Source of the DNA: a virus
Strand: one strand, 5' to 3'
Virus record (IMG/VR): IMGVR_UViG_3300046167_000585
Coordinates: 1-64,000 of that record
DNA: 64,000 nucleotides
Both the position numbers and the translations under genes were made by a program. Below are positions 1-64,000 of the stretch, one piece after another (within the stretch, counting starts at the first letter, position 1; every line of letters begins with the position of its first letter). Under the pieces are notes generated by a model. It made no database searches, was not told where the DNA came from, and saw only the letters and a list, made by a program, of their open reading frames with translations.

Positions 1-82
1 TGTAGAAGCATCAGATAAAAAAGCAACAAGTATTAAACCACCTGCAGCATTATTTAATGATGAACTTTCTGAAGAAACTTAA
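1..82 (+). CDS. C-terminal end of an unidentified gene (cut by window edge)
   Basis: An open frame enters from the left edge (codons in phase with base 2) and stops at TAA 80-82, giving 26 residues ending ALFNDELSEET. It is too short to identify. The acidic tail resembles C-termini of many phage replication proteins, including single-stranded DNA-binding proteins, but that is only a guess. It overlaps the next gene by 26 bases, the tight packing seen throughout the rightward arm. If the genome is circularly assembled, this is the far end of the rightward arm that leaves the right edge of the window. Confidence 0.55.
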   Translation, partial: VEASDKKATSIKPPAALFNDELSEET

Positions 83-239
83 AATAGCAAGTGCTACTAT
101 AGGATTTTCTATTCTTGTAGTAGCACTACTAGGTGTAAGTATTATTGCAATACCTGTTTTATCTGTTATTTTTGTAGTTTTTGTAACTTACTTAGTTGTA
201 CGTGTTCTTAGTGAAGATGTAGATATAGATGATAAATAA
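57..239 (+). CDS. small membrane protein, two hydrophobic segments
   Basis: This is a 60-residue protein with a short basic N-terminus (MMNFLKKLK), then hydrophobic residues from about 12 to 50 that could form one long or two short membrane helices, and an acidic tail (EDVDIDDK). The start could be 57 or the adjacent ATG at 60. No strong Shine-Dalgarno sequence is visible, so translation is probably coupled to the overlapping upstream gene. It converges on the leftward vRNAP gene with only one base between the two stop codons. Function is unknown; small phage membrane peptides often act in host takeover or lysis, but nothing here decides that. Confidence 0.6.
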   Translation: MMNFLKKLKIASATIGFSILVVALLGVSIIAIPVLSVIFVVFVTYLVVRVLSEDVDIDDK

Positions 240-240
240 A

Positions 241-3200
241 TTACCATCCTTCTCCTTGTAATATTTCTAATCCTGGAGGTACAACTACTTCTTCAAATAT
301 TTCATCAAAACCACCTAAAGTTGGTAAAAAATTACCAGTAATTATGCTTGAATCTAGGATAGTTTCAATATCTAAACCAAGTAATCCTGTTCCTGTAAAT
401 AACAATCCTGCATTTAATGGTTTTTCTTTTATTAAATTAAATCCAGCACGTTGAATACGAACAAAGTATTTAACAAATAATATTGCTCCTATATCATTTG
501 CATAAGCTACATATCTATTTAAAGGTTGATCGTAGTTAACAAATGTTTCTATCATTGTTTTATATGCTTTATCTTCTGAAATACCTTTTTCTTGTGTTTG
601 ATAGTTGTATAAAGCATATCTAGCTACAAAATCACTTATTTGTAAAAAGTGTTGAGAAGCTTTAAATGCAGCAGTATTTTCTCCAAGATATGCATGATTA
701 GCTACATCAAAAGCTTTTCCTGTTACTAATGATCCAGCTTTTGATTCTTTTAATCTTTTAAATATTTTATTTCTATAAGTAAACTCATCTTGGTTAATAT
801 CTTCTGTAATAGATGTAAATAGACCTTGGTCAATAAATGGTGCTACTTTACTATTATTCATTTTAGCTACTAAAATATCTCTTTTATTTTGAACTTTAGC
901 ATCATTTTGTAATGCAGGAGATGCAGATATACGTATATCTAATAAACGCAATTCTTGAGCTCTTGTTTGATAGTCTACTAGTTCTGTATAAGCTTCTTTC
1001 CAAGATTTTAAAATGTAATCTATAGGTACACCATATAAGAAAGAAGTTACAAAGTTACTTGTAACGTTTACTGCAGGTACAATAGGAATTTTAAGCACAA
1101 TGTTTACTTTAGCCATTGCAACCATTTCTTTTATAAACTTTTCTAAAACTTTTGCATATCTTTGATATTTTGCAGAATTTTTAAAATATGGAATATTAGC
1201 AATTGATGGATTTACATAACCAAATACCGTATCTAACAATTTTCTTTCTATCCAAAATTCTTCTTTTCCAGTTTCTTTATTAACTGATGCGTGATACATT
1301 ACATCATCTTTAGCTTGTTTTGGTAAAGCTGAAAAGTATTCGTCTTGATATCTTCCATTATCTAAAATATTTACAAAGCCAGGCGTATTATCTTTATGGT
1401 TTTTCTTACCATATGAATACAACATTTCAATGGCTTCTCTATTAATCTTTTCTGATTTAATCTTATCCTGTAAATGACTATACATAGTCGGTAATACTTC
1501 ATCAAACATCAAATCTTGCTTTAAATGCTTTTCTGTTAAGCTATGACTTAAAGTAACACGATAATCTACAATATTTAAATCTTCGTCTACAACAGGAATC
1601 ATTACAGGTTTTTGACTTAAAATTCCTTTTCGGCTTTTTTTGTTTTGGCTTCTTTGAAAACCTTCAAACTTAGTCATAATGAAATCAGCATTATCTGGGT
1701 TTCTACTTAACATCTGTTTTTTACTAGTTCCTTTAAATTGCTTTGATGTTAAAGATATAATTCCTTTAGTCCTTGTTAAAACAGGATTGTTGTAAATAAC
1801 GTACAATCCATGTGGTTCTTTAGTATCAGATTCAACATTACCAATGAAAATGTGACCTTCTCTAATTAGTTTAGCTTTAGTATCTGGATCACTTGGCTCT
1901 ACTATTATTTGTGCATCAGGGTCAGTAACTACTGCTATATAACCTTTAGTCATTAATGCAGGGCTTGGTTTACCAGTTCTGTCTAAAAAACCTTCATTTA
2001 AAGAATCATTTTTAAATGCAGTATGTATGTTTAATAAACCTAAAAATGCATTTTCACTAGCAGTAGATTCTTCTGCTGCTAATTCTCTTTCCATCAATTC
2101 ACTTACACTTATTTTTGCATCTTTAAGATTTTCATTACGCAAAGCTAATAATGAAATATAAATATCTAATTCTTGTATTTCTTTTTCACTATTATCACGC
2201 CCATATGCTCTTTTTGATTTCATACCAGTTTTATAAATGTTGTGAGCATTTAGATACTGATTGTAATTAGTCGTTTTACCAGTTAGCATATAGTTTGCTA
2301 GTTGCGATGTTTGTAAACGATAATGCGAGTTTTTGTTAATATTTAAACGTTTGCGATATTTTGTTACTGCTGCATCAAGCTTAGTTTGGTCAGATATTAA
2401 TTCTAATATTTCATCTGTTGTAAAAGCTCCAGTACTAAATAAAACAGATAAATCTGTTTTCATAATAACTCTTGTTATATTTTCTTTTTGTTGTCTATCT
2501 AAATCATCGTATGTAATAAACATTCTTCGTAAAGCAATTTTTGTATCATCTTTATATTGTCTACGATTAGCATCTACTTGGTCATGTGATTTATATAGCA
2601 TCTTAATAAAATTATTTTCTATTCCACCAAATAAATCTGTTTTAATACCAACAAGATTATCTAACCCCATTGGTTTAAAGTTTTTATGTATTACATTTAA
2701 CTTTTCTTGTACTTTAGGATGGTTTTTAACAAACTCTCTATAAGATGATCCAAAATATGCTATTAATTTTGTGTCGTATAGTACATTAGCTAAAAAGTTA
2801 TTAATTTTTCCTTCTCTTGTAAGTCTATCAACCATCTTAATCCAAGCATCACTACCTACTCTAATTCCTCTACTTACTGCTTTTTCTAATAACTTAGCCC
2901 CTTCTTCATTACCTTTATCTAATAATGTACCTAATTTATCTGCTTTTAATGCTCTAGCAATAGAATCTCTTTTAGATTGATTAACAGCAACTATATCTCT
3001 AGTCATTTCAAATATTTGCTGTTCTACATTACTAGGTCGTTTTTTACCAGTTACTGTTCTTACAAGTCTTTCCATTAATTCAGAAACGAGTTGAATCAAT
3101 TTACCAACAAGTTGTTGATTAGGGTCTTTACTCCAAAGCGGAATAACTTGTGAATCCATGCTTTGTAATTTTCTAACTAAAAATTTATTAGTTAATGCAT

Positions 3201-6200
3201 AGGCTAAAAACTCATCTAATTCAGCTTCTGCTGGAGTTTTATCTCCAAATACGTAATCATATTGTGCTTTAGCTGCATCAATTTCTGCTTGTTTATCTGT
3301 TAAGAAAATGATATTACCATTACTATCTTTATTCAAAAAAATCTCATAAGGACGTTTTTCTGATTTTAGTATTTGTTTTTTTACCTGGTTGCGTATGCTT
3401 TCTAACTTTTGTTTATAAGTTGCATCATTACGTAAAGCAAACGCAGTAAGAATATGTATTAGTTCATGTGCGTAAACTTCTTGTGCAGTTTGTTCTGAAT
3501 AAGATTCAGGTCGATATTTGTTATATTTAATTTTTACAGAAGTATCATCAATGTATGCTTCGCCATGTGCTTTAACATTAGCTTTTAATAACGTTAATTC
3601 TGTTTTATCTAATTGAATACCTGCTTTACTAATAATCTCATCAATAACAAGTTGTAAATGACTTTGTTGTATATTTTTATCTTCATTATTTAGATAAGCA
3701 TCTTGACTAATTAGTCCAAGTTTTTCAAAAATAGCTTGTAAATTTTGACGTAAAGAGTTTGTTCTATATACTTCTTCTAATTCTGTTGCAACTATATTAT
3801 CTATAGACCTTAAAATATTGCCATCTGCATCAAAATCAGGTTCTCCTTCATCATAAAGGTCTTTAATTTTGCCAATGTTTTTAAGAGCCATTTGATTTGC
3901 ATGATTTTCTCTAGCAGGACCTTTAGGTCTTTTTTGATTCTCTATACTAAAATGTGCTCTTTCATGTTCAATTACAAAATTAATATACTCTTGTACATTT
4001 TTAAACGTGTCTTCTGGTAATGCGTCAACACCTTCTACTTTAGGTTTAGTCCAAGCTTTTTGAGCATAACCTTCTGTTATTGTAGCAATATCTATATAAA
4101 TTGCACCCAGACCATTCATATCTGTATAACCTGTTTTAGCACCTATAACTCTACCACTACCATTGCTTGCTAATAAAGACCCTTTAGCTTCTTCAACAAT
4201 TACAATTGTTTTAAGTTTATCTTCAGTAAATCCTTTAAAGTCAGGTGCTTCAATGTCATTACTACTAAAAGTAGGTTCTTCAACTTCATTAGCTTTTTCT
4301 TCTTGAGCATTTTTTGCATCTTCTTTAAGAAGATCAAATTGTTTATCTAAAGCTTTAAGAAGGGCATCTAGATTTGTTATTTCTTCTCTCTCTTTTCTTG
4401 TTAAACTAGCGAAATCTTTTTTACGTAAATTAAGTAATCTATTTTTTTCAAACATAAGAGCATCATAAATATCTTGCTCTTCTGATGTTTCAATAACAAT
4501 TTTTTCTCTTGTATCTTCTTCAGTAGTTTCTTCAGTAGTTTCTTCTGCTTTCTCTGTAGTGTCTACACCTTCTTGCTCTTGTGTTGTTGTTTCTTCAGGT
4601 GTAAGAGTTTCATCAACGATAGACTCAGGCATATACATTTGCGAAATTGTCCAATTAGCAATGTTTTGTTGCGTACTTAAGTTAGGGTCTCCATAAGCCT
4701 TAATTAAAGCATTAAGGTTACGTTTTCTAGTTTTAATAGCATTTTTAAGATCTTTAATAATCTTTTCTAAACTCATTTCATTAAGTTCTTTATACAATGC
4801 GTCTTTTTGTTTGTTAACTCTATCTCTAGCTTCTATAGTCTTAGGTTTTATTCTTTCTAATCTTTTTAGTTGTCGTTGTATTTCATCACCTCTAAATGAT
4901 TTTTTTTGAAGTGTTTCAATAAGAGCATCTTCATCAAAATTACCATTTCTATAGTTTTCTAATATTTGCTCATATTGTTCTAAAGACTTTTCTAAAAATA
5001 CGTGATTTAAATTATTGTTTAAAAAAGCTTGATTATAAATTTGAGCATTCTCAATTGCTTGATTAACTGGTGAAATGACTGCATCAAATATTGGTAGCAC
5101 TTCTGGTTTTTGTTCTAATAAATCTGCTAACACAGTAGCATCCATATTTTGAACCATATTAATTACTGCAGATACACCAGGTTCTTTAAAAGTACTAGCC
5201 GTAGTATTTGCACCAATTCTATAAATTTCTTCTAATTCATAAAGCTTACCATTAGCTTGACGCCTTGGTACCCAATCCCCTAATACTTTTCTGTATAACC
5301 GTTCAACAAGAGGTTTAGTTTTTACTTCAACTCTATTTCCATTAGTATCAACAAATCTAATTAATTGAATTAATTTACCTTGATTAGAGCTATCACCCCA
5401 AGGCGCATTTAGTCTAGGCATAAAAGAATCAGCCAAGTCTGCTGCTATTCTCATCTTAACGTCTATGTCAGTTACACCTGTACCTAAATCTCCAATTGCT
5501 TGTTCATAAGCTTGCATAAACATAAAGAATTCAGCTTCGACTGATCTTACAATGCTATCTCTACTTTCTACTATTGGTGCTAGTAATTCTTCTAAAGCAC
5601 TTTCAAATATTTTTTTAGGGTGTGCTTTTCCTTCATGATAATAAATATTATAAAAGTAAGCTTGAAATTCTTGTAGTTCTAATGGTTTCTTTTCAGTTCC
5701 TACTGTAAAACTAAAACCATAAAGATTATTACTGATTTCTACATCAGTATCTTTATCTTTTGTAGTACCTGTTTTATCTAATCTTTCAACCAGTTTTATA
5801 GGTTTTTTAAGTACATCATTGATAGCATTTTCAATTATTTGTACCTCTTCTTTAATTTTTAATTTTTCTTCTGCATTAGCATTATCATATGCTGTTTGAT
5901 GTTTACCTAAAGTATCATACAAATCAGGTGCTATAGATTCTACAACATTTCTAATAACTTTAAGTATTCCTGCTCCATAGTTACTAATCATAACTGGAGT
6001 TTTTGCTAAATCTCTAGCAAACTTAGTTAATGCGTTTTCATTATCTAATAACTCACCATGTAAAACTTTTACAGCATTCTGTTGTGTAGCACTAAAACCG
6101 TTAGGGCTATTAACGGTCACTTTTTTCATTATTTTATTAACTATGTTTCTACTAAAAGCTTGATATACATCATCTTTATTACTGTTAATAAATTTTTCAT

Positions 6201-6474
6201 AAGTAGCTTTCGCTTCTTTTTTACTAACAAATACTCCTACTCTTTCTAATGCTTCTTTTAATTTAGTAGGATTTTTAGTTTTCTTGTCTAAGTTTCCACC
6301 TAAGAATTGTAATAAACCGATTGCATAACCGTTGGTTATGCCATCGGTCTCAATACCAATACTAGTAGTAAATCCTCCATCAGGTTTATAAACAGATAAA
6401 GCAACTAAAGCCTCTAATACATGCGCACTTGCACCACCATTAGTTAATACATCTTCTTGCATTAACTTTTTCAT
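241..6474 (-). CDS. vRNAP fragment 3: catalytic core and C-terminal ejection region
   Basis: This is the longest intact piece (2077 residues from an internal Met). The true frame continues upstream without a stop to about 6960. It starts just before motif A and contains motifs A, B and C in its first 470 residues. Motif C has Phe where most relatives have His before the catalytic Asp. Downstream is a long charged, helical region with Glu/Thr-rich low complexity (around 4490-4600). Two HExxH motifs follow: HERAH at 3952-3966 and HELIH at 3454-3468. The last 600 residues are globular-looking and of unknown function. In N4 the C-terminal third is required for packaging the polymerase into the virion. 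The internal Met is not a real start: there is no ribosome site, and the conserved polymerase sequence runs through it. Confidence 0.85.
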   Translation of the reverse strand: MKKLMQEDVLTNGGASAHVLEALVALSVYKPDGGFTTSIGIETDGITNGYAIGLLQFLGGNLDKKTKNPTKLKEALERVGVFVSKKEAKATYEKFINSNKDDVYQAFSRNIVNKIMKKVTVNSPNGFSATQQNAVKVLHGELLDNENALTKFARDLAKTPVMISNYGAGILKVIRNVVESIAPDLYDTLGKHQTAYDNANAEEKLKIKEEVQIIENAINDVLKKPIKLVERLDKTGTTKDKDTDVEISNNLYGFSFTVGTEKKPLELQEFQAYFYNIYYHEGKAHPKKIFESALEELLAPIVESRDSIVRSVEAEFFMFMQAYEQAIGDLGTGVTDIDVKMRIAADLADSFMPRLNAPWGDSSNQGKLIQLIRFVDTNGNRVEVKTKPLVERLYRKVLGDWVPRRQANGKLYELEEIYRIGANTTASTFKEPGVSAVINMVQNMDATVLADLLEQKPEVLPIFDAVISPVNQAIENAQIYNQAFLNNNLNHVFLEKSLEQYEQILENYRNGNFDEDALIETLQKKSFRGDEIQRQLKRLERIKPKTIEARDRVNKQKDALYKELNEMSLEKIIKDLKNAIKTRKRNLNALIKAYGDPNLSTQQNIANWTISQMYMPESIVDETLTPEETTTQEQEGVDTTEKAEETTEETTEEDTREKIVIETSEEQDIYDALMFEKNRLLNLRKKDFASLTRKEREEITNLDALLKALDKQFDLLKEDAKNAQEEKANEVEEPTFSSNDIEAPDFKGFTEDKLKTIVIVEEAKGSLLASNGSGRVIGAKTGYTDMNGLGAIYIDIATITEGYAQKAWTKPKVEGVDALPEDTFKNVQEYINFVIEHERAHFSIENQKRPKGPARENHANQMALKNIGKIKDLYDEGEPDFDADGNILRSIDNIVATELEEVYRTNSLRQNLQAIFEKLGLISQDAYLNNEDKNIQQSHLQLVIDEIISKAGIQLDKTELTLLKANVKAHGEAYIDDTSVKIKYNKYRPESYSEQTAQEVYAHELIHILTAFALRNDATYKQKLESIRNQVKKQILKSEKRPYEIFLNKDSNGNIIFLTDKQAEIDAAKAQYDYVFGDKTPAEAELDEFLAYALTNKFLVRKLQSMDSQVIPLWSKDPNQQLVGKLIQLVSELMERLVRTVTGKKRPSNVEQQIFEMTRDIVAVNQSKRDSIARALKADKLGTLLDKGNEEGAKLLEKAVSRGIRVGSDAWIKMVDRLTREGKINNFLANVLYDTKLIAYFGSSYREFVKNHPKVQEKLNVIHKNFKPMGLDNLVGIKTDLFGGIENNFIKMLYKSHDQVDANRRQYKDDTKIALRRMFITYDDLDRQQKENITRVIMKTDLSVLFSTGAFTTDEILELISDQTKLDAAVTKYRKRLNINKNSHYRLQTSQLANYMLTGKTTNYNQYLNAHNIYKTGMKSKRAYGRDNSEKEIQELDIYISLLALRNENLKDAKISVSELMERELAAEESTASENAFLGLLNIHTAFKNDSLNEGFLDRTGKPSPALMTKGYIAVVTDPDAQIIVEPSDPDTKAKLIREGHIFIGNVESDTKEPHGLYVIYNNPVLTRTKGIISLTSKQFKGTSKKQMLSRNPDNADFIMTKFEGFQRSQNKKSRKGILSQKPVMIPVVDEDLNIVDYRVTLSHSLTEKHLKQDLMFDEVLPTMYSHLQDKIKSEKINREAIEMLYSYGKKNHKDNTPGFVNILDNGRYQDEYFSALPKQAKDDVMYHASVNKETGKEEFWIERKLLDTVFGYVNPSIANIPYFKNSAKYQRYAKVLEKFIKEMVAMAKVNIVLKIPIVPAVNVTSNFVTSFLYGVPIDYILKSWKEAYTELVDYQTRAQELRLLDIRISASPALQNDAKVQNKRDILVAKMNNSKVAPFIDQGLFTSITEDINQDEFTYRNKIFKRLKESKAGSLVTGKAFDVANHAYLGENTAAFKASQHFLQISDFVARYALYNYQTQEKGISEDKAYKTMIETFVNYDQPLNRYVAYANDIGAILFVKYFVRIQRAGFNLIKEKPLNAGLLFTGTGLLGLDIETILDSSIITGNFLPTLGGFDEIFEEVVVPPGLEILQGEGW

Positions 6475-9400
6475 AGATTTATTTAATGCTTTCTTATTGT
6501 TTAAGTTACTAATAACTTCTTTAACTATTTCGTTGTTATTAATTAACTCAAAAGTTTCTCTACCTTCTTTTAGAGTTTTAATGTTATAACCAAATGCTTG
6601 TACTACTGCTAACTTAAATACTTCTAAATCAGATTTAGATTCTATTTTAGATTCTGTACCTGCAGGATTAAACAGAGCTCTATGAATTTTGCTACGTTGC
6701 CCATTAATAGTATTACTTACAATACGTAATCTATGTTGTACTTGTGCTTTATATTTAAAATAGAATCCTGTATTACCATTACCTCGTGCTAGATAGTCTC
6801 TAACATGTTGAAGGTCTTGTAGTTTTTCTCTATTAGCAGCTTTAACAGCGTCTTTACTTAAATCATGTTGTGCTTCTTCATCTTTTACGCCTACTAAATC
6901 TTCTAATACATCATCATTTAGTAAACTAAATATTTTTAATTCGTCTTGTTTACCTATCCACTTTTACTTTTTGTAGCTTTGCCATTAAAGCTTGTGTACG
7001 TGTATTTATAGTAAAGAAGCTATCATCTGTTGTTTCTTGTACTTCTTCTACAGGTTTATCATAAGTATCTCTTAAAATAGTTTCTGCACCTTTAATAACC
7101 TTAAGGTTTTCACTATTTTCTTTAAAAACTTCTAAAACAGGATTATCTTGTATGTAAACAGTATTCCAATCTAAACTTTCCTTAGCTCGTTTACCTTCTT
7201 CTGCTTCAAAATTAAAATTAGGATTTTCGCTTAGTAAGGTTAGATCATATTCACCTCTTGCTAATTCAATTAAGCCATTTTCAACATCAACATCACCGTC
7301 TGTTTTAGCTTCAATAAATCTAGCAGTTTGAATTGATAGTAATCCTAAAGCAGTAGCTAGCCTAGGTTGTAAATTAGTTCTTTTAACTAAAGGACGTTTA
7401 AATACTTTGTTTTTAATATTTTGTAATCCAAGTATAAAATCACTTTCAGTAGGACGTTGCACAGAAATATTTAATAAATCTAATATTTCAACACCAATTT
7501 CTTTAGCTGCATCTTTTACAAAAATACCTGAATTGCCAAAAGTTGCATAATGTTCTTTACGCAAACGTCTAGTTTGTTTAGCATCTCCAAATACTAGTTC
7601 TGCTATAGCAAAAGCAGGTCTAAACTCGCTTTTCTTTTGATTAATGCCACTCCAATGCATCATAGATATCAACATTGCAAATATTACATCATCAGGCATA
7701 TTGCCATCTTGATCTAATAATAATTTAACTTCTCTAACAGCTAAAACACCTTCAGCTTTTTCTTGTCTAGTTAAACCAAGATTAATATTTTCTTGAAATA
7801 TTTTTTTAAATTCATCAAATCTACTTGCTAGTGCTTCAATATACGCAGTATCTTTAACACCTAATTTAATTAGCTTAATTCTAATTTTATCGCCAGTTAA
7901 TGTTTTATCTTCATTTTCAGAAAAGAAAGATTTACGAGTTACATCTCTAATCTTAAATAAATCATTAACTTTTAAAGATGAATCTTTTAACGAATTAAAT
8001 GTGCCTTCAAATTTATTTAATATATTGTTAGCTATTCTTTTATTTCTAGTTTCTTTTTTAACTTTTCTAGCTTCTTTTAAATTTACTTTAGCTTCTTCTA
8101 ACTTTAATTGTAAATTTTCTATTTCAACTCTTCGAGCAAGATTTCCTCTTTGTTTTTCTAAACCTTTTTAATCGGTTTATTTCTGCTTTAATATCTTTTA
8201 TCGATGTTTTTAATTCTGTTTCAGCTTCAGTAAACTGTTCACGTTCACGTGTACGTCTTTGTTTTGTTTCTTCTTTTGTTTCTTGAGGCTTTTGAGTTTC
8301 TTCTTTAACATCTACAACTTCTTCTTCAACTACTTCTTCTTTAGGTTTTTTAGGTGCTTGCTGAGTACCAGCTTTAACATCATCTAAGTTACCTGTAGTC
8401 TCTTGAGCTCTTTTAGCAATTTCTGCTTTTCTTGCTTTATTTCTAGCTTGTACTTCCTCTGCAAGACGTTTACTAGCAGTTTCATCAATATTTTTAATAA
8501 TGTTATCAATTAGCTCATTTATGTTTTCGACATAAATTGCTTCAGTTTTTACTAATCTAACAAGTTTAGGGCTTCTACCATCAATAAAAAAGTAATCTTT
8601 TTTCTTATGTCCTTTAGGTAATTCACTTTCATTTTTAAATATTTTGTAAGTTTTTTTATCAATAAAAACAGTTACTTTTGTTTTTTGATGAATTTCATAT
8701 GCTTTATCAAATTTTTTACTTTTTTCTAATAGTATTTTAACGAAATTAGCTAATTGCTTTTTTTGCTTACCTTTTAATATATTATTTTCAGCATCTTTTA
8801 GATATGTTTCAATACCTCTAAATCTAGTTCCTTCTCCAGTAAGAATTTCGTTATGTACAATTTTTAAAGTTTTCTTAACAGCAGCATCTGTTGCTGAATT
8901 AATAATTGTTTGTGTATTTTTGTAAGCTTTTGCAATTTTTTCTCTAAGCTTAACATTTTGCTTTTCAGTTTCATTTAAACCTTTTTTATCGATATTACTA
9001 CCTTTATTAAGACTATTAAGATTTAAAGAATTTAAAACTCTACCTGTTGGCTTAATAGGTTTAGTAGCAGCACCTGCAGATTGTTCTGTGCTATCTTTTT
9101 TAGGTTTAGCTTTAGGTTTAGGCTTAGCTGCAGTTTCTTCTTCTACAATCTCATCTGCAAACTCTTTTTCTAAAACTTTTCTAAGTACAATAAATTTTCT
9201 ACGTTGTTCAATAAGATTAGCTTTAACAACTTTATCTGTTGTTGCATTAATATCATTATTTAAAGTTCTTGTAGCTTCCCACAACTCATCATAAGCATCT
9301 AATACTTCTTCTTCTGCTTTATTAAGTTCATTTATGTCAGGGTCTTTTTTATTTTTTATTTTTTCATATTCTTCATATTTTTTAGTAGTTAGAACAATTA

Positions 9401-11873
9401 AAGTATCAACTTCTTTTTTAGTTTTTGACTTTACAACTTTGTTTTTAAATTCAAAACTATTTAAAGTTTTTTCAATTTGTGTAACAACGCCTTTAGGTAA
9501 TAAAGGTAAACGATTACCTGTATTATCTTTAGATATGTTATCAATTTGAATACCTAATTGATTACGCTCATTTTCTAAACGTTTTCTTTTTCTTGCTGAA
9601 ACATTACCTTTTAAAATTTTGTTTATAGCGTTAATACGTTTAGTAGAATCTCCAATAACTTCTCTAATTACGCTTTGACCTTTTCTTTGACCTTCTCTAA
9701 CTTTGCTGCCAATAGTTCTATCAATACGTCCAGCTGCATTCTTGTTTGCTTTAGCTATACGTTCATCAAGACGTTTTTTAATAGCTTTAATTTGTTTATT
9801 CTTTTCTTTTTGCGCAACAGTTTTTTTATCTTTAACTTTTTGAATATCAATTTCAGCTTGCTTATTTAGATTAGCAATTTTTTGATCTCTTTTAGTGTTT
9901 ACTAAATCACTAATAGTATTTTCACTAGTAGTAGCAGAACCTGTATTTAAATTAGTTAATACTTCTTCTATTGCTTTATTTGCTTCAACTACATTATTAA
10001 AAGAACTATCACGGTCTTTAACAGGTAAATTTCTTTGGTCAACTTCAATTTGATTTAATTGTCCTGCTAAATCTAAAGCTTTATCTAAATTTCCACCTTT
10101 TTGATAAGTTTCATCTAAATTAAGTCCTAAAGCTTCTGCTTCGCTTTCAAGAGTCAATACTGCTGATTCTAGAGCTTCTTCTGTTGTATTGTAGCCACTA
10201 CCAGTAACGTACTCATTTTTAAGCTCAGAAGCCTTTTCTCTAATCTCTTGAATGCTTTCTCTTACAGCTCCTCTATCACCTCTAATTCTATTAGCTAATT
10301 CTGAACCTGTTTGAACTGTACTGCTTAATGCACCACCAGGTACTAATCCTGCTACAAATGAATTTAAAATTCCTGATATAAATTCTTCTGCTAAATACTC
10401 AGGTAAATGTCCTTCTTTAATCCAATCTTGTGTAGTTTCTTCAATAATGAACTGTAAAGCTTCAGTCGTGCCTTCAGTAAGACCTCCTATTGACATCTCT
10501 TTACCAACATTTTTAATGTTTTGACCAAGATTACGTTTTCTAGTAGACTTTTTAAGTGTTTCCTTAGCAGCTTTTGTATTTAAACCAAATTTATTAAGTA
10601 ATCTAGCTGGGTAAATTAATTCTAAGCCAGCTGCTGCAGTACCACCTAATAATGCAAAACCTTGTGCTCTAGCATCTCTTTCTCCTGCATTACCAACATC
10701 ACCGTAGATACCACCAACTTCCATTACTTCAGCACCTGCAAAAGCTCCAAGAATTCTACTTCTGTTAACACGTTTACCTAATAACTGTCTAGTGTTATTA
10801 CTTACGCCATCTTTAAAAGTTTCTTTTATGCCTTTCTTTATTGCAGATTTAGCAATTAAGCCTGTTATGCCTCCAGTACCCATCATTAATGCTATTGATG
10901 GCATTGCTTCACCAATTAAAGCGCCTAATTTAGATAAAGTTTGTCCTGGGTTAGTAAACCAATCTATTTCTTCAACTTTAGGTAATGTTTCTCCTCTAAG
11001 TTGTGCTGAATTTATTTCACGTAAATATTGTTTTAAAAACCAACTACCTAATTCTTCATCTCCTGATGCATCTACTATTAAAGCAGCAAATCCATAGCCT
11101 GTAGCTTGTACATTATCAATTCCTTTTTGTAACCCTATTTGTGCTTCTTTCCAAAAACCTTTACCTTGTTTTTTAAATTCACCTTTTTCCCAAGCTTGAA
11201 GCTCATTAACTGCTTCTCTCCAAGCTTTATTATTATAGTTACTTAAGTAAGCAGCATTATTTTCAGGAGTATTAATAACTTCATTAATAATTTCACTTGT
11301 TTCAGGATTACGTATAGTAATTAAATCTCTACCAAAATATCCTACACCATCTTTACGAATGTCTAATTTAACAGTATCACTTTCAAGGTCTTGACCTTTA
11401 TAAAGCAATTGTTTAAAATTTTCAGCTTGTTTAGCTGCTTCTTCGTTTAACATTCCTTGAGTTACGTAACTTCTATCAGGTAACCCCATTCGTTTAGCTA
11501 AAGAAGTACGATGTAAATCCCACTTTTTACTTCTTTTACTTCCATCTATTGGTTCTTCCTTGCCAAGATATGGCAATAAAGCTTTAGTTACAGGATCATA
11601 CTTTGCTGTTTCGTAAGCATCAAATGTGAAACCAGGTTCTGTATTTAATCTACCAAAACCATATAAAGTATCAGCATCAAAATCTTGACCTAAATTAACA
11701 TCAAAAGTTTGAAATTCATTAGTTAAGTTATAAAGATTTTCTGTTTTTTGTTGTGATAGTATTCCTAGCTCAGCTTGCTTTTTTGCTACTAAGTTTGTAA
11801 AACTATTTTCGTTATTCTCGTCTTGAGCTCTTGCTAGAATTTCTGCAAAATTACTCTGAGGTAAAGTTGCCAT
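241..11873 (-). CDS. giant N4-type virion RNA polymerase, interrupted by two frame errors
   Basis: Read as one gene this encodes about 3876 residues (N4 gp50 is about 3500). In N4 this protein is packaged in the virion, ejected with the DNA and transcribes early genes. Catalytic motifs of the T7-family fold lie in the middle: motif A with Asp at about residue 1843 (ETDGITNG), motif B with Lys 1957 and Tyr 1965 (RDLAKTPVMISNYG), and motif C with Asp 2263 (LPIFDAVIS). A-to-B spacing is 114 and A-to-C is 420, against 111 and 392 in N4. The frame breaks at a five-base run 8165-8169 and a four-base run 6962-6965. Removing one base at each restores one uninterrupted frame. The gene ends the late operon, as expected for a late-made ejected protein. 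Confidence 0.9.
6950..7699 (-). CDS. vRNAP fragment 2: N-terminal part of polymerase domain
   Basis: This is the middle piece. Its open frame actually begins at the frame break near 8165 and ends at a TAA (6950) created by the second break. The sequence is not like T7 polymerase at residue level but occupies the position of the N-terminal domain that reads the promoter hairpin in N4 vRNAP. Between this stop and the next fragment's Met the corrected frame stays open. It contains QVQHRLR near 6730-6750, about where the T/DxxGR motif should be, with the Arg retained and the Gly replaced. It is not an independent gene. Confidence 0.75.
   Translation of the reverse strand: MPDDVIFAMLISMMHWSGINQKKSEFRPAFAIAELVFGDAKQTRRLRKEHYATFGNSGIFVKDAAKEIGVEILDLLNISVQRPTESDFILGLQNIKNKVFKRPLVKRTNLQPRLATALGLLSIQTARFIEAKTDGDVDVENGLIELARGEYDLTLLSENPNFNFEAEEGKRAKESLDWNTVYIQDNPVLEVFKENSENLKVIKGAETILRDTYDKPVEEVQETTDDSFFTINTRTQALMAKLQKVKVDR
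8124..11873 (-). CDS. vRNAP fragment 1: N-terminal ejection region
   Basis: This 1249-residue piece starts at the only credible start of the whole gene (MATLPQSNF). That ATG sits one base from the stop of the upstream 426-aa gene. The first 300 residues are globular. A hydrophobic, glycine- and alanine-rich stretch follows at about residues 310-420 (EAMPSIALMMG, FALLGGTAAAG), probably membrane-active. Residues 500-1249 are highly charged coiled-coil with Lys- and Glu-rich runs. This layout fits a protein that is threaded through a portal and helps cross the cell envelope. The last 20 residues are read in the wrong frame after the break at 8165-8169. Confidence 0.85.
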   Translation of the reverse strand: MATLPQSNFAEILARAQDENNENSFTNLVAKKQAELGILSQQKTENLYNLTNEFQTFDVNLGQDFDADTLYGFGRLNTEPGFTFDAYETAKYDPVTKALLPYLGKEEPIDGSKRSKKWDLHRTSLAKRMGLPDRSYVTQGMLNEEAAKQAENFKQLLYKGQDLESDTVKLDIRKDGVGYFGRDLITIRNPETSEIINEVINTPENNAAYLSNYNNKAWREAVNELQAWEKGEFKKQGKGFWKEAQIGLQKGIDNVQATGYGFAALIVDASGDEELGSWFLKQYLREINSAQLRGETLPKVEEIDWFTNPGQTLSKLGALIGEAMPSIALMMGTGGITGLIAKSAIKKGIKETFKDGVSNNTRQLLGKRVNRSRILGAFAGAEVMEVGGIYGDVGNAGERDARAQGFALLGGTAAAGLELIYPARLLNKFGLNTKAAKETLKKSTRKRNLGQNIKNVGKEMSIGGLTEGTTEALQFIIEETTQDWIKEGHLPEYLAEEFISGILNSFVAGLVPGGALSSTVQTGSELANRIRGDRGAVRESIQEIREKASELKNEYVTGSGYNTTEEALESAVLTLESEAEALGLNLDETYQKGGNLDKALDLAGQLNQIEVDQRNLPVKDRDSSFNNVVEANKAIEEVLTNLNTGSATTSENTISDLVNTKRDQKIANLNKQAEIDIQKVKDKKTVAQKEKNKQIKAIKKRLDERIAKANKNAAGRIDRTIGSKVREGQRKGQSVIREVIGDSTKRINAINKILKGNVSARKRKRLENERNQLGIQIDNISKDNTGNRLPLLPKGVVTQIEKTLNSFEFKNKVVKSKTKKEVDTLIVLTTKKYEEYEKIKNKKDPDINELNKAEEEVLDAYDELWEATRTLNNDINATTDKVVKANLIEQRRKFIVLRKVLEKEFADEIVEEETAAKPKPKAKPKKDSTEQSAGAATKPIKPTGRVLNSLNLNSLNKGSNIDKKGLNETEKQNVKLREKIAKAYKNTQTIINSATDAAVKKTLKIVHNEILTGEGTRFRGIETYLKDAENNILKGKQKKQLANFVKILLEKSKKFDKAYEIHQKTKVTVFIDKKTYKIFKNESELPKGHKKKDYFFIDGRSPKLVRLVKTEAIYVENINELIDNIIKNIDETASKRLAEEVQARNKARKAEIAKRAQETTGNLDDVKAGTQQAPKKPKEEVVEEEVVDVKEETQKPQETKEETKQRRTREREQFTEAETELKTSIKDIKAEINRLKRFRKTKRKSCSKS

Positions 11874-13154
11874 TTACTTTCTTGTTGCAATTTCTAATTG
11901 TCTAAATAATTCTTTTTGTGTTTCAGTTCGATCTTCTACAGGTATCAATATGAGTTCACCTAGTTTTGCTATTTTATCTATTTCATTTGGCATACTTTGT
12001 AATATTGATTGCACTTCACTTTGTACAGCTTTACTTACTGTAACTACATCGTTATCGTCATCGTCATCATTATTTTTAATATAAGTTTCTAATAACTCTT
12101 TAGTTAAAGCAGAACTTGTTCGTTGATTTGGTTCAAGACTTTTAAAGAAATCTATAAATTCATTTGTATCTTTAGTGCTTGGTAAATCAATCTGGTCAAG
12201 TAAATCAGGAAATTTTTCTCTAGCTGCATCATACATTTCACCAAATGCAGTGCCTTCAGCAGCATCATCTACAGTAAACTTACCTGCAGCAGCTTCCATT
12301 GCTGCATATAATCTGTCAGCTTTTTCATCAGTAAATGTACCTAATGCAACATTTTCATTTGTTATTGGATCAGTAAAGTACCATTGATCTACTACTTCAT
12401 CACTAAAAGTAATACCACCACGTACAACAAAGTCATTAAAGTCTTTAATATCATGACCTTTACTTAATTTATTAGCACCAAATTGTCTTGCCCATGAACT
12501 TAAATTGTCTAAATCGTTTTGCCCCATTGCGGCACCACTTGGATTAAGTTTACTAAACAACCCAGTTTCAGCAAAACCATACTTATCTTTAAGAAAATCA
12601 GTAGGGTCATCACCATAGTTTTTATATAAATTTTTTCGGTCTTTTTCTGCTTCTAATCTTTGTTCTTCGTCAAATTCTGCTTTTTTAGCAGCAGCTAATA
12701 ATTCAGCTCTTTTTGAATAAATCTCATCTTCCATTTTTTGATTAAATATAAGATCTGTAGCTTTTTGTTCATTGTATGCAGTTTTTTCAGCTGCTTGAGT
12801 TTTTTTAAGTTGGTCTTCCCAAAGTTCTGCAGCTCTTTTTTCTTCATCTAATGTAATTGCTAAATCTCTTTCAGGTTGTCCTAATTCATAATTCGTAGCA
12901 TTAACAGTAGACATGTCTAACCAAGAAGGATTTGCAAGTGATATTAAGTTATCACGTTGAGCTTGATTGTCTGCTTGCATTAAACTGTTAACAAAATCTG
13001 CAGTTTCAGCTTCTGTTTTATTTTCACTAAAATCAGTTATAGCTTTTTGAATACCTTCACCTGCATTACCAATATTTGCTGAAGCTCTAGTTAATGCACT
13101 GTAAAGCGGTGCATTGTTCATAGGTTTCATATCTGTCCATCTTACTGCGCCCAT
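11874..13154 (-). CDS. probable internal virion (ejection) protein
   Basis: This 426-residue protein (MGAVRWTDM) has a good ribosome site (AGGAG, 8 bases before ATG). It is mostly charged and helical, with a strong coiled-coil region at about residues 90-160 and an acidic run of aspartates near 365-372. No catalytic motif was recognised. It lies directly upstream of the vRNAP with no intergenic space and downstream of a 220-aa gene. N4 has small virion genes in the same place between the capsid genes and gp50, so a role in packaging or ejection with the vRNAP is likely but inferred from position only. Confidence 0.7.
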   Translation of the reverse strand: MGAVRWTDMKPMNNAPLYSALTRASANIGNAGEGIQKAITDFSENKTEAETADFVNSLMQADNQAQRDNLISLANPSWLDMSTVNATNYELGQPERDLAITLDEEKRAAELWEDQLKKTQAAEKTAYNEQKATDLIFNQKMEDEIYSKRAELLAAAKKAEFDEEQRLEAEKDRKNLYKNYGDDPTDFLKDKYGFAETGLFSKLNPSGAAMGQNDLDNLSSWARQFGANKLSKGHDIKDFNDFVVRGGITFSDEVVDQWYFTDPITNENVALGTFTDEKADRLYAAMEAAAGKFTVDDAAEGTAFGEMYDAAREKFPDLLDQIDLPSTKDTNEFIDFFKSLEPNQRTSSALTKELLETYIKNNDDDDDNDVVTVSKAVQSEVQSILQSMPNEIDKIAKLGELILIPVEDRTETQKELFRQLEIATRK

Positions 13155-13163
13155 AACAATCTC

Positions 13164-13826
13164 CTAAACAACGTAATTAGCTAATGTCATATTATTAGCA
13201 TTTCTCCAAGCATTTCTATCTGTAATTAAATTATTAGCTAGAGTTTTCTTTGTATCGCGTTCTTGTTGATAACGCATTCTATTATCAGCAAGCTCTTGTT
13301 CTATTAGTCCAATATTTTTTAAAGCAGCCCAACCTTCCATAGCACTACCAACACCTCCTGCTAAAGCAGCTAATGTATTTGCAGTTTCTCTATTAAAGTA
13401 TTTATCCATAAAGCCACCATCTTTATTGTTAAGACCGTCTCTATATAAATTAGCAAATCGTTCATTTTCGTCAAGCATTCCTTGAGCAGGGTTTCCTCTG
13501 TTTTTACCACCTGCAAGTGTATAACCTCTTGCATCATAGACAGTATTCATAGGACCTTGAGGTAACGTTGTAGTACCAGTAGGAGATCTCATTATGTCAT
13601 ACATATTACGACTACCTAAACTGTTATCATTCATACGTGAATATGAAGTAACTTTAGGAACTGTTAATCCACCTAAGTTTTGAAAAGAACTCATTGCACT
13701 AGCTTTAGTTCCTGTAGAGTCTCTATCTTGACCTATTAAATTATTACCATAACTATTAAGAGGTAATAAAGTTTCATCATCATAGTATTCAGTTACACCG
13801 TTTACTACTCTAGCTTTGATTGCCAT
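13164..13826 (-). CDS. probable minor virion protein
   Basis: This 220-residue protein (MAIKARVVNG) follows the ribosome site GGAG. The N-terminal half is rich in Gly, Asn, Ser and Tyr with little regular structure. Residues 150-175 are alanine- and glycine-rich (TANTLAALAGGVGSAMEG), and the C-terminus is a short charged coiled coil (QQERDTKKTLANN). This resembles small phage proteins found next to ejection proteins. No family was recognised with confidence. It sits between the 1024-aa glycine-rich protein (75-base gap) and the 426-aa protein. Confidence 0.65.
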   Translation of the reverse strand: MAIKARVVNGVTEYYDDETLLPLNSYGNNLIGQDRDSTGTKASAMSSFQNLGGLTVPKVTSYSRMNDNSLGSRNMYDIMRSPTGTTTLPQGPMNTVYDARGYTLAGGKNRGNPAQGMLDENERFANLYRDGLNNKDGGFMDKYFNRETANTLAALAGGVGSAMEGWAALKNIGLIEQELADNRMRYQQERDTKKTLANNLITDRNAWRNANNMTLANYVV

Positions 13827-13901
13827 GAATTATCTCCGTTTGACTGTTACAAATATCGTTACTAACATCATACATCATAATTATCTTATTGTATAGTTAT
13901 T

Positions 13902-16900
13902 TTAAGTAAACATAACTTGTGTTTCATAAATAGAATCCCATTTATTATCATACTCAAATTCTTCAAATGCTAAAACATTAAAATTATCATAATAAGCTAA
14001 ATATTCTGTAGGCATCATAGGATTGATTGATGAGCGTAAATCATTATTTATTAAACTAGCATAATCTAATCTATTATTACCTAAACCCCCTTCTCTTTCA
14101 ATTATTTCATCTAGTTCTTTTATTGTTTTTCTTTGTTCTTTTTGTTCTAATGCATAATCTGCTAATAAAGATTCTTGTTGTTCTTCTGCAGTTGTTAAGA
14201 ACACATCGCCAATTAAATCTCCTGTATTGCCTATTAATGTAGCTACGTCTTTAAAAGATGAAAAATCAATTCCTTTTCCACCACTTAATTGATACCCAAG
14301 AAATACTGCAACTACAATTGCTAATTCAGGGCTAACTTCTTTAGCTATAGTAATTACAATTTTTTCTATAACTAAATTAATTATTATTTGTTTAATCATA
14401 GCTGCAATAGCTTGAGCTGCAGCAAATTGTCCTGATATTATTGCCATTAAAAATAATACAACTTGTACTATTTTTAACAAACCAGCCCATGCTGGTTGTT
14501 CAATTACTTGTACATCAGCTACATATAAAGATATATGTGCACTTGCAACAAATAAACTAGATACATGGTCACTTGGTAATGATTTAATGACTTCATACGA
14601 AAAAGGAATCATTAAACCTGTAGGATTAGTTAAATCAAAATTAACCATTTTAAATTTACTAGTTTGAGCATCAATTACTCGTAACATAGTTTTAGGTGAA
14701 TGTACGGTATATGTATTCATACCACTAACTACATTTTGATAATACGTAAATGATGTTCCTACAGTAGTAGGTTCATTAGCTTTATTAATCTTTTTTACTC
14801 CAGATGAAATTGACAAAGGTGTTAATACACAATTTCCTGGACTACCGCTACCACCATTATGATAACCTGAGCCTGTACCTGCTCCACCAATAGTAATTAC
14901 GACATAATCTGTAGGATTAGCAACTGTATGATTTACAGTGTAGTAAGCACCTCTATCTCCATTTTTTCCATATCGATCAACATCAAAATCCCAGAACGAA
15001 GAGTTATCTCCTCCTCCTCCACCACCAGCTGATTTTCCTGAAGCACTACTTCCACCACCATCATTTCCACCAGCACCTCCACTACCTTGAAATGAAGAAT
15101 GAGCTCCTGAAGGTACGCCATTACTACCAGGACCACCAAATGATTCTCCTGTTTCTCCTATTGATGTTCCTCCATTGTCTGCAGAACCTCCTGCACCTCC
15201 ACTAGCAGAATAAGTGTTTAGTAATGTGCCACTAGCATTATAAACTCTAGCATAAGTTGTTCCGCCACTACTGCCTGCGTCACCATTACCAGAACCAGCT
15301 CTTGCTCCACCTCCACCTCCACCTCCTCCAGATATTTCAATTTTTAATGTTGGAGAAGTGGCGACTATGTAATAAGTCGTATTACTTGTTATTACTTGCG
15401 TAGTAGCAGTTATACGTTCATATATTTCAGATGTTCTTAATCCTCCAGCATTACTAATTGTATTATCTGAATTTACTATTACTCCTGGAAAAGTAATTGG
15501 TTGCGTAGGTTGCATCCAATTAGCAGCTTCAGAAGAATAGCTAGATTGTTGTGTAAGTGTTCCAGCTATATAAGCTGTTACATCTGCAAGAGTAGTACAA
15601 AAATAACCTACGTTATACGTATTTACACCTGATGAAACATAATAAGTATTTATTAAATTATTACTGCTATCAAATTTACTTGAATCTGAATAATATTTTT
15701 CATAGATATCAGAACCAGCACCTGCACTATTAATTTGTTGAAGAGTATAGGTAGCATATGTAATGTAAGCCCAGGTAAATGCTAATTTATAATCACCTGC
15801 AGTTACTAAAATAGTATTGTAAGGTTTTTCATCTGAACTTGGTGTACTATCGTAAATAGCTTTAGTTACACCTTGTCCTGGCTGTAATGTACTTAAAAAT
15901 CTAAAACCATAATTCATAGCTGTTTGAGACGTATCCCAAATTCTAACTCCAAAATTTAAATAAACGTGATCTACTTTATTTTGATAATTTGCTATGTTAG
16001 CAGCAGCAACATCTGCCATAACTTGTGTTATTATATTTTCAGCATCTAAACCAACAGTATTTGCTAAACCTATTATCTTATCTCGTTTAGTTGTACTTTG
16101 TCCTGAAGCATTAAAATTAACATTATTTAAACGTAAAGGTATTGCTGGCAATACACTTAACGTATCACTACCTGTAGTAGTAATTTGTGTATTTGGATCA
16201 TCTAATCCACTGTAAGTACCTGCACCTACTTTATAAACAAACAATTTATTTACACTAGGAGCACTATCTAAATAGTAATTTACTATGTAATGTAATCCTG
16301 TAGGTTTACTAGGTATATTAAATCCAGTAAAGTTTGCTAAAGGACTACCTGTTCTCAAAGTGTAATCATTACTACTACTGTTATATACAGAATTAGCAAC
16401 GTTAACTACTGTAGCAGTACCACTATGAGTAAATGTAGATGTTTCATGTACATAAGCTTTGTTTTCTTGTAACCAATATTTTTGCCAAGGGTTTACAAAT
16501 AATGTACCTAATTTAGCATTAGATATTGTACAAGGAGCACTATTAAGAGTAGTTAATATAGAATCGACTTCATCATAGTCGATAGTCATTACATTTCCTT
16601 TTAACGTAGGAAAATCTTCAAAATAGTTATTATTATCAATATAATCTACAAACTTTTTAACATTTTGTTTACCATTTCTAAAAAGTGAGGCAAACCGTAA
16701 AGATTCAGATATATCTTTATTATTAATAACTGCATCAACAACAACTTCTGCAGAAGCTTTTTTATCAGGTTCTGCAAATAAAGCTTGATTGTGTACTTCA
16801 AAAAGTTCTACATCACCATTTGCAGTTTCACCATCTTCATAACCTAATAAATTAGCAACAGGTGCTAATACTGCATCTACAACTCCTACTATAACATCAA

Positions 16901-16976
16901 CAATAGTATCTACAACGTCAACGATTGCATCGACAACGTCTTCAATAATATCTTCAATTACATCACATAAACCCAT
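13902..16976 (-). CDS. large virion protein with glycine-rich adhesin-like domain and hydrophobic C-terminal part
   Basis: This 1024-residue protein has four visible parts. (1) The N-terminus is a repeated amphipathic Val/Asp pattern (IVDVVDTIVDVIVGVVDAV, residues 14-40). (2) A beta-rich Ser/Thr/Asn/Tyr region runs to about 540. (3) A glycine-rich domain spans about 545-710, with a run of eight glycines and many GGxGG elements, like the polyglycine domains of phage tail-tip adhesins. (4) Strongly hydrophobic segments lie at about 830-895 (VVLFLMAIISGQF), followed by a charged tail. Adhesin-like and membrane-inserting parts in one protein suggest a tail-tip or ejection component. Its placement between exported proteins and ejection proteins agrees. 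The start abuts the 155-aa gene (two bases between). Confidence 0.75.
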   Translation of the reverse strand: MGLCDVIEDIIEDVVDAIVDVVDTIVDVIVGVVDAVLAPVANLLGYEDGETANGDVELFEVHNQALFAEPDKKASAEVVVDAVINNKDISESLRFASLFRNGKQNVKKFVDYIDNNNYFEDFPTLKGNVMTIDYDEVDSILTTLNSAPCTISNAKLGTLFVNPWQKYWLQENKAYVHETSTFTHSGTATVVNVANSVYNSSSNDYTLRTGSPLANFTGFNIPSKPTGLHYIVNYYLDSAPSVNKLFVYKVGAGTYSGLDDPNTQITTTGSDTLSVLPAIPLRLNNVNFNASGQSTTKRDKIIGLANTVGLDAENIITQVMADVAAANIANYQNKVDHVYLNFGVRIWDTSQTAMNYGFRFLSTLQPGQGVTKAIYDSTPSSDEKPYNTILVTAGDYKLAFTWAYITYATYTLQQINSAGAGSDIYEKYYSDSSKFDSSNNLINTYYVSSGVNTYNVGYFCTTLADVTAYIAGTLTQQSSYSSEAANWMQPTQPITFPGVIVNSDNTISNAGGLRTSEIYERITATTQVITSNTTYYIVATSPTLKIEISGGGGGGGGARAGSGNGDAGSSGGTTYARVYNASGTLLNTYSASGGAGGSADNGGTSIGETGESFGGPGSNGVPSGAHSSFQGSGGAGGNDGGGSSASGKSAGGGGGGDNSSFWDFDVDRYGKNGDRGAYYTVNHTVANPTDYVVITIGGAGTGSGYHNGGSGSPGNCVLTPLSISSGVKKINKANEPTTVGTSFTYYQNVVSGMNTYTVHSPKTMLRVIDAQTSKFKMVNFDLTNPTGLMIPFSYEVIKSLPSDHVSSLFVASAHISLYVADVQVIEQPAWAGLLKIVQVVLFLMAIISGQFAAAQAIAAMIKQIIINLVIEKIVITIAKEVSPELAIVVAVFLGYQLSGGKGIDFSSFKDVATLIGNTGDLIGDVFLTTAEEQQESLLADYALEQKEQRKTIKELDEIIEREGGLGNNRLDYASLINNDLRSSINPMMPTEYLAYYDNFNVLAFEEFEYDNKWDSIYETQVMFT

Positions 16977-16978
16977 GT

Positions 16979-17446
16979 TTAATTAGCTAAAGGATTATCA
17001 AGGCTTTGTTGTATTCTAGTCATTAAGTCTTCTTTAGTCTTATCAACTTTAATTTCAAACCTATCTAGTTTAGTATCATAATTAGTTAACTTAGTATCTA
17101 CTGATTGTAACTTAGTGTCTACTTTTGACTCAAGATTCCATTGACTGTTACGAAGATCAGTCATATCTTTTTTAAGTTCTATTTTAATTGCGTTAGCATG
17201 TTCTTCTATACGTAGCACTTCAGAAGAAGTCTTTGCCATAGAAGCACTAATGTCTCCTAAGTCTAAATTTGCTAATGCTTCAACTTTTTGATACAAAAGA
17301 AAGCCACCATACAGTGAACCTAATATTGTTGAAATTAAAGCAAACAATGCCATAATACTAGCCCAACTAAACTTAAAACCTTTTACTTTGATTTGTTTGT
17401 TAGGTAAGTCTTCAACTTCTTTAATCTTTTTTTCTAAATCATCCAT
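16979..17446 (-). CDS. membrane-anchored coiled-coil protein
   Basis: This 155-residue protein has a charged N-terminus, one membrane helix at about residues 28-52 (IMALFALISTILGSLYGGFLL) and a C-terminal coiled coil (repeats of KVDTKL, SVDTKL, NYDTKL at 108-130). This topology (short inside, long coiled coil outside) is common for small phage proteins next to lysis or tail genes. Its start shares a base with the stop of the upstream exported protein (TAATG), so it is translated with the exported cassette. A spanin-like or superinfection role is possible but not shown. Confidence 0.65.
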   Translation of the reverse strand: MDDLEKKIKEVEDLPNKQIKVKGFKFSWASIMALFALISTILGSLYGGFLLYQKVEALANLDLGDISASMAKTSSEVLRIEEHANAIKIELKKDMTDLRNSQWNLESKVDTKLQSVDTKLTNYDTKLDRFEIKVDKTKEDLMTRIQQSLDNPLAN

Positions 17447-17874
17447 TAGTTATCAAACTCCGTATTCGTTTGTAGAGCTTTTAATAATTCTATCTCTTGT
17501 CGTAACTTTTGTACTTCTAGTCTTCTACGTTGTAATTCTAACTGATACAGTGTGTTACAATTAATTCTTTCTTTTGGCGCATCTAACGGTATTATTATTC
17601 TAGCATAAATACCTAAGTCTTTTGTTTGTGGGTTGTTAGGGTCTTCTGTACCAAGGATAGGAGCAACTGCGTTATTTACAATACCCGTCAAGCCAAATTC
17701 AAAATTCGTTGAACCGCCAATAGAATTAGTACAGTCCAGGTCTCCTGCTTTAATTCTATCCGTACCGTGACTACTACCACCACTAGGGAGTTGTAAGTTT
17801 AGAGAAGTACTATTAGCTATTACTTGTGAACAACTCAACATCAATAATAAAAAACTTATTTGAATTTTGAGCAT
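17446..17874 (-). CDS. exported protein with C-terminal coiled coil
   Basis: This 142-residue protein begins with a clear Sec signal peptide (MLKIQISFLLLMLSCSQVIANS). The Cys at position 15 could instead act as a lipidation site. A Ser/Gly/Asn-rich beta-type middle with two cysteines follows, then a helical tail with heptad spacing (LELQRRRLEVQKLRQEIELL, residues 109-128). It overlaps the upstream gene by 19 bases and the downstream gene by one base. Being exported rather than ejected, it should reach the host periplasm or outer membrane during infection. Family unknown. Confidence 0.65.
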   Translation of the reverse strand: MLKIQISFLLLMLSCSQVIANSTSLNLQLPSGGSSHGTDRIKAGDLDCTNSIGGSTNFEFGLTGIVNNAVAPILGTEDPNNPQTKDLGIYARIIIPLDAPKERINCNTLYQLELQRRRLEVQKLRQEIELLKALQTNTEFDN

Positions 17875-18230
17875 ATTCTTGTAGCTAGCAATGTTTGACT
17901 TTCACTGCTACTCCTTAGTTTAGACAAAGAACATATATACCTTGCTCTTTTTATATTGTTTTCTGTAATGTAAACATCAAACTTAACCTCTTTTAAATAA
18001 TCAAGAGGAATAATTCGGTATGCTGTAACAAACGGAATTGGTTTCCAATCGTCAGAGAATACCCCTATTTCATAGTACCGTACATCTTCTCTTGAGTTCC
18101 AAAGCCTCATAGTTGTTTTCTTTACATCATCTACACCTGATATTTCCCACTTTGGATAGGTAGGTGTCATTTCATGACTTAGCACTGCTCCGCTCAGCAG
18201 CAATAAACATAATCCTATTGAGCCACGCAT
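17856..18230 (-). CDS. exported protein, chaperone-like beta fold possible
   Basis: This 124-residue protein has a signal peptide (MRGSIGLCLLLLSGAVLSHEM). The mature part is beta-rich (KWEISGVDDVKKTTMRLW; EVKFDVYITENN) and has a pair of cysteines (YICSLSK and RICSKFK). The pattern of an exported beta-sandwich next to a pilin-like protein recalls periplasmic usher-type chaperones, but the domain is half the usual length, so this is only a suggestion. It overlaps the upstream pilin-like gene by 16 bases and the downstream gene by 19. Confidence 0.6.
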   Translation of the reverse strand: MRGSIGLCLLLLSGAVLSHEMTPTYPKWEISGVDDVKKTTMRLWNSREDVRYYEIGVFSDDWKPIPFVTAYRIIPLDYLKEVKFDVYITENNIKRARYICSLSKLRSSSESQTLLATRICSKFK

Positions 18231-18706
18231 TCAGCTAATACTACAGCTTTATATGCACCACCTGGGAAAGCTCTGTTACCACCATACACGGCTACAGACG
18301 TACTTTGAAACCAAGCACTTCCTGCAACGCTCAGTGGATAAGAACGCATTGCACCAGTTGTAGTTGATGCTGCTTGATAACCAGACATTCCACTTTCACC
18401 ATGTGCTTTAAGAGTTACAGCACCAGTCCAAGTTACATTATCTGATAACGATGGACTTGAGCTAAAGCTAGTCGGGTAAGTTATTTGTGCATAGTAAGCG
18501 TTAGCTAACGTAGTATCAAATCTTATAACTGGTACTTGACCTGCACTAGCAGGGTCTGTTGTTAAAGTATAAGCGTTAGGGTTACCATATATTCCTGGTA
18601 CAGTAGTTGCTACAGTACATCTGCTTTCAACAGTTCCATCGATATCTGCTGCTAATATTGGAGTTGCTGCCATTATTAGACCAAATGTTATTAGTAATTT
18701 TTTCAT
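18215..18706 (-). CDS. exported pilin-like protein
   Basis: This 163-residue protein starts with a textbook signal peptide (MKKLLITFGLIMAATPILAADI). The mature protein opens with a Cys segment (DGTVESRCTVATTVPG) and ends with a second Cys (KAVVLAECVAQ). Between them it is Ser/Thr/Gly/Ala-rich with alternating beta pattern. Two cysteines, this composition and about 145 mature residues resemble fimbrial major subunits. The family assignment is by pattern only. It overlaps the upstream gene by four bases (ATGA-type coupling) and lies in a run of exported proteins, so a secreted or surface-assembled role in the infected cell is plausible. Confidence 0.65.
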   Translation of the reverse strand: MKKLLITFGLIMAATPILAADIDGTVESRCTVATTVPGIYGNPNAYTLTTDPASAGQVPVIRFDTTLANAYYAQITYPTSFSSSPSLSDNVTWTGAVTLKAHGESGMSGYQAASTTTGAMRSYPLSVAGSAWFQSTSVAVYGGNRAFPGGAYKAVVLAECVAQ

Positions 18707-19593
18707 TGGTATTGCTCCTCTATCATAGTATTCATAAGTTTATCTTGTCCTAGACTCCTTAAAGCTTTTCTATTATCCACTATATCTTTATCTTTTAAAA
18801 CAATAGATTCTCGGTATATCTTACCTGGGATAGTTGCAACATAATATGTATTAATATTTGTTGCTTGATTTATAACCTGTAATAATGCAGCTTGTGATAC
18901 TTCATTTGCAATAGTAAGTGCATTTTCTGTAGCAGCTAAAAGAGATTCCATGTTTTCTTTATCTTCTGCTTCGTCTTCGTCTTCTTTAGCTTCTTCTTCT
19001 TCTTCTAATAACTCTTTATCAGTTTCTGCTTGTGCAAGTTGAACTGATTCATCTTGTAACGCATCATAATCTGGTATATCAGGTATTGGGGGCGGTTTAG
19101 GTTTTACATACCCAGGACAGTTAGGGTCACTCTGTGGATCAAAACAAGGATCAAATCTATATATGTATCTAACATCTGCATTTTCTATACTGCCTGTGCC
19201 TTCTTGCTTAAGTCTGCCATCACCAAATACTGCGATAGGTGTATAAGGCAATGCAATTGTTCTTCTTATTTCTATACCACCTTCGCGTTGTGACCAGTCT
19301 TGTACGTCTTGAAACACATAACCACCACCTACTTTATCGTTTTCTAAAGTAACAATATAATTATCTTCTTTGTTTTTAATTGGTGTGTATTTGTAAGTAA
19401 CACCTGATATATCCATACCGCCAATACCATCAGCGCCTAAATAAATAGGTGTCATTGACCACTGTAAACCATTGATAGCTGCGTTAGGTGTGTAGCCGAA
19501 TGTGTAGCTAAAAGAAGATAAAGGCAGCAGCAGCAGTACCCATAATGCTGAGAACCTTATCACGTTTTTCTTGTGCAGTAATTTCATCTTCAT
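18703..19593 (-). CDS. exported protein with Pro/Lys- and Glu-rich middle
   Basis: This 296-residue protein has a signal peptide of the type VIRFSALWVLLLLPLSSFS, cleaved before YTFGYTPNA. The mature N-terminal 120 residues are beta-rich. A cysteine pair and proline stretch follow (PCFDPQSDPNCPGY, then KPKPPPIPDIP). Next is a very acidic segment (EEEEEAKEDEDEAEDKE, around 195-215) and a helical C-terminus. Similar exported proteins with this Cys/Pro signature occur in marine phages, to my recollection. Starts at 19593 and 19587 are both possible. Its first 86 bases lie inside the upstream gene in another frame. Confidence 0.65.
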   Translation of the reverse strand: MKMKLLHKKNVIRFSALWVLLLLPLSSFSYTFGYTPNAAINGLQWSMTPIYLGADGIGGMDISGVTYKYTPIKNKEDNYIVTLENDKVGGGYVFQDVQDWSQREGGIEIRRTIALPYTPIAVFGDGRLKQEGTGSIENADVRYIYRFDPCFDPQSDPNCPGYVKPKPPPIPDIPDYDALQDESVQLAQAETDKELLEEEEEAKEDEDEAEDKENMESLLAATENALTIANEVSQAALLQVINQATNINTYYVATIPGKIYRESIVLKDKDIVDNRKALRSLGQDKLMNTMIEEQYQ

Positions 19594-20080
19594 CCTCTGG
19601 CATAGGTATTAGGTCAGTTCTAACCTCCCATGCAGCTTTGGCTTCATTGCCTATTAAGCCATCTATTGGACAAGGAGTTCCTGCATCCATCATAGCTTGC
19701 CATACGTCTTTATCTTGGCACATTATTGATACTGCGGCTACTTTCATACCCATATCATATAATCTACCTGCTTTTTTTAATCTAAGACAATTCTCTTCAG
19801 TATAAGTAGCACCTAAACTTAAAGATAATATTTGTGTGCCTAAAGCACCACTAGAAGATATAGTACATAAATCAGAATTATTACCACCTACATTAGGTGA
19901 TATAGCTGAAGGAGGAGGAGACTTAACTGTAGTCTCATTTGTACCTGTAGTTGTTACAGTAGATGTAGTGTTCTGTGTTATTGAGCTTTCATCTACTGCC
20001 ATTACAGGTAATACAAAAATAATCCAAAAACATGCAACAATACTTAAAGCTATAACATTGTTGCGCAATCTGTTAGACAT
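19508..20080 (-). CDS. exported or membrane protein with conserved cysteine core
   Basis: This 190-residue protein has an N-terminal hydrophobic segment, probably a signal peptide (LSIVACFWIIFVLPVMAVDES), then a Thr/Ser-rich linker. A compact core with spaced cysteines follows (EENCLRLKKAGRLYDMGMKVAAVSIMCQD; GTPCPIDG). The C-terminus is short and hydrophobic (MGTAAAAFIFF). The core pattern recurs in exported proteins of other marine phages, to my recollection. It opens the exported cassette; its start shares one base with the stop of the 175-aa virion gene. Its last 86 bases also encode the signal peptide of the next gene in a different frame. Confidence 0.65.
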   Translation of the reverse strand: MSNRLRNNVIALSIVACFWIIFVLPVMAVDESSITQNTTSTVTTTGTNETTVKSPPPSAISPNVGGNNSDLCTISSSGALGTQILSLSLGATYTEENCLRLKKAGRLYDMGMKVAAVSIMCQDKDVWQAMMDAGTPCPIDGLIGNEAKAAWEVRTDLIPMPEDEDEITAQEKRDKVLSIMGTAAAAFIFF

Positions 20081-20607
20081 TAGCCTGTAGGTTTAGCGTT
20101 AGTAAACTGAGTATTTAAGTTATCTGTACCTGTACTATTAAGTACATTAACTGTACTTACAGGAGAACCTGCAACATTTGTATTAATAGTCCAGGCATCA
20201 ATTATAGTTTTAAGATATTTTTGATCAGCATTCCATTTAAAACCTTTAGCTTGTTCACCTTTTAATGTAATATCTTTGCCCATTACACTGTTAGCATTAG
20301 GAGTTTGATTTCCTGTAACGAGTGTTTGAGCAAATTCAGTTGTTTGTTTTTGAGTTAATAAAGCAACTTCTGCATTTGTTTTTTCTTGACCAATTGCATA
20401 ACTAACTGAAGCTTGTAAAGCACTTTGCATTGCTCCTAAATATACAGTAGCAAAATCTGTCCCTGTTATTCTACCTAGTTGATACTGTGCTTCTAAGTGC
20501 GCAGTAACAGATTCCATTAAATCATCAAATACACCAGTACCTGTAATTACATTATTAGTATTTGTTACTGAACTACCTTGTGTTAGTGATGCATTTGTTA
20601 GTGCCAT
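20080..20607 (-). CDS. probable virion-associated protein
   Basis: This 175-residue, mostly helical protein is rich in Thr, Ala, Gln and Asn. It has a central helical stretch (DDLMESVTAHLEAQYQLGR; GAMQSALQASVSYAIGQE) and a disordered Thr/Asn C-terminus. It lies two genes after the major capsid gene, where N4-like phages carry small virion genes. No motif defines a function. Ribosome site and short spacing (4 bases) to the upstream 205-aa gene indicate co-translation. Confidence 0.6.
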   Translation of the reverse strand: MALTNASLTQGSSVTNTNNVITGTGVFDDLMESVTAHLEAQYQLGRITGTDFATVYLGAMQSALQASVSYAIGQEKTNAEVALLTQKQTTEFAQTLVTGNQTPNANSVMGKDITLKGEQAKGFKWNADQKYLKTIIDAWTINTNVAGSPVSTVNVLNSTGTDNLNTQFTNAKPTG

Positions 20608-20611
20608 AATA

Positions 20612-21229
20612 TTATCCTACTGATCCTGTTGCTTTTTGTTTAACACGTAATTTATCAATTTCTTCTGGTGTTAGTGGAGGCAATACTTCAACATTATATG
20701 CTTTAATATTTTTAGGCTCCATAATTTCTTGACCATTACGAGTTGTTCTTGCAAAAATTTGACACTCAGCATTTTTAAGATGTTCATAAATAATTTTAGG
20801 TACATGCCAACCTTCATCATTATTATAAGGAACATACTTTTTAACTGCTTGACCATCGTTAATTACATTACTACCTACTGTAAAAATATCACCAACAGAT
20901 TCTACTTTTAATGGATCATTTGGTCTCACTACAACTCTAACTAAGCTTAATCCTTCTGCAGCTTGTAAACCTTCTAATTCAACACCGTTGTATGTGTAGT
21001 TATCTATCATGTCATCACTGAGAATAGTAACTCCCATTTCAGCAGCTATTTCTTCGTCTGTTTTAGCAGTTGATTGTTCTGTATTCATAGTAATACTCAC
21101 TTCATCGTTGTTATTAATATTTTCTAATGCTTGCACTAACTTTTCTCTTTTATTGTTAAAGTGCATATTTACACCGTGATTACGTAACTCATCACTAATT
21201 TGTTTGGATGTCATTTCTTGTATGTTCAT
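20612..21229 (-). CDS. capsid-linked protein with N-terminal SAP-like helix pair
   Basis: I start this gene at the ATG at 21229 (MNIQEMTS) because it has an AGGAG site 8 bases upstream; an upstream in-frame start lacks one. The 205-residue product opens with a SAP/Rho-N-like motif (SKQISDELRNHGVNMHFNNK, then REKLVQALEN), a fold that often binds nucleic acid. Residues 60-205 are beta-rich with conserved-looking aromatic pairs (YNNDEGWHVPKIIYEHLKNA). It follows the major capsid gene across a strong hairpin. A capsid decoration or head-completion role is plausible. A similar SAP-like segment occurs at 44425-44649. Confidence 0.65.
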   Translation of the reverse strand: MNIQEMTSKQISDELRNHGVNMHFNNKREKLVQALENINNNDEVSITMNTEQSTAKTDEEIAAEMGVTILSDDMIDNYTYNGVELEGLQAAEGLSLVRVVVRPNDPLKVESVGDIFTVGSNVINDGQAVKKYVPYNNDEGWHVPKIIYEHLKNAECQIFARTTRNGQEIMEPKNIKAYNVEVLPPLTPEEIDKLRVKQKATGSVG

Positions 21230-21246
21230 AATATCTCCTATATTAA

Positions 21247-21279
21247 GTCTTCCCCACATACGTAGTATGTGAGGAAGAC
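21247..21279 (-). terminator. strong hairpin downstream of the major capsid gene
   Basis: Two seven-base arms on each side pair with a single mismatch between them: GTCTTCC at 21247-21253 with GGAAGAC at 21273-21279, and CACATAC at 21255-21261 with GTATGTG at 21265-21271, around a three-base loop. Only a weak T-rich stretch follows in the leftward direction. It may be a partial terminator or an RNA-stabilising or processing structure that lets capsid mRNA exceed that of downstream genes. A perfect 16-base palindrome (21280-21295) overlaps the capsid stop codon next to it. Confidence 0.65.
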
Positions 21280-21287
21280 AAGCTTAA

Positions 21288-22574
21288 TTAAGCTTTTTTA
21301 CACCAAATGATTCCTAGACGCTCAGGACGTAAAGCCATGAACCCATAGTACCACTTGATTGAGTAAAAACCCTTTTCACCGTAAGGGTCATTCACGTCAG
21401 CAGTCTCTTTACCTGGCTTCTTGTGAGTAGTAGTGAACTTAAGGCTCTTACCATCAGTTTGGAAACCAATAGTAGTAAATGAACCGTCACCTACACAAAG
21501 CATAGGGAAAATGTCTGCAGCAGATGCACCTGCACCTGAATCATATTGCATTTCAGGAACTACAACAAAACGGAACTGGTCTACTGAACCAATCTCACCG
21601 TTAAGAATTGTAGAAGCGTCAGCGTATTTTTCTACACCAACAAATCCTGAACCAACACCTGAACCAGATATATCAGTCATCTTACGTACCATTGGAATCA
21701 AATCTGGACCAATGTACATAACACGTCCACCATTAACAGTTTTAGTATCTGTCATACGAGAACCTGAAATAATCTTAGTTTGCTTAGGTGTCTTGTTGTT
21801 ATCTAGCGCAATAGACAATGTCATCAAGTCATTGTAAGTTGCTACAGCATTAACGTTAGCCTTTGCTGCTCCACCAATGAAATAAGCAGTACCGCTAGAA
21901 GTAGCAGTATTGATTAGATCTTTTTGCAACTGTGCTTCAGTCATTTCTGTAGCACCAACCATCATTTCTTCAGTGATGTGTGACATCAACTCTGAGTCTG
22001 AATCAAAGTCTAGAGACTCTTGAGTGTACTCAGTAAAGAAACCTTGCTTGATAAGTGAACCAGTAATTTGTGTACGCTTAAAACCTACACGGTTAACTCT
22101 TCCACCATTCTCAGTCAATGCAGGAAGACGATCAGCAATTACACCAACGTCTTTTGATGAACCATAAAGGTTACCATACATTTGCTTAGTACTACCACCA
22201 GAACCAGCTGCAGTAGTTGCATTAGCCTGAGTTGCATAAAAACCAGCATGAGTTGCAGTTGCTGCTGTCCAACCAGTACCACCTGATTGTAATACACCTG
22301 CAGCATTCCAAGCCATAAACTTAGCACTGTTTTGAATCAGACCGTCAGCATCAATACCTTGGTCTGTTGTATTCAAATCATCTAGTAATGGTTGATATAC
22401 ATCTTGCTTAATTGTCTTACCGTGATGCTTAGGCATAGCCCTAACATCTGCCAATGGCATAAAGTACTGAATGTCACGTACTTTAATGAGCGCTTTCTTA
22501 AAATAAAAGTCAGTGCGCGCTTGTGCACCTACATTACTGGCGCCATTTGCGCCTGTGCCGTATTCTAAAGCCAT
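21288..22574 (-). CDS. major capsid protein, N4-gp56 family
   Basis: This 428-residue protein matches the N4-gp56 major capsid family by length and N-terminal pattern: [19 protein letters not shown], then [19 protein letters not shown] around residues 50-68. It has the HK97-type alternation of helical and beta segments. N4 gp56 is about 401 residues. The codon usage is visibly richer in G and C than its neighbours, as expected for the most expressed gene. It follows the scaffold-type gene and has a GGAG ribosome site. A strong hairpin lies downstream. Confidence 0.92.
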
Positions 22575-22608
22575 ATTATTCTCCTATAGCTGTATTAAAA
22601 GAGAAAGA

Positions 22609-23823
22609 CTATACATCGGCTAATTTCATGAATTCTTCATCAGTCATACCTAAGTAATTAGCTGATGCAGCTTCAGTCTTACCCGCAGTCTTTCTTGTTC
22701 CTGCTGCAGCTTTACGCTTTTGTTTTACAACAGCAGGGTCCTGTGCTTTAGTCTTTGGTACAGATGCTTTTGGAGGTATTGCATTAACCTGTTCTTTAGA
22801 GATAATAGCTCCTTGTTTTTGTAAATTTTCTGCTACTTCTTTATAAGCAACAACATCTGGAACATTTAATCTTCCTAATGCTCTTTCAGTATCTATAACA
22901 GATTGAACTTTATCATATACTCCATTAAAAACATGATCGTTAATGATTGAAATAATTTCAGGATTTTCAGATATTAAATTCTTACTTTCATCATCCCACT
23001 CTTTGGCTAAGATATTAATTGTCTTATCAAAAGAAGGTGTGCCTTTAATATCAGCAATTACTTGATTTATCCTAAATTCTTTGTCGCTAACTTGATAATC
23101 ATTTGGTTTGTATGCTACATCTTCATTAGTATCTATATCTAAAGGATCTATACCACTTTCTTTTATAAGTTGAGCAATTGCTTTAGGGTCTTTTTTAGAA
23201 AGGTCGATTAAATTGTTAAGTTTGTTTTGATCTAACAATCCTTCTTTTTCTAAAGTACTTACTATCTTAAGATTAGGACTTAATGTCTTCATCTTATTAT
23301 GATAGTCAGCGCCTTTTTGCATTAAAGATATTGCATCGTCAATATTATCAACTTGCATCATCCGCTTGCTAGCTTTAAAAGGTGACATTATCCGTTTATA
23401 TGCCGCTTCATAATCAATTTCAGCTTGAGAAGTATCCTTCTCTTTTTTAGCTTCATTGGTATCTTCAGTTGCATCTGTATCTTCAGACTCTAACTCTACA
23501 GTATCTTCTAATGTTTCATCTTCTAGTTGAGTATCCTCGTCTAGGTCAGCTACTTCATCTTCTAATATCTCTTCATCAGATTCTTCCGTATTACTTTCAG
23601 ACTCATCCGTTTCCTCATAAGGGTCTATCTCACTGGGAATATCTTCAGACTCTTCACTTGCTACTTCTTCAGAAGTTTGCTCTTCTTCGGAAGTATCAAT
23701 TTCTTCAGTGTTTTCTTGAGCTTCAGCTTCTTCTGCTGCAATTAACTCAGCTTCAAGTTCACTTAAATCTTGTTTTAGGAATTCTTCATCATCCATTCCT
23801 AGAGGACTATTTACTTCAGCCAT
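22609..23823 (-). CDS. scaffold-type capsid assembly protein
   Basis: This 404-residue protein has an extremely acidic N-terminal third (Glu/Asp/Ser/Thr runs, residues 10-130), a helical middle and a basic C-terminus (VVKQKRKAAAGTRKTAGK). It ends in a short motif (YLGMTDEEFMKLADV) that echoes its own start (LGMDDEEFLKQDLSE). Acidic, helical, basic-tailed proteins just upstream of the capsid gene are typical phage scaffolds, and N4 has an equivalent gene at this position. The repeated DEEF element at both ends is notable. Confidence 0.75.
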   Translation of the reverse strand: MAEVNSPLGMDDEEFLKQDLSELEAELIAAEEAEAQENTEEIDTSEEEQTSEEVASEESEDIPSEIDPYEETDESESNTEESDEEILEDEVADLDEDTQLEDETLEDTVELESEDTDATEDTNEAKKEKDTSQAEIDYEAAYKRIMSPFKASKRMMQVDNIDDAISLMQKGADYHNKMKTLSPNLKIVSTLEKEGLLDQNKLNNLIDLSKKDPKAIAQLIKESGIDPLDIDTNEDVAYKPNDYQVSDKEFRINQVIADIKGTPSFDKTINILAKEWDDESKNLISENPEIISIINDHVFNGVYDKVQSVIDTERALGRLNVPDVVAYKEVAENLQKQGAIISKEQVNAIPPKASVPKTKAQDPAVVKQKRKAAAGTRKTAGKTEAASANYLGMTDEEFMKLADV

Positions 23824-24160
23824 TGCTTAAGTCCTCCTGTAATATTTGAGTTCTAGCATCTTCATCTTCTCTGTATGCTTGTTCTGCTTGTGTACCTCTT
23901 GTTAATACACTATCAAAGAAATTACTTAACGCTCCTATTCCATAAATCATATTATCAATGATTTCTTGTTGTTCTTTATTTAAAGAACTAGCTTTTGCCA
24001 TAACTAATCTAGCTGCTTCTTCTTTAAAATAATAATCTAATATAACTTTTTTAAATTCTCTATTTTTAAAAAGTTTTAAACAACTATTTTTAACTTCAAT
24101 AAAATGCTTAGCTTGCTGCATATTATCATCTAACTCTTGTAATTGTTCTTCTGTGCTCAT
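23816..24160 (-). CDS. small helical protein between portal and scaffold
   Basis: This 114-residue, all-helical, charged protein (MSTEEQLQEL) has a conserved-looking central segment (LVMAKASSLNKEQQEIIDNM). It overlaps the scaffold gene by eight bases. N4-like phages carry a small gene at this exact place between the portal and the scaffold. A role in head assembly is inferred from location. It is preceded by a good GAGG ribosome site and a candidate promoter at 24215-24223. Confidence 0.6.
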   Translation of the reverse strand: MSTEEQLQELDDNMQQAKHFIEVKNSCLKLFKNREFKKVILDYYFKEEAARLVMAKASSLNKEQQEIIDNMIYGIGALSNFFDSVLTRGTQAEQAYREDEDARTQILQEDLSNG

Positions 24161-24214
24161 CGTGTGTCCTCTTATTGAGATAAAAACAAAGTAGTAAAAT
24201 TCTCCTTTTTCGCG

Positions 24215-24223
24215 ATTATATCA
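24215..24223 (-). promoter_or_regulatory. candidate extended -10 promoter for the capsid genes
   Basis: Reading leftward, the 70-base gap between portal and the 114-aa gene contains TGATATAAT, a consensus extended -10 element, 55 bases before the start codon. There is no proper -35 box, which extended -10 promoters do not need. It would allow host RNA polymerase to boost scaffold and capsid transcription. In an AT-rich sequence such a match can occur by chance. Confidence 0.3.
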
Positions 24224-24230
24224 CTATTTT

Positions 24231-24737
24231 TCAAAGTTTACTTCTATTTAACAATGGATCATTAATAATAGCATCGTTGTATTTACTATCCATTGCATTA
24301 GAATGATCTACTTTTTTCATGTTTTCTTCATGTTGTCTGTTAACTCCAGATTCTTGTTCAACAAAAGTTAGATCATCTAAATCAGCTTTACTATTAATAC
24401 TTCTAGACTTAGATAGTTCAGTTTGAGTTTTAGCTTTCTTAAATTCTACATCTACTGCGTTTTCTTGCGCTTTAGCTGTTTCGTTAGCTATTTGAGCTTG
24501 TAATAGTTGCATTTCAAGTTGTGCTTTTTGTTCAGCCATTGGATTAGGTTGTGGCTGATATTCTTTAATTTGTTTAGCTAAGTCAGGCATTTTACGTAAT
24601 CTAGCTATATCTGCTAATATTAATTGAGACATTGCTGGGTCCATATTATTACCCATTGTTTGTAACATAAATGATAGCTCTTGTGCTTTTTCGTTGTCAG
24701 CTTCAGCTGTAGATATATTTAATTTAATATCATACAT
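24231..24737 (-). CDS. portal fragment 5 (C-terminus)
   Basis: The corrected frame reads [17 protein letters not shown] before this Met. The piece is a long Gln/Ala/Lys-rich helical tail ([19 protein letters not shown]) ending [10 protein letters not shown], as in N4-like portals whose C-termini form an extended barrel. Confidence 0.65.
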   Translation of the reverse strand: MYDIKLNISTAEADNEKAQELSFMLQTMGNNMDPAMSQLILADIARLRKMPDLAKQIKEYQPQPNPMAEQKAQLEMQLLQAQIANETAKAQENAVDVEFKKAKTQTELSKSRSINSKADLDDLTFVEQESGVNRQHEENMKKVDHSNAMDSKYNDAIINDPLLNRSKL

Positions 24738-26370
24738 ACCACCTAAATCTTCACGATTAATAGCAACAAACTCTTCGTTAGTTACTCTTATTATCTCTTC
24801 AGTCAGATAAAAACTCAGAATTCATAGATATTATTTTGCGTCCTATTTGATTAATACCATCTGCTAATCTTCTAAGTATTCCTAACTCACGTTTAGATGC
24901 TGCATCTAATGCACTTCTAATACCTGTAGCTGTATTACCTAACGCTGAGCCACTAATACCACTATTAAATGCTTTAACACCTGTTAATGATTCAGCTTCG
25001 TTGTTTTGAAGATTTAACATGTTTAATGCACTATTAGGTATTTCAGGATACGTATCCATGTGAAATGCTTGTCTAGGGGTCTACATTAGAATTAAACTTA
25101 TAATCTGCACCTTGTTCAAACTTACGAGCATTTGTAACATCTAAAGCATCTTTACGAATACCCATTTGTCCATTAGCAGACCTACCAATAATATCAATCA
25201 TGCCTCGTGTTACAGCACCAATAATCTTTTGGTTATCTTCTAATAATGCACCATCTGGTTCACCGTAAATGTGTTTACGTACAGGTAAGTACTGAACTGA
25301 TACAAATGGTAGTTTTTTATCAGGAAATGGGTTAGACTCCATTCTAATTAATACATCACCTACCCAAGTAGCAATAAATGGTTCTACTTCACCAGTATCG
25401 TTAATATCCCAGTAGCCCCAATATTCATAAACAATTATCTTTTTTACGTGGGTCGTCTTTAAACTTAAAGTTTGTTTCATCTTCTAAGTTATGGTCTGGT
25501 TGTGCTAATGGTGCAGCATTCTCTAATATAACATGTTCTAAATTTGAGTATCTACCGTCTTTTTTAAGTTCAGCCATAGATGTTTCAAAACTGTAAATAA
25601 TAAAGTTAGCTTTATCTAAATTACCTAAACAAGTTGGATCAATAATTACATTGTTATAATCACATACTTCTAATTCTGGTTGATTTTTAATAACATTAAT
25701 TTGTTCTTCTATACGAGTACCATTAGGTACAGGCATCATTGGCACACCGTTTGCCATTGTTAATTCATGTGCTTCTTGTATTTCAGGAGGAGTTTCTTTT
25801 TTATAAGCATCAGGATTTTGTTCCATCATTTGATGTAATTGTTCATGCATTTGAGCTGATTCAACAGATTCTACAAAATTCAAATACAGGAACTTCTACT
25901 TCTACAATTTCATCTTCATATTCCCATCCAACTTTAACTATTACTGTTCCTTCATCTACAGCAGTACGGACGTATTCATCAATAAATGCAGTTTTGTCTA
26001 TCTTACAATTGATTTGATAATTAAGTAACAATCCATTTTGTATAGCAGACTCTTTATCTTCAAATGTCATTGGGGCTGTATTAAATAAATCATCTGTAGA
26101 TAAAAATGGTTCACTTAACGCAGCATAACGCCATTCAGCTTGTTTTCTAATAAGTTTAGGAACAATTTTTGATCTGCCTTTCTTATTGTTAATTGTTTGT
26201 TCACCATTTAAAGCATCTATCCAACCATCAACATCTAATACATGTGACGTGTGAGAAGATTGAGCTTCATCGTAATCAGCTTTAAGTTCTAATAAATCAG
26301 GTGGATTTTTCCAATCTACAAGCTTTTTTGGTTCACTTAAATCTACATCTAAATCATGCTGTTTTGCCAT
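24231..26370 (-). CDS. N4-type portal protein, interrupted by four frame errors
   Basis: Five overlapping or adjoining frames read as one protein of about 711 residues (N4 portal gp59 is 763). The breaks are at homopolymers 25875-25878, 25440-25445, 25076-25079 and 24809-24813, and removing one base from each gives a continuous frame. The order of regions fits a portal: N-terminal wing ([21 protein letters not shown]), stem-region helices, a crown with [12 protein letters not shown], and a long helical C-terminus rich in Gln, Ala and Lys. It lies upstream of the scaffold and capsid, as in N4. The separate pieces should not be read as different genes. Confidence 0.85.
24799..25059 (-). CDS. 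portal fragment 4
   Basis: Helical crown region following VDPRQAFHM in the corrected frame, with [20 protein letters not shown] and a conserved [12 protein letters not shown] end. A break at 24809-24813 separates it from the C-terminal piece. Confidence 0.65.
25073..25480 (-). CDS. portal fragment 3
   Basis: This continues [18 protein letters not shown] in the corrected frame. It includes [20 protein letters not shown] and [20 protein letters not shown], the most conserved-looking part of the portal. It stops in a tag created at 25076-25079. Confidence 0.65.
25425..25883 (-). CDS. portal fragment 2
   Basis: This continues [13 protein letters not shown] in the corrected frame. It carries a mixed helical and beta region ([20 protein letters not shown]) and ends in wrong-frame DNCL after the break at 25440-25445. 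The internal Met is not a real start. Confidence 0.65.
25861..26370 (-). CDS. portal fragment 1 (N-terminus)
   Basis: Residues 1-169 of the portal from the true start ([10 protein letters not shown]). It contains the segment [20 protein letters not shown], typical of N4-type portals, and ends in a wrong-frame FCRIC after the break at 25875-25878. Confidence 0.7.
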   Translation of the reverse strand: MAKQHDLDVDLSEPKKLVDWKNPPDLLELKADYDEAQSSHTSHVLDVDGWIDALNGEQTINNKKGRSKIVPKLIRKQAEWRYAALSEPFLSTDDLFNTAPMTFEDKESAIQNGLLLNYQINCKIDKTAFIDEYVRTAVDEGTVIVKVGWEYEDEIVEVEVPVFEFCRIC

Positions 26371-26687
26371 TATGCTTCTTCCTCAAATTGTCCGTTATTA
26401 TATCGCTTAACTTTGTAGATAACATGGTTCTCAAATTCTATTGGTTTTGTGTCAATATATTTAAAATAACCTTTATCATTGTCTGCAAAACTTACATAAA
26501 GATCGTCATTAATAATAATTTCATTAAAAAAATATTTTAATAATTTTGCAAAATTTTTCTTATCTTTAAAATCATCTCCAATTGCTATTGTTAATGCTAA
26601 ATAGCCATTAATGCGTTTATCATGCCTATAGTATAGATAAGCATTGCCATTTTGTAAAACTGTACATCTATGAAACTTAATATCCAT
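26370..26687 (-). CDS. small unidentified protein upstream of portal
   Basis: This 105-residue soluble alpha/beta protein (MDIKFHRCTV) is rich in Tyr, Asp and Lys and has no known motif. Its stop shares a base with the portal start, so the two are co-translated. Its start follows the 496-aa gene with two bases between. It could be a portal-associated or head factor; nothing in the sequence identifies it. Confidence 0.6.
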   Translation of the reverse strand: MDIKFHRCTVLQNGNAYLYYRHDKRINGYLALTIAIGDDFKDKKNFAKLLKYFFNEIIINDDLYVSFADNDKGYFKYIDTKPIEFENHVIYKVKRYNNGQFEEEA

Positions 26688-26689
26688 TT

Positions 26690-28180
26690 TTAATTCAATT
26701 TAAAAAAATTTTTAATTGCATTAATATTTAATTCTTTTTGTTTTGGTTTTTTAACATAAGCAGGTAATGGATTATCGTCTCTACCCCATAATTGTTTAGC
26801 TTGTTCATACCCTGCATCAGTTTGCCAATAAGAGGATTTTTCATCTACATCATAATATCCTTGTTTATTTCCTTTAGCATCTAATGCTCTTTTAAAACCT
26901 GGTATTTCTCCATAATCTACAGTTAAACTTTTTAATTTTCTATTATCTTTTATTTTTTCATCAGGACTCATATGAGGTTTATATTTAAAAAGTCCTTTAT
27001 TACTTTCTATTGAATATTGTTCTGCTTTTTCTTCGTTTCTTTTAATTTTTTTATCTGACCCTGATGTTTCACTTGATGTATATTTTCTTTGATAAGGTTT
27101 AATTTTCTTTGAATCTTTATTAAAATATTTTTCAGCTAACTCCATGCCTTTTAATGCAGAAGTTCCTGAACCTTTAATAGGCGTTCCAAATTCAGCGTAT
27201 TTAGTATTTTTATCATCAAATAAATCTTCTGCTTTTTTAAATCCTCTAGAAGTGTTATTACCAGAACCTACAGGCAAATTTTTTGAACTAGGTAATCTTC
27301 CTTTTTCTGATTGATAACCAGTAGCATCACGAATAGATTGAGCATTAGGGTCTAAAGATAGTTTAAACTTTTTATCTAATCTATCTCGATCAAAAATATT
27401 TGCCCAGTAACCTTTACCTTCAGGGTGTCTTGAACCCATATTAACATTTTTAGTCATTGCAGCTAAATCTTTAAGTCTAATATTATCTGCAGCAATTTTT
27501 TCCATAGAAGCCTGATCTGTATTGAGTATTCGATCAGTTAATGCAGCATCTATTCTAAATAATCCTTCAGGATTTTCATTTATATTTGGAAAAGTATTAG
27601 CAAAACTATCCATGTTTTGATTAATAAATGAATCTCTAATAACATCAACATCTTCAGTATTAGAAGTGTTTGTCATAACAGATTCATATTTTTCTGGGTT
27701 TTTAGCTTTATCTTTTAGTATTTCTATTGTTAAAGCAGATTTTTCAGCAACTGACAAATCATCTAACTTACTAACTGAAGCAGCTATATTTGCATTCATT
27801 GCTTCTATTCCTGTAGAAACAACTAATTCATTATTAGGTTTTAAAGTTTCTCCAGTATTAGATTGTAATGTAGTACTACGATAAGCAGCTATTTCACTTG
27901 CTTCTTGTTCGCTCATATGTGTACTTGTAGGTGTTAATTTACCTGCTTTAAGCAAAGCTACTACACCTTTAGAAGTATATACTCTACCATTTAATAAACT
28001 TGGTACATTAACCCATTTGCCACTATTTTCAGGATATTCTAAAGTCATAGATAACTCAGAATGCTCTTCTCCTGTTAAAGTATTTACATAAATAGGTTTA
28101 CCTTCTGTGGTTACTTTGTCAGTTTTTTTAAGTTTATAATCTTTATTTAAATTTTTTAAATGTAATTTATCTGCTGCCAT
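26690..28180 (-). CDS. large soluble protein, possible virion protein
   Basis: This 496-residue protein is rich in Lys, Asn, Ser and Asp. The N-terminal 110 residues form a compact domain (KPIYVNTLTGEEHSELSMTL; WVNVPSLLNGRVYTSKGVVA). Similar short segments occur in multidomain phage virion proteins, to my recollection. The rest is charged with low complexity (KSLTVDYGEIPGFKRALDAK near the C-terminus). It overlaps the upstream DUF1353-type gene by 14 bases. N4 has its muramidase near this position, but no muramidase motif can be seen here. Confidence 0.6.
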   Translation of the reverse strand: MAADKLHLKNLNKDYKLKKTDKVTTEGKPIYVNTLTGEEHSELSMTLEYPENSGKWVNVPSLLNGRVYTSKGVVALLKAGKLTPTSTHMSEQEASEIAAYRSTTLQSNTGETLKPNNELVVSTGIEAMNANIAASVSKLDDLSVAEKSALTIEILKDKAKNPEKYESVMTNTSNTEDVDVIRDSFINQNMDSFANTFPNINENPEGLFRIDAALTDRILNTDQASMEKIAADNIRLKDLAAMTKNVNMGSRHPEGKGYWANIFDRDRLDKKFKLSLDPNAQSIRDATGYQSEKGRLPSSKNLPVGSGNNTSRGFKKAEDLFDDKNTKYAEFGTPIKGSGTSALKGMELAEKYFNKDSKKIKPYQRKYTSSETSGSDKKIKRNEEKAEQYSIESNKGLFKYKPHMSPDEKIKDNRKLKSLTVDYGEIPGFKRALDAKGNKQGYYDVDEKSSYWQTDAGYEQAKQLWGRDDNPLPAYVKKPKQKELNINAIKNFFKLN

Positions 28181-28763
28181 GCGTATTCCACTTTGCGTTT
28201 ACTTTACGATGTTTATTCCAAGCTGCAAATCCACCTAACTTTAAACCATAATAAGCTAAGTAATTAATTAACCTGAAGCCATTTTGTATTATGTTTACAT
28301 CTCTAAATATAATGTCTAATTGCTTTTGAGTTTTCATGCCAATAGTCTTCTTTTTACCTTTACATAATAAGGTTTGGTATTTATAACCGTAGTCATGTAT
28401 TAAACCTCCAACTAATAATACACCCATTGGTGATAACCAAGTATGTAAGAATTTAGGTACTGATGCTCCATCAAATACAAATCCTTTAGGTATTACTAAT
28501 TCTTGACCATCAATAACATAGTGATAATCTTTAACAATTTCCCACTTACGAGATACAAATAACCAAACTTTAAGTCCTCCCCAAAAGCCTTTACCTTTAG
28601 TAGGTATAGGAATAGGTTTCATATGTGGCATACTAATTGCTTTAAACTTTAGATTAGGTTCTACATCTCTATCTAAGAACTTCCATAGACCTCCAATAAT
28701 TATTAATATAATTACTAAACTAAACTGCCAAAATTGTAATGCGTAAGTCGTTAATGTTTCCAT
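28167..28763 (-). CDS. DUF1353-type membrane-anchored protein, possibly lysis-related
   Basis: This 198-residue protein has an N-terminal membrane helix (FWQFSLVIILIIIGGLWKF). The domain that follows matches the DUF1353 pattern: IPKGFVFDGASVPKFLHTWL, then LVGGLIHDYGYKYQ with a His-Asp pair, and a later FRDV. DUF1353 proteins are common in phages next to holins and have been suggested to act on the envelope, but no activity is proven. Directly upstream lies a multi-helix membrane protein. In the absence of a recognised endolysin this is the best lysis candidate. Confidence 0.75.
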   Translation of the reverse strand: METLTTYALQFWQFSLVIILIIIGGLWKFLDRDVEPNLKFKAISMPHMKPIPIPTKGKGFWGGLKVWLFVSRKWEIVKDYHYVIDGQELVIPKGFVFDGASVPKFLHTWLSPMGVLLVGGLIHDYGYKYQTLLCKGKKKTIGMKTQKQLDIIFRDVNIIQNGFRLINYLAYYGLKLGGFAAWNKHRKVNAKWNTHGSR

Positions 28764-28764
28764 A

Positions 28765-29196
28765 TCACTTCCCCTTTGCTAATTGTGCGCCAAAATAAAA
28801 TTCTATAATCATACTTGCCCAGGCAAATATCTCGTCATACTTAATTAACCCGTTTATTACTTCATACTCTATTACATCTTGTGTTAAGTTAATTCCTAGT
28901 ATGCTAAATCCTTTATGTACTATCGGTACTGCTGTAGGTATATTAAACCATACGGGTGCTATCTGCGTAAATATTATTAGTCCTAGTATAGTTAATATAA
29001 TAATTCGTCTATTCCAAGCAGCCATAGGGCTTTCTTTATCTGCCCAAGTTCTAGCTTGATTAATAGAGTCATTGCGTGCTTGCATGTTCTCTATCATCAG
29101 CTTTTGTTGATCTGAAGCTGCTTGACTCTTCAGAGCTATAAGCTTAGCAATAAAACCTAATGCTATTGGAGCTATATTTGTTATAAAAGCTATCAT
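28765..29196 (-). CDS. holin-like multi-helix membrane protein
   Basis: This 143-residue protein has hydrophobic helices at about residues 1-20, 65-90 and 120-138. Between the first two is a charged helical hairpin (AASDQQKLMIENMQARND; WADKESPMAAWNRRI). The arrangement fits the three-helix phage holin families. It is followed after one base by the DUF1353-type gene and preceded by a 37-residue basic peptide, forming a small membrane and lysis block. Assignment by topology and neighbours. Confidence 0.6.
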   Translation of the reverse strand: MIAFITNIAPIALGFIAKLIALKSQAASDQQKLMIENMQARNDSINQARTWADKESPMAAWNRRIIILTILGLIIFTQIAPVWFNIPTAVPIVHKGFSILGINLTQDVIEYEVINGLIKYDEIFAWASMIIEFYFGAQLAKGK

Positions 29197-29197
29197 T

Positions 29198-29311
29198 TTA
29201 GCTTGGCTTTACCCATCGCTCTACTTTCCAAATAACTACATTAAAAACGTATTTAACTTTATTCATAAATGTTTGTTTTACAAATTGTCCTTTCTTGTTC
29301 TTTGGTTGCAT
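29198..29311 (-). CDS. 37-residue basic, amphipathic peptide
   Basis: A small gene with a strong AAGGAG site 6 bases before the ATG. The product (MQPKNKKGQFVKQTF) is basic, with an amphipathic, partly hydrophobic segment KYVFNVVIWKVERW. It could associate with the membrane. It sits between the 62-residue membrane protein and the holin-like gene. Function unknown. Confidence 0.5.
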   Translation of the reverse strand: MQPKNKKGQFVKQTFMNKVKYVFNVVIWKVERWVKPS

Positions 29312-29322
29312 TATATTCTCCT

Positions 29323-29511
29323 TTATAATAATTTAAGTAACAGCTCTCCTACACCAAAATCTGTTGCAATCATAACACCAAAACCTATTAACAATCCTTT
29401 ACCCATCGACATAAACTTTAGATTCATGTTTTTAATCTCTCTTACATCTTTATAGAGATCTATAATCTGTTTTTCATGTTTATCTAATTGTGCTTGTTGC
29501 TTAGCCGTCAT
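29323..29511 (-). CDS. small coiled-coil membrane protein
   Basis: This 62-residue protein has a charged helical N-terminal half (MTAKQQAQLDKHEKQIIDL) and a C-terminal membrane helix (LLIGFGVMIATDFGVGELLL). Small phage proteins with this shape often belong to holin or haemolysin-like families. A GGAG site precedes the start. Its leader contains a fossil fibre-gene start (29528-29560). Confidence 0.55.
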   Translation of the reverse strand: MTAKQQAQLDKHEKQIIDLYKDVREIKNMNLKFMSMGKGLLIGFGVMIATDFGVGELLLKLL

Positions 29512-29527
29512 TCCGCTATCTCCATTG

Positions 29528-29560
29528 TTAATCTCCGTTACTTGATTTTATTGTACTCAT
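29528..29560 (-). pseudogene. fossil start of a tail-fibre gene
   Basis: A ten-codon frame (MSTIKSSNGD) begins with the same codons as the fibre gene that starts at 33119 (MSTIKSSDEH). The two loci are identical over 23 bases (29540-29562 and 33099-33121 on the plus strand) and then diverge into the ribosome site of the neighbouring 62-aa gene. I read it as the residue of a deletion or recombination at the downstream end of the fibre array. Confidence 0.55.
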
Positions 29561-29569
29561 CTATAACTC

Positions 29570-29911
29570 TTATGGTTTTGGGTACTTGTCTTTGGTTGCT
29601 TTAATAGTAGCTTTCCAACCATCTATACCATTGTGGTATATATCATCTAGCTGGTCTACAATTGAAGGATATTCTAAATCTCTATCTCTTTGATATTTTG
29701 TTGCATTTATAGATGCTATTTGTTCTGATGTTAATTCAGGTATATCCGTTATTAATGGTAAATTGTTACTGTCAAATGTTAATTTTTTTCCTTCAGGCAG
29801 CGCTTCAAAAAATGCTGATACTCTAGCATCTGTTGAAGGTATTGTGTTTGTGCCTTCTTCGTGTGCTTCAGTTTTAGTAACTGTGTCATAATATCTAATC
29901 ACGCTTTCCAT
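29570..29911 (-). CDS. tail-fibre companion protein (YPS..QLD family), copy 1
   Basis: This 113-residue protein has a beta-type N-terminus (VIRYYDTVTKTEAHEEG) and a C-terminal helical motif EYPSIVDQLDDIYHNG followed by ATKDKYPKP. The YPxxxDQLD..KxKYPK signature is widespread in small genes next to tail fibres (XkdW- and fibre-assembly-like). A paralogue lies at 33123-33473 and a diverged one at 30355-30672. It overlaps the upstream fibre gene by 13 bases. Confidence 0.65.
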   Translation of the reverse strand: MESVIRYYDTVTKTEAHEEGTNTIPSTDARVSAFFEALPEGKKLTFDSNNLPLITDIPELTSEQIASINATKYQRDRDLEYPSIVDQLDDIYHNGIDGWKATIKATKDKYPKP

Positions 29912-30345
29912 CTCCCAAAAAATACCATATGAACCATTGTTGTGTAATTTGAACCACTACTACCACTTCTTAATATCCAATCAAATGTAGTAGTAGTTAA
30001 ACTGTTACCAATTGTGTTGTCATCTAAACTTGCTGTGTAATGTCTACTTGCAGTAAAAACTGGATAAATATTAGATGTACTATGAAAAGCAATTGGAAAA
30101 GTATTTGTGTAAATAGGGTTTGTTCTAAACCATCCACCTCCAATATCAGCAAAACTTAAACTACTTTTTGTTTCTGTTATAAATTGAATAAGAGTGCCAT
30201 CCGCAAATTTAATGTATCTGCCATTAGAATTTGTAGCAGTAGTAAGAATCCCTAAATCAGGATTACTTGTATTGACATCAGCAGTAACTACTGTTCCGTC
30301 TTGTATCTTGTTGACTCCAGTTGAGCCACTAATCTCTGTTGGCAT
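29899..30345 (-). CDS. short tail-fibre protein 1
   Basis: This 148-residue protein begins MPTEISGSTGVNKIQDGTVV, the low-complexity start shared by several genes of the array. It ends in a receptor-tip-type domain (GRYIKFADGTLIQFITETK; FPIAFHSTSNIYPVF; VHMVFFGRWKA). The phrase NGRYIKFADGT recurs at 33476-34066 as NGNYFKFADGT, showing the two are paralogues. Short trimeric fibres of this kind mediate host binding. Confidence 0.7.
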   Translation of the reverse strand: MPTEISGSTGVNKIQDGTVVTADVNTSNPDLGILTTATNSNGRYIKFADGTLIQFITETKSSLSFADIGGGWFRTNPIYTNTFPIAFHSTSNIYPVFTASRHYTASLDDNTIGNSLTTTTFDWILRSGSSGSNYTTMVHMVFFGRWKA

Positions 30346-30354
30346 TACTTACTC

Positions 30355-30672
30355 CTATGGTTTAGGGTTTGCGTCTTTTACAGCTTTAATAGCTTTGTGC
30401 CACTCACCTGTTGCGTCTAACTTACCAGCAGTCATATCGTGGTACAGTTGATCTAACTGCTCCTTGACTTCTGCATAAGCTGTTGCCCTTGTTCTTTGGT
30501 ATGCGTTACCATCATAGACACCTTGAAGTCTTGTAACCTCTGCGTCTATTTGTGATTGAGTAGGTTCAGTTTGTTTACTGTCCAGCCACTCTAATTCGTC
30601 ACCTCTCAATACCCATTCAGCTCCTGGCTTTAAAGATTGAAGGGCATCGACTGTTGTCATCTCATTTGCCAT
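30355..30672 (-). CDS. tail-fibre companion protein, copy 2 (diverged)
   Basis: This 105-residue protein combines a short N-terminal domain (LKPGAEWVLRGDELEWLDSK) with the helical EVKEQLDQLYHD and AIKAVKDANPKP C-terminus of the companion family. The tyrosine-proline of the YPS motif is replaced. The N-terminal part differs from copies 1 and 3, so this one is a domain shuffle. It lies between fibres 1 and 2. Confidence 0.6.
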   Translation of the reverse strand: MANEMTTVDALQSLKPGAEWVLRGDELEWLDSKQTEPTQSQIDAEVTRLQGVYDGNAYQRTRATAYAEVKEQLDQLYHDMTAGKLDATGEWHKAIKAVKDANPKP

Positions 30673-30702
30673 TTCTTGCTCCTGTTAAAATTAAATTAAA
30701 AA

Positions 30703-31266
30703 TCATCGTACTTCTAGTAATGTAACGTGGTGATGATTTGCTTGTCCAAATAAAAGACTTCTACTTGATGGACTGCTCTGTATTTTTGCATAACACCTAA
30801 ATTCTATTTCTGATGTAGAACCTGATGTAAAGAAAAAACCAATAGCAACATTTCTATGTCTAGTATGCCCTCCAGCATCAAGTGCGCCACCTTCTTCGTG
30901 AACTGTTGTAGTTGTGCCACCCTGTATTTTGTCAATTTTTATAGCAGCTACTACAAAGTTTTGTGAATCATTGTCAACATCACCACAGACATTTAATTCA
31001 AAATCTGCAATTATTGTTGAACTAGATAGTGATGGTGTAATTGTTGGTCTAAAACTATTATCTATTTCAACATAAGAAGTTGAAGTTGTATTTGCTGCTG
31101 CTTTATATTTGACTTTTTTAGCTTGAATAACACTACCCGTAGGCATTTGTGCAGAGCCTAATGCTGGCAAACTAGCTGTTGTCATTCCCGATAGCTGATT
31201 CTGTAAGGCTATAGTGCCTGAACCATCTGCGGTTTCTAATTGGTCTACTTTAATTTTTGATGCCAT
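30703..31266 (-). CDS. short tail-fibre protein 2
   Basis: This 187-residue protein begins MASKIKVDQLETADGSGTIA, a common start of phage virion fibres. A beta-sandwich C-terminal domain follows (RPTITPSLSSSTIIADFELN). A related domain, seen as ITPSSTSSKIL, occurs in fibres 3 and 10. Its stop touches the companion region, and its start codon overlaps the stop of fibre 3. Confidence 0.7.
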   Translation of the reverse strand: MASKIKVDQLETADGSGTIALQNQLSGMTTASLPALGSAQMPTGSVIQAKKVKYKAAANTTSTSYVEIDNSFRPTITPSLSSSTIIADFELNVCGDVDNDSQNFVVAAIKIDKIQGGTTTTVHEEGGALDAGGHTRHRNVAIGFFFTSGSTSEIEFRCYAKIQSSPSSRSLLFGQANHHHVTLLEVR

Positions 31267-31748
31267 TAGCCTTGTACCTCCATTGCTATAAAACTAATCA
31301 TTCCTCTATCATTAGCTTGGTACTGAAAAGTACCCCCATTTGTTTTCATATAGGCTTGATAGGTTATTGCAGATGTAGTTGATGGGGAGTCTAAAAGACC
31401 CATTGCGTGTGGAGCAACAGTAAACCCTGTTGACCCAACTGTATAATGACTTTCTAAACCAAAACTACTATTACCTATATTTGTACTACCCCTATAAATA
31501 GTTACTTGTGCCATAGTATTTGCTTCAGGTAAATAACTTCCTCCTCCTTGAATTTGTAAAAGAATTTTTGAGGATGTTGATGAAGGCGTAATGGTTACAC
31601 TATGTCCAGTTGCAACAAATGAATTACTAGTTGTGGTAACAGTTGATGCATCCATTCGGCTTTCAACAACTTGTAATATATGACCAGCTGGCATAGCAAG
31701 TTTATAACCAGTTGGTGCTTGTATCGCTTTAACTTCTAATGTACTCAT
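31266..31748 (-). CDS. short tail-fibre protein 3
   Basis: This 160-residue protein begins MSTLEVKAIQAPTGYKLAMP, the conserved stem start. The tip domain includes ATGHSVTITPSSTSSKILL and ends YQANDRGMISFIAMEVQG, the same domain type as fibre 10. It overlaps fibre 4 by four bases (ATGA coupling). Confidence 0.7.
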   Translation of the reverse strand: MSTLEVKAIQAPTGYKLAMPAGHILQVVESRMDASTVTTTSNSFVATGHSVTITPSSTSSKILLQIQGGGSYLPEANTMAQVTIYRGSTNIGNSSFGLESHYTVGSTGFTVAPHAMGLLDSPSTTSAITYQAYMKTNGGTFQYQANDRGMISFIAMEVQG

Positions 31749-32326
31749 ACCACACTCCAGTTTCCGTTGACTGTGACTGTGTAGCCATCAGCGATTGTTA
31801 TAGGTCCAGCACTCATACCATTAGTAGTCGATCCGATTGTAATGTTTTCACTAATAGTCTGTGCATTAGTTCGTATTATACTGTCAGTACCTAATGATGG
31901 TCCACCACCTGTCATTTCAGCCCAGGTCATACCACCAGTGTTACCAGACTGTGCTGTTAATACATAACCATTAGTAGGGGCATTACTTATTTTAAGATTA
32001 GCTTCGTCTACTATGTTATCAGCAATAACAGTAGCACCATCAGCAGAAGATGTAACTTCACCACTATGATTAGGATGCACATAGTTATTTGCACTAGCTG
32101 CAACACCGTTAAGTTTAGTATGGTCAGCATCTGTGAATACATTGCTATCACTAGCTGCTTCTACAGCAGCTCTTATCTCAGCATTAGTTTGGTCAGCTGT
32201 AGCTGATGCTTCAATAGCATTTAACTTACTATGATCGGCATCAGTGAACTTATTAGAGTCACTAGCTCCTTCTACTGCTGCAGCTATATCTGATATACCA
32301 CCGCTTGTTACTTTAGTTAATGCCAT
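31745..32326 (-). CDS. short tail-fibre protein 4
   Basis: This 193-residue protein is built from a duplicated stem unit: VEGASDSNKFTDADHSKLN and VEAASDSNVFTDADHTKLN, about 40 residues apart. The tip segment MSAGPITIADGYTVTVNGNW is the same as in fibres 8 and 12. This internal repeat suggests growth of the stem by unit duplication. Confidence 0.75.
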   Translation of the reverse strand: MALTKVTSGGISDIAAAVEGASDSNKFTDADHSKLNAIEASATADQTNAEIRAAVEAASDSNVFTDADHTKLNGVAASANNYVHPNHSGEVTSSADGATVIADNIVDEANLKISNAPTNGYVLTAQSGNTGGMTWAEMTGGGPSLGTDSIIRTNAQTISENITIGSTTNGMSAGPITIADGYTVTVNGNWSVV

Positions 32327-32357
32327 TTATATCTCCTGTTAAACTGTTTTAGAGTAA

Positions 32358-33119
32358 TTAAGTAAAATATGTGCCACCTATTACTATTTGTCCATAAGCT
32401 GTAAATTCTGAAGCTTGTAATACACTAACTCCTCCAGTCACATCAAAACTATCTAGTCGAACAGATGTACCATTTTTACCTACAAATGCGTGTATTGAAG
32501 TATCAGCAGTTATTGACATATTTTCTGCATTTGACGTTGAAGCAGAAGAATGATTACCAATAGTATTAGCATTAGAAAAAGGTAAGCCTGATATGTAAAC
32601 ATTGCCTGAAACAGAACCTAAACCATTTGCTCTTACATACGCTGAAAAATGAACCACTCTGCCAATTTTTGTATAAAGACCAGCATTAAGAGAGTGCATA
32701 GTTGCATTATTAGTTAAATCAGTAAGCATAGGAGTCCAAGTTCCCTCCTCATAGTCATCCAGAGCATTGGCTGATGCTGTGTCACCGTTGAATGTTAAGC
32801 CATCTGTTGTAACACGTAATTTTTCAGTACCGTTATGTTTTAATACAATTCTATTCTGACCGTCTAAAACTAAGTTAGATGAACTACCACCGCTTGCTGT
32901 TATATAGTTATCTGAGTTTCTTGCAAATGAAATGTTATTACCGCTTGCTGCTAATGTTAAATCTGCATTAGTTCCATTAACAACTAAAGATTTAGAAGTA
33001 AACGCACCAGCACTACTTAAACTCGCTTTCTCTACTCCATTGGCTTGGAACTTTATGTCCTTAGAAGAACCATCAGCGTTTAGTGTTAGATGCTCGTCAC
33101 TTGATTTTATTGTACTCAT
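32358..33119 (-). CDS. short tail-fibre protein 5
   Basis: This 253-residue protein begins MSTIKSSDEHLTLNADGSSK, related to fibre 9 (MSTIGTNSEDLILNADGSGS) and to the fossil at 29528. The C-terminal half contains DYEEGTWTPMLTDLTNN, a motif shared with fibre 7 (SYEEGTWTPVYSGN) and typical of phage fibre tips that precede a receptor-binding beta domain. Confidence 0.75.
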   Translation of the reverse strand: MSTIKSSDEHLTLNADGSSKDIKFQANGVEKASLSSAGAFTSKSLVVNGTNADLTLAASGNNISFARNSDNYITASGGSSSNLVLDGQNRIVLKHNGTEKLRVTTDGLTFNGDTASANALDDYEEGTWTPMLTDLTNNATMHSLNAGLYTKIGRVVHFSAYVRANGLGSVSGNVYISGLPFSNANTIGNHSSASTSNAENMSITADTSIHAFVGKNGTSVRLDSFDVTGGVSVLQASEFTAYGQIVIGGTYFT

Positions 33120-33122
33120 CTT

Positions 33123-33473
33123 TTACTCCTTCGGATATTTGTCTTTAACTGCTTTAAGTGTTGCTGTCATTGTTGAGCTAAAAGCACCAGCTTTATATAA
33201 ATCATCTAACTGGTCGCCTATCGGTGGATACTCTATTATTCTATTGTTAAGAATTGCTTGAGTATCTAATGCAGCTTGTTCTTCTGTTGTTGGTGCTGGT
33301 ATTTCTGAAATAATAGGTAGGTTATCTGAATCAAATGTAAGTTGATGATTAGCTGGTAACTCTTGAAAGAAAGCTGATACTCTAGCATCAGTCATTGGTA
33401 TAGCTGTTGCTGGAACTTTGTCAGAATCTTGTTCGTGTATTTCGTTTTTTATTGCTGTGTCGTAATATCTCAT
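33123..33473 (-). CDS. tail-fibre companion protein, copy 3
   Basis: This 116-residue protein is a close paralogue of copy 1: MRYYDTAIKNEIHEQDSD, DARVSAFFQELPANHQLTF and EYPPIGDQLDDLYKAG, ending KAVKDKYPKE. I start it at the ATG at 33473 because GGAG lies 6 bases upstream; a longer in-frame TTG start (33485) has no site. It lies between fibres 5 and 6. Confidence 0.7.
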   Translation of the reverse strand: MRYYDTAIKNEIHEQDSDKVPATAIPMTDARVSAFFQELPANHQLTFDSDNLPIISEIPAPTTEEQAALDTQAILNNRIIEYPPIGDQLDDLYKAGAFSSTMTATLKAVKDKYPKE

Positions 33474-33475
33474 AA

Positions 33476-34066
33476 TTAACTCCAAACTCCTATCGCAAAT
33501 AAAACCACCCCTTGAGCATTACCTGTACTATTTACACTTAATGTCATAAATGTACAAGAACTAGTTCCAACACTTGGTGTCTTTACACTTATAGCGTTGT
33601 AATGTCCTCCTTGAGTCATACCAACAACTTTAACACTTCCAGTAAAAGCTACTGGATATGTCCAAGTGTTTGAATTACTATAATAAAATGCACCAGCAGT
33701 TGCTCCATTATTTTGTTGACTTGTTGATAAATCAACAGTACATATCATTGTTCCATCTGCAAACTTAAAATAATTTCCATTAGAATTACTTCCGCGTGCA
33801 GCAATCTCGACACCACCTGGAAGTCCAGTTAAGTTAGCACCACTAATAGCTGGTAATGTGCCTGTTATATTAGCTGCTGGAATAGCTGTTAAGTTAGCTG
33901 CTGATATGGCTGGTAAAGCACCAGTTAATTTACTAGCTGCTAAGTCATTTACATCAGCATCTACAATAGTGCCTGTTGCTATAGTGCCACTATCGACTGT
34001 ACCATCAGGCAATCCACCAACAGATAGCCCTGTGACTGTACCTGATCCGTTAATTACTATTGCCAT
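33476..34066 (-). CDS. short tail-fibre protein 6
   Basis: This 196-residue protein begins MAIVINGSGTVTGLSVGGLP, a start shared with fibre 10 (GTISGLSVGGLPDG). A pentapeptide-like stem of repeated Ala/Ile/Asn units follows (ISAANLTAIPAANITGTLPA). The tip has NGNYFKFADGTMICTVDLS and ends VVLFAIGVWS. Confidence 0.75.
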   Translation of the reverse strand: MAIVINGSGTVTGLSVGGLPDGTVDSGTIATGTIVDADVNDLAASKLTGALPAISAANLTAIPAANITGTLPAISGANLTGLPGGVEIAARGSNSNGNYFKFADGTMICTVDLSTSQQNNGATAGAFYYSNSNTWTYPVAFTGSVKVVGMTQGGHYNAISVKTPSVGTSSCTFMTLSVNSTGNAQGVVLFAIGVWS

Positions 34067-34075
34067 TCGTTACTC

Positions 34076-34351
34076 CTATAATTCGTTTGCGTCTACCATT
34101 TCTTGATAGGCTGTCTTTACTGAGTCAGTCCAAGTCGCATTAGCTACTGCCTGTACTCTAGCATCTTCACCGCTAATGTCTGTGTCTGCCCAAGAGCCAC
34201 TAGCTTTAGTGCTAGGTGCTACAACATGTCTGTGGAATGATGATGACAATACTGTGCCATCTTCCTTGACCCTTGTTGCTGTGCGTACTTGCACTTGCCC
34301 CATTTCCATTACTTCAATTTTGTCTACTACTATTTCTTTTGTTAATGCCAT
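34076..34351 (-). CDS. small fibre-array companion protein
   Basis: This 91-residue protein (MALTKEIVVDKIEVMEMGQV) combines a beta-type N-terminus with a helical C-terminus (NATWTDSVKTAYQEMVDANE). Similar small proteins accompany fibre genes in marine phages, to my recollection. It may be a chaperone or attachment factor for fibre 6 or 7. Function unproven. Confidence 0.55.
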   Translation of the reverse strand: MALTKEIVVDKIEVMEMGQVQVRTATRVKEDGTVLSSSFHRHVVAPSTKASGSWADTDISGEDARVQAVANATWTDSVKTAYQEMVDANEL

Positions 34352-34400
34352 TGCATTCTCCTGTTATTAAATGTCCGTTCTAAGAATCCACTTAGAATAA

Positions 34401-35255
34401 TTATTGGTTTGTCATATATACACAGTCAAAAGATATTTGAGCCATACTGTTCATATTTGCATCATCTCTATCTCTAATATTCATAATTGCTTCACCGTTA
34501 TTCATATACATCATATAATCTTGGTCTTGACCGTGTGACCATAACGGTGCTAAGTTATAAGCAGCATTACTGGTATAAGGTAATCCACTAACAGACCAAG
34601 AACTTCCAAAAGTACCACTTGCACCATTACAATAACCAGTAATTTTTACAATGCTTCCTATCTTTACATAGCTAAAGTTCATTTGAGTTGAAAATGCTAT
34701 ATTGCCACTATAAACTGGAGTCCAAGTGCCTTCTTCATAACTGTGTAATACTTCAGAATCTGTTGATGAGTTAGTTGCACTTGAGTCAGGATTAGCACTA
34801 AAATCAATTCCTTTACCGCTTGTGCCTAAAACTAAGTTTCCACCTGTTATAGTTACATTGCCTACATGGTCAATAATTACTTGTTTACTAGTATCATTGC
34901 GAGGCATAAAATAAAGTTTATCGGTTGAATTATTTTCACCATACAATATTGATGCTTCGCCATTTCCACCTTTAAATCTAATACCAGCAGCACCTGAAGC
35001 ATGTGTATTTTCAATTAAAAGATTAGTTGCATTGCTTCTTATTTGATTAGCGTTTCTCGCAACATTAAGCGTATGTGATAACAACCCAGTCATTGCACCA
35101 CCAGCTAAAGGTAGTTTATTAGTTACATCACTATTGACAGCAAGTGTATCTGTAGAATCAGGTAGTGTAATCGTTCTGTCTGTATTGCTACTAGGAGTAG
35201 TAACTGTAAAAGTACCAGTTCCTGTACCGTGACCTTCAATTTTTACTTTTGACAT
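34401..35255 (-). CDS. short tail-fibre protein 7
   Basis: This 284-residue protein begins MSKVKIEGHGTGTGTFTVTT, a typical phage fibre start. The middle resembles a repeated-strand stem (RNANQIRSNATNLLIENTHA). The motif SYEEGTWTPVYSGNIAFST introduces the receptor-tip domain, which ends in ISFDCVYMTNQ. This is the longest fibre of the array. Confidence 0.75.
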   Translation of the reverse strand: MSKVKIEGHGTGTGTFTVTTPSSNTDRTITLPDSTDTLAVNSDVTNKLPLAGGAMTGLLSHTLNVARNANQIRSNATNLLIENTHASGAAGIRFKGGNGEASILYGENNSTDKLYFMPRNDTSKQVIIDHVGNVTITGGNLVLGTSGKGIDFSANPDSSATNSSTDSEVLHSYEEGTWTPVYSGNIAFSTQMNFSYVKIGSIVKITGYCNGASGTFGSSWSVSGLPYTSNAAYNLAPLWSHGQDQDYMMYMNNGEAIMNIRDRDDANMNSMAQISFDCVYMTNQ

Positions 35256-35264
35256 TTATATCTC

Positions 35265-36107
35265 CTAAGCTATAACCCAGGTACTACCTGAGGGTATTGT
35301 AACACTAATCGAGCTGTTAATCGTTATAGGTCCTGCTGATAATGCGTTATTGTTATTACTAATTGTATAATCTGCTGAAATAGTATTAGCCATTTCGTAT
35401 AATCCTTTAGTTGTTGTATTAGCATCTGTATCTAATACTCCCCAGGATGCTGCAGATCCATTAGTTGTTAAATACTTGCCGTTATTACCACTTTGTGACG
35501 GTAAAGCGTCTACTGCTGCCCATGTTAGTCCTCCTGTATTTCCAGACTGAGCAGATAAAAACTGTCCATTAGTAGGTGTGTTAGATACTTTTAAATTAGC
35601 TTCATCAACTACATTATCTGCAATAGTTAGTGCAGTTGCTCCCGTTACTTCACCTGTATGTGTAGCATTTGCTGTTTTAGCTGTATTTGCAGCAATCTCT
35701 GCATTGATAGAATTAGCTAGTTTATCTGCAGTCACTGCATCGTCAACTATTTTAGCTGTTGTTACTGCATTGTCTGTAAGGTGAGTACTATTAACTGTAT
35801 CTGTAGAAGGTACTCCTATATCTACGCTTTGACCTTGATAAACTGCCCAAAATGTGTCACCACTTGCTGGTGGAGAACTAAATACTACATTAGACCCAGA
35901 TACTTTAAAACCATTTGCACCAGTATCATCTGGTTCTTGCATTACTCCATTTACACCAACTAGTAATTGTCCTGACTTAGCAGGAGTTATTGTGATCCCT
36001 CCTGATGCTAATGCAAAAGAAGTTAATGAACCATTAAAGCTACTAGATATGTCGTCTACTATCTGGTAGTTACCTACATTAGCAGGACTGTTACCTATGT
36101 ATGCCAT
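35265..36107 (-). CDS. short tail-fibre protein 8
   Basis: This 280-residue protein begins MAYIGNSPANVGNYQIVDDI, a well-known phage fibre and virion start. The stem includes TAKIVDDAVTADKLANSINA, repeated almost unchanged in fibre 12. The tip LSAGPITINSSISVTIPSG and WVIA ending match fibres 4 and 12. Confidence 0.75.
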   Translation of the reverse strand: MAYIGNSPANVGNYQIVDDISSSFNGSLTSFALASGGITITPAKSGQLLVGVNGVMQEPDDTGANGFKVSGSNVVFSSPPASGDTFWAVYQGQSVDIGVPSTDTVNSTHLTDNAVTTAKIVDDAVTADKLANSINAEIAANTAKTANATHTGEVTGATALTIADNVVDEANLKVSNTPTNGQFLSAQSGNTGGLTWAAVDALPSQSGNNGKYLTTNGSAASWGVLDTDANTTTKGLYEMANTISADYTISNNNNALSAGPITINSSISVTIPSGSTWVIA

Positions 36108-36110
36108 ATT

Positions 36111-36341
36111 TTACTCCGTTACTTTAGCTGCCTTTAATTCGTCAGTCGTAGTCATACTATCTACTTGATTTGTAATATCTCTGAGTCTTTGCTTTTCTGT
36201 GACAATAGCAGAAGTTGATGTACCAGCTTCTTGTGCTTTCATAAACAGAATGTCTTGTTCTTCTAATAAAGGTTTTCTGTCTACTCTAAGTCTATCTTTA
36301 GTTATAGCTTTAGCTTTAGTTATATCTACAGTAATAGGCAT
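36111..36341 (-). CDS. small helical companion of the fibre array
   Basis: This 76-residue, charged, helical protein (MPITVDITKAKAITKDRLRV) resembles the helical C-terminal half of fibre-assembly proteins, without the YPS signature. Its start shares a base with the stop of the 92-aa gene. Function unknown; probably acts with neighbouring fibres. Confidence 0.55.
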   Translation of the reverse strand: MPITVDITKAKAITKDRLRVDRKPLLEEQDILFMKAQEAGTSTSAIVTEKQRLRDITNQVDSMTTTDELKAAKVTE

Positions 36342-36619
36342 TATTTATTCTCCTTCATATTGTATTTAGCTAAGTCATCTGCACTTAAATCTGCTGAAGT
36401 CTTTTCATCAGAACCAGCAGTATATGTCCAAGCGTTTCTAAAAGACCTGTCAGACAAGTCAACATCGTCACCTATAATTTCGTACTTCGTTCCAGTAGGT
36501 AAATCTTTATTAGCTATGTGAATCATTTTTTCTTCATCTGTACCTGTAAGCGTTTCTAAAAATTTAGATGCTGGTACTAATACTGATGCTATTCCATCAT
36601 TGTTATATATTAATCTCAT
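36341..36619 (-). CDS. small companion of the fibre array
   Basis: This 92-residue alpha/beta protein begins MRLIYNNDGIASVLVPASKF and contains GTKYEIIGDDVDLSDRSFRN. Pairs of this gene with the 76-aa helical gene look like a split fibre-assembly protein, with the recognition domain here and the helical domain next door. The idea rests on order and size only. Confidence 0.55.
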   Translation of the reverse strand: MRLIYNNDGIASVLVPASKFLETLTGTDEEKMIHIANKDLPTGTKYEIIGDDVDLSDRSFRNAWTYTAGSDEKTSADLSADDLAKYNMKENK

Positions 36620-36631
36620 AAGTCGTATCCT

Positions 36632-37372
36632 TTAATTATCAAAAACAACAACCATAACTCTATCGTTGTCTACTTGAGTACCATTACCAGCTCGTCTAAT
36701 GTCTACTCGAATTGAATCATTATTTCCTTGCTCTTCACAAAATGCGTGTTCGTCATTGTACGAACCCGGCAACCCTAAAGTTACAAAAGAACAAGCTATT
36801 GTTGAAAGATTATTAGCGTACCTAACAAAATAATATCCAGTTCCTTGGTCTGTAATACTAGAAACATTATGACTATCATTAATAGCTACTGTGCCTGTTC
36901 CGTTCAAAACGCACCAACACTTTGCAGTAAACGCTGACAAGCCTCTGCCATCTGCTAAAACTTTAAATTTTTCACTTGATGCTTGGTTTCTTGCAGATAA
37001 TATTGCTTCACCTGAATCAGCACCAGCTTTAATCATAAGTCCTTGACCGTTATCAACATCTTCATTGTGAATTAAAGCAGCAAAGTCACCATCTACAGAA
37101 GTTTTAACGTGAAATCTATAACTTGGATTTACTCCTATTCCTACATTTTCATTTGAATCAATTGTTATAGCTGTAGCATCAGCACTAGACGAGATACCAG
37201 CTACTCCAACTCCTGTTAGATTAGCACCACTACCAGCAAAGCTAGTTGCAGTCATAACACCACCGTCACTTATACTAGCTACTTCTGTGCCATTGCTTTT
37301 AAATTTAATATCACTACCACTACCGTCAGCGTTTAGTATGAGGTCTTCTGAATTTGTTCCTATTGTACTCAT
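36632..37372 (-). CDS. short tail-fibre protein 9
   Basis: This 246-residue protein begins MSTIGTNSEDLILNADGSGS. The tip domain is a paralogue of fibre 11: GLSAFTAKCWCVLNGTGTVA and NDSHNVSSITDQGTGYYF here, against AFTAKAWVNFNGANTVS-type sequence there. The FTAKxWxxxNG signature is frequent in receptor-binding tips of phages. Confidence 0.75.
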   Translation of the reverse strand: MSTIGTNSEDLILNADGSGSDIKFKSNGTEVASISDGGVMTATSFAGSGANLTGVGVAGISSSADATAITIDSNENVGIGVNPSYRFHVKTSVDGDFAALIHNEDVDNGQGLMIKAGADSGEAILSARNQASSEKFKVLADGRGLSAFTAKCWCVLNGTGTVAINDSHNVSSITDQGTGYYFVRYANNLSTIACSFVTLGLPGSYNDEHAFCEEQGNNDSIRVDIRRAGNGTQVDNDRVMVVVFDN

Positions 37373-37998
37373 CCCGCTATCTCCATTAGTGTAATAATTG
37401 TTTCGTTCTGGCTGTCTTGAAATTTTATTGTTCCTCCACCATATTTAATTGCCCATAAAGCATATGTAGTAGCAGAAGTTGTACTTGGAGAATCTATTTT
37501 AGTTAAATTAACCCATCCTCTTTTTTCGTGCCTTTCTGAGCCACCACCTGGATAAACATAATCAGCTATAGCTACAGGTGTTTCAAAAAAAACTGTAGTT
37601 CCTCTTTTAAACATAAAACCAAGTCCAGAGTCTGTACCACCCATTTGGTCGTGTATTCTATGAATTTGTGCTGACATTAAAATTTTACTGCTTGTGCTTG
37701 AAGGTGTAATTGTTGCAGTTGCTCCGTGTGCTACCCAAGCTGAAGAAGAAGTAAAAGTGGTTTGTGTGTTATATGAAGTTTGGACAACTTGCAAAACTTT
37801 ACCAAAACTACCACTAATTTTAGAACCAGCTATTGCTGCACTTGAATTAATATCAGCATTAACTATTGTACCATCTACTATTTTACCTGCTGTAATTGCA
37901 TTGGCTGCAAGCATATCTCCGTCTACTATACCATCTGGTAAGCCACCGACTGACAAGCCTGAGATCGTGCCTGCGTCTGAATCAAATACTATTGCCAT
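37369..37998 (-). CDS. short tail-fibre protein 10
   Basis: This 209-residue protein is a mosaic. The start (GTISGLSVGGLPDGIVDG) is that of fibre 6. The tip (VAHGATATITPSSTSSKILM; DSQNETIITLMEIAG) is that of fibre 3. It overlaps fibre 9 by four bases. This is direct evidence of stem and tip exchange inside the array. Confidence 0.75.
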   Translation of the reverse strand: MAIVFDSDAGTISGLSVGGLPDGIVDGDMLAANAITAGKIVDGTIVNADINSSAAIAGSKISGSFGKVLQVVQTSYNTQTTFTSSSAWVAHGATATITPSSTSSKILMSAQIHRIHDQMGGTDSGLGFMFKRGTTVFFETPVAIADYVYPGGGSERHEKRGWVNLTKIDSPSTTSATTYALWAIKYGGGTIKFQDSQNETIITLMEIAG

Positions 37999-38001
37999 AT
38001 C

Positions 38002-38694
38002 TTAATCTCCAAATATATTTCCACAAAATTTCTGAGCATCAGTATATTGACCACCTTCCCTATGCTCTATTACAACTGAACCTACAGCAAAAGTACCAAA
38101 AGAATCTGAATAATTACCATATTGAGAATATGCTTTTGACATAGAAGTAAGAGAGTAATTAGTGTTCGCCATATTATTACTAAAATTAATTGAGTAATTT
38201 CCAGTTCCATTATCTGTAATACTACTTACATTGTGACTATCATTAATAGATACAGTATTAGCACCATTAAAGTTTACCCAAGCTTTTGCAGTAAACTGTG
38301 ACAAGCCTCTCACACCATCATCCGTAAGAGAAAGTGCTGTTGTAGTTCCCATATTAAATGAAAGTACACCACCCGCATTTCGTATAGTCCACGGGTTAGT
38401 GTGACGAGTATCATCAATAACTAAAGATACACTTGAATTATCTGATATTTCTAAACATTTATCTGAACCCATAGGTGTTACAGGTGTAGCTGTACCAATA
38501 CCTACACTTTCAGCAGAAGTAATAGTTATAGCAGTAGCATCAGCACTAGATGTAATACCAGAAGGTATATCAGAAGTCTTAGCTAATGTTCCAGAACTTG
38601 CTGGCAGAGTAAATGTTTGGTTAGTTGATCCTGAATCAGGAGCCTTAATAATGCTTGAGCCAGAAGTAGTTCCGTTTAATTTAATTGTACTCAT
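38002..38694 (-). CDS. short tail-fibre protein 11
   Basis: I start at the ATG at 38694 (MSTIKLNGTTSGSSIIKAPD), which overlaps the stop of fibre 12 in an ATGA. A longer frame upstream has no ribosome site. The 230-residue product has a TFTLPASSGTLAKTSDI segment typical of phage fibres and the FTAKAWVNFNG tip shared with fibre 9. Confidence 0.75.
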   Translation of the reverse strand: MSTIKLNGTTSGSSIIKAPDSGSTNQTFTLPASSGTLAKTSDIPSGITSSADATAITITSAESVGIGTATPVTPMGSDKCLEISDNSSVSLVIDDTRHTNPWTIRNAGGVLSFNMGTTTALSLTDDGVRGLSQFTAKAWVNFNGANTVSINDSHNVSSITDNGTGNYSINFSNNMANTNYSLTSMSKAYSQYGNYSDSFGTFAVGSVVIEHREGGQYTDAQKFCGNIFGD

Positions 38695-39278
38695 AATATA
38701 ACCCACCTTGAACCAGCCGATAGTGTAATATCTACCCCTGCGTTCATTGTTATTGGACCAGTACAAGAAGCACTTTTACCACTAGGTATAGTGTAGTCTG
38801 TTGTAATAGTCTGTGAATTTTGTACAAACACTTGGTCTGTTCCTCCACCAGTAGCACCTGAAGATACTGCAGCCCATGAGTTATCTCCTCGTAAATATGT
38901 AGTAGAACTTGCTGTACCTGTAGCACTCATCATAGCAATATCAACTGCTCCTGCTGCAATAGTAAGCGTTGTTGAACCAGTTACATCACCAGTATGAGTT
39001 GCATTACTTACTTTAGCAGTATTAGCTGTAATAGCATTTGCTTGGCTAGTAGTAATACCTACTTTAGCCGTGTTAGCTGCAATTTCTGCGTTAATTGAGT
39101 TAGCTAATTTGTCTGCTGTAACAGCATCATTTACAAGTTCTGAAGTGCCAACAGCATTTGCACCTATATCTTCTACAGTAATAACACCGTCTACAATTTT
39201 AGCCGTTGTAATGCTATTATCAGGTATATCAGAAGCAGTTACGGGAACTCTTGCTGGCTGTTTTCCTATATATGGCAT
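38691..39278 (-). CDS. short tail-fibre protein 12 (first of the array)
   Basis: I start at 39278 (MPYIGKQPARVPVTASDIPD), with AGGAA nearby and an overlap-free position after the basic-protein genes. The 195-residue product has the stem NDAVTADKLANSINAEIAAN of fibre 8 and the tip SCTGPITMNAGVDITLSAG. PYIGKQP starts are common in marine phage fibres, to my recollection. Confidence 0.75.
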   Translation of the reverse strand: MPYIGKQPARVPVTASDIPDNSITTAKIVDGVITVEDIGANAVGTSELVNDAVTADKLANSINAEIAANTAKVGITTSQANAITANTAKVSNATHTGDVTGSTTLTIAAGAVDIAMMSATGTASSTTYLRGDNSWAAVSSGATGGGTDQVFVQNSQTITTDYTIPSGKSASCTGPITMNAGVDITLSAGSRWVIL

Positions 39279-39279
39279 G

Positions 39280-39453
39280 TTATTTCCTCTTTTTTGCAGT
39301 TTTAGCTGCACGTTTAAACTGTTTAGCAGTAGGAGCGCCTTTAGCTCCTTTCTTCCTCATTCTTTCCTTAGAACCTGCTTTAATTCTCTTGCGTTTAGCA
39401 TGAATATTTGCATATAAACCACGTTTTGGCTTTCTAGTTTTTTTAGCTGCCAC
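39280..39453 (-). CDS. 57-residue very basic protein
   Basis: The start is GTG at 39453, overlapping the TAG stop of the upstream gene by one base. The product (AAKKTRKPKRGLYANIHAKR, ending AKTAKKRK) is about 40% Lys and Arg. It could bind DNA or RNA. It is one of four tiny-to-small basic proteins in a row (39280-39963), a cluster seen between fibre and tail genes. Function unknown. Confidence 0.55.
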   Translation of the reverse strand: MAAKKTRKPKRGLYANIHAKRKRIKAGSKERMRKKGAKGAPTAKQFKRAAKTAKKRK

Positions 39454-39602
39454 TATTTACCTACCTTTTTCATTGCTAATTTATGTGCCGCAGTAAAAGT
39501 TTTACCTTGGTTCATTAATTTAGTCATTTCTCGCATATGTTTAGCGGTATGGTGCACTTTATGTTTTGCCATAGCTGCTTTTTGTCGCTTAGTTAGTGCC
39601 AT
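39453..39602 (-). CDS. 49-residue basic protein
   Basis: The product MALTKRQKAAMAKHKVHHTA, ending AHKLAMKKVGK, is rich in Lys, His and Met. Near-identical small proteins occur in other phages close to structural genes, to my recollection. It overlaps both neighbours by one or three bases, so the whole basic cluster is translated together. Confidence 0.6.
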   Translation of the reverse strand: MALTKRQKAAMAKHKVHHTAKHMREMTKLMNQGKTFTAAHKLAMKKVGK

Positions 39603-39892
39603 TACTTTTTCTTTTTATGTCTAGCAGCAAATGCTCTAGCTGCTTCTTTACTTCCAAAACCCCAGGCTCTTAATGCTAGCTTTAATCTAGTCGGTCTTCC
39701 TTTAGAATCTTTTAATGGTCCAGCCATTCCTCCAAATCTAGCAGCAAAAGATACTCGTCTAGGACTTGTACCTGTTTTTAAAGGTCTTTTTAGGTTAGAT
39801 CCTTGTGCTTTTGCACTAGCTCTACCTTTTGCGTTAAGCCCACCTTTAGGATTTTTACCTTCTTTTCTTGTCCATGCTGGTGTTTTAGCCAT
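39602..39892 (-). CDS. DUF6321-type basic phage protein
   Basis: This 96-residue protein (MAKTPAWTRKEGKNPKGGLN) shows the DUF6321 pattern: KGGLNAKGRASAKAQG, then FAARFGGMAGPLKDSKGRPT and a Lys-rich tail. The family is widespread in phages with unknown function. High Lys, Arg and Gly content suggests nucleic-acid contact, perhaps in packaging. Confidence 0.75.
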   Translation of the reverse strand: MAKTPAWTRKEGKNPKGGLNAKGRASAKAQGSNLKRPLKTGTSPRRVSFAARFGGMAGPLKDSKGRPTRLKLALRAWGFGSKEAARAFAARHKKKK

Positions 39893-39963
39893 TATTTATT
39901 TCTGCCTGTTTTTCTCTTTTGTTTTTCTTCTTTAACTGGTCGTTTTCGGGTTGGGTAAGTCAT
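39892..39963 (-). CDS. 23-residue basic peptide
   Basis: A minimal gene with a strong AAGGAG site 7 bases before the ATG. The product is MTYPTRKRPVKEEKQK and a basic tail. It overlaps the next start by one base (TAATG), which supports real translation. Function unknown. Confidence 0.45.
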   Translation of the reverse strand: MTYPTRKRPVKEEKQKRKTGRNK

Positions 39964-39972
39964 AATATCTCC

Positions 39973-40314
39973 TTATGTTATTTCCATTACACTTAACAAA
40001 GCATCTACTCCATCTGTTACTGATGCTTTAACCTTAATTATATCTCCTGTTTCCATAACTATTTTATTACCTGCCATAATCTCTACTGAAGAACCTGCAG
40101 GTAGTGGAATATCTTTAGCAATATAAACATCATCTGCATTTTCTCCTGAAGATGACGCTGTAACAAGTTGAGCATCAGCTGTTACTGAAGCTCCTTTAAT
40201 ATTAGATATTGTTAATCCAATAATTACAGTGGTTGTTGCACTGGGTACTGTATACACAGTAACTAAAGAAGTATCTATTCCTGCTTTAGTTTTTAATTTA
40301 AACGTGTTAGCCAT
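39973..40314 (-). CDS. small tail or head-tail structural protein
   Basis: This 113-residue beta-rich protein (MANTFKLKTKAGIDTSLVTV) has a jelly-roll-like strand pattern and VYIAKDIPLPAGSSVEIMAG. Similar small virion proteins recur in marine phages upstream of tail fibres, to my recollection. Likely a virion subunit; exact place unknown. Confidence 0.6.
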   Translation of the reverse strand: MANTFKLKTKAGIDTSLVTVYTVPSATTTVIIGLTISNIKGASVTADAQLVTASSSGENADDVYIAKDIPLPAGSSVEIMAGNKIVMETGDIIKVKASVTDGVDALLSVMEIT

Positions 40315-40323
40315 TATTTACTC

Positions 40324-40674
40324 CTATCCTAATGCAATAGCCATTGGAACTCCATCAGGCTCAGCTTCAGCTAACTTAGCCTCTAATGCTCCAGCTGTTA
40401 ACCTTAACTCACAAATATCTCCATCACTAAATGCTTGTCCTGATGTGTTATCTTGTCCTCGCACTGCAGTTAATACTTTAGTACTTGTGTTTATTGCTGT
40501 TACTTTAATTACTTCAATTTTTGTTGCTGCCGCATTAGCTAAAGTTAGAAGTACATAGTCATTAGCTCCTAATACAGGAAACTCAGTCACATCATCAAGT
40601 GTAATCGATGTTGCTGAATTTGTAATATTTCCGTCTAAAAGAGCAGAAGCATTATTGCTAAATTTGATTCCCAT
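40324..40674 (-). CDS. small tail structural protein
   Basis: This 116-residue protein (MGIKFSNNASALLDGNITNS) opens with the SATSITLDDVTEFPVL motif of phage tail proteins that cap a fibre or tube. The motif VRGQDNTSGQAFSDGD follows, as in many fibre-attachment proteins. Probably links fibres to the tail. Confidence 0.65.
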   Translation of the reverse strand: MGIKFSNNASALLDGNITNSATSITLDDVTEFPVLGANDYVLLTLANAAATKIEVIKVTAINTSTKVLTAVRGQDNTSGQAFSDGDICELRLTAGALEAKLAEAEPDGVPMAIALG

Positions 40675-40675
40675 A

Positions 40676-41101
40676 TTAACTTACCGTTACAGTCCAAGTA
40701 ATAGTCATGCTATCTGCTGCAGCTTTATTAACTACAGAAAATACTGTTCTACAAAGCATGTCACCACCTGATGATGCATTAAAAATACCAGCTTCTGTTA
40801 GTGCAGCAGTTGCATCACCTGCAGCCCAAGTACATACATATGCTATTGCATTGGCAGTTACTGTTGTTGAAGTTAAAGCATTTCTATCAGCTTCAGTCAC
40901 TAGAGCAGTTTGTGATGCTGCAGCTGCTGTAGTTCCTGTTCCTACTGCCATGTGAGTCATTGCAGCTTTTGTTGTATCTTTCATTCGTGAAGCTACAAAG
41001 TTTTTTCCTGCTGTAACAACAAGGTTATCTACTTCATGTACAACCTTATCGTTTAGTGCAATAGTTAATGCACCTGTTAATTTTAAGTTTTCATTAACCA
41101 T
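40676..41101 (-). CDS. probable tail structural protein
   Basis: This 141-residue Ala/Thr-rich protein (MVNENLKLTGALTIALNDKV) contains MTHMAVGTGTTAAAASQTAL, EADRNALTSTTVTANAIAYV and a closing beta segment SMTITWTVTV. The VGTGTT.A..SQTAL pattern is widespread in phage tail-associated proteins. It lies between two other small virion genes. Confidence 0.65.
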   Translation of the reverse strand: MVNENLKLTGALTIALNDKVVHEVDNLVVTAGKNFVASRMKDTTKAAMTHMAVGTGTTAAAASQTALVTEADRNALTSTTVTANAIAYVCTWAAGDATAALTEAGIFNASSGGDMLCRTVFSVVNKAAADSMTITWTVTVS

Positions 41102-41111
41102 TACTAATCTC

Positions 41112-41693
41112 CTAGTTTAAGGTTATATTGTTAAAAAAAGTACCATTCATTAACTTACCTGATCGGTTATTAATAACAGGTACATCCCCTGTGTTTAATG
41201 TTTCATTTGGAGTTCTAGCATATATCATAGCAATAGCTACTACATCACCAACTGTATATGAATCAGTAAACTCCCGACCCATTTGGATGTCTAGTATATC
41301 TAATATTTGAAATACATTTCCTTTATTACCATAATAATCTTTATCAATAGTAGCGGCATCATCTAATGTAAATGCATCATTAAAGTCTCGTTGCCAAGAA
41401 ACTACTTTAGCAAAACTTTCTGCTATACTTAAAGATTCAGTAGGCGTTTTTTGTAAATTCCAACCATAAACTTCAGATATTGATACGTTTTCTGTAAATG
41501 GTTTTGTGTAAACACTAAGATAAACTTCACTAAGAGGAACGCTGTCTTCAAGCCATTTATTTAATGAACCGTCAGCAAGAGTAGCAATACTCTCCATTCT
41601 AACTGAAGATATAGAGCCTGCTTTTAATGAAGTGTGAGATACTGTAGCTTCGGGCTTAACTAATGTGACAACAGCTCTAGCATCTATGTCCAT
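41112..41693 (-). CDS. virion protein with repeated SxSxxESF-type segments
   Basis: This 193-residue protein (MDIDARAVVTLVKPEATVSH) contains serial short segments of the type SLSIAESFAKVVSWQRDF, NDAFTLDDAATIDKDYYG and REFTDSYTVGDVVAIAM. These resemble repeated strands of marine phage tail or fibre shaft proteins. No enzymatic motif was found. Confidence 0.6.
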   Translation of the reverse strand: MDIDARAVVTLVKPEATVSHTSLKAGSISSVRMESIATLADGSLNKWLEDSVPLSEVYLSVYTKPFTENVSISEVYGWNLQKTPTESLSIAESFAKVVSWQRDFNDAFTLDDAATIDKDYYGNKGNVFQILDILDIQMGREFTDSYTVGDVVAIAMIYARTPNETLNTGDVPVINNRSGKLMNGTFFNNITLN

Positions 41694-41694
41694 T

Positions 41695-42123
41695 TTAAAA
41701 ACCTGCCCTCACATCAAATTTTAATAAGTCTCTAACTGTAGTTATATTACCGTTGCTGTATGTAACTGTAATTTCACCTTCGTATACGCCACTTGCTCCG
41801 TTTAAAGTTGTAGAACCCCAAGTCATAATCACATTACCGTTAGTAGGAGGACTTACTATAGAGCACGTAATTGTTTCTAATATAGTTGTTGTTTCAGCTT
41901 TTCTAAACTTCATTACTACAGAGCTAGCATTTGTTAGATTGATAATTGCCCATGTTGCATGGTTAGCAGGATCTAAAGTCTGTCCTGATAATGCTGTATT
42001 GCTGTCTTTTAATATAATATTTAATTCTGGTTGATTATCTCCAGATACTAATTCAATCGTATCGTAATAATCAATTTGATTTGCTTCTACTGTGTTTGGT
42101 GAAAACGAATGATAATTTGCCAT
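41695..42123 (-). CDS. immunoglobulin-like, BppU-type virion protein
   Basis: This 142-residue beta-sandwich protein has SGDNQPELNIILKDSNTALS and ASGVYEGEITVTYSNGN, the pattern of the N-terminal domain of baseplate upper proteins (BppU-like). It probably attaches tail appendages. It overlaps the adaptor gene by one base. Confidence 0.65.
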   Translation of the reverse strand: MANYHSFSPNTVEANQIDYYDTIELVSGDNQPELNIILKDSNTALSGQTLDPANHATWAIINLTNASSVVMKFRKAETTTILETITCSIVSPPTNGNVIMTWGSTTLNGASGVYEGEITVTYSNGNITTVRDLLKFDVRAGF

Positions 42124-42779
42124 TATACAAATCCTCTATCTGTTAATTTAACATTACTGTCTAAGTTATCTGAATTAACCATACCAAGTAATCTAATGTT
42201 TCTTAAGCTTTCTTGATAGCGTAAATAATAAGTATTGTTCTCTTCTTTCATATCACCTTTAACAGAAACATGTGCTTTATATGCCATATAATTATAAATT
42301 GCTTCATTATATACTTGAGGCAAATCAATAAAATCTGTTGTTTTAGATACAGTTGCAGGGACTGCAACATAAACTATACTAATATCATCTCTCTTTAAAG
42401 ATACGTCTGTGCCTTTAACTAAAATTTTAAAAGGTGCTGGAAATAGTATTGAAACATTCTCATCTACCTTATCTACGTAATTAGCTCGTTCGTTGTTGAT
42501 TGAAACTTCAGTTCCATCATCATATTGAGCACTAACAGCATATAAAAAATCTAAAGGAACGTTGTGCAAAGAATTATTAGTAACGTCAGTCAGTACTAAT
42601 TCTTTTTGTAATAAACCAAAATGTTTGTGTAATTCTAGATTAGCTTCGTTTAGATAGCTTATAAGCGTAGCAATATTTGCTTGTTGTACAGTATTAGGAC
42701 TTGTAGTCCCAATATCGCTTACATATAGTTGTTTGACTTCACCTTTTACAATATGGGACAAATAGTCGGAAACGTACAT
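42123..42779 (-). CDS. head-tail adaptor (tail tubular A / N4 gp67 type)
   Basis: This 218-residue protein begins MYVSDYLSHIVKGEVKQLYV. The helical core includes NIATLISYLNEANLELHKHF and a later DLPQVYNEAIYNYMAYKAH, a pattern of T7 gp11- and N4 gp67-like adaptors that dock under the portal. It lies first after the large terminase, as in N4-like genomes. Confidence 0.7.
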   Translation of the reverse strand: MYVSDYLSHIVKGEVKQLYVSDIGTTSPNTVQQANIATLISYLNEANLELHKHFGLLQKELVLTDVTNNSLHNVPLDFLYAVSAQYDDGTEVSINNERANYVDKVDENVSILFPAPFKILVKGTDVSLKRDDISIVYVAVPATVSKTTDFIDLPQVYNEAIYNYMAYKAHVSVKGDMKEENNTYYLRYQESLRNIRLLGMVNSDNLDSNVKLTDRGFV

Positions 42780-42798
42780 GTTAGGTCCTAAAGTGGTT

Positions 42799-42830
42799 TT
42801 GTCCCATCATACCACTATAGAATATTTATG
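42799..42830 (-). promoter_or_regulatory. candidate phage promoter between terminase and tail genes
   Basis: In the 59-base gap, reading leftward, the sequence CATAAATATTCTATAGTGG resembles the 3' half of T7-type promoters (CTATAG at 42815-42820). The same CTATAG core occurs twice in the divergent region (46613-46652). CTATAG also occurs by chance in coding DNA here, so this is tentative. Confidence 0.3.
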
Positions 42831-42838
42831 TAAACCCT

Positions 42839-44428
42839 TTAAACAAAATAAGAACTACTGCCGTAAGACTCTGGTTCTTCCTCGTCATCCCATAACATAG
42901 AGCCATCTCCAGATTCACCTGAAGACACTTCACTAGGCTTCCAAGCATTGAATTCCCCAAGCATAGATATGTTATCTAATTGATCGTCATGCTTAGACTT
43001 AAATCCTTTGTAAGTAGCTAGTGTAATTTCCATTAACATTTCAGCTAATTCATCTGATTCTTTTAATTCTTCAGGAAACCAGATTTTTCCTGATTTAAAT
43101 AACGGTAATGCTATTTGTTGGAATCGACTCATCTTATCCTTGTTAGGTCTAATTCCTGGTGAGTTCTTACCTTTACCTGTAGCTAGAGTAAAGTAAATAT
43201 TTCTATTCATTTGCTCATTCTGTATCCAAGATATAAAACCCCCCTGCTGTCCTGTTACCTCTATACCTACTTCTTGTGGGCGATACTTCTGAGCTAAATG
43301 AAATAACTTATCCATTGACTCGTCCATTAATGCACGTTTACAAAATCCATCTACCCACAACCAATCACCGTTGTTATTGTAAGCCCACACATTGATAGTG
43401 CTAAAATCAGCACTTTCTCTCGAGCTCGTAGCAAAGTCTGTTGTAATATAAAAGTTAAACGCTCCCATGTTTTGTTTTACATTAGCATGCTTGTACCAGG
43501 TAAGATCGCTATCTTGTATTAAACGTTCTTCTTCAGACATAATACGTAGCATTAGTTCCTGGTTAAAGCTGTCTAACTTACCTGCACCTTTAGATTTAGT
43601 ATACTGGTCCAGAACATAGTCATAGCCAAACCTATCTTCCCACGCACCTTTAAAATGTTCACGTTCTACAGGAAATTCTTCACAAACTGGATATACAGAC
43701 ACATGCCATACGCCAGATTCGACTGCTTTATACAAAGGGTCTTTAGCATTAAACGGAGTACCTGACCAGATTACCTTACGTCTTTTAGGATGTAACGCGT
43801 AATCAATAGCAGAGTACACAGTATTCTCTACACTCTCAATAATCGTGGGCGAACGAGCATCATCATCAGAAAGTAAGTCATCTAACATAGCTAATTGCGG
43901 TCTCGTGTTTAGCTCTACAGTTCCACGAACACCAGTTTTAGCACCATGACCTGTAACAACGAGCTCTTTTCCCTGTTTATTCTTAAAATACCAACGAATA
44001 TCTGTAAATCGAAACGAATGTAGATAAGTTTTTAAGAATTCACTGTGTTGACAGCGTCTTTCTAACCTGTAACGCATCTTCTTTACACCGTTTTCTATAG
44101 AATCTGAGATGTACAATCCATAATCTACGTTAGCAAAGCCCGGTATAGATCCGTAAACTGCTAAATATAATATTAGATATTCAGACAGAATGGTAGTCTT
44201 TGCTAATCCACGTGAACACATATTAACAATGTTCTGTGTTTTGCCCGTTATATTGTCTAACATCTTGTAATGGATAACAGGAGTAGCATTTTCTTCTCCT
44301 CGCTCTCCATTCACAAGCTTTATGAAACTAACAAACTCAAGAGCGAATTCACTAGGTACATAATTTGGATCAACACTATAGTCAGTGCTATTTAGCCATT
44401 CTTCTACAGTTTTCTTTACTAATTTCAC
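42839..44428 (-). CDS. terL: large terminase subunit (N4 gp68 type)
   Basis: This 529-residue DNA-packaging motor has an ATPase domain with Walker A at residues 72-79 (SRGLAKTT) and Walker B at 180-184 (AMLDD, with an acidic DLLSDDDARS after it). The RNase-H-type nuclease domain has Asp 331 (ITTDFATS), Glu 390 (GIEVTGQQGG) and a C-terminal KHDDQLDN. It translocates DNA into the capsid through the portal and cuts concatemers. The start overlaps the stop of the upstream SAP-like gene by four bases. The stop is 59 bases from the adaptor gene. Confidence 0.93.
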   Translation of the reverse strand: MKLVKKTVEEWLNSTDYSVDPNYVPSEFALEFVSFIKLVNGERGEENATPVIHYKMLDNITGKTQNIVNMCSRGLAKTTILSEYLILYLAVYGSIPGFANVDYGLYISDSIENGVKKMRYRLERRCQHSEFLKTYLHSFRFTDIRWYFKNKQGKELVVTGHGAKTGVRGTVELNTRPQLAMLDDLLSDDDARSPTIIESVENTVYSAIDYALHPKRRKVIWSGTPFNAKDPLYKAVESGVWHVSVYPVCEEFPVEREHFKGAWEDRFGYDYVLDQYTKSKGAGKLDSFNQELMLRIMSEEERLIQDSDLTWYKHANVKQNMGAFNFYITTDFATSSRESADFSTINVWAYNNNGDWLWVDGFCKRALMDESMDKLFHLAQKYRPQEVGIEVTGQQGGFISWIQNEQMNRNIYFTLATGKGKNSPGIRPNKDKMSRFQQIALPLFKSGKIWFPEELKESDELAEMLMEITLATYKGFKSKHDDQLDNISMLGEFNAWKPSEVSSGESGDGSMLWDDEEEPESYGSSSYFV

Positions 44429-44649
44429 ATTACCTCGTATAACTCATTGATTAATGTAGACTTTTTCTTACGTCTGTCTAAATTAATTCCTCTAGCCTTG
44501 CCCATTGCTTCTAAAGCTACAGGTGATAACTCTGCAAGTTCTGCTCTTGCTAGCTCTTCGCAGTCAGTTTCCCACATACATTTGAAGAAGTGTACACATT
44601 TTTTTGCAGGTGTTGGTTTAGCTTTTGTTTTAAATATATGTTTTTTCAT
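44425..44649 (-). CDS. small basic protein with SAP-like C-terminus
   Basis: This 74-residue protein has a Lys-rich N-terminus (MKKHIFKTKAKPTPAKKCVH) and a SAP/Rho-N-like C-terminus (LSPVALEAMGKARGINLDRR, then KKKSTLINELYEVM), a helix-turn-helix pair that can bind DNA. It is translated immediately before the terminase and could help DNA recognition or packaging. Overlaps both neighbours by four bases. Confidence 0.6.
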   Translation of the reverse strand: MKKHIFKTKAKPTPAKKCVHFFKCMWETDCEELARAELAELSPVALEAMGKARGINLDRRKKKSTLINELYEVM

Positions 44650-44861
44650 ATTTCTATCTCCTCTATTTGAATAGGTCGGTCTTTTAGGTATCCTTCACAG
44701 TCAGTCAGTAATTCATCTCTACAAATCAACAGACTTTCATTAGGTTCACATAAAACATTTGGAGGAATGATTAACGGATCTACAGGTTCACGAACAAACG
44801 GATTGCTTTGACTACAAGATGTAGCCAATAGCGCTAGTAATACTATATTAAGAATTCTCAT
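44646..44861 (-). CDS. small lipoprotein, spanin-like candidate
   Basis: I start at 44861 (MRILNIVLLALLATSCSQSN) because GAGGAG lies 7 bases upstream; a longer frame has no site. The lipobox LATSC is clear, so the 71-residue product should be a lipoprotein with a short Pro/Cys-rich mature part (three further cysteines). Size and proline content are like Rz1-type outer-membrane spanins, but its partner is not identified. Overlaps the upstream gene by 14 bases. Confidence 0.6.
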   Translation of the reverse strand: MRILNIVLLALLATSCSQSNPFVREPVDPLIIPPNVLCEPNESLLICRDELLTDCEGYLKDRPIQIEEIEI

Positions 44862-45588
44862 TAGAAATCTCCTCATATTCAGTTTCGACAGTATCCTGTT
44901 TCCTAGCAATAATGTCACTCTGCGCAACGTGCTCTGCTGTTACTGCACCGCTTTGTATCATCTTCAATTGTTGCTGCGCTAACGCCCGAGTTGTCTCACG
45001 GAGCTCATCGATAGACGAATTGCTATAACTAACGTCAACTTCTATCTTCGCTGCTTCAGGCGCTTTCAGTTGTGTGATTAAACATTCAGCAGCCTTTTGA
45101 CGCACGGTCTCACTTTTAGCACTACGCATGAGCTCTGCTTGAGTATTAATCGCTTCTTGATGTACATCCATATTAAGAATATGAACAGGCACCAAAGTCC
45201 TTTCTAAAATCTTATGTACAAGGTCTCCCTTGTTATAAGCCGTAGAAAACGATGCAATCGTTTTCATAGGCGTATTCTTATCTACTAATCTCTGATAACG
45301 GTCAGGAAACGTTTTAGCGTAAGCTATCGTATTAGAGTCCCCGATTAACTTATAACTAACAAACTTAACAGCGTTAACATAATCTAACATCTTATAACGC
45401 CCGCTTTCAATCACATCAGCAAACCCAACCAGGTTTTCTTTGTAGACGTCTCTAAACTCATCGCCCTCTGTACTATTAATAAACTCTATCATCTCATCAG
45501 TCACATTGTGACGAAACTTCTTAGGCATGCTAGCCTGCAGTTGTTCTTTTGTTAGTACGACACCACTATCTTTTTTAACTAAATCCAT
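44848..45588 (-). CDS. candidate small terminase or packaging factor
   Basis: This 246-residue, mostly helical, charged protein begins MDLVKKDSGVVLTKEQLQAS. The N-terminal half is alpha-helical with MLDYVNAVKFVSYKLIGDSN, and the C-terminal coiled coil includes RETTRALAQQQLKMIQSG. Position (two genes before the large terminase, co-directional) and helical composition fit a small terminase. No HTH is certain. The start shares a base with the stop of the upstream gene. Confidence 0.55.
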   Translation of the reverse strand: MDLVKKDSGVVLTKEQLQASMPKKFRHNVTDEMIEFINSTEGDEFRDVYKENLVGFADVIESGRYKMLDYVNAVKFVSYKLIGDSNTIAYAKTFPDRYQRLVDKNTPMKTIASFSTAYNKGDLVHKILERTLVPVHILNMDVHQEAINTQAELMRSAKSETVRQKAAECLITQLKAPEAAKIEVDVSYSNSSIDELRETTRALAQQQLKMIQSGAVTAEHVAQSDIIARKQDTVETEYEEISNENS

Positions 45589-45911
45589 TATCGCTTAATC
45601 CCATAATATAGCTTAGCTGCTTTAATTTGCGCAGCGTATCGCTTTTCATCTAAAAAATAATCATCATCTACGCAATATAGTAACAAAGGGTTTGCAATAT
45701 AGCAATCATCTCTTCGTTTTATAAATTGTTGATCTATCAGTTCTTTAATGTCTTTCTTAGACATTCTATCTTCAATTGCATCATCAACAGTGTTATCTGG
45801 ATGAAGACAGTCACATACTATATCTACGGTCTCATGCAAGTTACCTTCCGACAGCCCCGCCCCCAGCTCGTAACCTACAATAATAAAGTGCTGCTTATCA
45901 GCTGTCTGCAT
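45588..45911 (-). CDS. small unidentified protein
   Basis: I start at 45911 (MQTADKQHFIIVGYELGAGL), with AAGGAGG 6 bases upstream. The 107-residue product is acidic, alpha/beta and ends with KAAKLYYGIKR. It has two cysteines in IVCDCLH. Translationally coupled with both neighbours (14-base and one-base overlaps). Function unknown; it may work with the upstream winged-helix protein. Confidence 0.55.
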   Translation of the reverse strand: MQTADKQHFIIVGYELGAGLSEGNLHETVDIVCDCLHPDNTVDDAIEDRMSKKDIKELIDQQFIKRRDDCYIANPLLLYCVDDDYFLDEKRYAAQIKAAKLYYGIKR

Positions 45912-46263
45912 GTTCGTCCTCCTTGACCAACTTCTCAAACTTGTTCATTAAACTAAAATAGTCATCGTTACTATTACGGATTGTATACTGAGGATTCAGC
46001 ATATAGTGTTTACTTGAATGTTTAGCTATTACCTTTAAATCGATTAGCCTTTTAACAGAACGTGACGCATAACTCTTTTTAATGTCCAACGTCTCGCATA
46101 TCTCTGCCTGTGTTATATTGCATATATTATCCCCGTTCAACGGTAACTTCCTAAACATGCAACAGTACACACTAAAGATAGAAGACGAGCCAATCAGCTC
46201 ATTTACTACTAACAAGTTATCTAAAGGTATCTTTGCCCAGCCTGCAGTATACGGTGTCTGCAT
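45898..46263 (-). CDS. winged-helix DNA-binding protein, possible regulator
   Basis: I start at 46263 (MQTPYTAGWAKIPLDNLLVV), with GGGAG 5 bases upstream. The 121-residue product contains a helix-turn-helix with wing: ICNITQAEICETLDIKKSYA, then SRSVKRLIDLKVIAKHSSKH and YMLNPQY, as in plasmid replication initiators of the RepL type and MarR-like regulators. It is the first leftward gene and faces a set of repeated operator-like sites at 46335-46379, so a control role for the divergent region is likely. Confidence 0.7.
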   Translation of the reverse strand: MQTPYTAGWAKIPLDNLLVVNELIGSSSIFSVYCCMFRKLPLNGDNICNITQAEICETLDIKKSYASRSVKRLIDLKVIAKHSSKHYMLNPQYTIRNSNDDYFSLMNKFEKLVKEDEHADS

Positions 46264-46334
46264 TGTTCTCCCTGAAAAGTACACTCAACAGGGGAAGTAT
46301 AACATAACATCCCCTAGCAAGTAAACTAATTAAC

Positions 46335-46379
46335 AAAAGTTAACTCCACAGATAACTTTTCAACTACAAAAGTTAACTC
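46335..46379. promoter_or_regulatory. operator-like cluster, three copies of AAAAGTTA
   Basis: AAAAGTTAACTC occurs at 46335-46346 and again at 46368-46379, exactly 33 bases apart. Between them is the inverted copy TAACTTTT (46353-46360). The 33-base period is about three helical turns. This is the pattern of binding sites for a dimeric regulator, and the neighbouring winged-helix protein is the obvious candidate. Confidence 0.5.
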
Positions 46380-46463
46380 TCAGGTCAACCTCGGTGTTGT
46401 CGGAATAGGGTCTGTAGCGCTTCCCTTCTTAAGAGATATCTTTTTATATAGCTCCAAGCCTCC

Positions 46464-46478
46464 GTTGACTACGTCAAC
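46464..46478. promoter_or_regulatory. small hairpin with three-base loop in the divergent region
   Basis: GTTGAC (46464-46469) and GTCAAC (46473-46478) form a perfect six-base stem around a three-base loop (TAC). N4 vRNAP promoters are five-to-seven-base stems with three-base loops. For leftward transcription the loop's centre would be A on the template, the purine preferred in N4. Direction and activity are unproven. Confidence 0.3.
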
Positions 46479-46612
46479 TACAGCTTGTCGCATAGAATAG
46501 CAAGAGAGATCCCAGGGACTAAGTGTGCTATTTTCGCTTATAGAAAAATTACATAATTTACTACGGGTGTAGAAACTTAGTGTGTGTACTTACCACGACA
46601 GGTACGCCCCCC

Positions 46613-46652
46613 CTATAGCAACAGATTAACTATCTTTATTTATTTGCTATAG
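46613..46652. promoter_or_regulatory. inverted repeat with two CTATAG cores, possible divergent promoters
   Basis: CTATAGCAA (46613-46621) and TTGCTATAG (46644-46652) are perfect inverted copies. Reading leftward, the first gives TTAATCTGTTGCTATAGGG, similar to the 3' part of T7-type promoters. Reading rightward, the second gives TATTTATTTGCTATAGTTG. A pair of opposed promoters for the phage's own T7-family polymerase would explain the symmetry. It may instead be an operator. Confidence 0.35.
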
Positions 46653-46695
46653 TTGTGTCGTACTGTCTTAGGTAAGTGTTGACTGCCGTCATTTA

Positions 46696-46734
46696 GGAGA
46701 ATTATCTCCGACAATTATCTTAACTCACAGGAGA
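46696..46734 (+). promoter_or_regulatory. possible ribosome-site switch before the first early gene
   Basis: GGAGA (46696-46700) pairs with TCTCC (46705-46709) over a four-base loop. The real ribosome site of the next gene is a second GGAGA at 46730-46734, which could pair with the same TCTCC. The two pairings exclude each other, so the leader could hide or expose the ribosome site. Confidence 0.3.
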
Positions 46735-46740
46735 ATATGT

Positions 46741-47022
46741 ATGATAAATTACAATGTACAACAAGCTAACCAAGTGCCACAGAATGAGAAGACTCTATCG
46801 TTTGCAATAACTGACGGAGAAAATACTTTGATGTGGAGTAATTTGCTAAGAGGTCAAGATCGTATGAGCCAAGAGGACTTTACTTTCTTTGAATCTGAAG
46901 TAGCCTCAGTTGAAGGCAAATTACTAGCCACAACAAAGTCTGGGGTGAAACTATACCTCAAGGTTTATACTGAAGGAAATAAGGGTGAGCCTGGAAACTT
47001 ACGAGCTAAATACGCTAAGTAG
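46741..47022 (+). CDS. first rightward (early) gene, unidentified
   Basis: This 93-residue soluble protein (MINYNVQQANQVPQNEKTLS) has an AGGAGA site 6 bases before the start. It is alpha/beta with TLSFAITDGENTLMWSNLLR and ends in a basic tail. No known family. As the first gene after the divergent region and followed by a very strong hairpin it is probably transcribed alone and early, perhaps to alter the host. Confidence 0.6.
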   Translation: MINYNVQQANQVPQNEKTLSFAITDGENTLMWSNLLRGQDRMSQEDFTFFESEVASVEGKLLATTKSGVKLYLKVYTEGNKGEPGNLRAKYAK

Positions 47023-47031
47023 TTTCACCCC

Positions 47032-47095
47032 AATGATAAGGTTATCATCAACCAAACAACGGTTGATCGATAATCTTATCATATTATCTTTTTGA
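47032..47095 (+). terminator. strong hairpin terminator after the first early gene
   Basis: An arm of about 21 bases beginning ATGATAAGGTTATC (47032 onward) pairs with GATAATCTTATCAT (ending about 47081), with one wobble and one bulge around a seven-base loop. ATATTATCTTTTT follows. It should be an efficient intrinsic terminator, isolating the first early gene from those downstream. Confidence 0.7.
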
Positions 47096-47189
47096 CACTT
47101 TACACACAGAGACACGGAGAATAGGATAGTCTGCTGCCGCAGTTTAGGCTCATTCGAGTCATCTTATAAATTCATTCATGGAGAATAAT

Positions 47190-47453
47190 ATGCAAATATT
47201 TAAAGTAATTGGTAATACCATAGCAGCTGTAGGTCAAACAGTTCAAGATACAGCAGAATTAGTTAGTTTAACTGTAAGTGATGATGGTCTTAAAACTACA
47301 ACAAGAGCATCATTCGGAATAATTAATACTGCCTTAACAACTTCAGAAAAGATTGCTATAGCAGAATCTAAGTATGAGTTAGAACAGTTCGAATTAGACC
47401 ATGCTAAGAAACTAGGTCGACCGAAAGGCTCAAAGAATAAGAGTACATCATGA
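47190..47453 (+). CDS. small early protein with AT-hook-like tail
   Basis: I start at 47190 (MQIFKVIGNTIAAVGQTVQD) because GGAG lies 6 bases before it; an ATG at 47178 overlaps that site. The 87-residue product is amphipathic and helical. It ends in KLGRPKGSKNKSTS: the GRPKGSKNK segment is an AT-hook-type minor-groove binder. A DNA-associated early function is plausible in an AT-rich host or phage genome. Confidence 0.6.
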   Translation: MQIFKVIGNTIAAVGQTVQDTAELVSLTVSDDGLKTTTRASFGIINTALTTSEKIAIAESKYELEQFELDHAKKLGRPKGSKNKSTS

Positions 47454-47557
47454 CTAGGTTACAACGCGACATAATGATTGTCTCAGTTCTTGAGGGTATA
47501 GTGTTCCTAATGCTATGCACTCTATTCGTTATGGCTTTAATTTGGTTTACAGTTTGA
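47450..47557 (+). CDS. 35-residue membrane peptide
   Basis: The ATG overlaps the upstream stop in an ATGA, a standard translational-coupling signal. The product (MTRLQRDIMIVSVLEGIVFL, ending MALIWFTV) is a single membrane helix with a basic N-terminus. It could target a host membrane function; unproven. Confidence 0.5.
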   Translation: MTRLQRDIMIVSVLEGIVFLMLCTLFVMALIWFTV

Positions 47558-47814
47558 TGAGTGACATGTTGAGGTGCATGTAAACAGCCTCTATTCACTA
47601 CCGTACAAACCTAAGTAGGCAATAAGCTCACAACAAGTGAAGATAAGGTAGTTAGTTAGGTATGACTCATGTAACAGTGAGTTATGCCAACTAAATATCA
47701 TTAATTCTGATAGTCGGTGAGAAAACTCTTATTACAAATTCCAAATATTAATCATGTAACTAGCGCGTGATTGATATCCTTTCTAGCTAGTATTTCTTAT
47801 ATAGGAGAATATAT
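47558..47814 (+). promoter_or_regulatory. early leader region with strong hairpin (257 bases, no gene)
   Basis: No gene is visible. The main structure is a hairpin at 47653-47693: TAGTTAGG plus ATGACTCA pair with TGAGTTAT plus CCAACTA around an eight-base loop, about 16 pairs with wobble and one bulge, without a T-run. Near the end, ACTAGC and GCTAGT form a further inverted repeat (around 47759-47793). These look like leader RNA structure or promoter elements for the next gene. Confidence 0.4.
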
Positions 47815-48210
47815 ATGAGTATCGTTCAATCCAATAATCGTAGAACATCGTCAACTAAAACTACGACTAAATTTAGTATTCGTTTAAACCCTGACGAGTC
47901 TATTGAATTTAGACCAACAAGTACATTTGCACATATCAATGCTGAACAAGTATTGAAAATAGTTACTAAAGCAGATGTTGATGTAACAGCCGAAAATAAC
48001 AACAACAAAGTTAACTTCAAGTTGACAGGTAAAGATAAGTTATTCGGCTTTATTAACTACTTTGAGAATGACCTAGATGATGAATCTAGTAAGACTGAAA
48101 TTAAATCAGTACTCAAAGATGTAAAGACAGCTTTATCTAGTGTAGCCATAGAAGATATAACTCTACCTATGACTGCTGGACAAGCTGACGATTTGATTAA
48201 TGACTTGTAA
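47815..48210 (+). CDS. small acidic protein before the RNA polymerase leader
   Basis: This 131-residue protein begins MSIVQSNNRRTSSTKTTTKF with an AGGAGA site 8 bases upstream. The N-terminus is Ser/Thr-rich and disordered. The core is alpha/beta (NKVNFKLTGKDKLFGFINYF) and the C-terminus acidic. In N4 a single-stranded DNA-binding helper recruits the second RNA polymerase; whether this protein does so cannot be told from sequence. Confidence 0.55.
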   Translation: MSIVQSNNRRTSSTKTTTKFSIRLNPDESIEFRPTSTFAHINAEQVLKIVTKADVDVTAENNNNKVNFKLTGKDKLFGFINYFENDLDDESSKTEIKSVLKDVKTALSSVAIEDITLPMTAGQADDLINDL

Positions 48211-48667
48211 AGTTATATAATCAGCCTGGGTAGTGTATTTTTGAGTTAGTGCACTACCCACTTATTATTAGTGAATGATCTAATAAATTGAATAACTTAA
48301 TATCAGTGAGATAGTACATTCAGATAGTACCTGGTAGTACTCTCAATTGATACTACAAGATATAGTCACGCATCTAAATCCAGCTACACATAAAACGATT
48401 GGTTCGTTGAAGACGCTATATACTTACTAGAGATGCTAGTCGTAATTCCTGAATAAGGTAGGCTAGGTCTCTGACAAACAAAGCTAAATCTCAAATAGAA
48501 TACCATTGCGAAGCACTTACTGCTAGTTCCGTAAACATATATTGCGGTATTCAAAACTAAACCGAAGGGTTAGGTAACCAATCCTAACAAAACTAATACA
48601 TAGGCATGCCAATACTAGTTGGAGTTATGTCTATGTATTTTTCTTTTCACTTATTAACGGAGACACT
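48211..48667 (+). promoter_or_regulatory. structured leader upstream of the phage RNA polymerase gene (457 bases, no gene)
   Basis: Several hairpins lie in series. TGGGTAGTG/CACTACCCA (48227-48260) directly follows the 131-aa gene. GTAGTA/TACTAC lies at 48334-48356. CTAAACC-GAA-GGGTTAG (48557-48573) can be replaced by GTTAGG/CCTAAC just downstream. Finally AATACATAG/CTATGTATT (48595-48639), with extra inner pairs and TTTTCTTTT after it, is a terminator 28 bases before the polymerase start. The order suggests attenuation of polymerase expression. Confidence 0.5.
48595..48645 (+). terminator. terminator in the leader of the RNA polymerase gene
   Basis: AATACATAG (48595-48603) pairs perfectly with CTATGTATT (48631-48639). 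Beyond a G-T wobble, CAT/ATG and CCAA/TTGG extend the stem. A T-rich run (TTTTTCTTTT) follows. Full termination here would block the polymerase gene, so partial read-through or a switch is implied. Confidence 0.55.
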
Positions 48668-50449
48668 ATGAATATTCAATTACACAACGAGTTAGAATAC
48701 TCAAAGAGAATGCGTAACAATCTAATACTCAACGATGTATTAGACGAAATACCTACAAAAATTACAGAAGCACTGACTATAGCTATTAATAGTTATAGAT
48801 CAGGTAGTTATTATCAATCTAAACAAGATAGAATAAATAACCTTCCTAATACTGTAGAGATAGTAACTAATATACTTGCTATTATTCTATCTTCTAATCG
48901 TCCAAAACCTATCCAAGGCGTAGCTACTGAACTAGGTTTTACTTTAGGCTATCGGAATCAAATTAGTGCTGTCAAAACAGGTGCTGAAATATTATCAATA
49001 TGTCACGGTAAATTGTATGATATACAATTGAATAATGATAGTACTGAAATAGTACCTAAATACAAGTTAACAACTGATACAGTTGATAAAATAAATGTAT
49101 TACAATATTTACCACCAATGCTACAGAAACCTAATGATTGGATATCCAATACAGACGGTGGATGGCTATGGGAGCGTAAATCTATCATTCTAGGCAAAGG
49201 CACTCATCACAATAAGCCTCAAGCTTATGATGCACTCAACTTATTACAATCAGTTGCTTGGACAATAGATATACCAACCTATACTAACTTTGTTAATACT
49301 AATGAAGCTATGGACAATGACCAATTTGAGCGTGTAGTACGCGATTACTTTGGTAAACCATTCTATTTCGTATGGCGTTATGACAAACGAGGTAGATCAT
49401 ACTCATCAGGTTACGACTTAAATGTCCAATCTAACGAGTATGGTAAAGCATTACTATCATTATTTAACAAACAGGTAGTAACTAACCTGGATAACCTAAA
49501 GATTGCTATTGCTGGTCATGCTGGTCATGATAAATTAACATGGTCAGAGCGTATCAATTGGTTTAATCAACAATTAAACTTTAATATTGATACATTTGAC
49601 GAACCAATACTAGGTTCTAAAGCAATACAAGCATATCTAGACAGTAAGAAAGGTATTGCTACAGGTTATACAATGAGTATTGACGCTACTGCATCAGGTT
49701 TACAGGTAATGTCAGCATTATCAGGTTGTAAAGTAACTGCTAAAGCATGTAATATGGTCAATACAGGTAACAGAGAAGATATTTATCAGTTTGTTACAGA
49801 CAAAATGAATAAACTATTGAAACCTGCAGATCAAGTTACACGCAGTGATGTCAAGAAACCTGTTATGACTACATTCTATAACTCAGAAGCTAATCCTAAA
49901 GAAACATTCACAGAGCCTCAATTAGAAGCATTCTACGCATCGTTAGACGATACATTACCAGGTGCGTTAGATGTTATGGATGCTATTAATGAGTTCTGGG
50001 ATTTTGACTCTGATGTACACATGTGGACATTACCAGATGGTCATGTAGCTAAAGTACCAGTTACTGAAATGACTAATATCCGTATTGAAGTTGATGAGCT
50101 TAATCATCGTACATTCACATACAGATATAACAAACAACAACCTTCTGAGAACTACAGAAGTTTAGTTGCTAATATAGTACATAGTGTTGATGGCTATGTA
50201 GCTAGAGAAATGGTTAGACGATGCCATGCTATGAAAATCGAACTTGTCCATATCCATGATTGTTTTGTATTTAGTCCTAATTACCTTCAAATAGTGTGTC
50301 AAACATACAGAGAAATATTAGCTGAAATTGCTAATAGTGACTTGTTATCTGACATTCTTAGTGAAATTAGTGGTAAATATGTACCTGTTACTAAACATTC
50401 TACTGATTTAGCTAAAGAAATTCTAAACAGCCAATATATGCTGTCATAA
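48668..50449 (+). CDS. single-chain T7-family RNA polymerase (N4 RNAPII-like)
   Basis: This 593-residue polymerase has all four signature motifs: DxxGR at about residue 240 (DKRGRSYS), motif A at 338 (SIDATASGLQVMSAL), motif B at about 392-405 (RSDVKKPVMTTFYNSEA) and motif C at 529 (HIHDCFVFS). It is far shorter than T7 polymerase (883), missing most of the N-terminal domain. N4 RNAPII, by contrast, is two subunits of 269 and 404 residues. It likely transcribes the replication genes. Its start has GGAG 6 bases upstream and lies 28 bases after a terminator. Confidence 0.92.
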   Translation: MNIQLHNELEYSKRMRNNLILNDVLDEIPTKITEALTIAINSYRSGSYYQSKQDRINNLPNTVEIVTNILAIILSSNRPKPIQGVATELGFTLGYRNQISAVKTGAEILSICHGKLYDIQLNNDSTEIVPKYKLTTDTVDKINVLQYLPPMLQKPNDWISNTDGGWLWERKSIILGKGTHHNKPQAYDALNLLQSVAWTIDIPTYTNFVNTNEAMDNDQFERVVRDYFGKPFYFVWRYDKRGRSYSSGYDLNVQSNEYGKALLSLFNKQVVTNLDNLKIAIAGHAGHDKLTWSERINWFNQQLNFNIDTFDEPILGSKAIQAYLDSKKGIATGYTMSIDATASGLQVMSALSGCKVTAKACNMVNTGNREDIYQFVTDKMNKLLKPADQVTRSDVKKPVMTTFYNSEANPKETFTEPQLEAFYASLDDTLPGALDVMDAINEFWDFDSDVHMWTLPDGHVAKVPVTEMTNIRIEVDELNHRTFTYRYNKQQPSENYRSLVANIVHSVDGYVAREMVRRCHAMKIELVHIHDCFVFSPNYLQIVCQTYREILAEIANSDLLSDILSEISGKYVPVTKHSTDLAKEILNSQYMLS

Positions 50450-50468
50450 TGAATCACATTTTATAATT

Positions 50469-50511
50469 AACTGACTTATCTCATTTACGAGGTGAGTCAG
50501 TTATTTTTTTC
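50469..50511 (+). terminator. intrinsic terminator after the RNA polymerase gene
   Basis: AACTGACTTATCTC pairs with GAGGTGAGTCAGTT over 14 positions (two are G-T) around a six-base loop, followed by ATTTTTTTCTTTC. A classic terminator, 20 bases after the polymerase stop codon. The replication operon downstream therefore needs its own promoter. Confidence 0.85.
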
Positions 50512-50524
50512 TTTCAGTTTGTAC

Positions 50525-50539
50525 CCGTTCTCCGAACGG
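50525..50539 (+). promoter_or_regulatory. candidate N4-type hairpin promoter for the replication operon
   Basis: CCGTTC (50525-50530), TCC loop, GAACGG (50534-50539): a perfect six-base stem with a three-base loop, followed by TTCTTTAAA. N4 vRNAP promoters P2 and P3, read on the non-template strand, are five-base stems with TCC loops followed by TTTT. The match in loop, stem size and downstream T-run is close; the GG at the N4 start site is missing. It could instead be a second terminator. Confidence 0.45.
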
Positions 50540-50621
50540 TTCTTTAAATATATCAAACTTAACTCTGTACTATTGATTTGATATACTTTTTACTAAAATT
50601 ATCTTAACCCTAGGGGGGACT

Positions 50622-50816
50622 ATGCAAGTTTTTAAAATTAATCCTTGTGAACTTAGAGGTTGCCTTAATAATCATAAAGGTACCTGTTCATTGGATAAGA
50701 TGGCTATACAAGTATTTGCAGAGCCTCTAGCGTATTTTCAAGATGCTAGTATTTGTGAAGTAAGACAACAAATTAATGTCTATCGTACAGAAAATTTAAT
50801 CGAGAACAAACAATGA
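50622..50816 (+). CDS. small cysteine-rich protein
   Basis: This 64-residue protein (MQVFKINPCELRGCLNNHKG) has four cysteines (C9, C14, C22, C43 by count) that could bind a metal. A six-G ribosome site precedes the start. Its stop overlaps the helicase start (ATGA). It opens the replication operon; function unknown. Confidence 0.6.
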   Translation: MQVFKINPCELRGCLNNHKGTCSLDKMAIQVFAEPLAYFQDASICEVRQQINVYRTENLIENKQ

Positions 50817-52189
50817 AAAAATTCACTCTTTCAGGCAATCAACAACACAATTTGACTGCTCAACAGCAAGCTGTTGTAGATAGTAACGAGCCTACAGTCA
50901 TAGTTAATGCTGTAGCTGGTAGTGGTAAGACTGCTACGCTTATGCATCTAGCTACAAGATACCGAAAAGGCATCTATCTAGCTTTTAACAAGGCTATTGT
51001 TAAAGATGTAGTGCCTAAACTGCCTTTAGGCTGGCAATGCAAAACATTTAATGCTTTTGGCTTAGCTATGACTAAAAAACATTATCCATATGCAACTGTT
51101 AACTTTAACAAGTACAACAATCTTGGTGTACATCCTAGTGCTAAAGCATTAGTTGGTAAGCATATGAACATGAATGGCAATATATCTAAAGACTCTTGGA
51201 AAGAGACTTGTGACAGATTCAAAGTGCCATATAACTTTGCAGCAGAAGCTAAAGATATTATGCAAGAAGGTCAAGAAAACACTAATGTTATTAGTGGTGA
51301 AGATATGCTTCAATATCCTATTGACAATGGTTGGAAGTCAGAAGAATATGAAATTGTTCTTATTGACGAGTGCCAGGATCTAAATCCACAACAAATAGCT
51401 TTCTTAACTTGTATTCCTACTAAACGCATTGTGTTTGTAGGTGATACTAATCAAGCTATTTATGGTTTCAGAGGTAGTGATCCATATGCTATGGACAGAA
51501 TTAGAGAACACTACTCACCTGTAGAATATGAACTTACAGAAAGCTTCAGATGTCCTACAGAAGTTATTTCTACTGTTAAACACATAGTACCTGCTATCAC
51601 TAGTAATAAAACAGGAGGACAAATCGACACTGTCAATGGTAATGCAGAAATAGATTTTCCAGATGAATGTTTTATTATCAGTAGAACAAATAATAATTTA
51701 GTTAAGCTTGCTTACAAATTCATCCAAGAAAACAAACATTTTTCTATTGGTGGCACATTCATTACTCAACTTAAAAAAGACTTAAATAGAGTATTTAATG
51801 GAGCTAGTAGCCTTACTGCTATGCGAGATAATGTTATTAACCAATATGAAAAAGAAATTACAAGAGCTAAAGGTCACAAATGGAGCATTACTGGCATAGA
51901 AAATAAATATGACAGCTTGCTTGCTATTATTAATGTAGCTGCAAGTCCTAGTGACATTGCAACATTTGTTAAAAACTTAGCTATGCATTCAGACAGTGCT
52001 AGCTGTAGAAAGCTAATGACTATTCATGCAGCTAAAGGTCTTGAATCGCCCACAGTTTATTTTATCAAAGCTGATACCTGTGACTATTTCAAAGAAAAAA
52101 CAGATATACAGTGGGAAAAACAACAAGAAGATAACTTATATTATGTTGCTTGTACAAGAGCACTTGATAAACTTGTATTTGTAAAGTAA
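50813..52189 (+). CDS. UvrD/Rep-type SF1 DNA helicase
   Basis: This 458-residue helicase has a Walker A at 34-40 (AVAGSGKT), DExQ-type motif II at about 184 (LIDECQDLNPQQ), motif III (FVGDTNQAIYGFRGSD), motif V (TIHAAKGLESPTVYF) and motif VI (YVACTRALDKLVFV). It is shorter than UvrD (about 720) and lacks large inserts, as in many phage versions. It unwinds DNA in replication or recombination. Coupled to both neighbours by overlapping start and stop codons. Confidence 0.9.
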   Translation: MKKFTLSGNQQHNLTAQQQAVVDSNEPTVIVNAVAGSGKTATLMHLATRYRKGIYLAFNKAIVKDVVPKLPLGWQCKTFNAFGLAMTKKHYPYATVNFNKYNNLGVHPSAKALVGKHMNMNGNISKDSWKETCDRFKVPYNFAAEAKDIMQEGQENTNVISGEDMLQYPIDNGWKSEEYEIVLIDECQDLNPQQIAFLTCIPTKRIVFVGDTNQAIYGFRGSDPYAMDRIREHYSPVEYELTESFRCPTEVISTVKHIVPAITSNKTGGQIDTVNGNAEIDFPDECFIISRTNNNLVKLAYKFIQENKHFSIGGTFITQLKKDLNRVFNGASSLTAMRDNVINQYEKEITRAKGHKWSITGIENKYDSLLAIINVAASPSDIATFVKNLAMHSDSASCRKLMTIHAAKGLESPTVYFIKADTCDYFKEKTDIQWEKQQEDNLYYVACTRALDKLVFVK

Positions 52190-52488
52190 TGGAAATATTA
52201 GAATTTAATCAAATAGAGCCTGGTATGAAGGTTCTATACAAGATAAAAGAAGATAGTAACGAATTCTTTACTACTTCCGTTATATCAACATCAAAAGGAC
52301 ATCCTGGAATCAATGTCGTAAGACTAATGGGAGGCTTTGAAATTGTTTATGTAACTGAAAACTTTCTTGTATCTGACAAGATTGCAATTAAACAATTGCC
52401 AGCATTGTTATACAAAGATAATCCTCAAAATCGTACACAGTTACTATTAGAGGACATAGAAATATTCCCTAACTTAGGAGAAGACTAA
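52189..52488 (+). CDS. small unidentified protein of the replication operon
   Basis: This 99-residue protein (MEILEFNQIEPGMKVLYKIK) is beta-rich with EFFTTSVISTSKGHPGINVV. Its start and stop overlap neighbours by one base each (TAATG). No family was recognised. Confidence 0.6.
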   Translation: MEILEFNQIEPGMKVLYKIKEDSNEFFTTSVISTSKGHPGINVVRLMGGFEIVYVTENFLVSDKIAIKQLPALLYKDNPQNRTQLLLEDIEIFPNLGED

Positions 52489-52937
52489 TGGGTAGACACT
52501 ACGATGGCGACATAAGTGGCAAATTCTGGTTTGCTGTACAGTCTAGTGACGATGGTGAGTATTTTGGTGCAATAGATATTACAGAAAGAAATACAGATAA
52601 TGACGATGATGAGGACTTTGATGATGACTATTATTCAGATTTTGTTGATTATGTTATTTATTTTTCTGATATTGACAAGGTAAAGGCTGGTATAGATCTT
52701 TGCAAACGTCAATTAAGAGGTAATTACATAATCTTAAATGAATTTTTTTCAAGTGGCAGTGGTTATAACGATGAAATGATTATTGAGCATTATGAAAAAA
52801 CTAGAGGCATTCATATTAATGAAGATTTTTTAAGAGAACAGCTGACAATATTTGCAAGATTAAATTTTGGAACACAAATATTATTATATTTCAATGAAAA
52901 TCCTGGTGAAGATTGTCACTTTACAGCGGAGATGTAA
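52488..52937 (+). CDS. small acidic protein of the replication operon
   Basis: This 149-residue protein has an acidic loop (NDDDEDFDDDYYSDF) between an N-terminal beta region (GKFWFAVQSSDDGEYFGAID) and a helical C-terminal half. The YFGAIDITER and DYVIYFSDIDKVKAG phrases may be conserved. It is coupled by one-base overlaps. Function unknown. Confidence 0.6.
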   Translation: MGRHYDGDISGKFWFAVQSSDDGEYFGAIDITERNTDNDDDEDFDDDYYSDFVDYVIYFSDIDKVKAGIDLCKRQLRGNYIILNEFFSSGSGYNDEMIIEHYEKTRGIHINEDFLREQLTIFARLNFGTQILLYFNENPGEDCHFTAEM

Positions 52938-53143
52938 TGAATAAATATATTTTTTTAAGAAGTAAAGATATGTACATTGACGATTTAGGAAATGTATATG
53001 AAGCTACTAAAAATGGTAATGTTGATACTGAAAAGTTTAAAACATTACTTCATTTTAACGGTGTCTGGTGGAATACGCTTTCACCTCGTGACTATGAAAT
53101 AGTTAATACGATATGGCGCAAATTTTTAAAACTAAACGATTAG
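52937..53143 (+). CDS. small unidentified protein
   Basis: I start at 52937 (MNKYIFLRSKDMYIDDLGNV) because it overlaps the upstream stop in TAATG and GGAG is near; a longer frame lies inside the previous gene. The 68-residue product is alpha/beta with WWNTLSPRDYEIVNTIWR. Function unknown. Confidence 0.55.
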   Translation: MNKYIFLRSKDMYIDDLGNVYEATKNGNVDTEKFKTLLHFNGVWWNTLSPRDYEIVNTIWRKFLKLND

Positions 53144-53152
53144 GAGAATATC

Positions 53153-53350
53153 GTGGGACAAATGAAAGCATACGCTGAGTGGGCAAAAGACAAAGGCTAC
53201 TTAAATGACAACTATGAACCTACTAATCCAAACGCTAATAGCATGGATTATGTAGATGAGTTTGTAAAAATACGTGATAAACAACGTAGTTCAAATATGG
53301 CTTCCAGCCATTTAACTAACTTTATTAATAAACCCAAGGAGACAACATGA
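53153..53350 (+). CDS. small protein with GTG start
   Basis: The start is GTG at 53153 with AGGAG 6 bases upstream. The 65-residue product (GQMKAYAEWAKDKGYLNDNY) is acidic and partly disordered. Its stop overlaps the next start (ATGA). Unknown function. Confidence 0.55.
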   Translation: MGQMKAYAEWAKDKGYLNDNYEPTNPNANSMDYVDEFVKIRDKQRSSNMASSHLTNFINKPKETT

Positions 53351-53994
53351 GAATGTCATATCAAAAACAAAATGACCTTAAAGACGCTGTTCTTAAAGAT
53401 TTATATGATGCACCTATGCAAAAAATTAGTGATAAGAAAGGTGCATTAGTTTTACGTAATCACTCTGAATGGATTAAACCTTTAATGCCTCTTATCAATC
53501 AGTTACCTCATGGTATGGTGTCAACTAGTGACACTATTAGACTTGAAGTTCCTGAATTAACACTTGAAGCAAGAGAGCTAGCTCAAATAACAACATCTGA
53601 AGAAAGTTGGGATAACACTTGTGCAAAAACTACTTGGACACAGTATTCAGATGCTAAGTTACCTATTATGACTAAAGGTACTGGTTGGAATTCTCAAGAA
53701 ATTGATATTCCATTGCAAGATGGTATGCGTGAAGAAGTTATTGCTTTGAGACTTGAAGAATATCAAATCGATCAAGAGAAAAGACAAATGCGTAAGTATT
53801 TACAAACTACTATGGAAATTCATAATACAACAACTAAGTTGCGTAAAGTATTTCCTAGCACTTTACAAAAATACATTCCCGCTGAACCACCTAGAAAACC
53901 AAAACAAACTAGATTACCAGTAGACCTTCCAGATGAAGTGTCTGTACCTGGCAATCTTAAACAGCGTTTAACTGAAAACTTATTAGATAATTAA
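53347..53994 (+). CDS. unidentified protein before the MoxR/VWA pair
   Basis: This 215-residue soluble protein begins MRMSYQKQNDLKDAVLKDLY. A helical N-terminal part is followed by a beta-rich middle (LPIMTKGTGWNSQEIDIPLQ), a coiled coil (EEYQIDQEKRQMRKYLQTTM) and a Pro-rich basic linker (EPPRKPKQTRLP). Location immediately before the ATPase suggests it works with the MoxR/VWA pair. No family was recognised. Confidence 0.6.
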   Translation: MRMSYQKQNDLKDAVLKDLYDAPMQKISDKKGALVLRNHSEWIKPLMPLINQLPHGMVSTSDTIRLEVPELTLEARELAQITTSEESWDNTCAKTTWTQYSDAKLPIMTKGTGWNSQEIDIPLQDGMREEVIALRLEEYQIDQEKRQMRKYLQTTMEIHNTTTKLRKVFPSTLQKYIPAEPPRKPKQTRLPVDLPDEVSVPGNLKQRLTENLLDN

Positions 53995-54003
53995 GGAGCA
54001 CTA

Positions 54004-55032
54004 ATGATTGAAATCTCATCTTCTGCTATGGTAGATGCACTAGACAGTGTATTACTATCTAAGCTAACACCTATGCTAGTAGGCTCACCAGGTATTGGTA
54101 AGTCTGACATTGTTAAGCTAGTTGCTAAAAAACATAATCTTAAATTGATTGACGTACGTCTAGCACAATCAGATCCAACAGATTTGAATGGCTTTCCTAC
54201 ACTACAAAGTGATGGACAGCGTATGGATTATGCACCACCAACTACGTTTCCACTAGAAAAACTAGACCAGATTCCAGAAGGACATGATGGCTGGTTATTA
54301 TTTCTAGATGAAATCAATGCAGCACCACCATCTATCCAAGCAGCAGCTTACAAGCTAGTCTTAGATAGACAAATAGGTGCACATAACTTACACAAGCGTG
54401 TAGCTATTGTGTGTGCAGGCAACAAAGCAACAGATAAAGCTATTGTAAATAGACTATCTACTGCTATGCAATCCAGAATGATTCATTTGAATCTTATGGT
54501 AGATCCAGAAGCTTGGTTAGATTGGGCAAATGCATCAGATATTGACCACAGAGTCATATCGTTCATTAAATTTAGACCTGAGTTACTACATAAATTTAAT
54601 CCTAGTCATGCAGATGACACATTTGCTTCACCACGTACATGGGAATTCTTATCTAAAATTATTAAAGATAAGATTAAGTTCACTAGAACAGACCATGCAG
54701 TGCTTACAGGTACTGTAGGCGAAGGTCCAGCTACTGAGTTTAGAGCATTCTGTGAGGTTTACAAAGACTTACCGACTATTGAAGATATGATTGAAAATCC
54801 AACAGCAATTAGTATTCCTAATGAGCCAGGACATCAATATGCAATGACTACTTTGATAAGTCATCATTCTAATGATGATACAATTGAGCCATTGATGATA
54901 GTTATTAAGAAATTACCAATTGAATTTCAAGTAGTTGTATTGAAAGATATTTATTCTATAGCACCTGAGTTAAAACAAAATCCAATTATTCAAGACTGGA
55001 TTAATAAAAACGCAGATAAACTATTCGGTTAA
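54004..55032 (+). CDS. MoxR-type AAA+ ATPase (N4 gp24-like)
   Basis: This 342-residue ATPase has Walker A at 27-34 (GSPGIGKS), Walker B at about 100 (LLFLDEINAAPPSIQAAAYK), a sensor-1 asparagine (VCAGNKATDKAIVNR) and an arginine-finger-type end (TAMQSRMIHL). MoxR ATPases act as chaperones for VWA-domain partners, and the partner gene follows after four bases. N4 carries the same pair as gp24 and gp25. Start has AAGGAG 6 bases upstream. Confidence 0.88.
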   Translation: MIEISSSAMVDALDSVLLSKLTPMLVGSPGIGKSDIVKLVAKKHNLKLIDVRLAQSDPTDLNGFPTLQSDGQRMDYAPPTTFPLEKLDQIPEGHDGWLLFLDEINAAPPSIQAAAYKLVLDRQIGAHNLHKRVAIVCAGNKATDKAIVNRLSTAMQSRMIHLNLMVDPEAWLDWANASDIDHRVISFIKFRPELLHKFNPSHADDTFASPRTWEFLSKIIKDKIKFTRTDHAVLTGTVGEGPATEFRAFCEVYKDLPTIEDMIENPTAISIPNEPGHQYAMTTLISHHSNDDTIEPLMIVIKKLPIEFQVVVLKDIYSIAPELKQNPIIQDWINKNADKLFG

Positions 55033-55036
55033 TCTA

Positions 55037-56161
55037 ATGGAATACGAACAAGCAGATACTCAACTTAGACATGCTAAGATAGATTTGATGACTAAATCAG
55101 TCTTCTTATCTACTATTTGTCTAAGTCTAAAGCATGAGTTTACTGACAAGTTGCCTACTGCTGGTACTAATGGAATATCTATTTTGTACAATCCAGAGTT
55201 TCTTGAAAAGCTTTCACCACAAGAACGTACTGGGCTACTGGCACACGAAGTGTGGCATGTAGCCTTTAATCACTTAACCAGACTTGGTGACAAAGATAAA
55301 ATATTGTGGAACAAAGCAGGTGACTATGTCATTAACTACATGTTAGAACAAAGCGGTATGACTATCCCAAGAGGAGGTTTACTAGACCCTAGGTTTGCAA
55401 ACATGAGTACTGAAGAAGTCTACAACATTATTAAAGAAGAAGAACCTGAAGGAGGTCCAGGCGGAGACTTTGAAAGCGATTTATTAGAACCACCACCAGG
55501 TCTAGATGAGGGAGGTGTGTCTGACAAAATCACTGATATGATTGTTAAAGCTCAGCTACAATCTAAAATTGCTAATAAAGATAAAGGTGAGATACCAGGA
55601 GAGATAGCAAGAGCTATAGATGATCTCATAAATCCTAAACTACCTTGGTATGAGATACTACAAAGATTTATGTCTGACTTAGCAAAAGATGACTATTCTT
55701 GGGCTAGACCTAACAAACGCTTTTATCCTAATCATTACTTACCTAGTCAACAATCGTTTACTTTAGGTAAGGTTGTAGTGGCTATAGATACCAGTGGCAG
55801 TGTAAGCCAACAAGAAATTACTGAAATGCTTAGTGAAATTGAAAATATTCGTGAAACTTTCAAACCTGAAAAACTTACAATCATAGATTGTGATGCTGAA
55901 ATACATAATATTTATGATGTAGAAAAATATGATAACATCTTAGAATTAGAATTTCATGGATACGGAGGCACAGATTTTCAGCCTGTAATTGAACACTGTA
56001 ATCAAGTTAATCCTGATGTACTAATCTATTTCACTGACTTATATGCAGAAGATGTTCGTGATGTAGGGGATTATCCAATTATATGGATATGTACAGATAA
56101 TAATCCTGATGTACAGCCCGTAGGCGAGACAATCTATTTAAAACCTGATGGAAATAGATAA
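55037..56161 (+). CDS. VWA / zinc-metallopeptidase-like partner of MoxR (DUF2201, N4 gp25-like)
   Basis: This 374-residue protein has an N-terminal peptidase-like domain with HEVWH at residues 70-74 (HExxH), followed by GDYVINYML. After an acidic, Gly/Pro-rich linker (about 135-165) comes a C-terminal VWA-like domain with a MIDAS-type DTSGSVS near residue 251 and GGTDFQP later. Together with MoxR it forms a known ATPase-VWA pair of unproven function in N4-like phages. Confidence 0.88.
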   Translation: MEYEQADTQLRHAKIDLMTKSVFLSTICLSLKHEFTDKLPTAGTNGISILYNPEFLEKLSPQERTGLLAHEVWHVAFNHLTRLGDKDKILWNKAGDYVINYMLEQSGMTIPRGGLLDPRFANMSTEEVYNIIKEEEPEGGPGGDFESDLLEPPPGLDEGGVSDKITDMIVKAQLQSKIANKDKGEIPGEIARAIDDLINPKLPWYEILQRFMSDLAKDDYSWARPNKRFYPNHYLPSQQSFTLGKVVVAIDTSGSVSQQEITEMLSEIENIRETFKPEKLTIIDCDAEIHNIYDVEKYDNILELEFHGYGGTDFQPVIEHCNQVNPDVLIYFTDLYAEDVRDVGDYPIIWICTDNNPDVQPVGETIYLKPDGNR

Positions 56162-56381
56162 AATACCTTTAGAGTATTTAGTAGAAACGCTTGCTAAAGC
56201 ACTATGTTTTGAAAAATACGTAGCAATTAACAATATTGAAGACTTTGAAAGTGTTGATACAGATGATGCTTTAGTTTTTTATGAAGAACGAGCAGAACTC
56301 TATCTACATAAATCCTATGAATTACTTAGCCTATTTCATGGCTTTGAAGATTCAGATAGTATTACTGATACTTTACATTAA
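56148..56381 (+). CDS. small acidic protein
   Basis: This 77-residue helical, acidic protein (MEIDKIPLEYLVETLAKALC) overlaps the upstream gene by 14 bases. No motif. It sits between the VWA gene and the DNA polymerase. Confidence 0.55.
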   Translation: MEIDKIPLEYLVETLAKALCFEKYVAINNIEDFESVDTDDALVFYEERAELYLHKSYELLSLFHGFEDSDSITDTLH

Positions 56382-56393
56382 CTAAGGACTAAT

Positions 56394-56687
56394 ATGCGAA
56401 ATATCCATTTTGGTAGTGGAGAAATCACTACGCTCATCTTAATTAAAGAAGATGCTATAGTTGAAAGCGATATTAGAAAACATTATCTTACTCCTTTAGA
56501 AACACGAGGTATAAATCAAGATAATGTCGCAGTCTATGGTCTGTTATATGAAGATAGCAAGATAAAAGCAGATCTAGGTAAGAACTATCTTAGAATGCTA
56601 TTATCTAAAATTAATAAAATAGGAACTGTTCAAAATCTTATTGTTGCTGATACTAGTTATTTCAAATGGCTTATCAAAAAAGCCTAA
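56394..56687 (+). CDS. DNA polymerase fragment 1 (N-terminus)
   Basis: This 97-residue piece starts at the real start (MRNIHFGSGEITTLILIKED). In the corrected frame it continues WLIKK-PKITDCYGETF into the next piece. The TAA stop is a product of the frame error at 56676-56681. Confidence 0.7.
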   Translation: MRNIHFGSGEITTLILIKEDAIVESDIRKHYLTPLETRGINQDNVAVYGLLYEDSKIKADLGKNYLRMLLSKINKIGTVQNLIVADTSYFKWLIKKA

Positions 56688-58881
56688 GATAACAGATTGC
56701 TATGGTGAGACATTTAAACCTAAGTTTGATGGCTATGAAAACTTTAAAGCTGTTGTAGTACCTAATTACAAATCATTGTTTTACAATCCTAGCAATGAAG
56801 ACCTTATTAAAGAAGGGCTTACAGCTATCACAGGATTTAAAAAACCAAACATTATTCACAGTTCTAAATATGTAATGACATCAGCTGAAGCTGAAGATTT
56901 CGTAGTAGAGCTTATGGCAAAGCCTGCACTTACTATAGATATAGAAACTACAGGATTACATCTAGGTAGTGAGATTCTTAGTATTGCTTTTGCCTGGGAT
57001 AAACATAATGGTGGAGTAATCTACATGAAAGATGTAGATAAGACAATATTAAGACAGTTTTTCATATTGTATGCAGGAACAATGATATTTCATAATGCAT
57101 TATTTGATTGCAAACATATTATTCATGAATTTTTTCCAGATAAGCCTGGTTCTCGTATCGAGATGCATAAAGGCTTATATGCGTTTAAAAATGTTGAAGA
57201 CAGCATGTTGTATACCTACATTGCTAAAAACAGCAGAACAGAGGTTAAATTAGATCTAAAGTCTAATTCTCTAGAGTTTGCTGGTAACTATGGTGTAGAT
57301 GTTAAAGACGCTACTAAATTACCTGTTGATGTCTTGCTAGAATACAATCTAAAAGACTGCTTGGCTACATGGTATGTCTATGACAAGTATCGAGATATTG
57401 TTATTGAAGAAGATTTACTTGAGCCTTACACAACTATCTTTCAACCATCTATTGAAGTATTACTCAAAATGATGCTTGTAGGTTTACCTATTGATGATAG
57501 TAAAGTTTTAGAAGTTGAGAAAGAACTACAAGATAAGCATGATAGTCACGTGTCAGCTATTGCTAAATATCCAGAAATAATTAAATTTAATTGGGCATTT
57601 AGACATAAAACAATGACAGAAGTTAACAATAAGCTTAAGCGTAAATGCAGACCTTACAGTGACTTTATAGATTTACAGTTCAATCCTAAGTCTAATAATA
57701 ACATTAGAGAATTGTTTTATACACAATTAGAATATGAACCCATTGATTTTACAGATACTAAACAACCAGCAACTGGATCTAAAACTCTTAAGAAACTGGT
57801 ACATGTAGCTAAAGAAGAATCTCACAAAGAAATATTACAACATTTGATAGGTGTTAATCAAACTAGTAAGATACTAAGTACATTTATTAAAGCATTTAAA
57901 TCTTATACTAGAAATGGTTACTTGCACGGTAGTCTAAAGCTAGGAGGTACACAATCAGGACGACTAAGTTCTAGTGACCCTAACTTACAAAATCTACCAA
58001 GTAATAGTATTTATGGTAAAGCTATTAAGTCTTGCTTTAAAGCACCTGAAGGTTACTTATGGGCTGGTGCAGACTTTAGCAGTCTAGAAGACAGAGTTAA
58101 TGCTTTACTAACTAAAGACCCAAACAAAATCAAAGTGTACACTGATGGTTATGATGGTCACAGTTTAAGAGCTTATACTTATTTTAAAGACCAGATGCCT
58201 GATATTGAAGATACTGTAAAGAGTATTAACTCTATCGAAGATAAGTATCCAGAGCTTAGGCAAAAATCAAAAGGTCCCACTTTTGCACTAACTTACAGTG
58301 GTACTTGGCATACTCTTGTATCTAATATTGGTATTGAGAAAAAAGAAGCTCAGCTTATTGAACGACAATATCACGATTTGTACTCTGTATCTGACATCTT
58401 TACACAGCAAAACATTGATTTTGCAGGTAAGCATGGCTATATGGAATGTGCATTTGGACTACGAATAAAGTGTCCATTATTAGCTACAACTGTGCATAAC
58501 ACTACACTGACACCATATGCTGCTGTAGCAGAGGCTAGAAGCGCAAACAACGCTGTAACACAGTCCTGGGGCATGCTCATAAATAGAGCTCTTATTGCTA
58601 CAAATAATATAATAGAGCACTCTGATATGGTGTATGATATATATCCAATCAACACAATTCATGATGCAGCCTACTTTTTAGTCAAGGATGATCCGATGTC
58701 TGTGAAGTTTCTTAATGATACTTTGATTAAAGAGATGCAATGGAATGCTCATCCGAGCATTTTTTCAAATGAAGTGAAGATGGAGGCTAACCTGGAGATA
58801 GGTAAGTCTTGGGATAAACAATTTACTTTACCCAACAACGCAAGTATTGAAAAAATAAAGGAGATTATCAATGGCATTTAA
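56394..58881 (+). CDS. family A DNA polymerase with 3'-5' exonuclease, interrupted by one frame error
   Basis: Removing one base from the A-run at 56676-56681 joins two frames into about 828 residues. The 3'-5' exonuclease domain has TIDIETTG at about residue 180. Then come the TQSGRLSSSDPNLQNLPS motif, motif A at about 560 (DFSSLEDRV), motif B (RQKSKGPTFALTY, Phe at the position of E. coli Phe762) and motif C at about 755 (NTIHDAAYF, so HDA instead of HDE). It replicates the phage genome. The N-terminal 180 residues are an extra domain as in N4-like polymerases. Confidence 0.9.
56641..58881 (+). CDS. DNA polymerase fragment 2 (exonuclease and polymerase domains)
   Basis: This 746-residue frame carries all catalytic motifs. 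Its first Met (MLLILVISNGL) is in the wrong frame before the break and has no ribosome site, so it is not a true start. It overlaps the nuclease gene by 11 bases at its end. Confidence 0.85.
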   Translation: MLLILVISNGLSKKPKITDCYGETFKPKFDGYENFKAVVVPNYKSLFYNPSNEDLIKEGLTAITGFKKPNIIHSSKYVMTSAEAEDFVVELMAKPALTIDIETTGLHLGSEILSIAFAWDKHNGGVIYMKDVDKTILRQFFILYAGTMIFHNALFDCKHIIHEFFPDKPGSRIEMHKGLYAFKNVEDSMLYTYIAKNSRTEVKLDLKSNSLEFAGNYGVDVKDATKLPVDVLLEYNLKDCLATWYVYDKYRDIVIEEDLLEPYTTIFQPSIEVLLKMMLVGLPIDDSKVLEVEKELQDKHDSHVSAIAKYPEIIKFNWAFRHKTMTEVNNKLKRKCRPYSDFIDLQFNPKSNNNIRELFYTQLEYEPIDFTDTKQPATGSKTLKKLVHVAKEESHKEILQHLIGVNQTSKILSTFIKAFKSYTRNGYLHGSLKLGGTQSGRLSSSDPNLQNLPSNSIYGKAIKSCFKAPEGYLWAGADFSSLEDRVNALLTKDPNKIKVYTDGYDGHSLRAYTYFKDQMPDIEDTVKSINSIEDKYPELRQKSKGPTFALTYSGTWHTLVSNIGIEKKEAQLIERQYHDLYSVSDIFTQQNIDFAGKHGYMECAFGLRIKCPLLATTVHNTTLTPYAAVAEARSANNAVTQSWGMLINRALIATNNIIEHSDMVYDIYPINTIHDAAYFLVKDDPMSVKFLNDTLIKEMQWNAHPSIFSNEVKMEANLEIGKSWDKQFTLPNNASIEKIKEIINGI

Positions 58882-59851
58882 ATATACCAATAAGAATAAT
58901 GTCTCTATGCCTTTAGCTGTATGGTTAATGCATGATGACTATGATTATGATGAACGAACAAATGTAATTAGTGCTACATCTTTACTTAAACCATTGAGAG
59001 CGTTAATACTCTCACATCAAAATAAAGGTTTAGATAAGACTGTAGACATTATGGACTTAGTAAGTTCTAGAATGGGCTCTGCTATACATGCTATTGCAGA
59101 AAAAGCTTGGAGTAATAGAGGTAATATTACTAAAGCATTACAAGCATTACAAGTATCTAACTTAGATGACAAACTTGTAATAAACCCTGACAAAGTAGAA
59201 GAAGGACAGATACCTGTCTATATTGAGCAACGCCATGAAAAAGAAATAAAAGACTATATTATTTCTGGAAAGTATGACCTTGTTGTAGACGGTACTGTTT
59301 CAGATTACAAAAGTACATCTGTATGGTCGTATATCTTTGATTCTAACGCACTTAAATACACACAACAAGCTAGCATATACAAATGGTTAGCACCTGATAG
59401 AATTACAGATAATGCTGTACACATACAGTATATCTTTACGGATTGGTCAGCAGCACAAGCTGCAAGAGATCCAAGTTATCCTCAGACTAGAGTAATAACT
59501 AAAGAATATCCAATCTGGTCTGTAGAACAAACAGAACATTTTATTACTGAAAAGCTAGATTTATTAACAAATTACTTAGATACACCACAAGAAGGCTTGC
59601 CTGAGTGTAACAAAGAAGAACTCTGGGAGTCTGACACTGTATATAAGTATTACAAGAACCCTGCCAAAATGTCTAGAGCAACTAAGAACTATGACAGTTT
59701 AGATGAAGCTAATTTAAGACTAGCCAATGATGGTGGAGTAGGTACAGTTGCTACTGTACGAGGCGAAGTAAAGGCTTGCAGATACTGTGAAGTATCAGAA
59801 ATATGTACGCAAGCTCAAAATTTAATACAACAAGGGAGACTAGTTTTATGA
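58871..59851 (+). CDS. PD-(D/E)XK exonuclease with cysteine cluster (Cas4/RecB-like)
   Basis: This 326-residue nuclease has GSAIHAIAEKAW near the N-terminus, the catalytic core LVVDGTVSDYKSTS (about 138-150, Asp plus DxK), a following QASIYKWL helix and a C-terminal CRYCEVSEIC cluster that may hold an iron-sulfur centre. This fits the Cas4/AddB-type PD-(D/E)XK group used by phages for end processing or recombination. Overlaps the polymerase by 11 bases. Confidence 0.8.
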   Translation: MAFKYTNKNNVSMPLAVWLMHDDYDYDERTNVISATSLLKPLRALILSHQNKGLDKTVDIMDLVSSRMGSAIHAIAEKAWSNRGNITKALQALQVSNLDDKLVINPDKVEEGQIPVYIEQRHEKEIKDYIISGKYDLVVDGTVSDYKSTSVWSYIFDSNALKYTQQASIYKWLAPDRITDNAVHIQYIFTDWSAAQAARDPSYPQTRVITKEYPIWSVEQTEHFITEKLDLLTNYLDTPQEGLPECNKEELWESDTVYKYYKNPAKMSRATKNYDSLDEANLRLANDGGVGTVATVRGEVKACRYCEVSEICTQAQNLIQQGRLVL

Positions 59852-60123
59852 ACACCTGGTACTACATAAAAAATTGGTTTACAAAACCTAAACAATCCGA
59901 AGAAGTCCTAATACCACGCATTAAAACTCGTAAAAAACGAGACAATGCTACACTCACAGATAATCAAATTGACCAAATTCAAAAACTCTATACGCTTAGA
60001 AATGAATATGGCGTTAAAACTTATGCTGAGTTTACAAAATTTTGTAATGAGAAGTTAGACCTTAACAAAAGCAGAAGTGTCTATCATCGCATTATAAGTA
60101 AGCAAGGTAGTTACGAGAAATAA
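59848..60123 (+). CDS. small basic protein, HTH-like
   Basis: I start at 59848 (MNTWYYIKNWFTKPKQSEEV), which overlaps the nuclease stop in ATGA; AGGGAG is upstream. The 91-residue product is basic with a helical part (DNQIDQIQKLYTLRNEYGVK) that may form a helix-turn-helix ending in VYHRIISKQGSY. Function unknown. Confidence 0.55.
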   Translation: MNTWYYIKNWFTKPKQSEEVLIPRIKTRKKRDNATLTDNQIDQIQKLYTLRNEYGVKTYAEFTKFCNEKLDLNKSRSVYHRIISKQGSYEK

Positions 60124-60124
60124 T

Positions 60125-61504
60125 ATGTCAAAACCTACTTACTTTAAATTCTCTGAAGAGATTGTAGACATACTTGTCGCTAAAACACAATCACAGAATC
60201 GTCACTTCTTCAGATTACTCGTAGCTTATTACTTATCTAAAGTAACTTCTATGATGCGATGTAATATTGAAACACGTGATAGGGGGGTTATACCTGTTAA
60301 CTCGTATGTTTTAAACTTAATGCCATCAGGCACAGGCAAGGGCTTCTCAACTAATATTATGGAAGAAGACATCATTGATGGCTTCAGAACAAGATTTTTA
60401 AGAGATGTATTGCCTGGTGAAAGTAACGCAGAGCTATTACAGATTGCTGCTAGACGTCAAATGATTAATCCTAATCTATCTTCTGATGAGGCTATGGCTG
60501 AAGTTCAGAAAGAATATGATGCTCTAGGTACACTAGCATTTAGTTTTGACAGTGGTACTGCACCAGCAGTCAAACAGATGAGACTCAAATTGCTAATGTC
60601 TAACGCAGGTTCTATGAATCTAGAGTTAGATGAGGTAGGCTCAAACTTAACTAGCAATGTAGAAATGCTCAATACTTTCTTAGAGTTGTATGATGTAGGC
60701 AAAGTCAAGCAAAAGCTAACTAAGAATACATCAGACAACAAGCGTGGTGAAGAACTCATAGGCAAGACGCCTACAAACCTTATGTTATTCGGCACACCAA
60801 CTAAGTTATTAGATGGTAGCAAAACAGAAGAAGAGTTTAAACAAATGCTTGAGACGGGCTATGCTCGTAGAATGCTATTTGGTTATACAAATACACTCAA
60901 TGACTTTAAGAAACAAACAGCAGAAGAATTGTATGATGCTTTGACATCTACTAATGTTGTTAAAGATACACAGCGTATTAGCCAAGTTATTACTAACTTA
61001 GCAGACAGAAATAAATTTAATACTGTGCTAACTCTAACTAAACAAGATACGATTCACTTACTTCAATACAAGATTAACTGTGAAGCTAGAGCTTCTAAGT
61101 TAAAAATACATGAAGACATTAAAAAAGCTGAGCTATCACATCGCTATTACAAAGCATTGAAACTAGCAGGTGCTTATGCATTTGTTGAAGGTGGTAAGTC
61201 TATTACACAATATCATCTAGATAGTGCTATTCAACTTGTAGAAGACTCAGGTAAACAATTCCATCGAATCATTAACAAAGAAGGCTCATATGCTCGTCTT
61301 GCAAGATATATTGCAGATGTAGGTAAAGAGCTTACTCAAGTAGATTTGATTGAAGAGTTACCATTCTATCGAGGACCAGAAGCACAGAAAAAAGATATGT
61401 TGTCACTGGCTATTGCCTGGGGTTACAAAAACAATATTATTATTCGTAAGAGTTATATTGATGATATTGAATTTTTATCTGGTGAAGCACTGAAAAGAAA
61501 CTGA
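60125..61504 (+). CDS. helicase/primase fragment 1
   Basis: This 459-residue piece holds the P-loop ATPase domain. It ends EALKRN at a TGA created by the frame error. In the corrected frame it continues EALKETDLDKIQVAYSTD. Confidence 0.75.
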   Translation: MSKPTYFKFSEEIVDILVAKTQSQNRHFFRLLVAYYLSKVTSMMRCNIETRDRGVIPVNSYVLNLMPSGTGKGFSTNIMEEDIIDGFRTRFLRDVLPGESNAELLQIAARRQMINPNLSSDEAMAEVQKEYDALGTLAFSFDSGTAPAVKQMRLKLLMSNAGSMNLELDEVGSNLTSNVEMLNTFLELYDVGKVKQKLTKNTSDNKRGEELIGKTPTNLMLFGTPTKLLDGSKTEEEFKQMLETGYARRMLFGYTNTLNDFKKQTAEELYDALTSTNVVKDTQRISQVITNLADRNKFNTVLTLTKQDTIHLLQYKINCEARASKLKIHEDIKKAELSHRYYKALKLAGAYAFVEGGKSITQYHLDSAIQLVEDSGKQFHRIINKEGSYARLARYIADVGKELTQVDLIEELPFYRGPEAQKKDMLSLAIAWGYKNNIIIRKSYIDDIEFLSGEALKRN

Positions 61505-62270
61505 TCTAGATAAAATACAAGTAGCTTACAGTACTGACATAACAAAAGACTTTGAAGGTGCAGTAACTAAGTTTAATCGTTTACACGAATTAGTTAGCAC
61601 TGCAGGTTACCACTATACTGCACACAATTTCTTAGACGGTTACCGTTCTAGTGATAAAGCTATACCAGGCTTTAATTTACTAATACTAGACATTGACGGT
61701 GAATGTAGCTTGAATTCTGCTAAAGAACTTCTAAGCGAATACAAAGTACTGTTTGCTACAACTAAACGACATACTGAGAAACAAAACAGATTTAGAATTA
61801 TATTTCCTATGTCTCACTACCTAAAGTTGAAACCTAGAGATTATTCTAAATTTATGGAGAATGTCTTCAATTGGCTACCATTTGATTGTGATACTGCAAC
61901 TAAAGATATTGCACGCAAATGGATGTCACATGACGGACATCATTACTATAACGATGGAGAACTACTAGATGCTACTTTATTTATACCTCAAACTAAAAAA
62001 GCTATCGAGCAAGAACAAAAGATTCTCGATGCTCAAGGTATGAGTAATATGGAGCGATGGTTCTCTGACCGCATAGAAGTCGGTAACAGAGCATCTATGA
62101 TTATTAGATACGGCTTTATGCTAATGGACAATGGCTATCCAAGAGATGCGATTGCAAACAAACTTGTAACTTTCAATGAACATATTACTGACCCTATCAG
62201 TCAAGAAGAAATTCATTCTAAGATTATGAGATCAATTGATAAAAAAATACTTCAGAAGGAGAGTAAATAA
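60125..62270 (+). CDS. helicase/primase (N4 gp43-like), interrupted by one frame error
   Basis: Removing one base from the A-run at 61493-61496 gives one protein of 714 residues, the size I recall for N4 gp43. The N-terminal half is a DUF3987-like P-loop ATPase (Walker A PSGTGKGFS at 67-75, acidic Walker B MNLELDEVG at about 163). The C-terminal half has a primase-type core: LLILDIDGE at about 519 and RFRIIFPMSH at about 554. It likely primes and unwinds DNA for the polymerase two genes upstream. Confidence 0.8.
61505..62270 (+). CDS. helicase/primase fragment 2
   Basis: The open frame begins directly after the break near 61500; the first alternative start inside it is a TTG at 61710. It contains the DxD-type LDIDGE and the RIIFPMSH segment and a helical C-terminus (GFMLMDNGYPRDAIANKLV). 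Its stop overlaps the ATPase start by one base. Confidence 0.7.
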
Positions 62271-62989
62271 TGAATAACAACTTAGTTTTGTTATGTGGCA
62301 AATCCGCTACAGGTAAGTCTGCAAGCTTACAAATGTTAAAAGACCCAGAGGGCGTAATGTATTTGAACTGTGAGAACAACAAGAAGTTACCGTTCAGATC
62401 TAAATTTAAAGAATTTACTATTACAGACCCTACCGATGTACCTGATGCTATTGACTCAGTGCAAGACAATGACAAAGTACATACAATTGTTATCGACAGT
62501 CTTACATATCTTATGGATATGTTTGAGAGTACTAAAGTGCTTACATCTACAAATACGATGAAAGCATGGGGTCAGTATGCACAGTTTATGAAAAACATGA
62601 TGGCACAGAATGTAGCTAACTCTAACAAGAACATTATTTTTATTGCACACACATCAGATATCTTTAATGAATCTGAGATGGTTAATGAGACTATGGTTAA
62701 AGTCAAAGGTTCTCTTATGAACACTGGTGTAGAGAGTTATTTCAGTACTGTTATTGGTTGCAAGAAAGTACCTCTTAAAAATTTAGAAGCTTACAAATCT
62801 GATTTATTGTCTTATAATGATGAAGAAAAATTGTTGGAATACAAATATGTATACCAAACTAAGTTGACTAAAGATACGGTTAATGAACGTATCAGGAGTC
62901 CTATGAGAATGTGGGACACACAAGAAACATTTATTGATAACAATCTGCAGCATATATTGGACAGATTGCATGAATACTATGACGACTAA
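62270..62989 (+). CDS. RecA-like P-loop ATPase (N4 gp42 / Sak4-like)
   Basis: This 239-residue ATPase has Walker A at 10-17 (GKSATGKS) and Walker B at about 74 (TIVIDSLTYLMDMF), the AAA_24/Sak4 pattern. Phages use such proteins with single-stranded DNA-binding protein for annealing recombination; N4 has one beside the primase. It starts in TAATG overlap with the primase. Confidence 0.8.
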   Translation: MNNNLVLLCGKSATGKSASLQMLKDPEGVMYLNCENNKKLPFRSKFKEFTITDPTDVPDAIDSVQDNDKVHTIVIDSLTYLMDMFESTKVLTSTNTMKAWGQYAQFMKNMMAQNVANSNKNIIFIAHTSDIFNESEMVNETMVKVKGSLMNTGVESYFSTVIGCKKVPLKNLEAYKSDLLSYNDEEKLLEYKYVYQTKLTKDTVNERIRSPMRMWDTQETFIDNNLQHILDRLHEYYDD

Positions 62990-63179
62990 AAAATTTTCAG
63001 ACATAGACTTAATGAAATTCGTTGACGGTGAATTAGATAATAAGGAGCTGTCAATGGATATCATGGGTGAAGTTATTGCTGGTAACGAAGACGTTAAAGA
63101 GCGTTTAAAAGTATATGCAGATACACGCAACATACTTACTAAGAAAGGCAATACTTTACTATTAAGTTTATTAAATTAG
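62970..63179 (+). CDS. small anti-sigma-like protein
   Basis: The start is either 62970 or 62979, both inside the end of the ATPase gene. The product of about 67-70 residues contains SDIDLMKFVDGELDNKELSM, then GNEDVKERLKVYADTR, the helical signature of anti-sigma factor N-termini. The zinc-binding His and Cys are absent. It might act on host RNA polymerase, but the match is short. Confidence 0.5.
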   Translation: MNTMTTKKFSDIDLMKFVDGELDNKELSMDIMGEVIAGNEDVKERLKVYADTRNILTKKGNTLLLSLLN

Positions 63180-63188
63180 GAGACAGCT

Positions 63189-63305
63189 ATGTCAGCTTTA
63201 AAGTTACTATTTGATACGCTAACATTTTTTATGCTTAGCGTAACTACAATTAGTGTTGTTTATATAGCACTATGGTTTGCACAATACGAACGTTACATAA
63301 TTTAG
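63189..63305 (+). CDS. 38-residue membrane peptide
   Basis: The start has AGGAG 7 bases upstream. The product is a single membrane helix (LTFFMLSVTTISVVYIALWF) flanked by short polar ends. Another small early membrane peptide is at 47450-47557. Function unknown. Confidence 0.5.
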   Translation: MSALKLLFDTLTFFMLSVTTISVVYIALWFAQYERYII

Positions 63306-63313
63306 GAGATATT

Positions 63314-63502
63314 ATGAGATTAAAAGTTTTAAAACTTAGAGATTTAATTGAAAATCCTGCTGGAGTTCCTGATCCAAATAATATGCCTGATACAAATCAA
63401 ATATTTAAACTTCATAGAGTTATTGATTCTGCAGGAAGAACAATTGGTTATCCTGAAGAAGTCGAAATTGTAGTTGAAGTACAGGAGATTGTGAATGGAT
63501 AA
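63314..63502 (+). CDS. small unidentified protein
   Basis: I start at 63314 (MRLKVLKLRDLIENPAGVPD), with AGGAG 7 bases upstream; a longer frame lacks a site. The 62-residue product has a conserved-looking NNMPDTNQIFKLHRVID. It overlaps the next start by eight bases. Confidence 0.55.
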   Translation: MRLKVLKLRDLIENPAGVPDPNNMPDTNQIFKLHRVIDSAGRTIGYPEEVEIVVEVQEIVNG

Positions 63503-63740
63503 AATTTATAATTTAAATAGAACAGCTTTTTTTAACTATTATTTTAAAAGTAGAACAAAAGAACAAATTGCAGCTTTTGTATCACCAATGTTTTTAAATA
63601 TAGTAAATAAAGATATTACTTTTGGTTTACAAGATTTATTAGAAGAAATTGGTACAGTACCTTCTTATTTATTAAATAATTATCCTACTGATAAAAAACC
63701 TAACCAAGAAATAGATGTTAAATTTGTTAAATTAGTTTAG
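63495..63740 (+). CDS. small unidentified protein
   Basis: This 81-residue helical protein (MDKIYNLNRTAFFNYYFKSR) has a GGAG site before its ATG. The phrase FGLQDLLEEIGTVPSYLL could be a protein interface. Function unknown. Confidence 0.55.
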   Translation: MDKIYNLNRTAFFNYYFKSRTKEQIAAFVSPMFLNIVNKDITFGLQDLLEEIGTVPSYLLNNYPTDKKPNQEIDVKFVKLV

Positions 63741-63750
63741 GAGAAACTAT

Positions 63751-64000
63751 ATGAAATCCATGAAAAGTTTTGAATCTATGTGGCGTAAAAAAGAATTAGC
63801 ACAAAGAAAGATTAATGACGCTTTACAGGGTTATAATCTATCTAATACAGCTAAAGATGTTTATGTTTTTACTGCTGCAGCACATAGTACTTGTATTACT
63901 AATATAGTAAATCACAGTCATTTTGCTGATAAGTCTTTATCAACTATTAAAAGAGCTGTACTAGATTTAAAAAATAAAAAATTACTTGTTGAAAGTAGTT
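63751..64000 (+). CDS. winged-helix-type protein, cut by window edge
   Basis: The start (MKSMKSFESMWRKKELAQRK) has AGGAG 6 bases upstream and the frame stays open to the edge. The visible 83 residues include a helix-turn-helix-like pattern (FADKSLSTIKRAVLDLKNKK, then LLVES), as in MarR- or initiator-type winged helices. It may be a regulator. Confidence 0.55.
   Translation, partial: MKSMKSFESMWRKKELAQRKINDALQGYNLSNTAKDVYVFTAAAHSTCITNIVNHSHFADKSLSTIKRAVLDLKNKKLLVESS

Follow-up and report, generated by a model that had tools for sequence, protein, structure and literature searches.

Analysis of the window, a 64,000-nucleotide stretch of viral DNA, identified twelve fibre-like open reading frames and six companions at 29570-39278, all on the minus strand with gaps of -13 to +49 nt, which are arranged as three modules, each made up of a head fibre with a B tip followed by three fibres whose starts occur in a fixed order. 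We consider it probable that these genes are a host-recognition array composed of three paralogous modules of four fibres each, with slot starts, exchangeable tips and tip-matched companions, that changes by recombinational replacement, a reading built on the observed order of the starts, tip-companion pairing, conserved joints, variable tips and differing arrays in relatives. The preliminary description of this DNA had reported an array of twelve short fibre genes with six companions, and these reading frames were confirmed; its interpretation as exchangeable parts and a storehouse for recombination is retained, but the twelve are three ordered four-fibre modules rather than equal fibres.

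Phage identity and gene content

PHROG matches to TerL (3e-88), MCP (2e-115) and a vRNAP fragment (7e-8) place the phage among the N4-like phages (Schitoviridae), and an N4-type tape measure was also matched; a portal was not identified. The phage is uncultured and oceanic, with a TerL about 60% identical to those of the nearest isolates, and the array, which occupies the tail-appendage locus, had no megablast match to isolates. Elsewhere in the window, a candidate curli-like operon at 16979-20086 was dropped for absence of Pfam support. The fibre proteins of the array are 148-284 aa long, and Pfam scans of single window fibres gave no match above cut-off. The start of fibre 11 was corrected to 38694, where its ATG overlaps the fibre 12 stop. 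The features are:

38691..39278, minus: fibre 12, head of module 1, start type PYIG, B tip, 195 aa
38002..38694, minus: fibre 11, slot MSK, tip C
37369..37998, minus: fibre 10, slot MAIV, tip A (TNF/C1q-like)
36632..37372, minus: fibre 9, slot MSTI, tip C
36341..36619, minus: companion c6, behind tip C
36111..36341, minus: companion c5, perhaps distantly related to the Phage_tail_APC type (PF16778, E 0.016, below the Pfam cut-off)
35265..36107, minus: fibre 8, head of module 2, start AYIGN, tip type B1; resembles cyanophage P-SCSP1u fibre gp28
34401..35255, minus: fibre 7, slot MSK, tip D (YEEGTWTP)
34076..34351, minus: companion c4, behind tip D
33476..34066, minus: fibre 6, slot MAIV, tip E (weak Gp53-like_C match, E 0.03)
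33123..33485, minus: companion c3, XkdW-type, whose TTG start is the homologue of the c1 ATG (phrog_9114, 7e-12; phrog_188, tail fibre assembly, 1.4e-6)
32358..33119, minus: fibre 5, slot MSTI, tip D
31745..32326, minus: fibre 4, head of module 3, start MALT, tip type B2
31266..31748, minus: fibre 3, slot MSTL, tip A
30703..31266, minus: fibre 2, slot MASK, tip A
30355..30672, minus: companion c2, XkdW-type, near-identical DNA in a T7-like phage
29899..30345, minus: fibre 1, slot MPT, tip E
29570..29911, minus: companion c1, XkdW-type, 50% identical to c3 (phrog_9114, 1e-18)
29528..29560, minus: fossil fibre start (ATGAGTACAATAAAATCAAGT..TAA), lost MSTI slot of module 3
34047..34403, minus: example of a conserved joint, comprising the fibre 7 stop codon, c4 and the first bases of fibre 6 (92.7% nt identity in locus L326)

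Shared fibre parts and a fossil start

The exchange of parts proposed in the preliminary description is borne out by blastp, which found tips shared by fibres 3 and 10 (9e-17), by fibres 4, 8 and 12 (4/8, 3e-22; 8/12, 1e-21; 4/12, 2e-6), by fibres 9 and 11 (6e-24) and by fibres 5 and 7 (8e-7), as well as starts shared by fibres 6 and 10 (8e-11) and by fibres 5 and 9 (2e-11), the latter with the fossil matching the fibre 5 start. The stem common to fibres 8 and 12 lies within the same alignment as their tips, and blastp on shuffled fibre copies gave no match at E<=1e-3. Parts beyond those previously listed are a fifth shared tip, in fibres 1 and 6 (blastp 2e-7), and the shared starts of fibres 7 and 11, and fibre 2 is a member of the 3/10 tip family (iterated profile, 1e-24). 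The best fold matches of tip A, from a model of fibre 3 (pLDDT 85), were TNF-like lectins, and PDB searches with individual fibres returned nothing meaningful for tips C, D and E. We infer that the tips bind receptors.

The fossil contains a 20-mer, ATGAGTACAATAAAATCAAG, present without mismatch at 29560-29541 and again where fibre 5 begins (0.01 matches expected in shuffles with <=3 mismatches allowed), and it is found where slot order predicts a lost fibre. A comparable fossil is present in locus L091 at 3128. Together with differing arrays in relatives, the fossil indicates loss and replacement, as would be expected if one fibre per module were in use and the others were silent spares for recombination. 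We regard such spares as quite improbable, as all 18 genes are open, tightly packed and in the same direction, purifying selection acts on c2 (dN/dS 0.04-0.29), and no clear excess of internal terminators or promoters dividing the array was found (13 terminators vs 8.5, sd 3.3, in shuffles). It is plausible that several tips, and hence several specificities, would be displayed on one virion.

Modules and slot order

The module heads are fibres 12, 8 and 4, after which the slots run either MSK, MAIV, MSTI or MSTL, MASK, MPT and then MSTI, the last being the fossil in module 3. The comparison set consisted of about 480 fetched loci, and in 76 dereplicated arrays start pairs were canonical in 139 cases and reversed in 8, compared with a mean of 73.6 and a maximum of 99 canonical pairs in 5000 shuffles. 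When the arrays that gave rise to the idea were removed, the ratio was 90:7 (shuffle maximum 68). Counts of B preceding other fibres were left out of this evidence because modules were delimited by B. B1 tips were followed by MSK 35 times and B2 tips by MSTL 8 times, with zero crossings (Fisher p 7e-9), but the B tip and the next start adjoin in the DNA, so linkage by descent could yield part of this pairing. Blocks such as MSTL-MASK-c2-MPT travel together, and the slot order could be inherited rather than required. Many fibres with these starts in other arrays carry tips outside the five families. None of the 50,697 phage records searched matched the MSTI start.

Companions are matched to tips

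Each tip family is associated with its own class of companion: D with c4, C with c6-c5, A and E with XkdW- or c5-type genes, and B with none. This pairing was predicted on the first locus set and then tested on fresh scans, where tip D directly preceded c4 in 84/91 cases and tip C preceded c6 in 34/34. In the dereplicated arrays the gene following tip C was c6 in 22/23; that following tip D was c4 in 31/38, and otherwise another fibre; tip A was followed by an XkdW-type gene (33) or c5 (6), the remainder by another fibre; and B tips were followed by a fibre in 62/62. No cross-pairing among tip families A-E occurred in these arrays. Tip D preceded c4 in 6/6 marine isolates whose upstream fibre gene is intact, and the one exception among isolates was freshwater; in isolate DSL-LC05, c4 is present but no D tip could be recognised. 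In the window, neither fibre 5 (tip D) nor fibre 11 (tip C) is immediately followed by its own companion. In 7 of 8 cases, a fibre with an integral S74 chaperone was without a companion.

The companions are most likely tip-specific folding or trimerisation chaperones, as judged by their position directly downstream and their pairing with the tip. A family profile of c5 matched PDB 2kz6 (E 8e-18); c1, c2 and c4 had no detectable homology to a solved chaperone, no structural or functional match was found for c1 (model pLDDT 76), c4 or c6, and none of the 50,697 phage records matched c6.

The tip and companion also adjoin in the DNA, so linkage by descent could yield part of their pairing. An ordinary metaviromic island, in which horizontally gained fibres pile up without order and the order and pairing are traces of a few recent block transfers, would fit the lists of tail-fibre, C1q and XkdW genes given for marine phage islands (PMC3909814), and blocks like MSTL-MASK-c2-MPT clearly move as units. 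This explanation seems unlikely to us, as the start order holds across the 76 dereplicated arrays, the pairing persists although the tips average 24-36% identity, and starts combine more freely with tips (Cramer V 0.51 for MSK/MAIV/MSTI) than tips do with companions (V 0.82, off-class pairs zero), even though start and tip share one gene.

Conservation and probable exchange of DNA

Across arrays, mean protein identity was 56-70% for starts, 68% for c4 and 72% for c6, and 26%, 24% and 36% for tips A, D and C. The DNA of starts and companions, but not that of tips, is conserved across T7-like, SU10-type and N4-like phages: the first 127 nt of fibre 5 are 92-95% identical in non-N4 contigs, and c2 is 97.5% identical to its counterpart in a T7-like phage (dN/dS 0.035). 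Blocks shared with other phages break off either where the companion begins or close to the upstream fibre's stop codon, with edges within 6 nt in 9/9 cases at c2 and reaching <=10 nt past the stop in 60/63 at c4. In one depth test the wider sharing of starts than of tips was marginal (p 0.049).

The preliminary description had proposed comparing arrays between relatives, and phages with TerL 91-99% identical to that of the window carry different arrays at the same locus. One relative joins the start of fibre 12 to the tip of fibre 4. This joined fibre and the differing arrays support exchange of parts and a recombination storehouse, and an array identical in all relatives was not found. The remark in the preliminary description that most N4-like phages have few appendage genes fits the N4-like relatives inspected, with TerL about 60-86% identical to that of the window, which have a few long fibres per locus. 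In N4-like relatives the first fibre gene begins with a start similar to that of fibre 12. Several contigs stop at the array start.

A dedicated diversification machine, either a reverse-transcriptase retroelement or DNA inversion, is favoured by the high tip diversity only and appears extremely improbable: no RVT_1 or resolvase/invertase was found in the 67.3 kb record, which lacks the genome end, although controls were detected, and long inverted repeats were absent (the best arms measured 30 nt at 70%).

Proposed mechanism

In the proposed host-recognition array, each head fibre (12, 8 and 4) would carry a conserved B-type end and be followed by three short fibres, each with a short start that would fix its place, then a stem that varies and a tip that can be exchanged (A, C, D or E). 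Each tip family would be served by its own small downstream companion, a candidate folding or trimerisation chaperone. The conserved starts and companions that flank the variable stem and tip would act as homology arms, so that recombination, the presumed exchange process, would swap the tip inside a fixed slot. Co-infecting phages, including those of different families, would exchange tips in this way, and the companion would be replaced together with the tip when the tip class changes. The short fibres may dock on the head fibre.

If this is correct, tip class, slot and chaperone could be read from sequence in the most variable genes, largely "hypothetical", of a number of ocean phage groups, unannotated companion families would be named as candidate chaperones, the movement of tips between unrelated phages without broken fibre assembly would be accounted for, and the host-range evolution of uncultured phages would become testable.

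Relation to known systems

Like the marine metaviromic islands and host recognition clusters (PMC3909814, PMC7029224), in which variable tail-fibre, C1q-like and XkdW-like genes interrupt otherwise collinear genomes, the array consists of variable fibre-type genes with flanks that are conserved in relatives. In the portions of those reports available to us, fixed slot order, modules and tip-matched companions are not described, and the host recognition clusters are in myophages, unlike this N4-like array. Small chaperone genes also lie beside the fibres of Alteromonas schitovirus A5 and V22 (PMC10579305) and of Pam3 (gp24/gp25; PMC9608196), but as single pairs rather than many pairs with several companion families; the A5 module occurs across phage families (PMC10579305) and the Pam3 fibre has a TNF-like domain (PMC9608196). 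Fibre arrays and fibre-chaperone pairs are already known, and it is the slot order and tip-companion code that appear new. The same kit in unrelated ocean viruses suggests a shared plug-in system for changing the adhesion target.

Anchor-branched receptor-binding systems (N4-like G7C gp66/gp63.1, Ackermannviridae TSP1-4, phiK64-1; PMC6872550, PMC11414711) likewise combine one anchored protein with others that have short conserved N-terminal peptides, comparable to the start types here, and variable C-termini. Those systems carry depolymerase spikes, whereas the fibres here are short, and no T4 gp10-like branching domain was matched in fibres 12, 8 or 4 (Pfam, PHROGs). We tentatively raise the possibility, which we hold to be less likely than its opposite, that the starts together with the B tips constitute a universal docking code, in which a phage-specific N-terminal anchor, a common B-type socket and ordered plugs (B1 to MSK, B2 to MSTL) would present receptor-binding heads shared across families, giving the window phage three branched fibres with up to twelve tips. 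This idea is supported by the B1-MSK and B2-MSTL pairs, which never cross, and by head fibres whose N-termini vary (27% identity) and whose B tips are conserved (52%).

Runs of short fibres are also found in the isolates P-SSP7 (a Prochlorococcus phage, gp17 and 4 others), the pelagiphages Lederberg and HTVC115P, and S-CAM8, in the same arrangement of a B-tip fibre (P-SSP7) and/or tip-A fibres with an XkdW-type companion, but with at most one module, compared with three in the window. The N-terminus of P-SSP7 gp17 is the T7 tail-fibre anchor, and its other end is a B tip.

Composition of the array

The array, all of whose genes lie on the - strand, holds twelve short fibre genes (148-284 aa) and six companion genes (76-120 aa) separated by intergenic gaps of -13 to +49 nt; the fibres (f1 to f12) keep the numbering of the preliminary description, which increases with coordinate. 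That description claimed that starts, stems and tips are shared between fibres, and the sharing proved statistically real: pairwise matches among common parts had E-values of 1e-6 to 1e-24, against 0 matches at E<=1e-3 among 360 shuffled queries. Pairwise matches and iterated profiles sorted all twelve tips into five families.

Parts of the array (c1 to c6, companions)
29570-39278, - strand: fibre array
29528-29560: fossil (remnant fibre start)
Tip A (TNF/C1q-like): f2, f3, f10
Tip B: f4, f8, f12
Tip C: f9, f11
Tip D: f5, f7
Tip E: f1, f6
Module M1: f12-f11-f10-f9-c6-c5
Module M2: f8-f7-c4-f6-c3-f5
Module M3: f4-f3-f2-c2-f1-c1-[MSTI fossil]

The stretches f1-c1-fossil and f6-c3-f5 start are diverged copies of one block, with direct repeats spaced about 3556-3559 nt.

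Slot order

A fixed order of start types was first seen in the arrays of two contigs that are not N4-like, G018 with an SU10-type MCP (PF17236) and G022 with a T7-like connector (PF12236). The order recurs in two versions, each opened by a B-tip head fibre: B head, MSK, MAIV, MSTI, or B head, MSTL, MASK, MPT, MSTI. After dereplication the comparison covered 76 arrays with 65 modules; of their start pairs, 139 were in order and 8 against, where shuffles gave a mean of 73.6 in order (sd 6.8, maximum 99 of 5000). When the arrays from which the idea arose were left out, the ratio was 90:7 (shuffle maximum 68). Labels were assigned by profiles seeded from the window, and among the fibres whose start could be labelled many bear other tips. 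The order puts MSTI last in M3, and thus the fossil stands where a fibre is predicted; a similar fossil lies behind an MPT fibre in the N4-like relative L091. No array in the set is larger than that of the window, with its twelve fibres and three B heads; the next largest have nine fibres, although many contigs are partial.

Tips and their companions

Every companion family came after a single tip family in the initial loci. This pairing was fixed as a prediction before new scans with c4, c6 and f6 queries, in which the fibre upstream of a c4 homologue bore tip D in 84 of 91 cases, several exceptions being frameshifted or wrongly chosen frames that still look D-like, and that upstream of a c6 homologue bore tip C in 34 of 34. 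Tip A is followed by an XkdW-type companion (the class of c1, c2 and c3), a c5-type companion or another fibre, never by c4 or c6 in the loci examined, and no companion followed tip B (0/107). The cultured marine phages with c4 homologues comprised pelagiphages, cyanophages and a roseophage, T7-like as well as myoviral, one record being cut. In all six whose upstream fibre gene is intact, the c4 homologue follows a D tip (E 1e-16 to 1e-21); a single freshwater phage departs from this. S74-tipped fibres bring a chaperone of their own (Pfam above cut-off), and in 7 of 8 cases no companion follows them.

The simplest reading of these gene orders is that the companions would be tip-specific chaperones. 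Independent evidence backs it in part. Both c3 and c1 give weak matches to a tail-fibre-assembly PHROG, 3 of 30 relatives hit Pfam XkdW, and the profile of the c5 family hits 2kz6; for c4 and c6 nothing of known function came up. The c1 model has a low-confidence N-terminus and returned zero matches in a structure search. Because the paired and ordered genes are neighbours, inheritance in blocks could explain part of both pairing and order, but start-tip combinations are freer than tip-companion ones, which argues against it as the whole account.

Earlier work describes fibre-chaperone pairs as well as branched multi-RBP systems and variable fibre islands (PMC10579305, PMC9608196, PMC6872550, PMC11414711, PMC3909814, PMC7029224), and no description of the slot order or the tip-companion code was found among the papers searched. 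The MSTI start and c6 had no match among 50,697 phage records. The array as first described was confirmed as an observation; its interpretation, several receptor specificities or a storehouse for recombination, is improved by the slot order and the code, and several simultaneous specificities on one virion are plausible as a putative outcome.

Exchange between arrays

In N4-like relatives at a greater distance, the place of the array is taken by a few long fibres (836 and 661 aa in L162, 386 and 1246 aa in L036, 852 and 1021 aa in L075), and in the isolates Vibrio D497 and Vibrio PG11 the genes downstream of terL are few and long. Relatives with near-identical TerL carry arrays unlike that of the window. 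L091/L019 (TerL 91%) have nine recognised fibres in a different arrangement, which opens with the f12 start fused to the f4 tip, continues with f3, f2, c2 and f1 bearing other tips and then a glycine-rich fibre, and ends with f8, a C-tipped f7, c6, c5, an S74-tipped f6, f5 and c4. L003, L005 and L009 (TerL 99, 97 and 93%) retain only the f12 start and diverge afterwards. Such differences among near-identical-TerL relatives therefore show gain, loss and tip exchange, all of which the preliminary description had proposed to look for by comparing related genomes.

The array of L003, L005 and L009, the closest relatives, is a third type: a 108-aa f12-like gene ends in repeated FPFFKADGSADNI-like motifs, and a fibre beginning MAAKIPVKAIFTGSDVTSLGEF comes next. 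Five contigs from separate metagenome records (L055-L059) all stop at the array start, 3.10-3.16 kb past terL, as if assembly broke there.

Mean identity across arrays was 56-70% for starts, 68% for c4, 72% for c6 and 35% for XkdW-type companions; for tips it was 26% (A), 24% (D), 36% (C) and 52% (B). The window and non-N4 contigs have short DNA blocks in common, namely c2 with the f1 start (88-93%), c4 (up to 93%), c5-c6 (83-90%), the first 127 nt of f5 (92-95%) and the f2 start (up to 97% over 72 nt). Their edges coincide with a companion start or the upstream fibre's stop codon: 9 of 9 c2 block edges fell within 6 nt, and 60 of 63 c4 block edges lay <=10 nt past the upstream fibre stop. For c2 alone, the window and T7-like G022 share 97.5% DNA identity (dN/dS 0.035). 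A depth profile minus query genes gave 4.4 for starts versus 1.3 for tips, only marginal by gene (p 0.049). The pattern resembles a replacement of cassettes flanked by homology arms, which would proceed via ordinary recombination; searches of the 67,309-base record found neither a reverse transcriptase nor an invertase, and no long inverted repeats were found.

Structure and possible docking

The model of f3 (tip A) is a beta sandwich (pLDDT 85) whose best structural matches are glycan-binding TNF-like lectins, and the profile of its family hits orf22, a 658-residue protein in 18 chains of 9efk, at the C-terminus. In P-SSP7, the head fibre gp17 has the T7 tail-fibre anchor (PF03906) at its N-terminus and a B tip at its C-terminus, and downstream of gp17 come tip-A fibres and a companion of XkdW type. 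The B end is therefore the distal end of a fibre anchored to the virion in that phage, which suggests that the short fibres may dock on it.

Locus setting

The window covers 64 kb of the record, and its N4-like affiliation is given by matches for TerL, MCP, tape measure and a virion-RNA-polymerase fragment, the last limited to a short stretch of the 249-aa ORF at 6950-7699 (the 2077-aa ORF at 241-6474 lay outside that scan). At 241-7699 and 13902-16976, none of the scanned proteins could be recognised as a portal. Upstream of the array lie terL and a number of small genes of tail type; after it come a small membrane-type gene (putative, provisionally labelled hol) and a DUF1353 gene. Immediately upstream, 39280-39453 and 39602-39892 encode two small proteins very rich in lysine and arginine that are kept in relatives.

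Six small genes at 16979-20086, for which a Pfam search gave nothing meaningful, match the non-N4 phage contigs L475 and L205 along 3.1 kb at about 66% DNA identity; in L475 (SU10-type) the counterpart sits immediately downstream of a fibre array. GenBank PQ898399.1 (Enterobacter phage SonariX; 248,734 bases) has an N4-type TerL scoring equal to that of the 76-kb phage SABI and is possibly a joined assembly.
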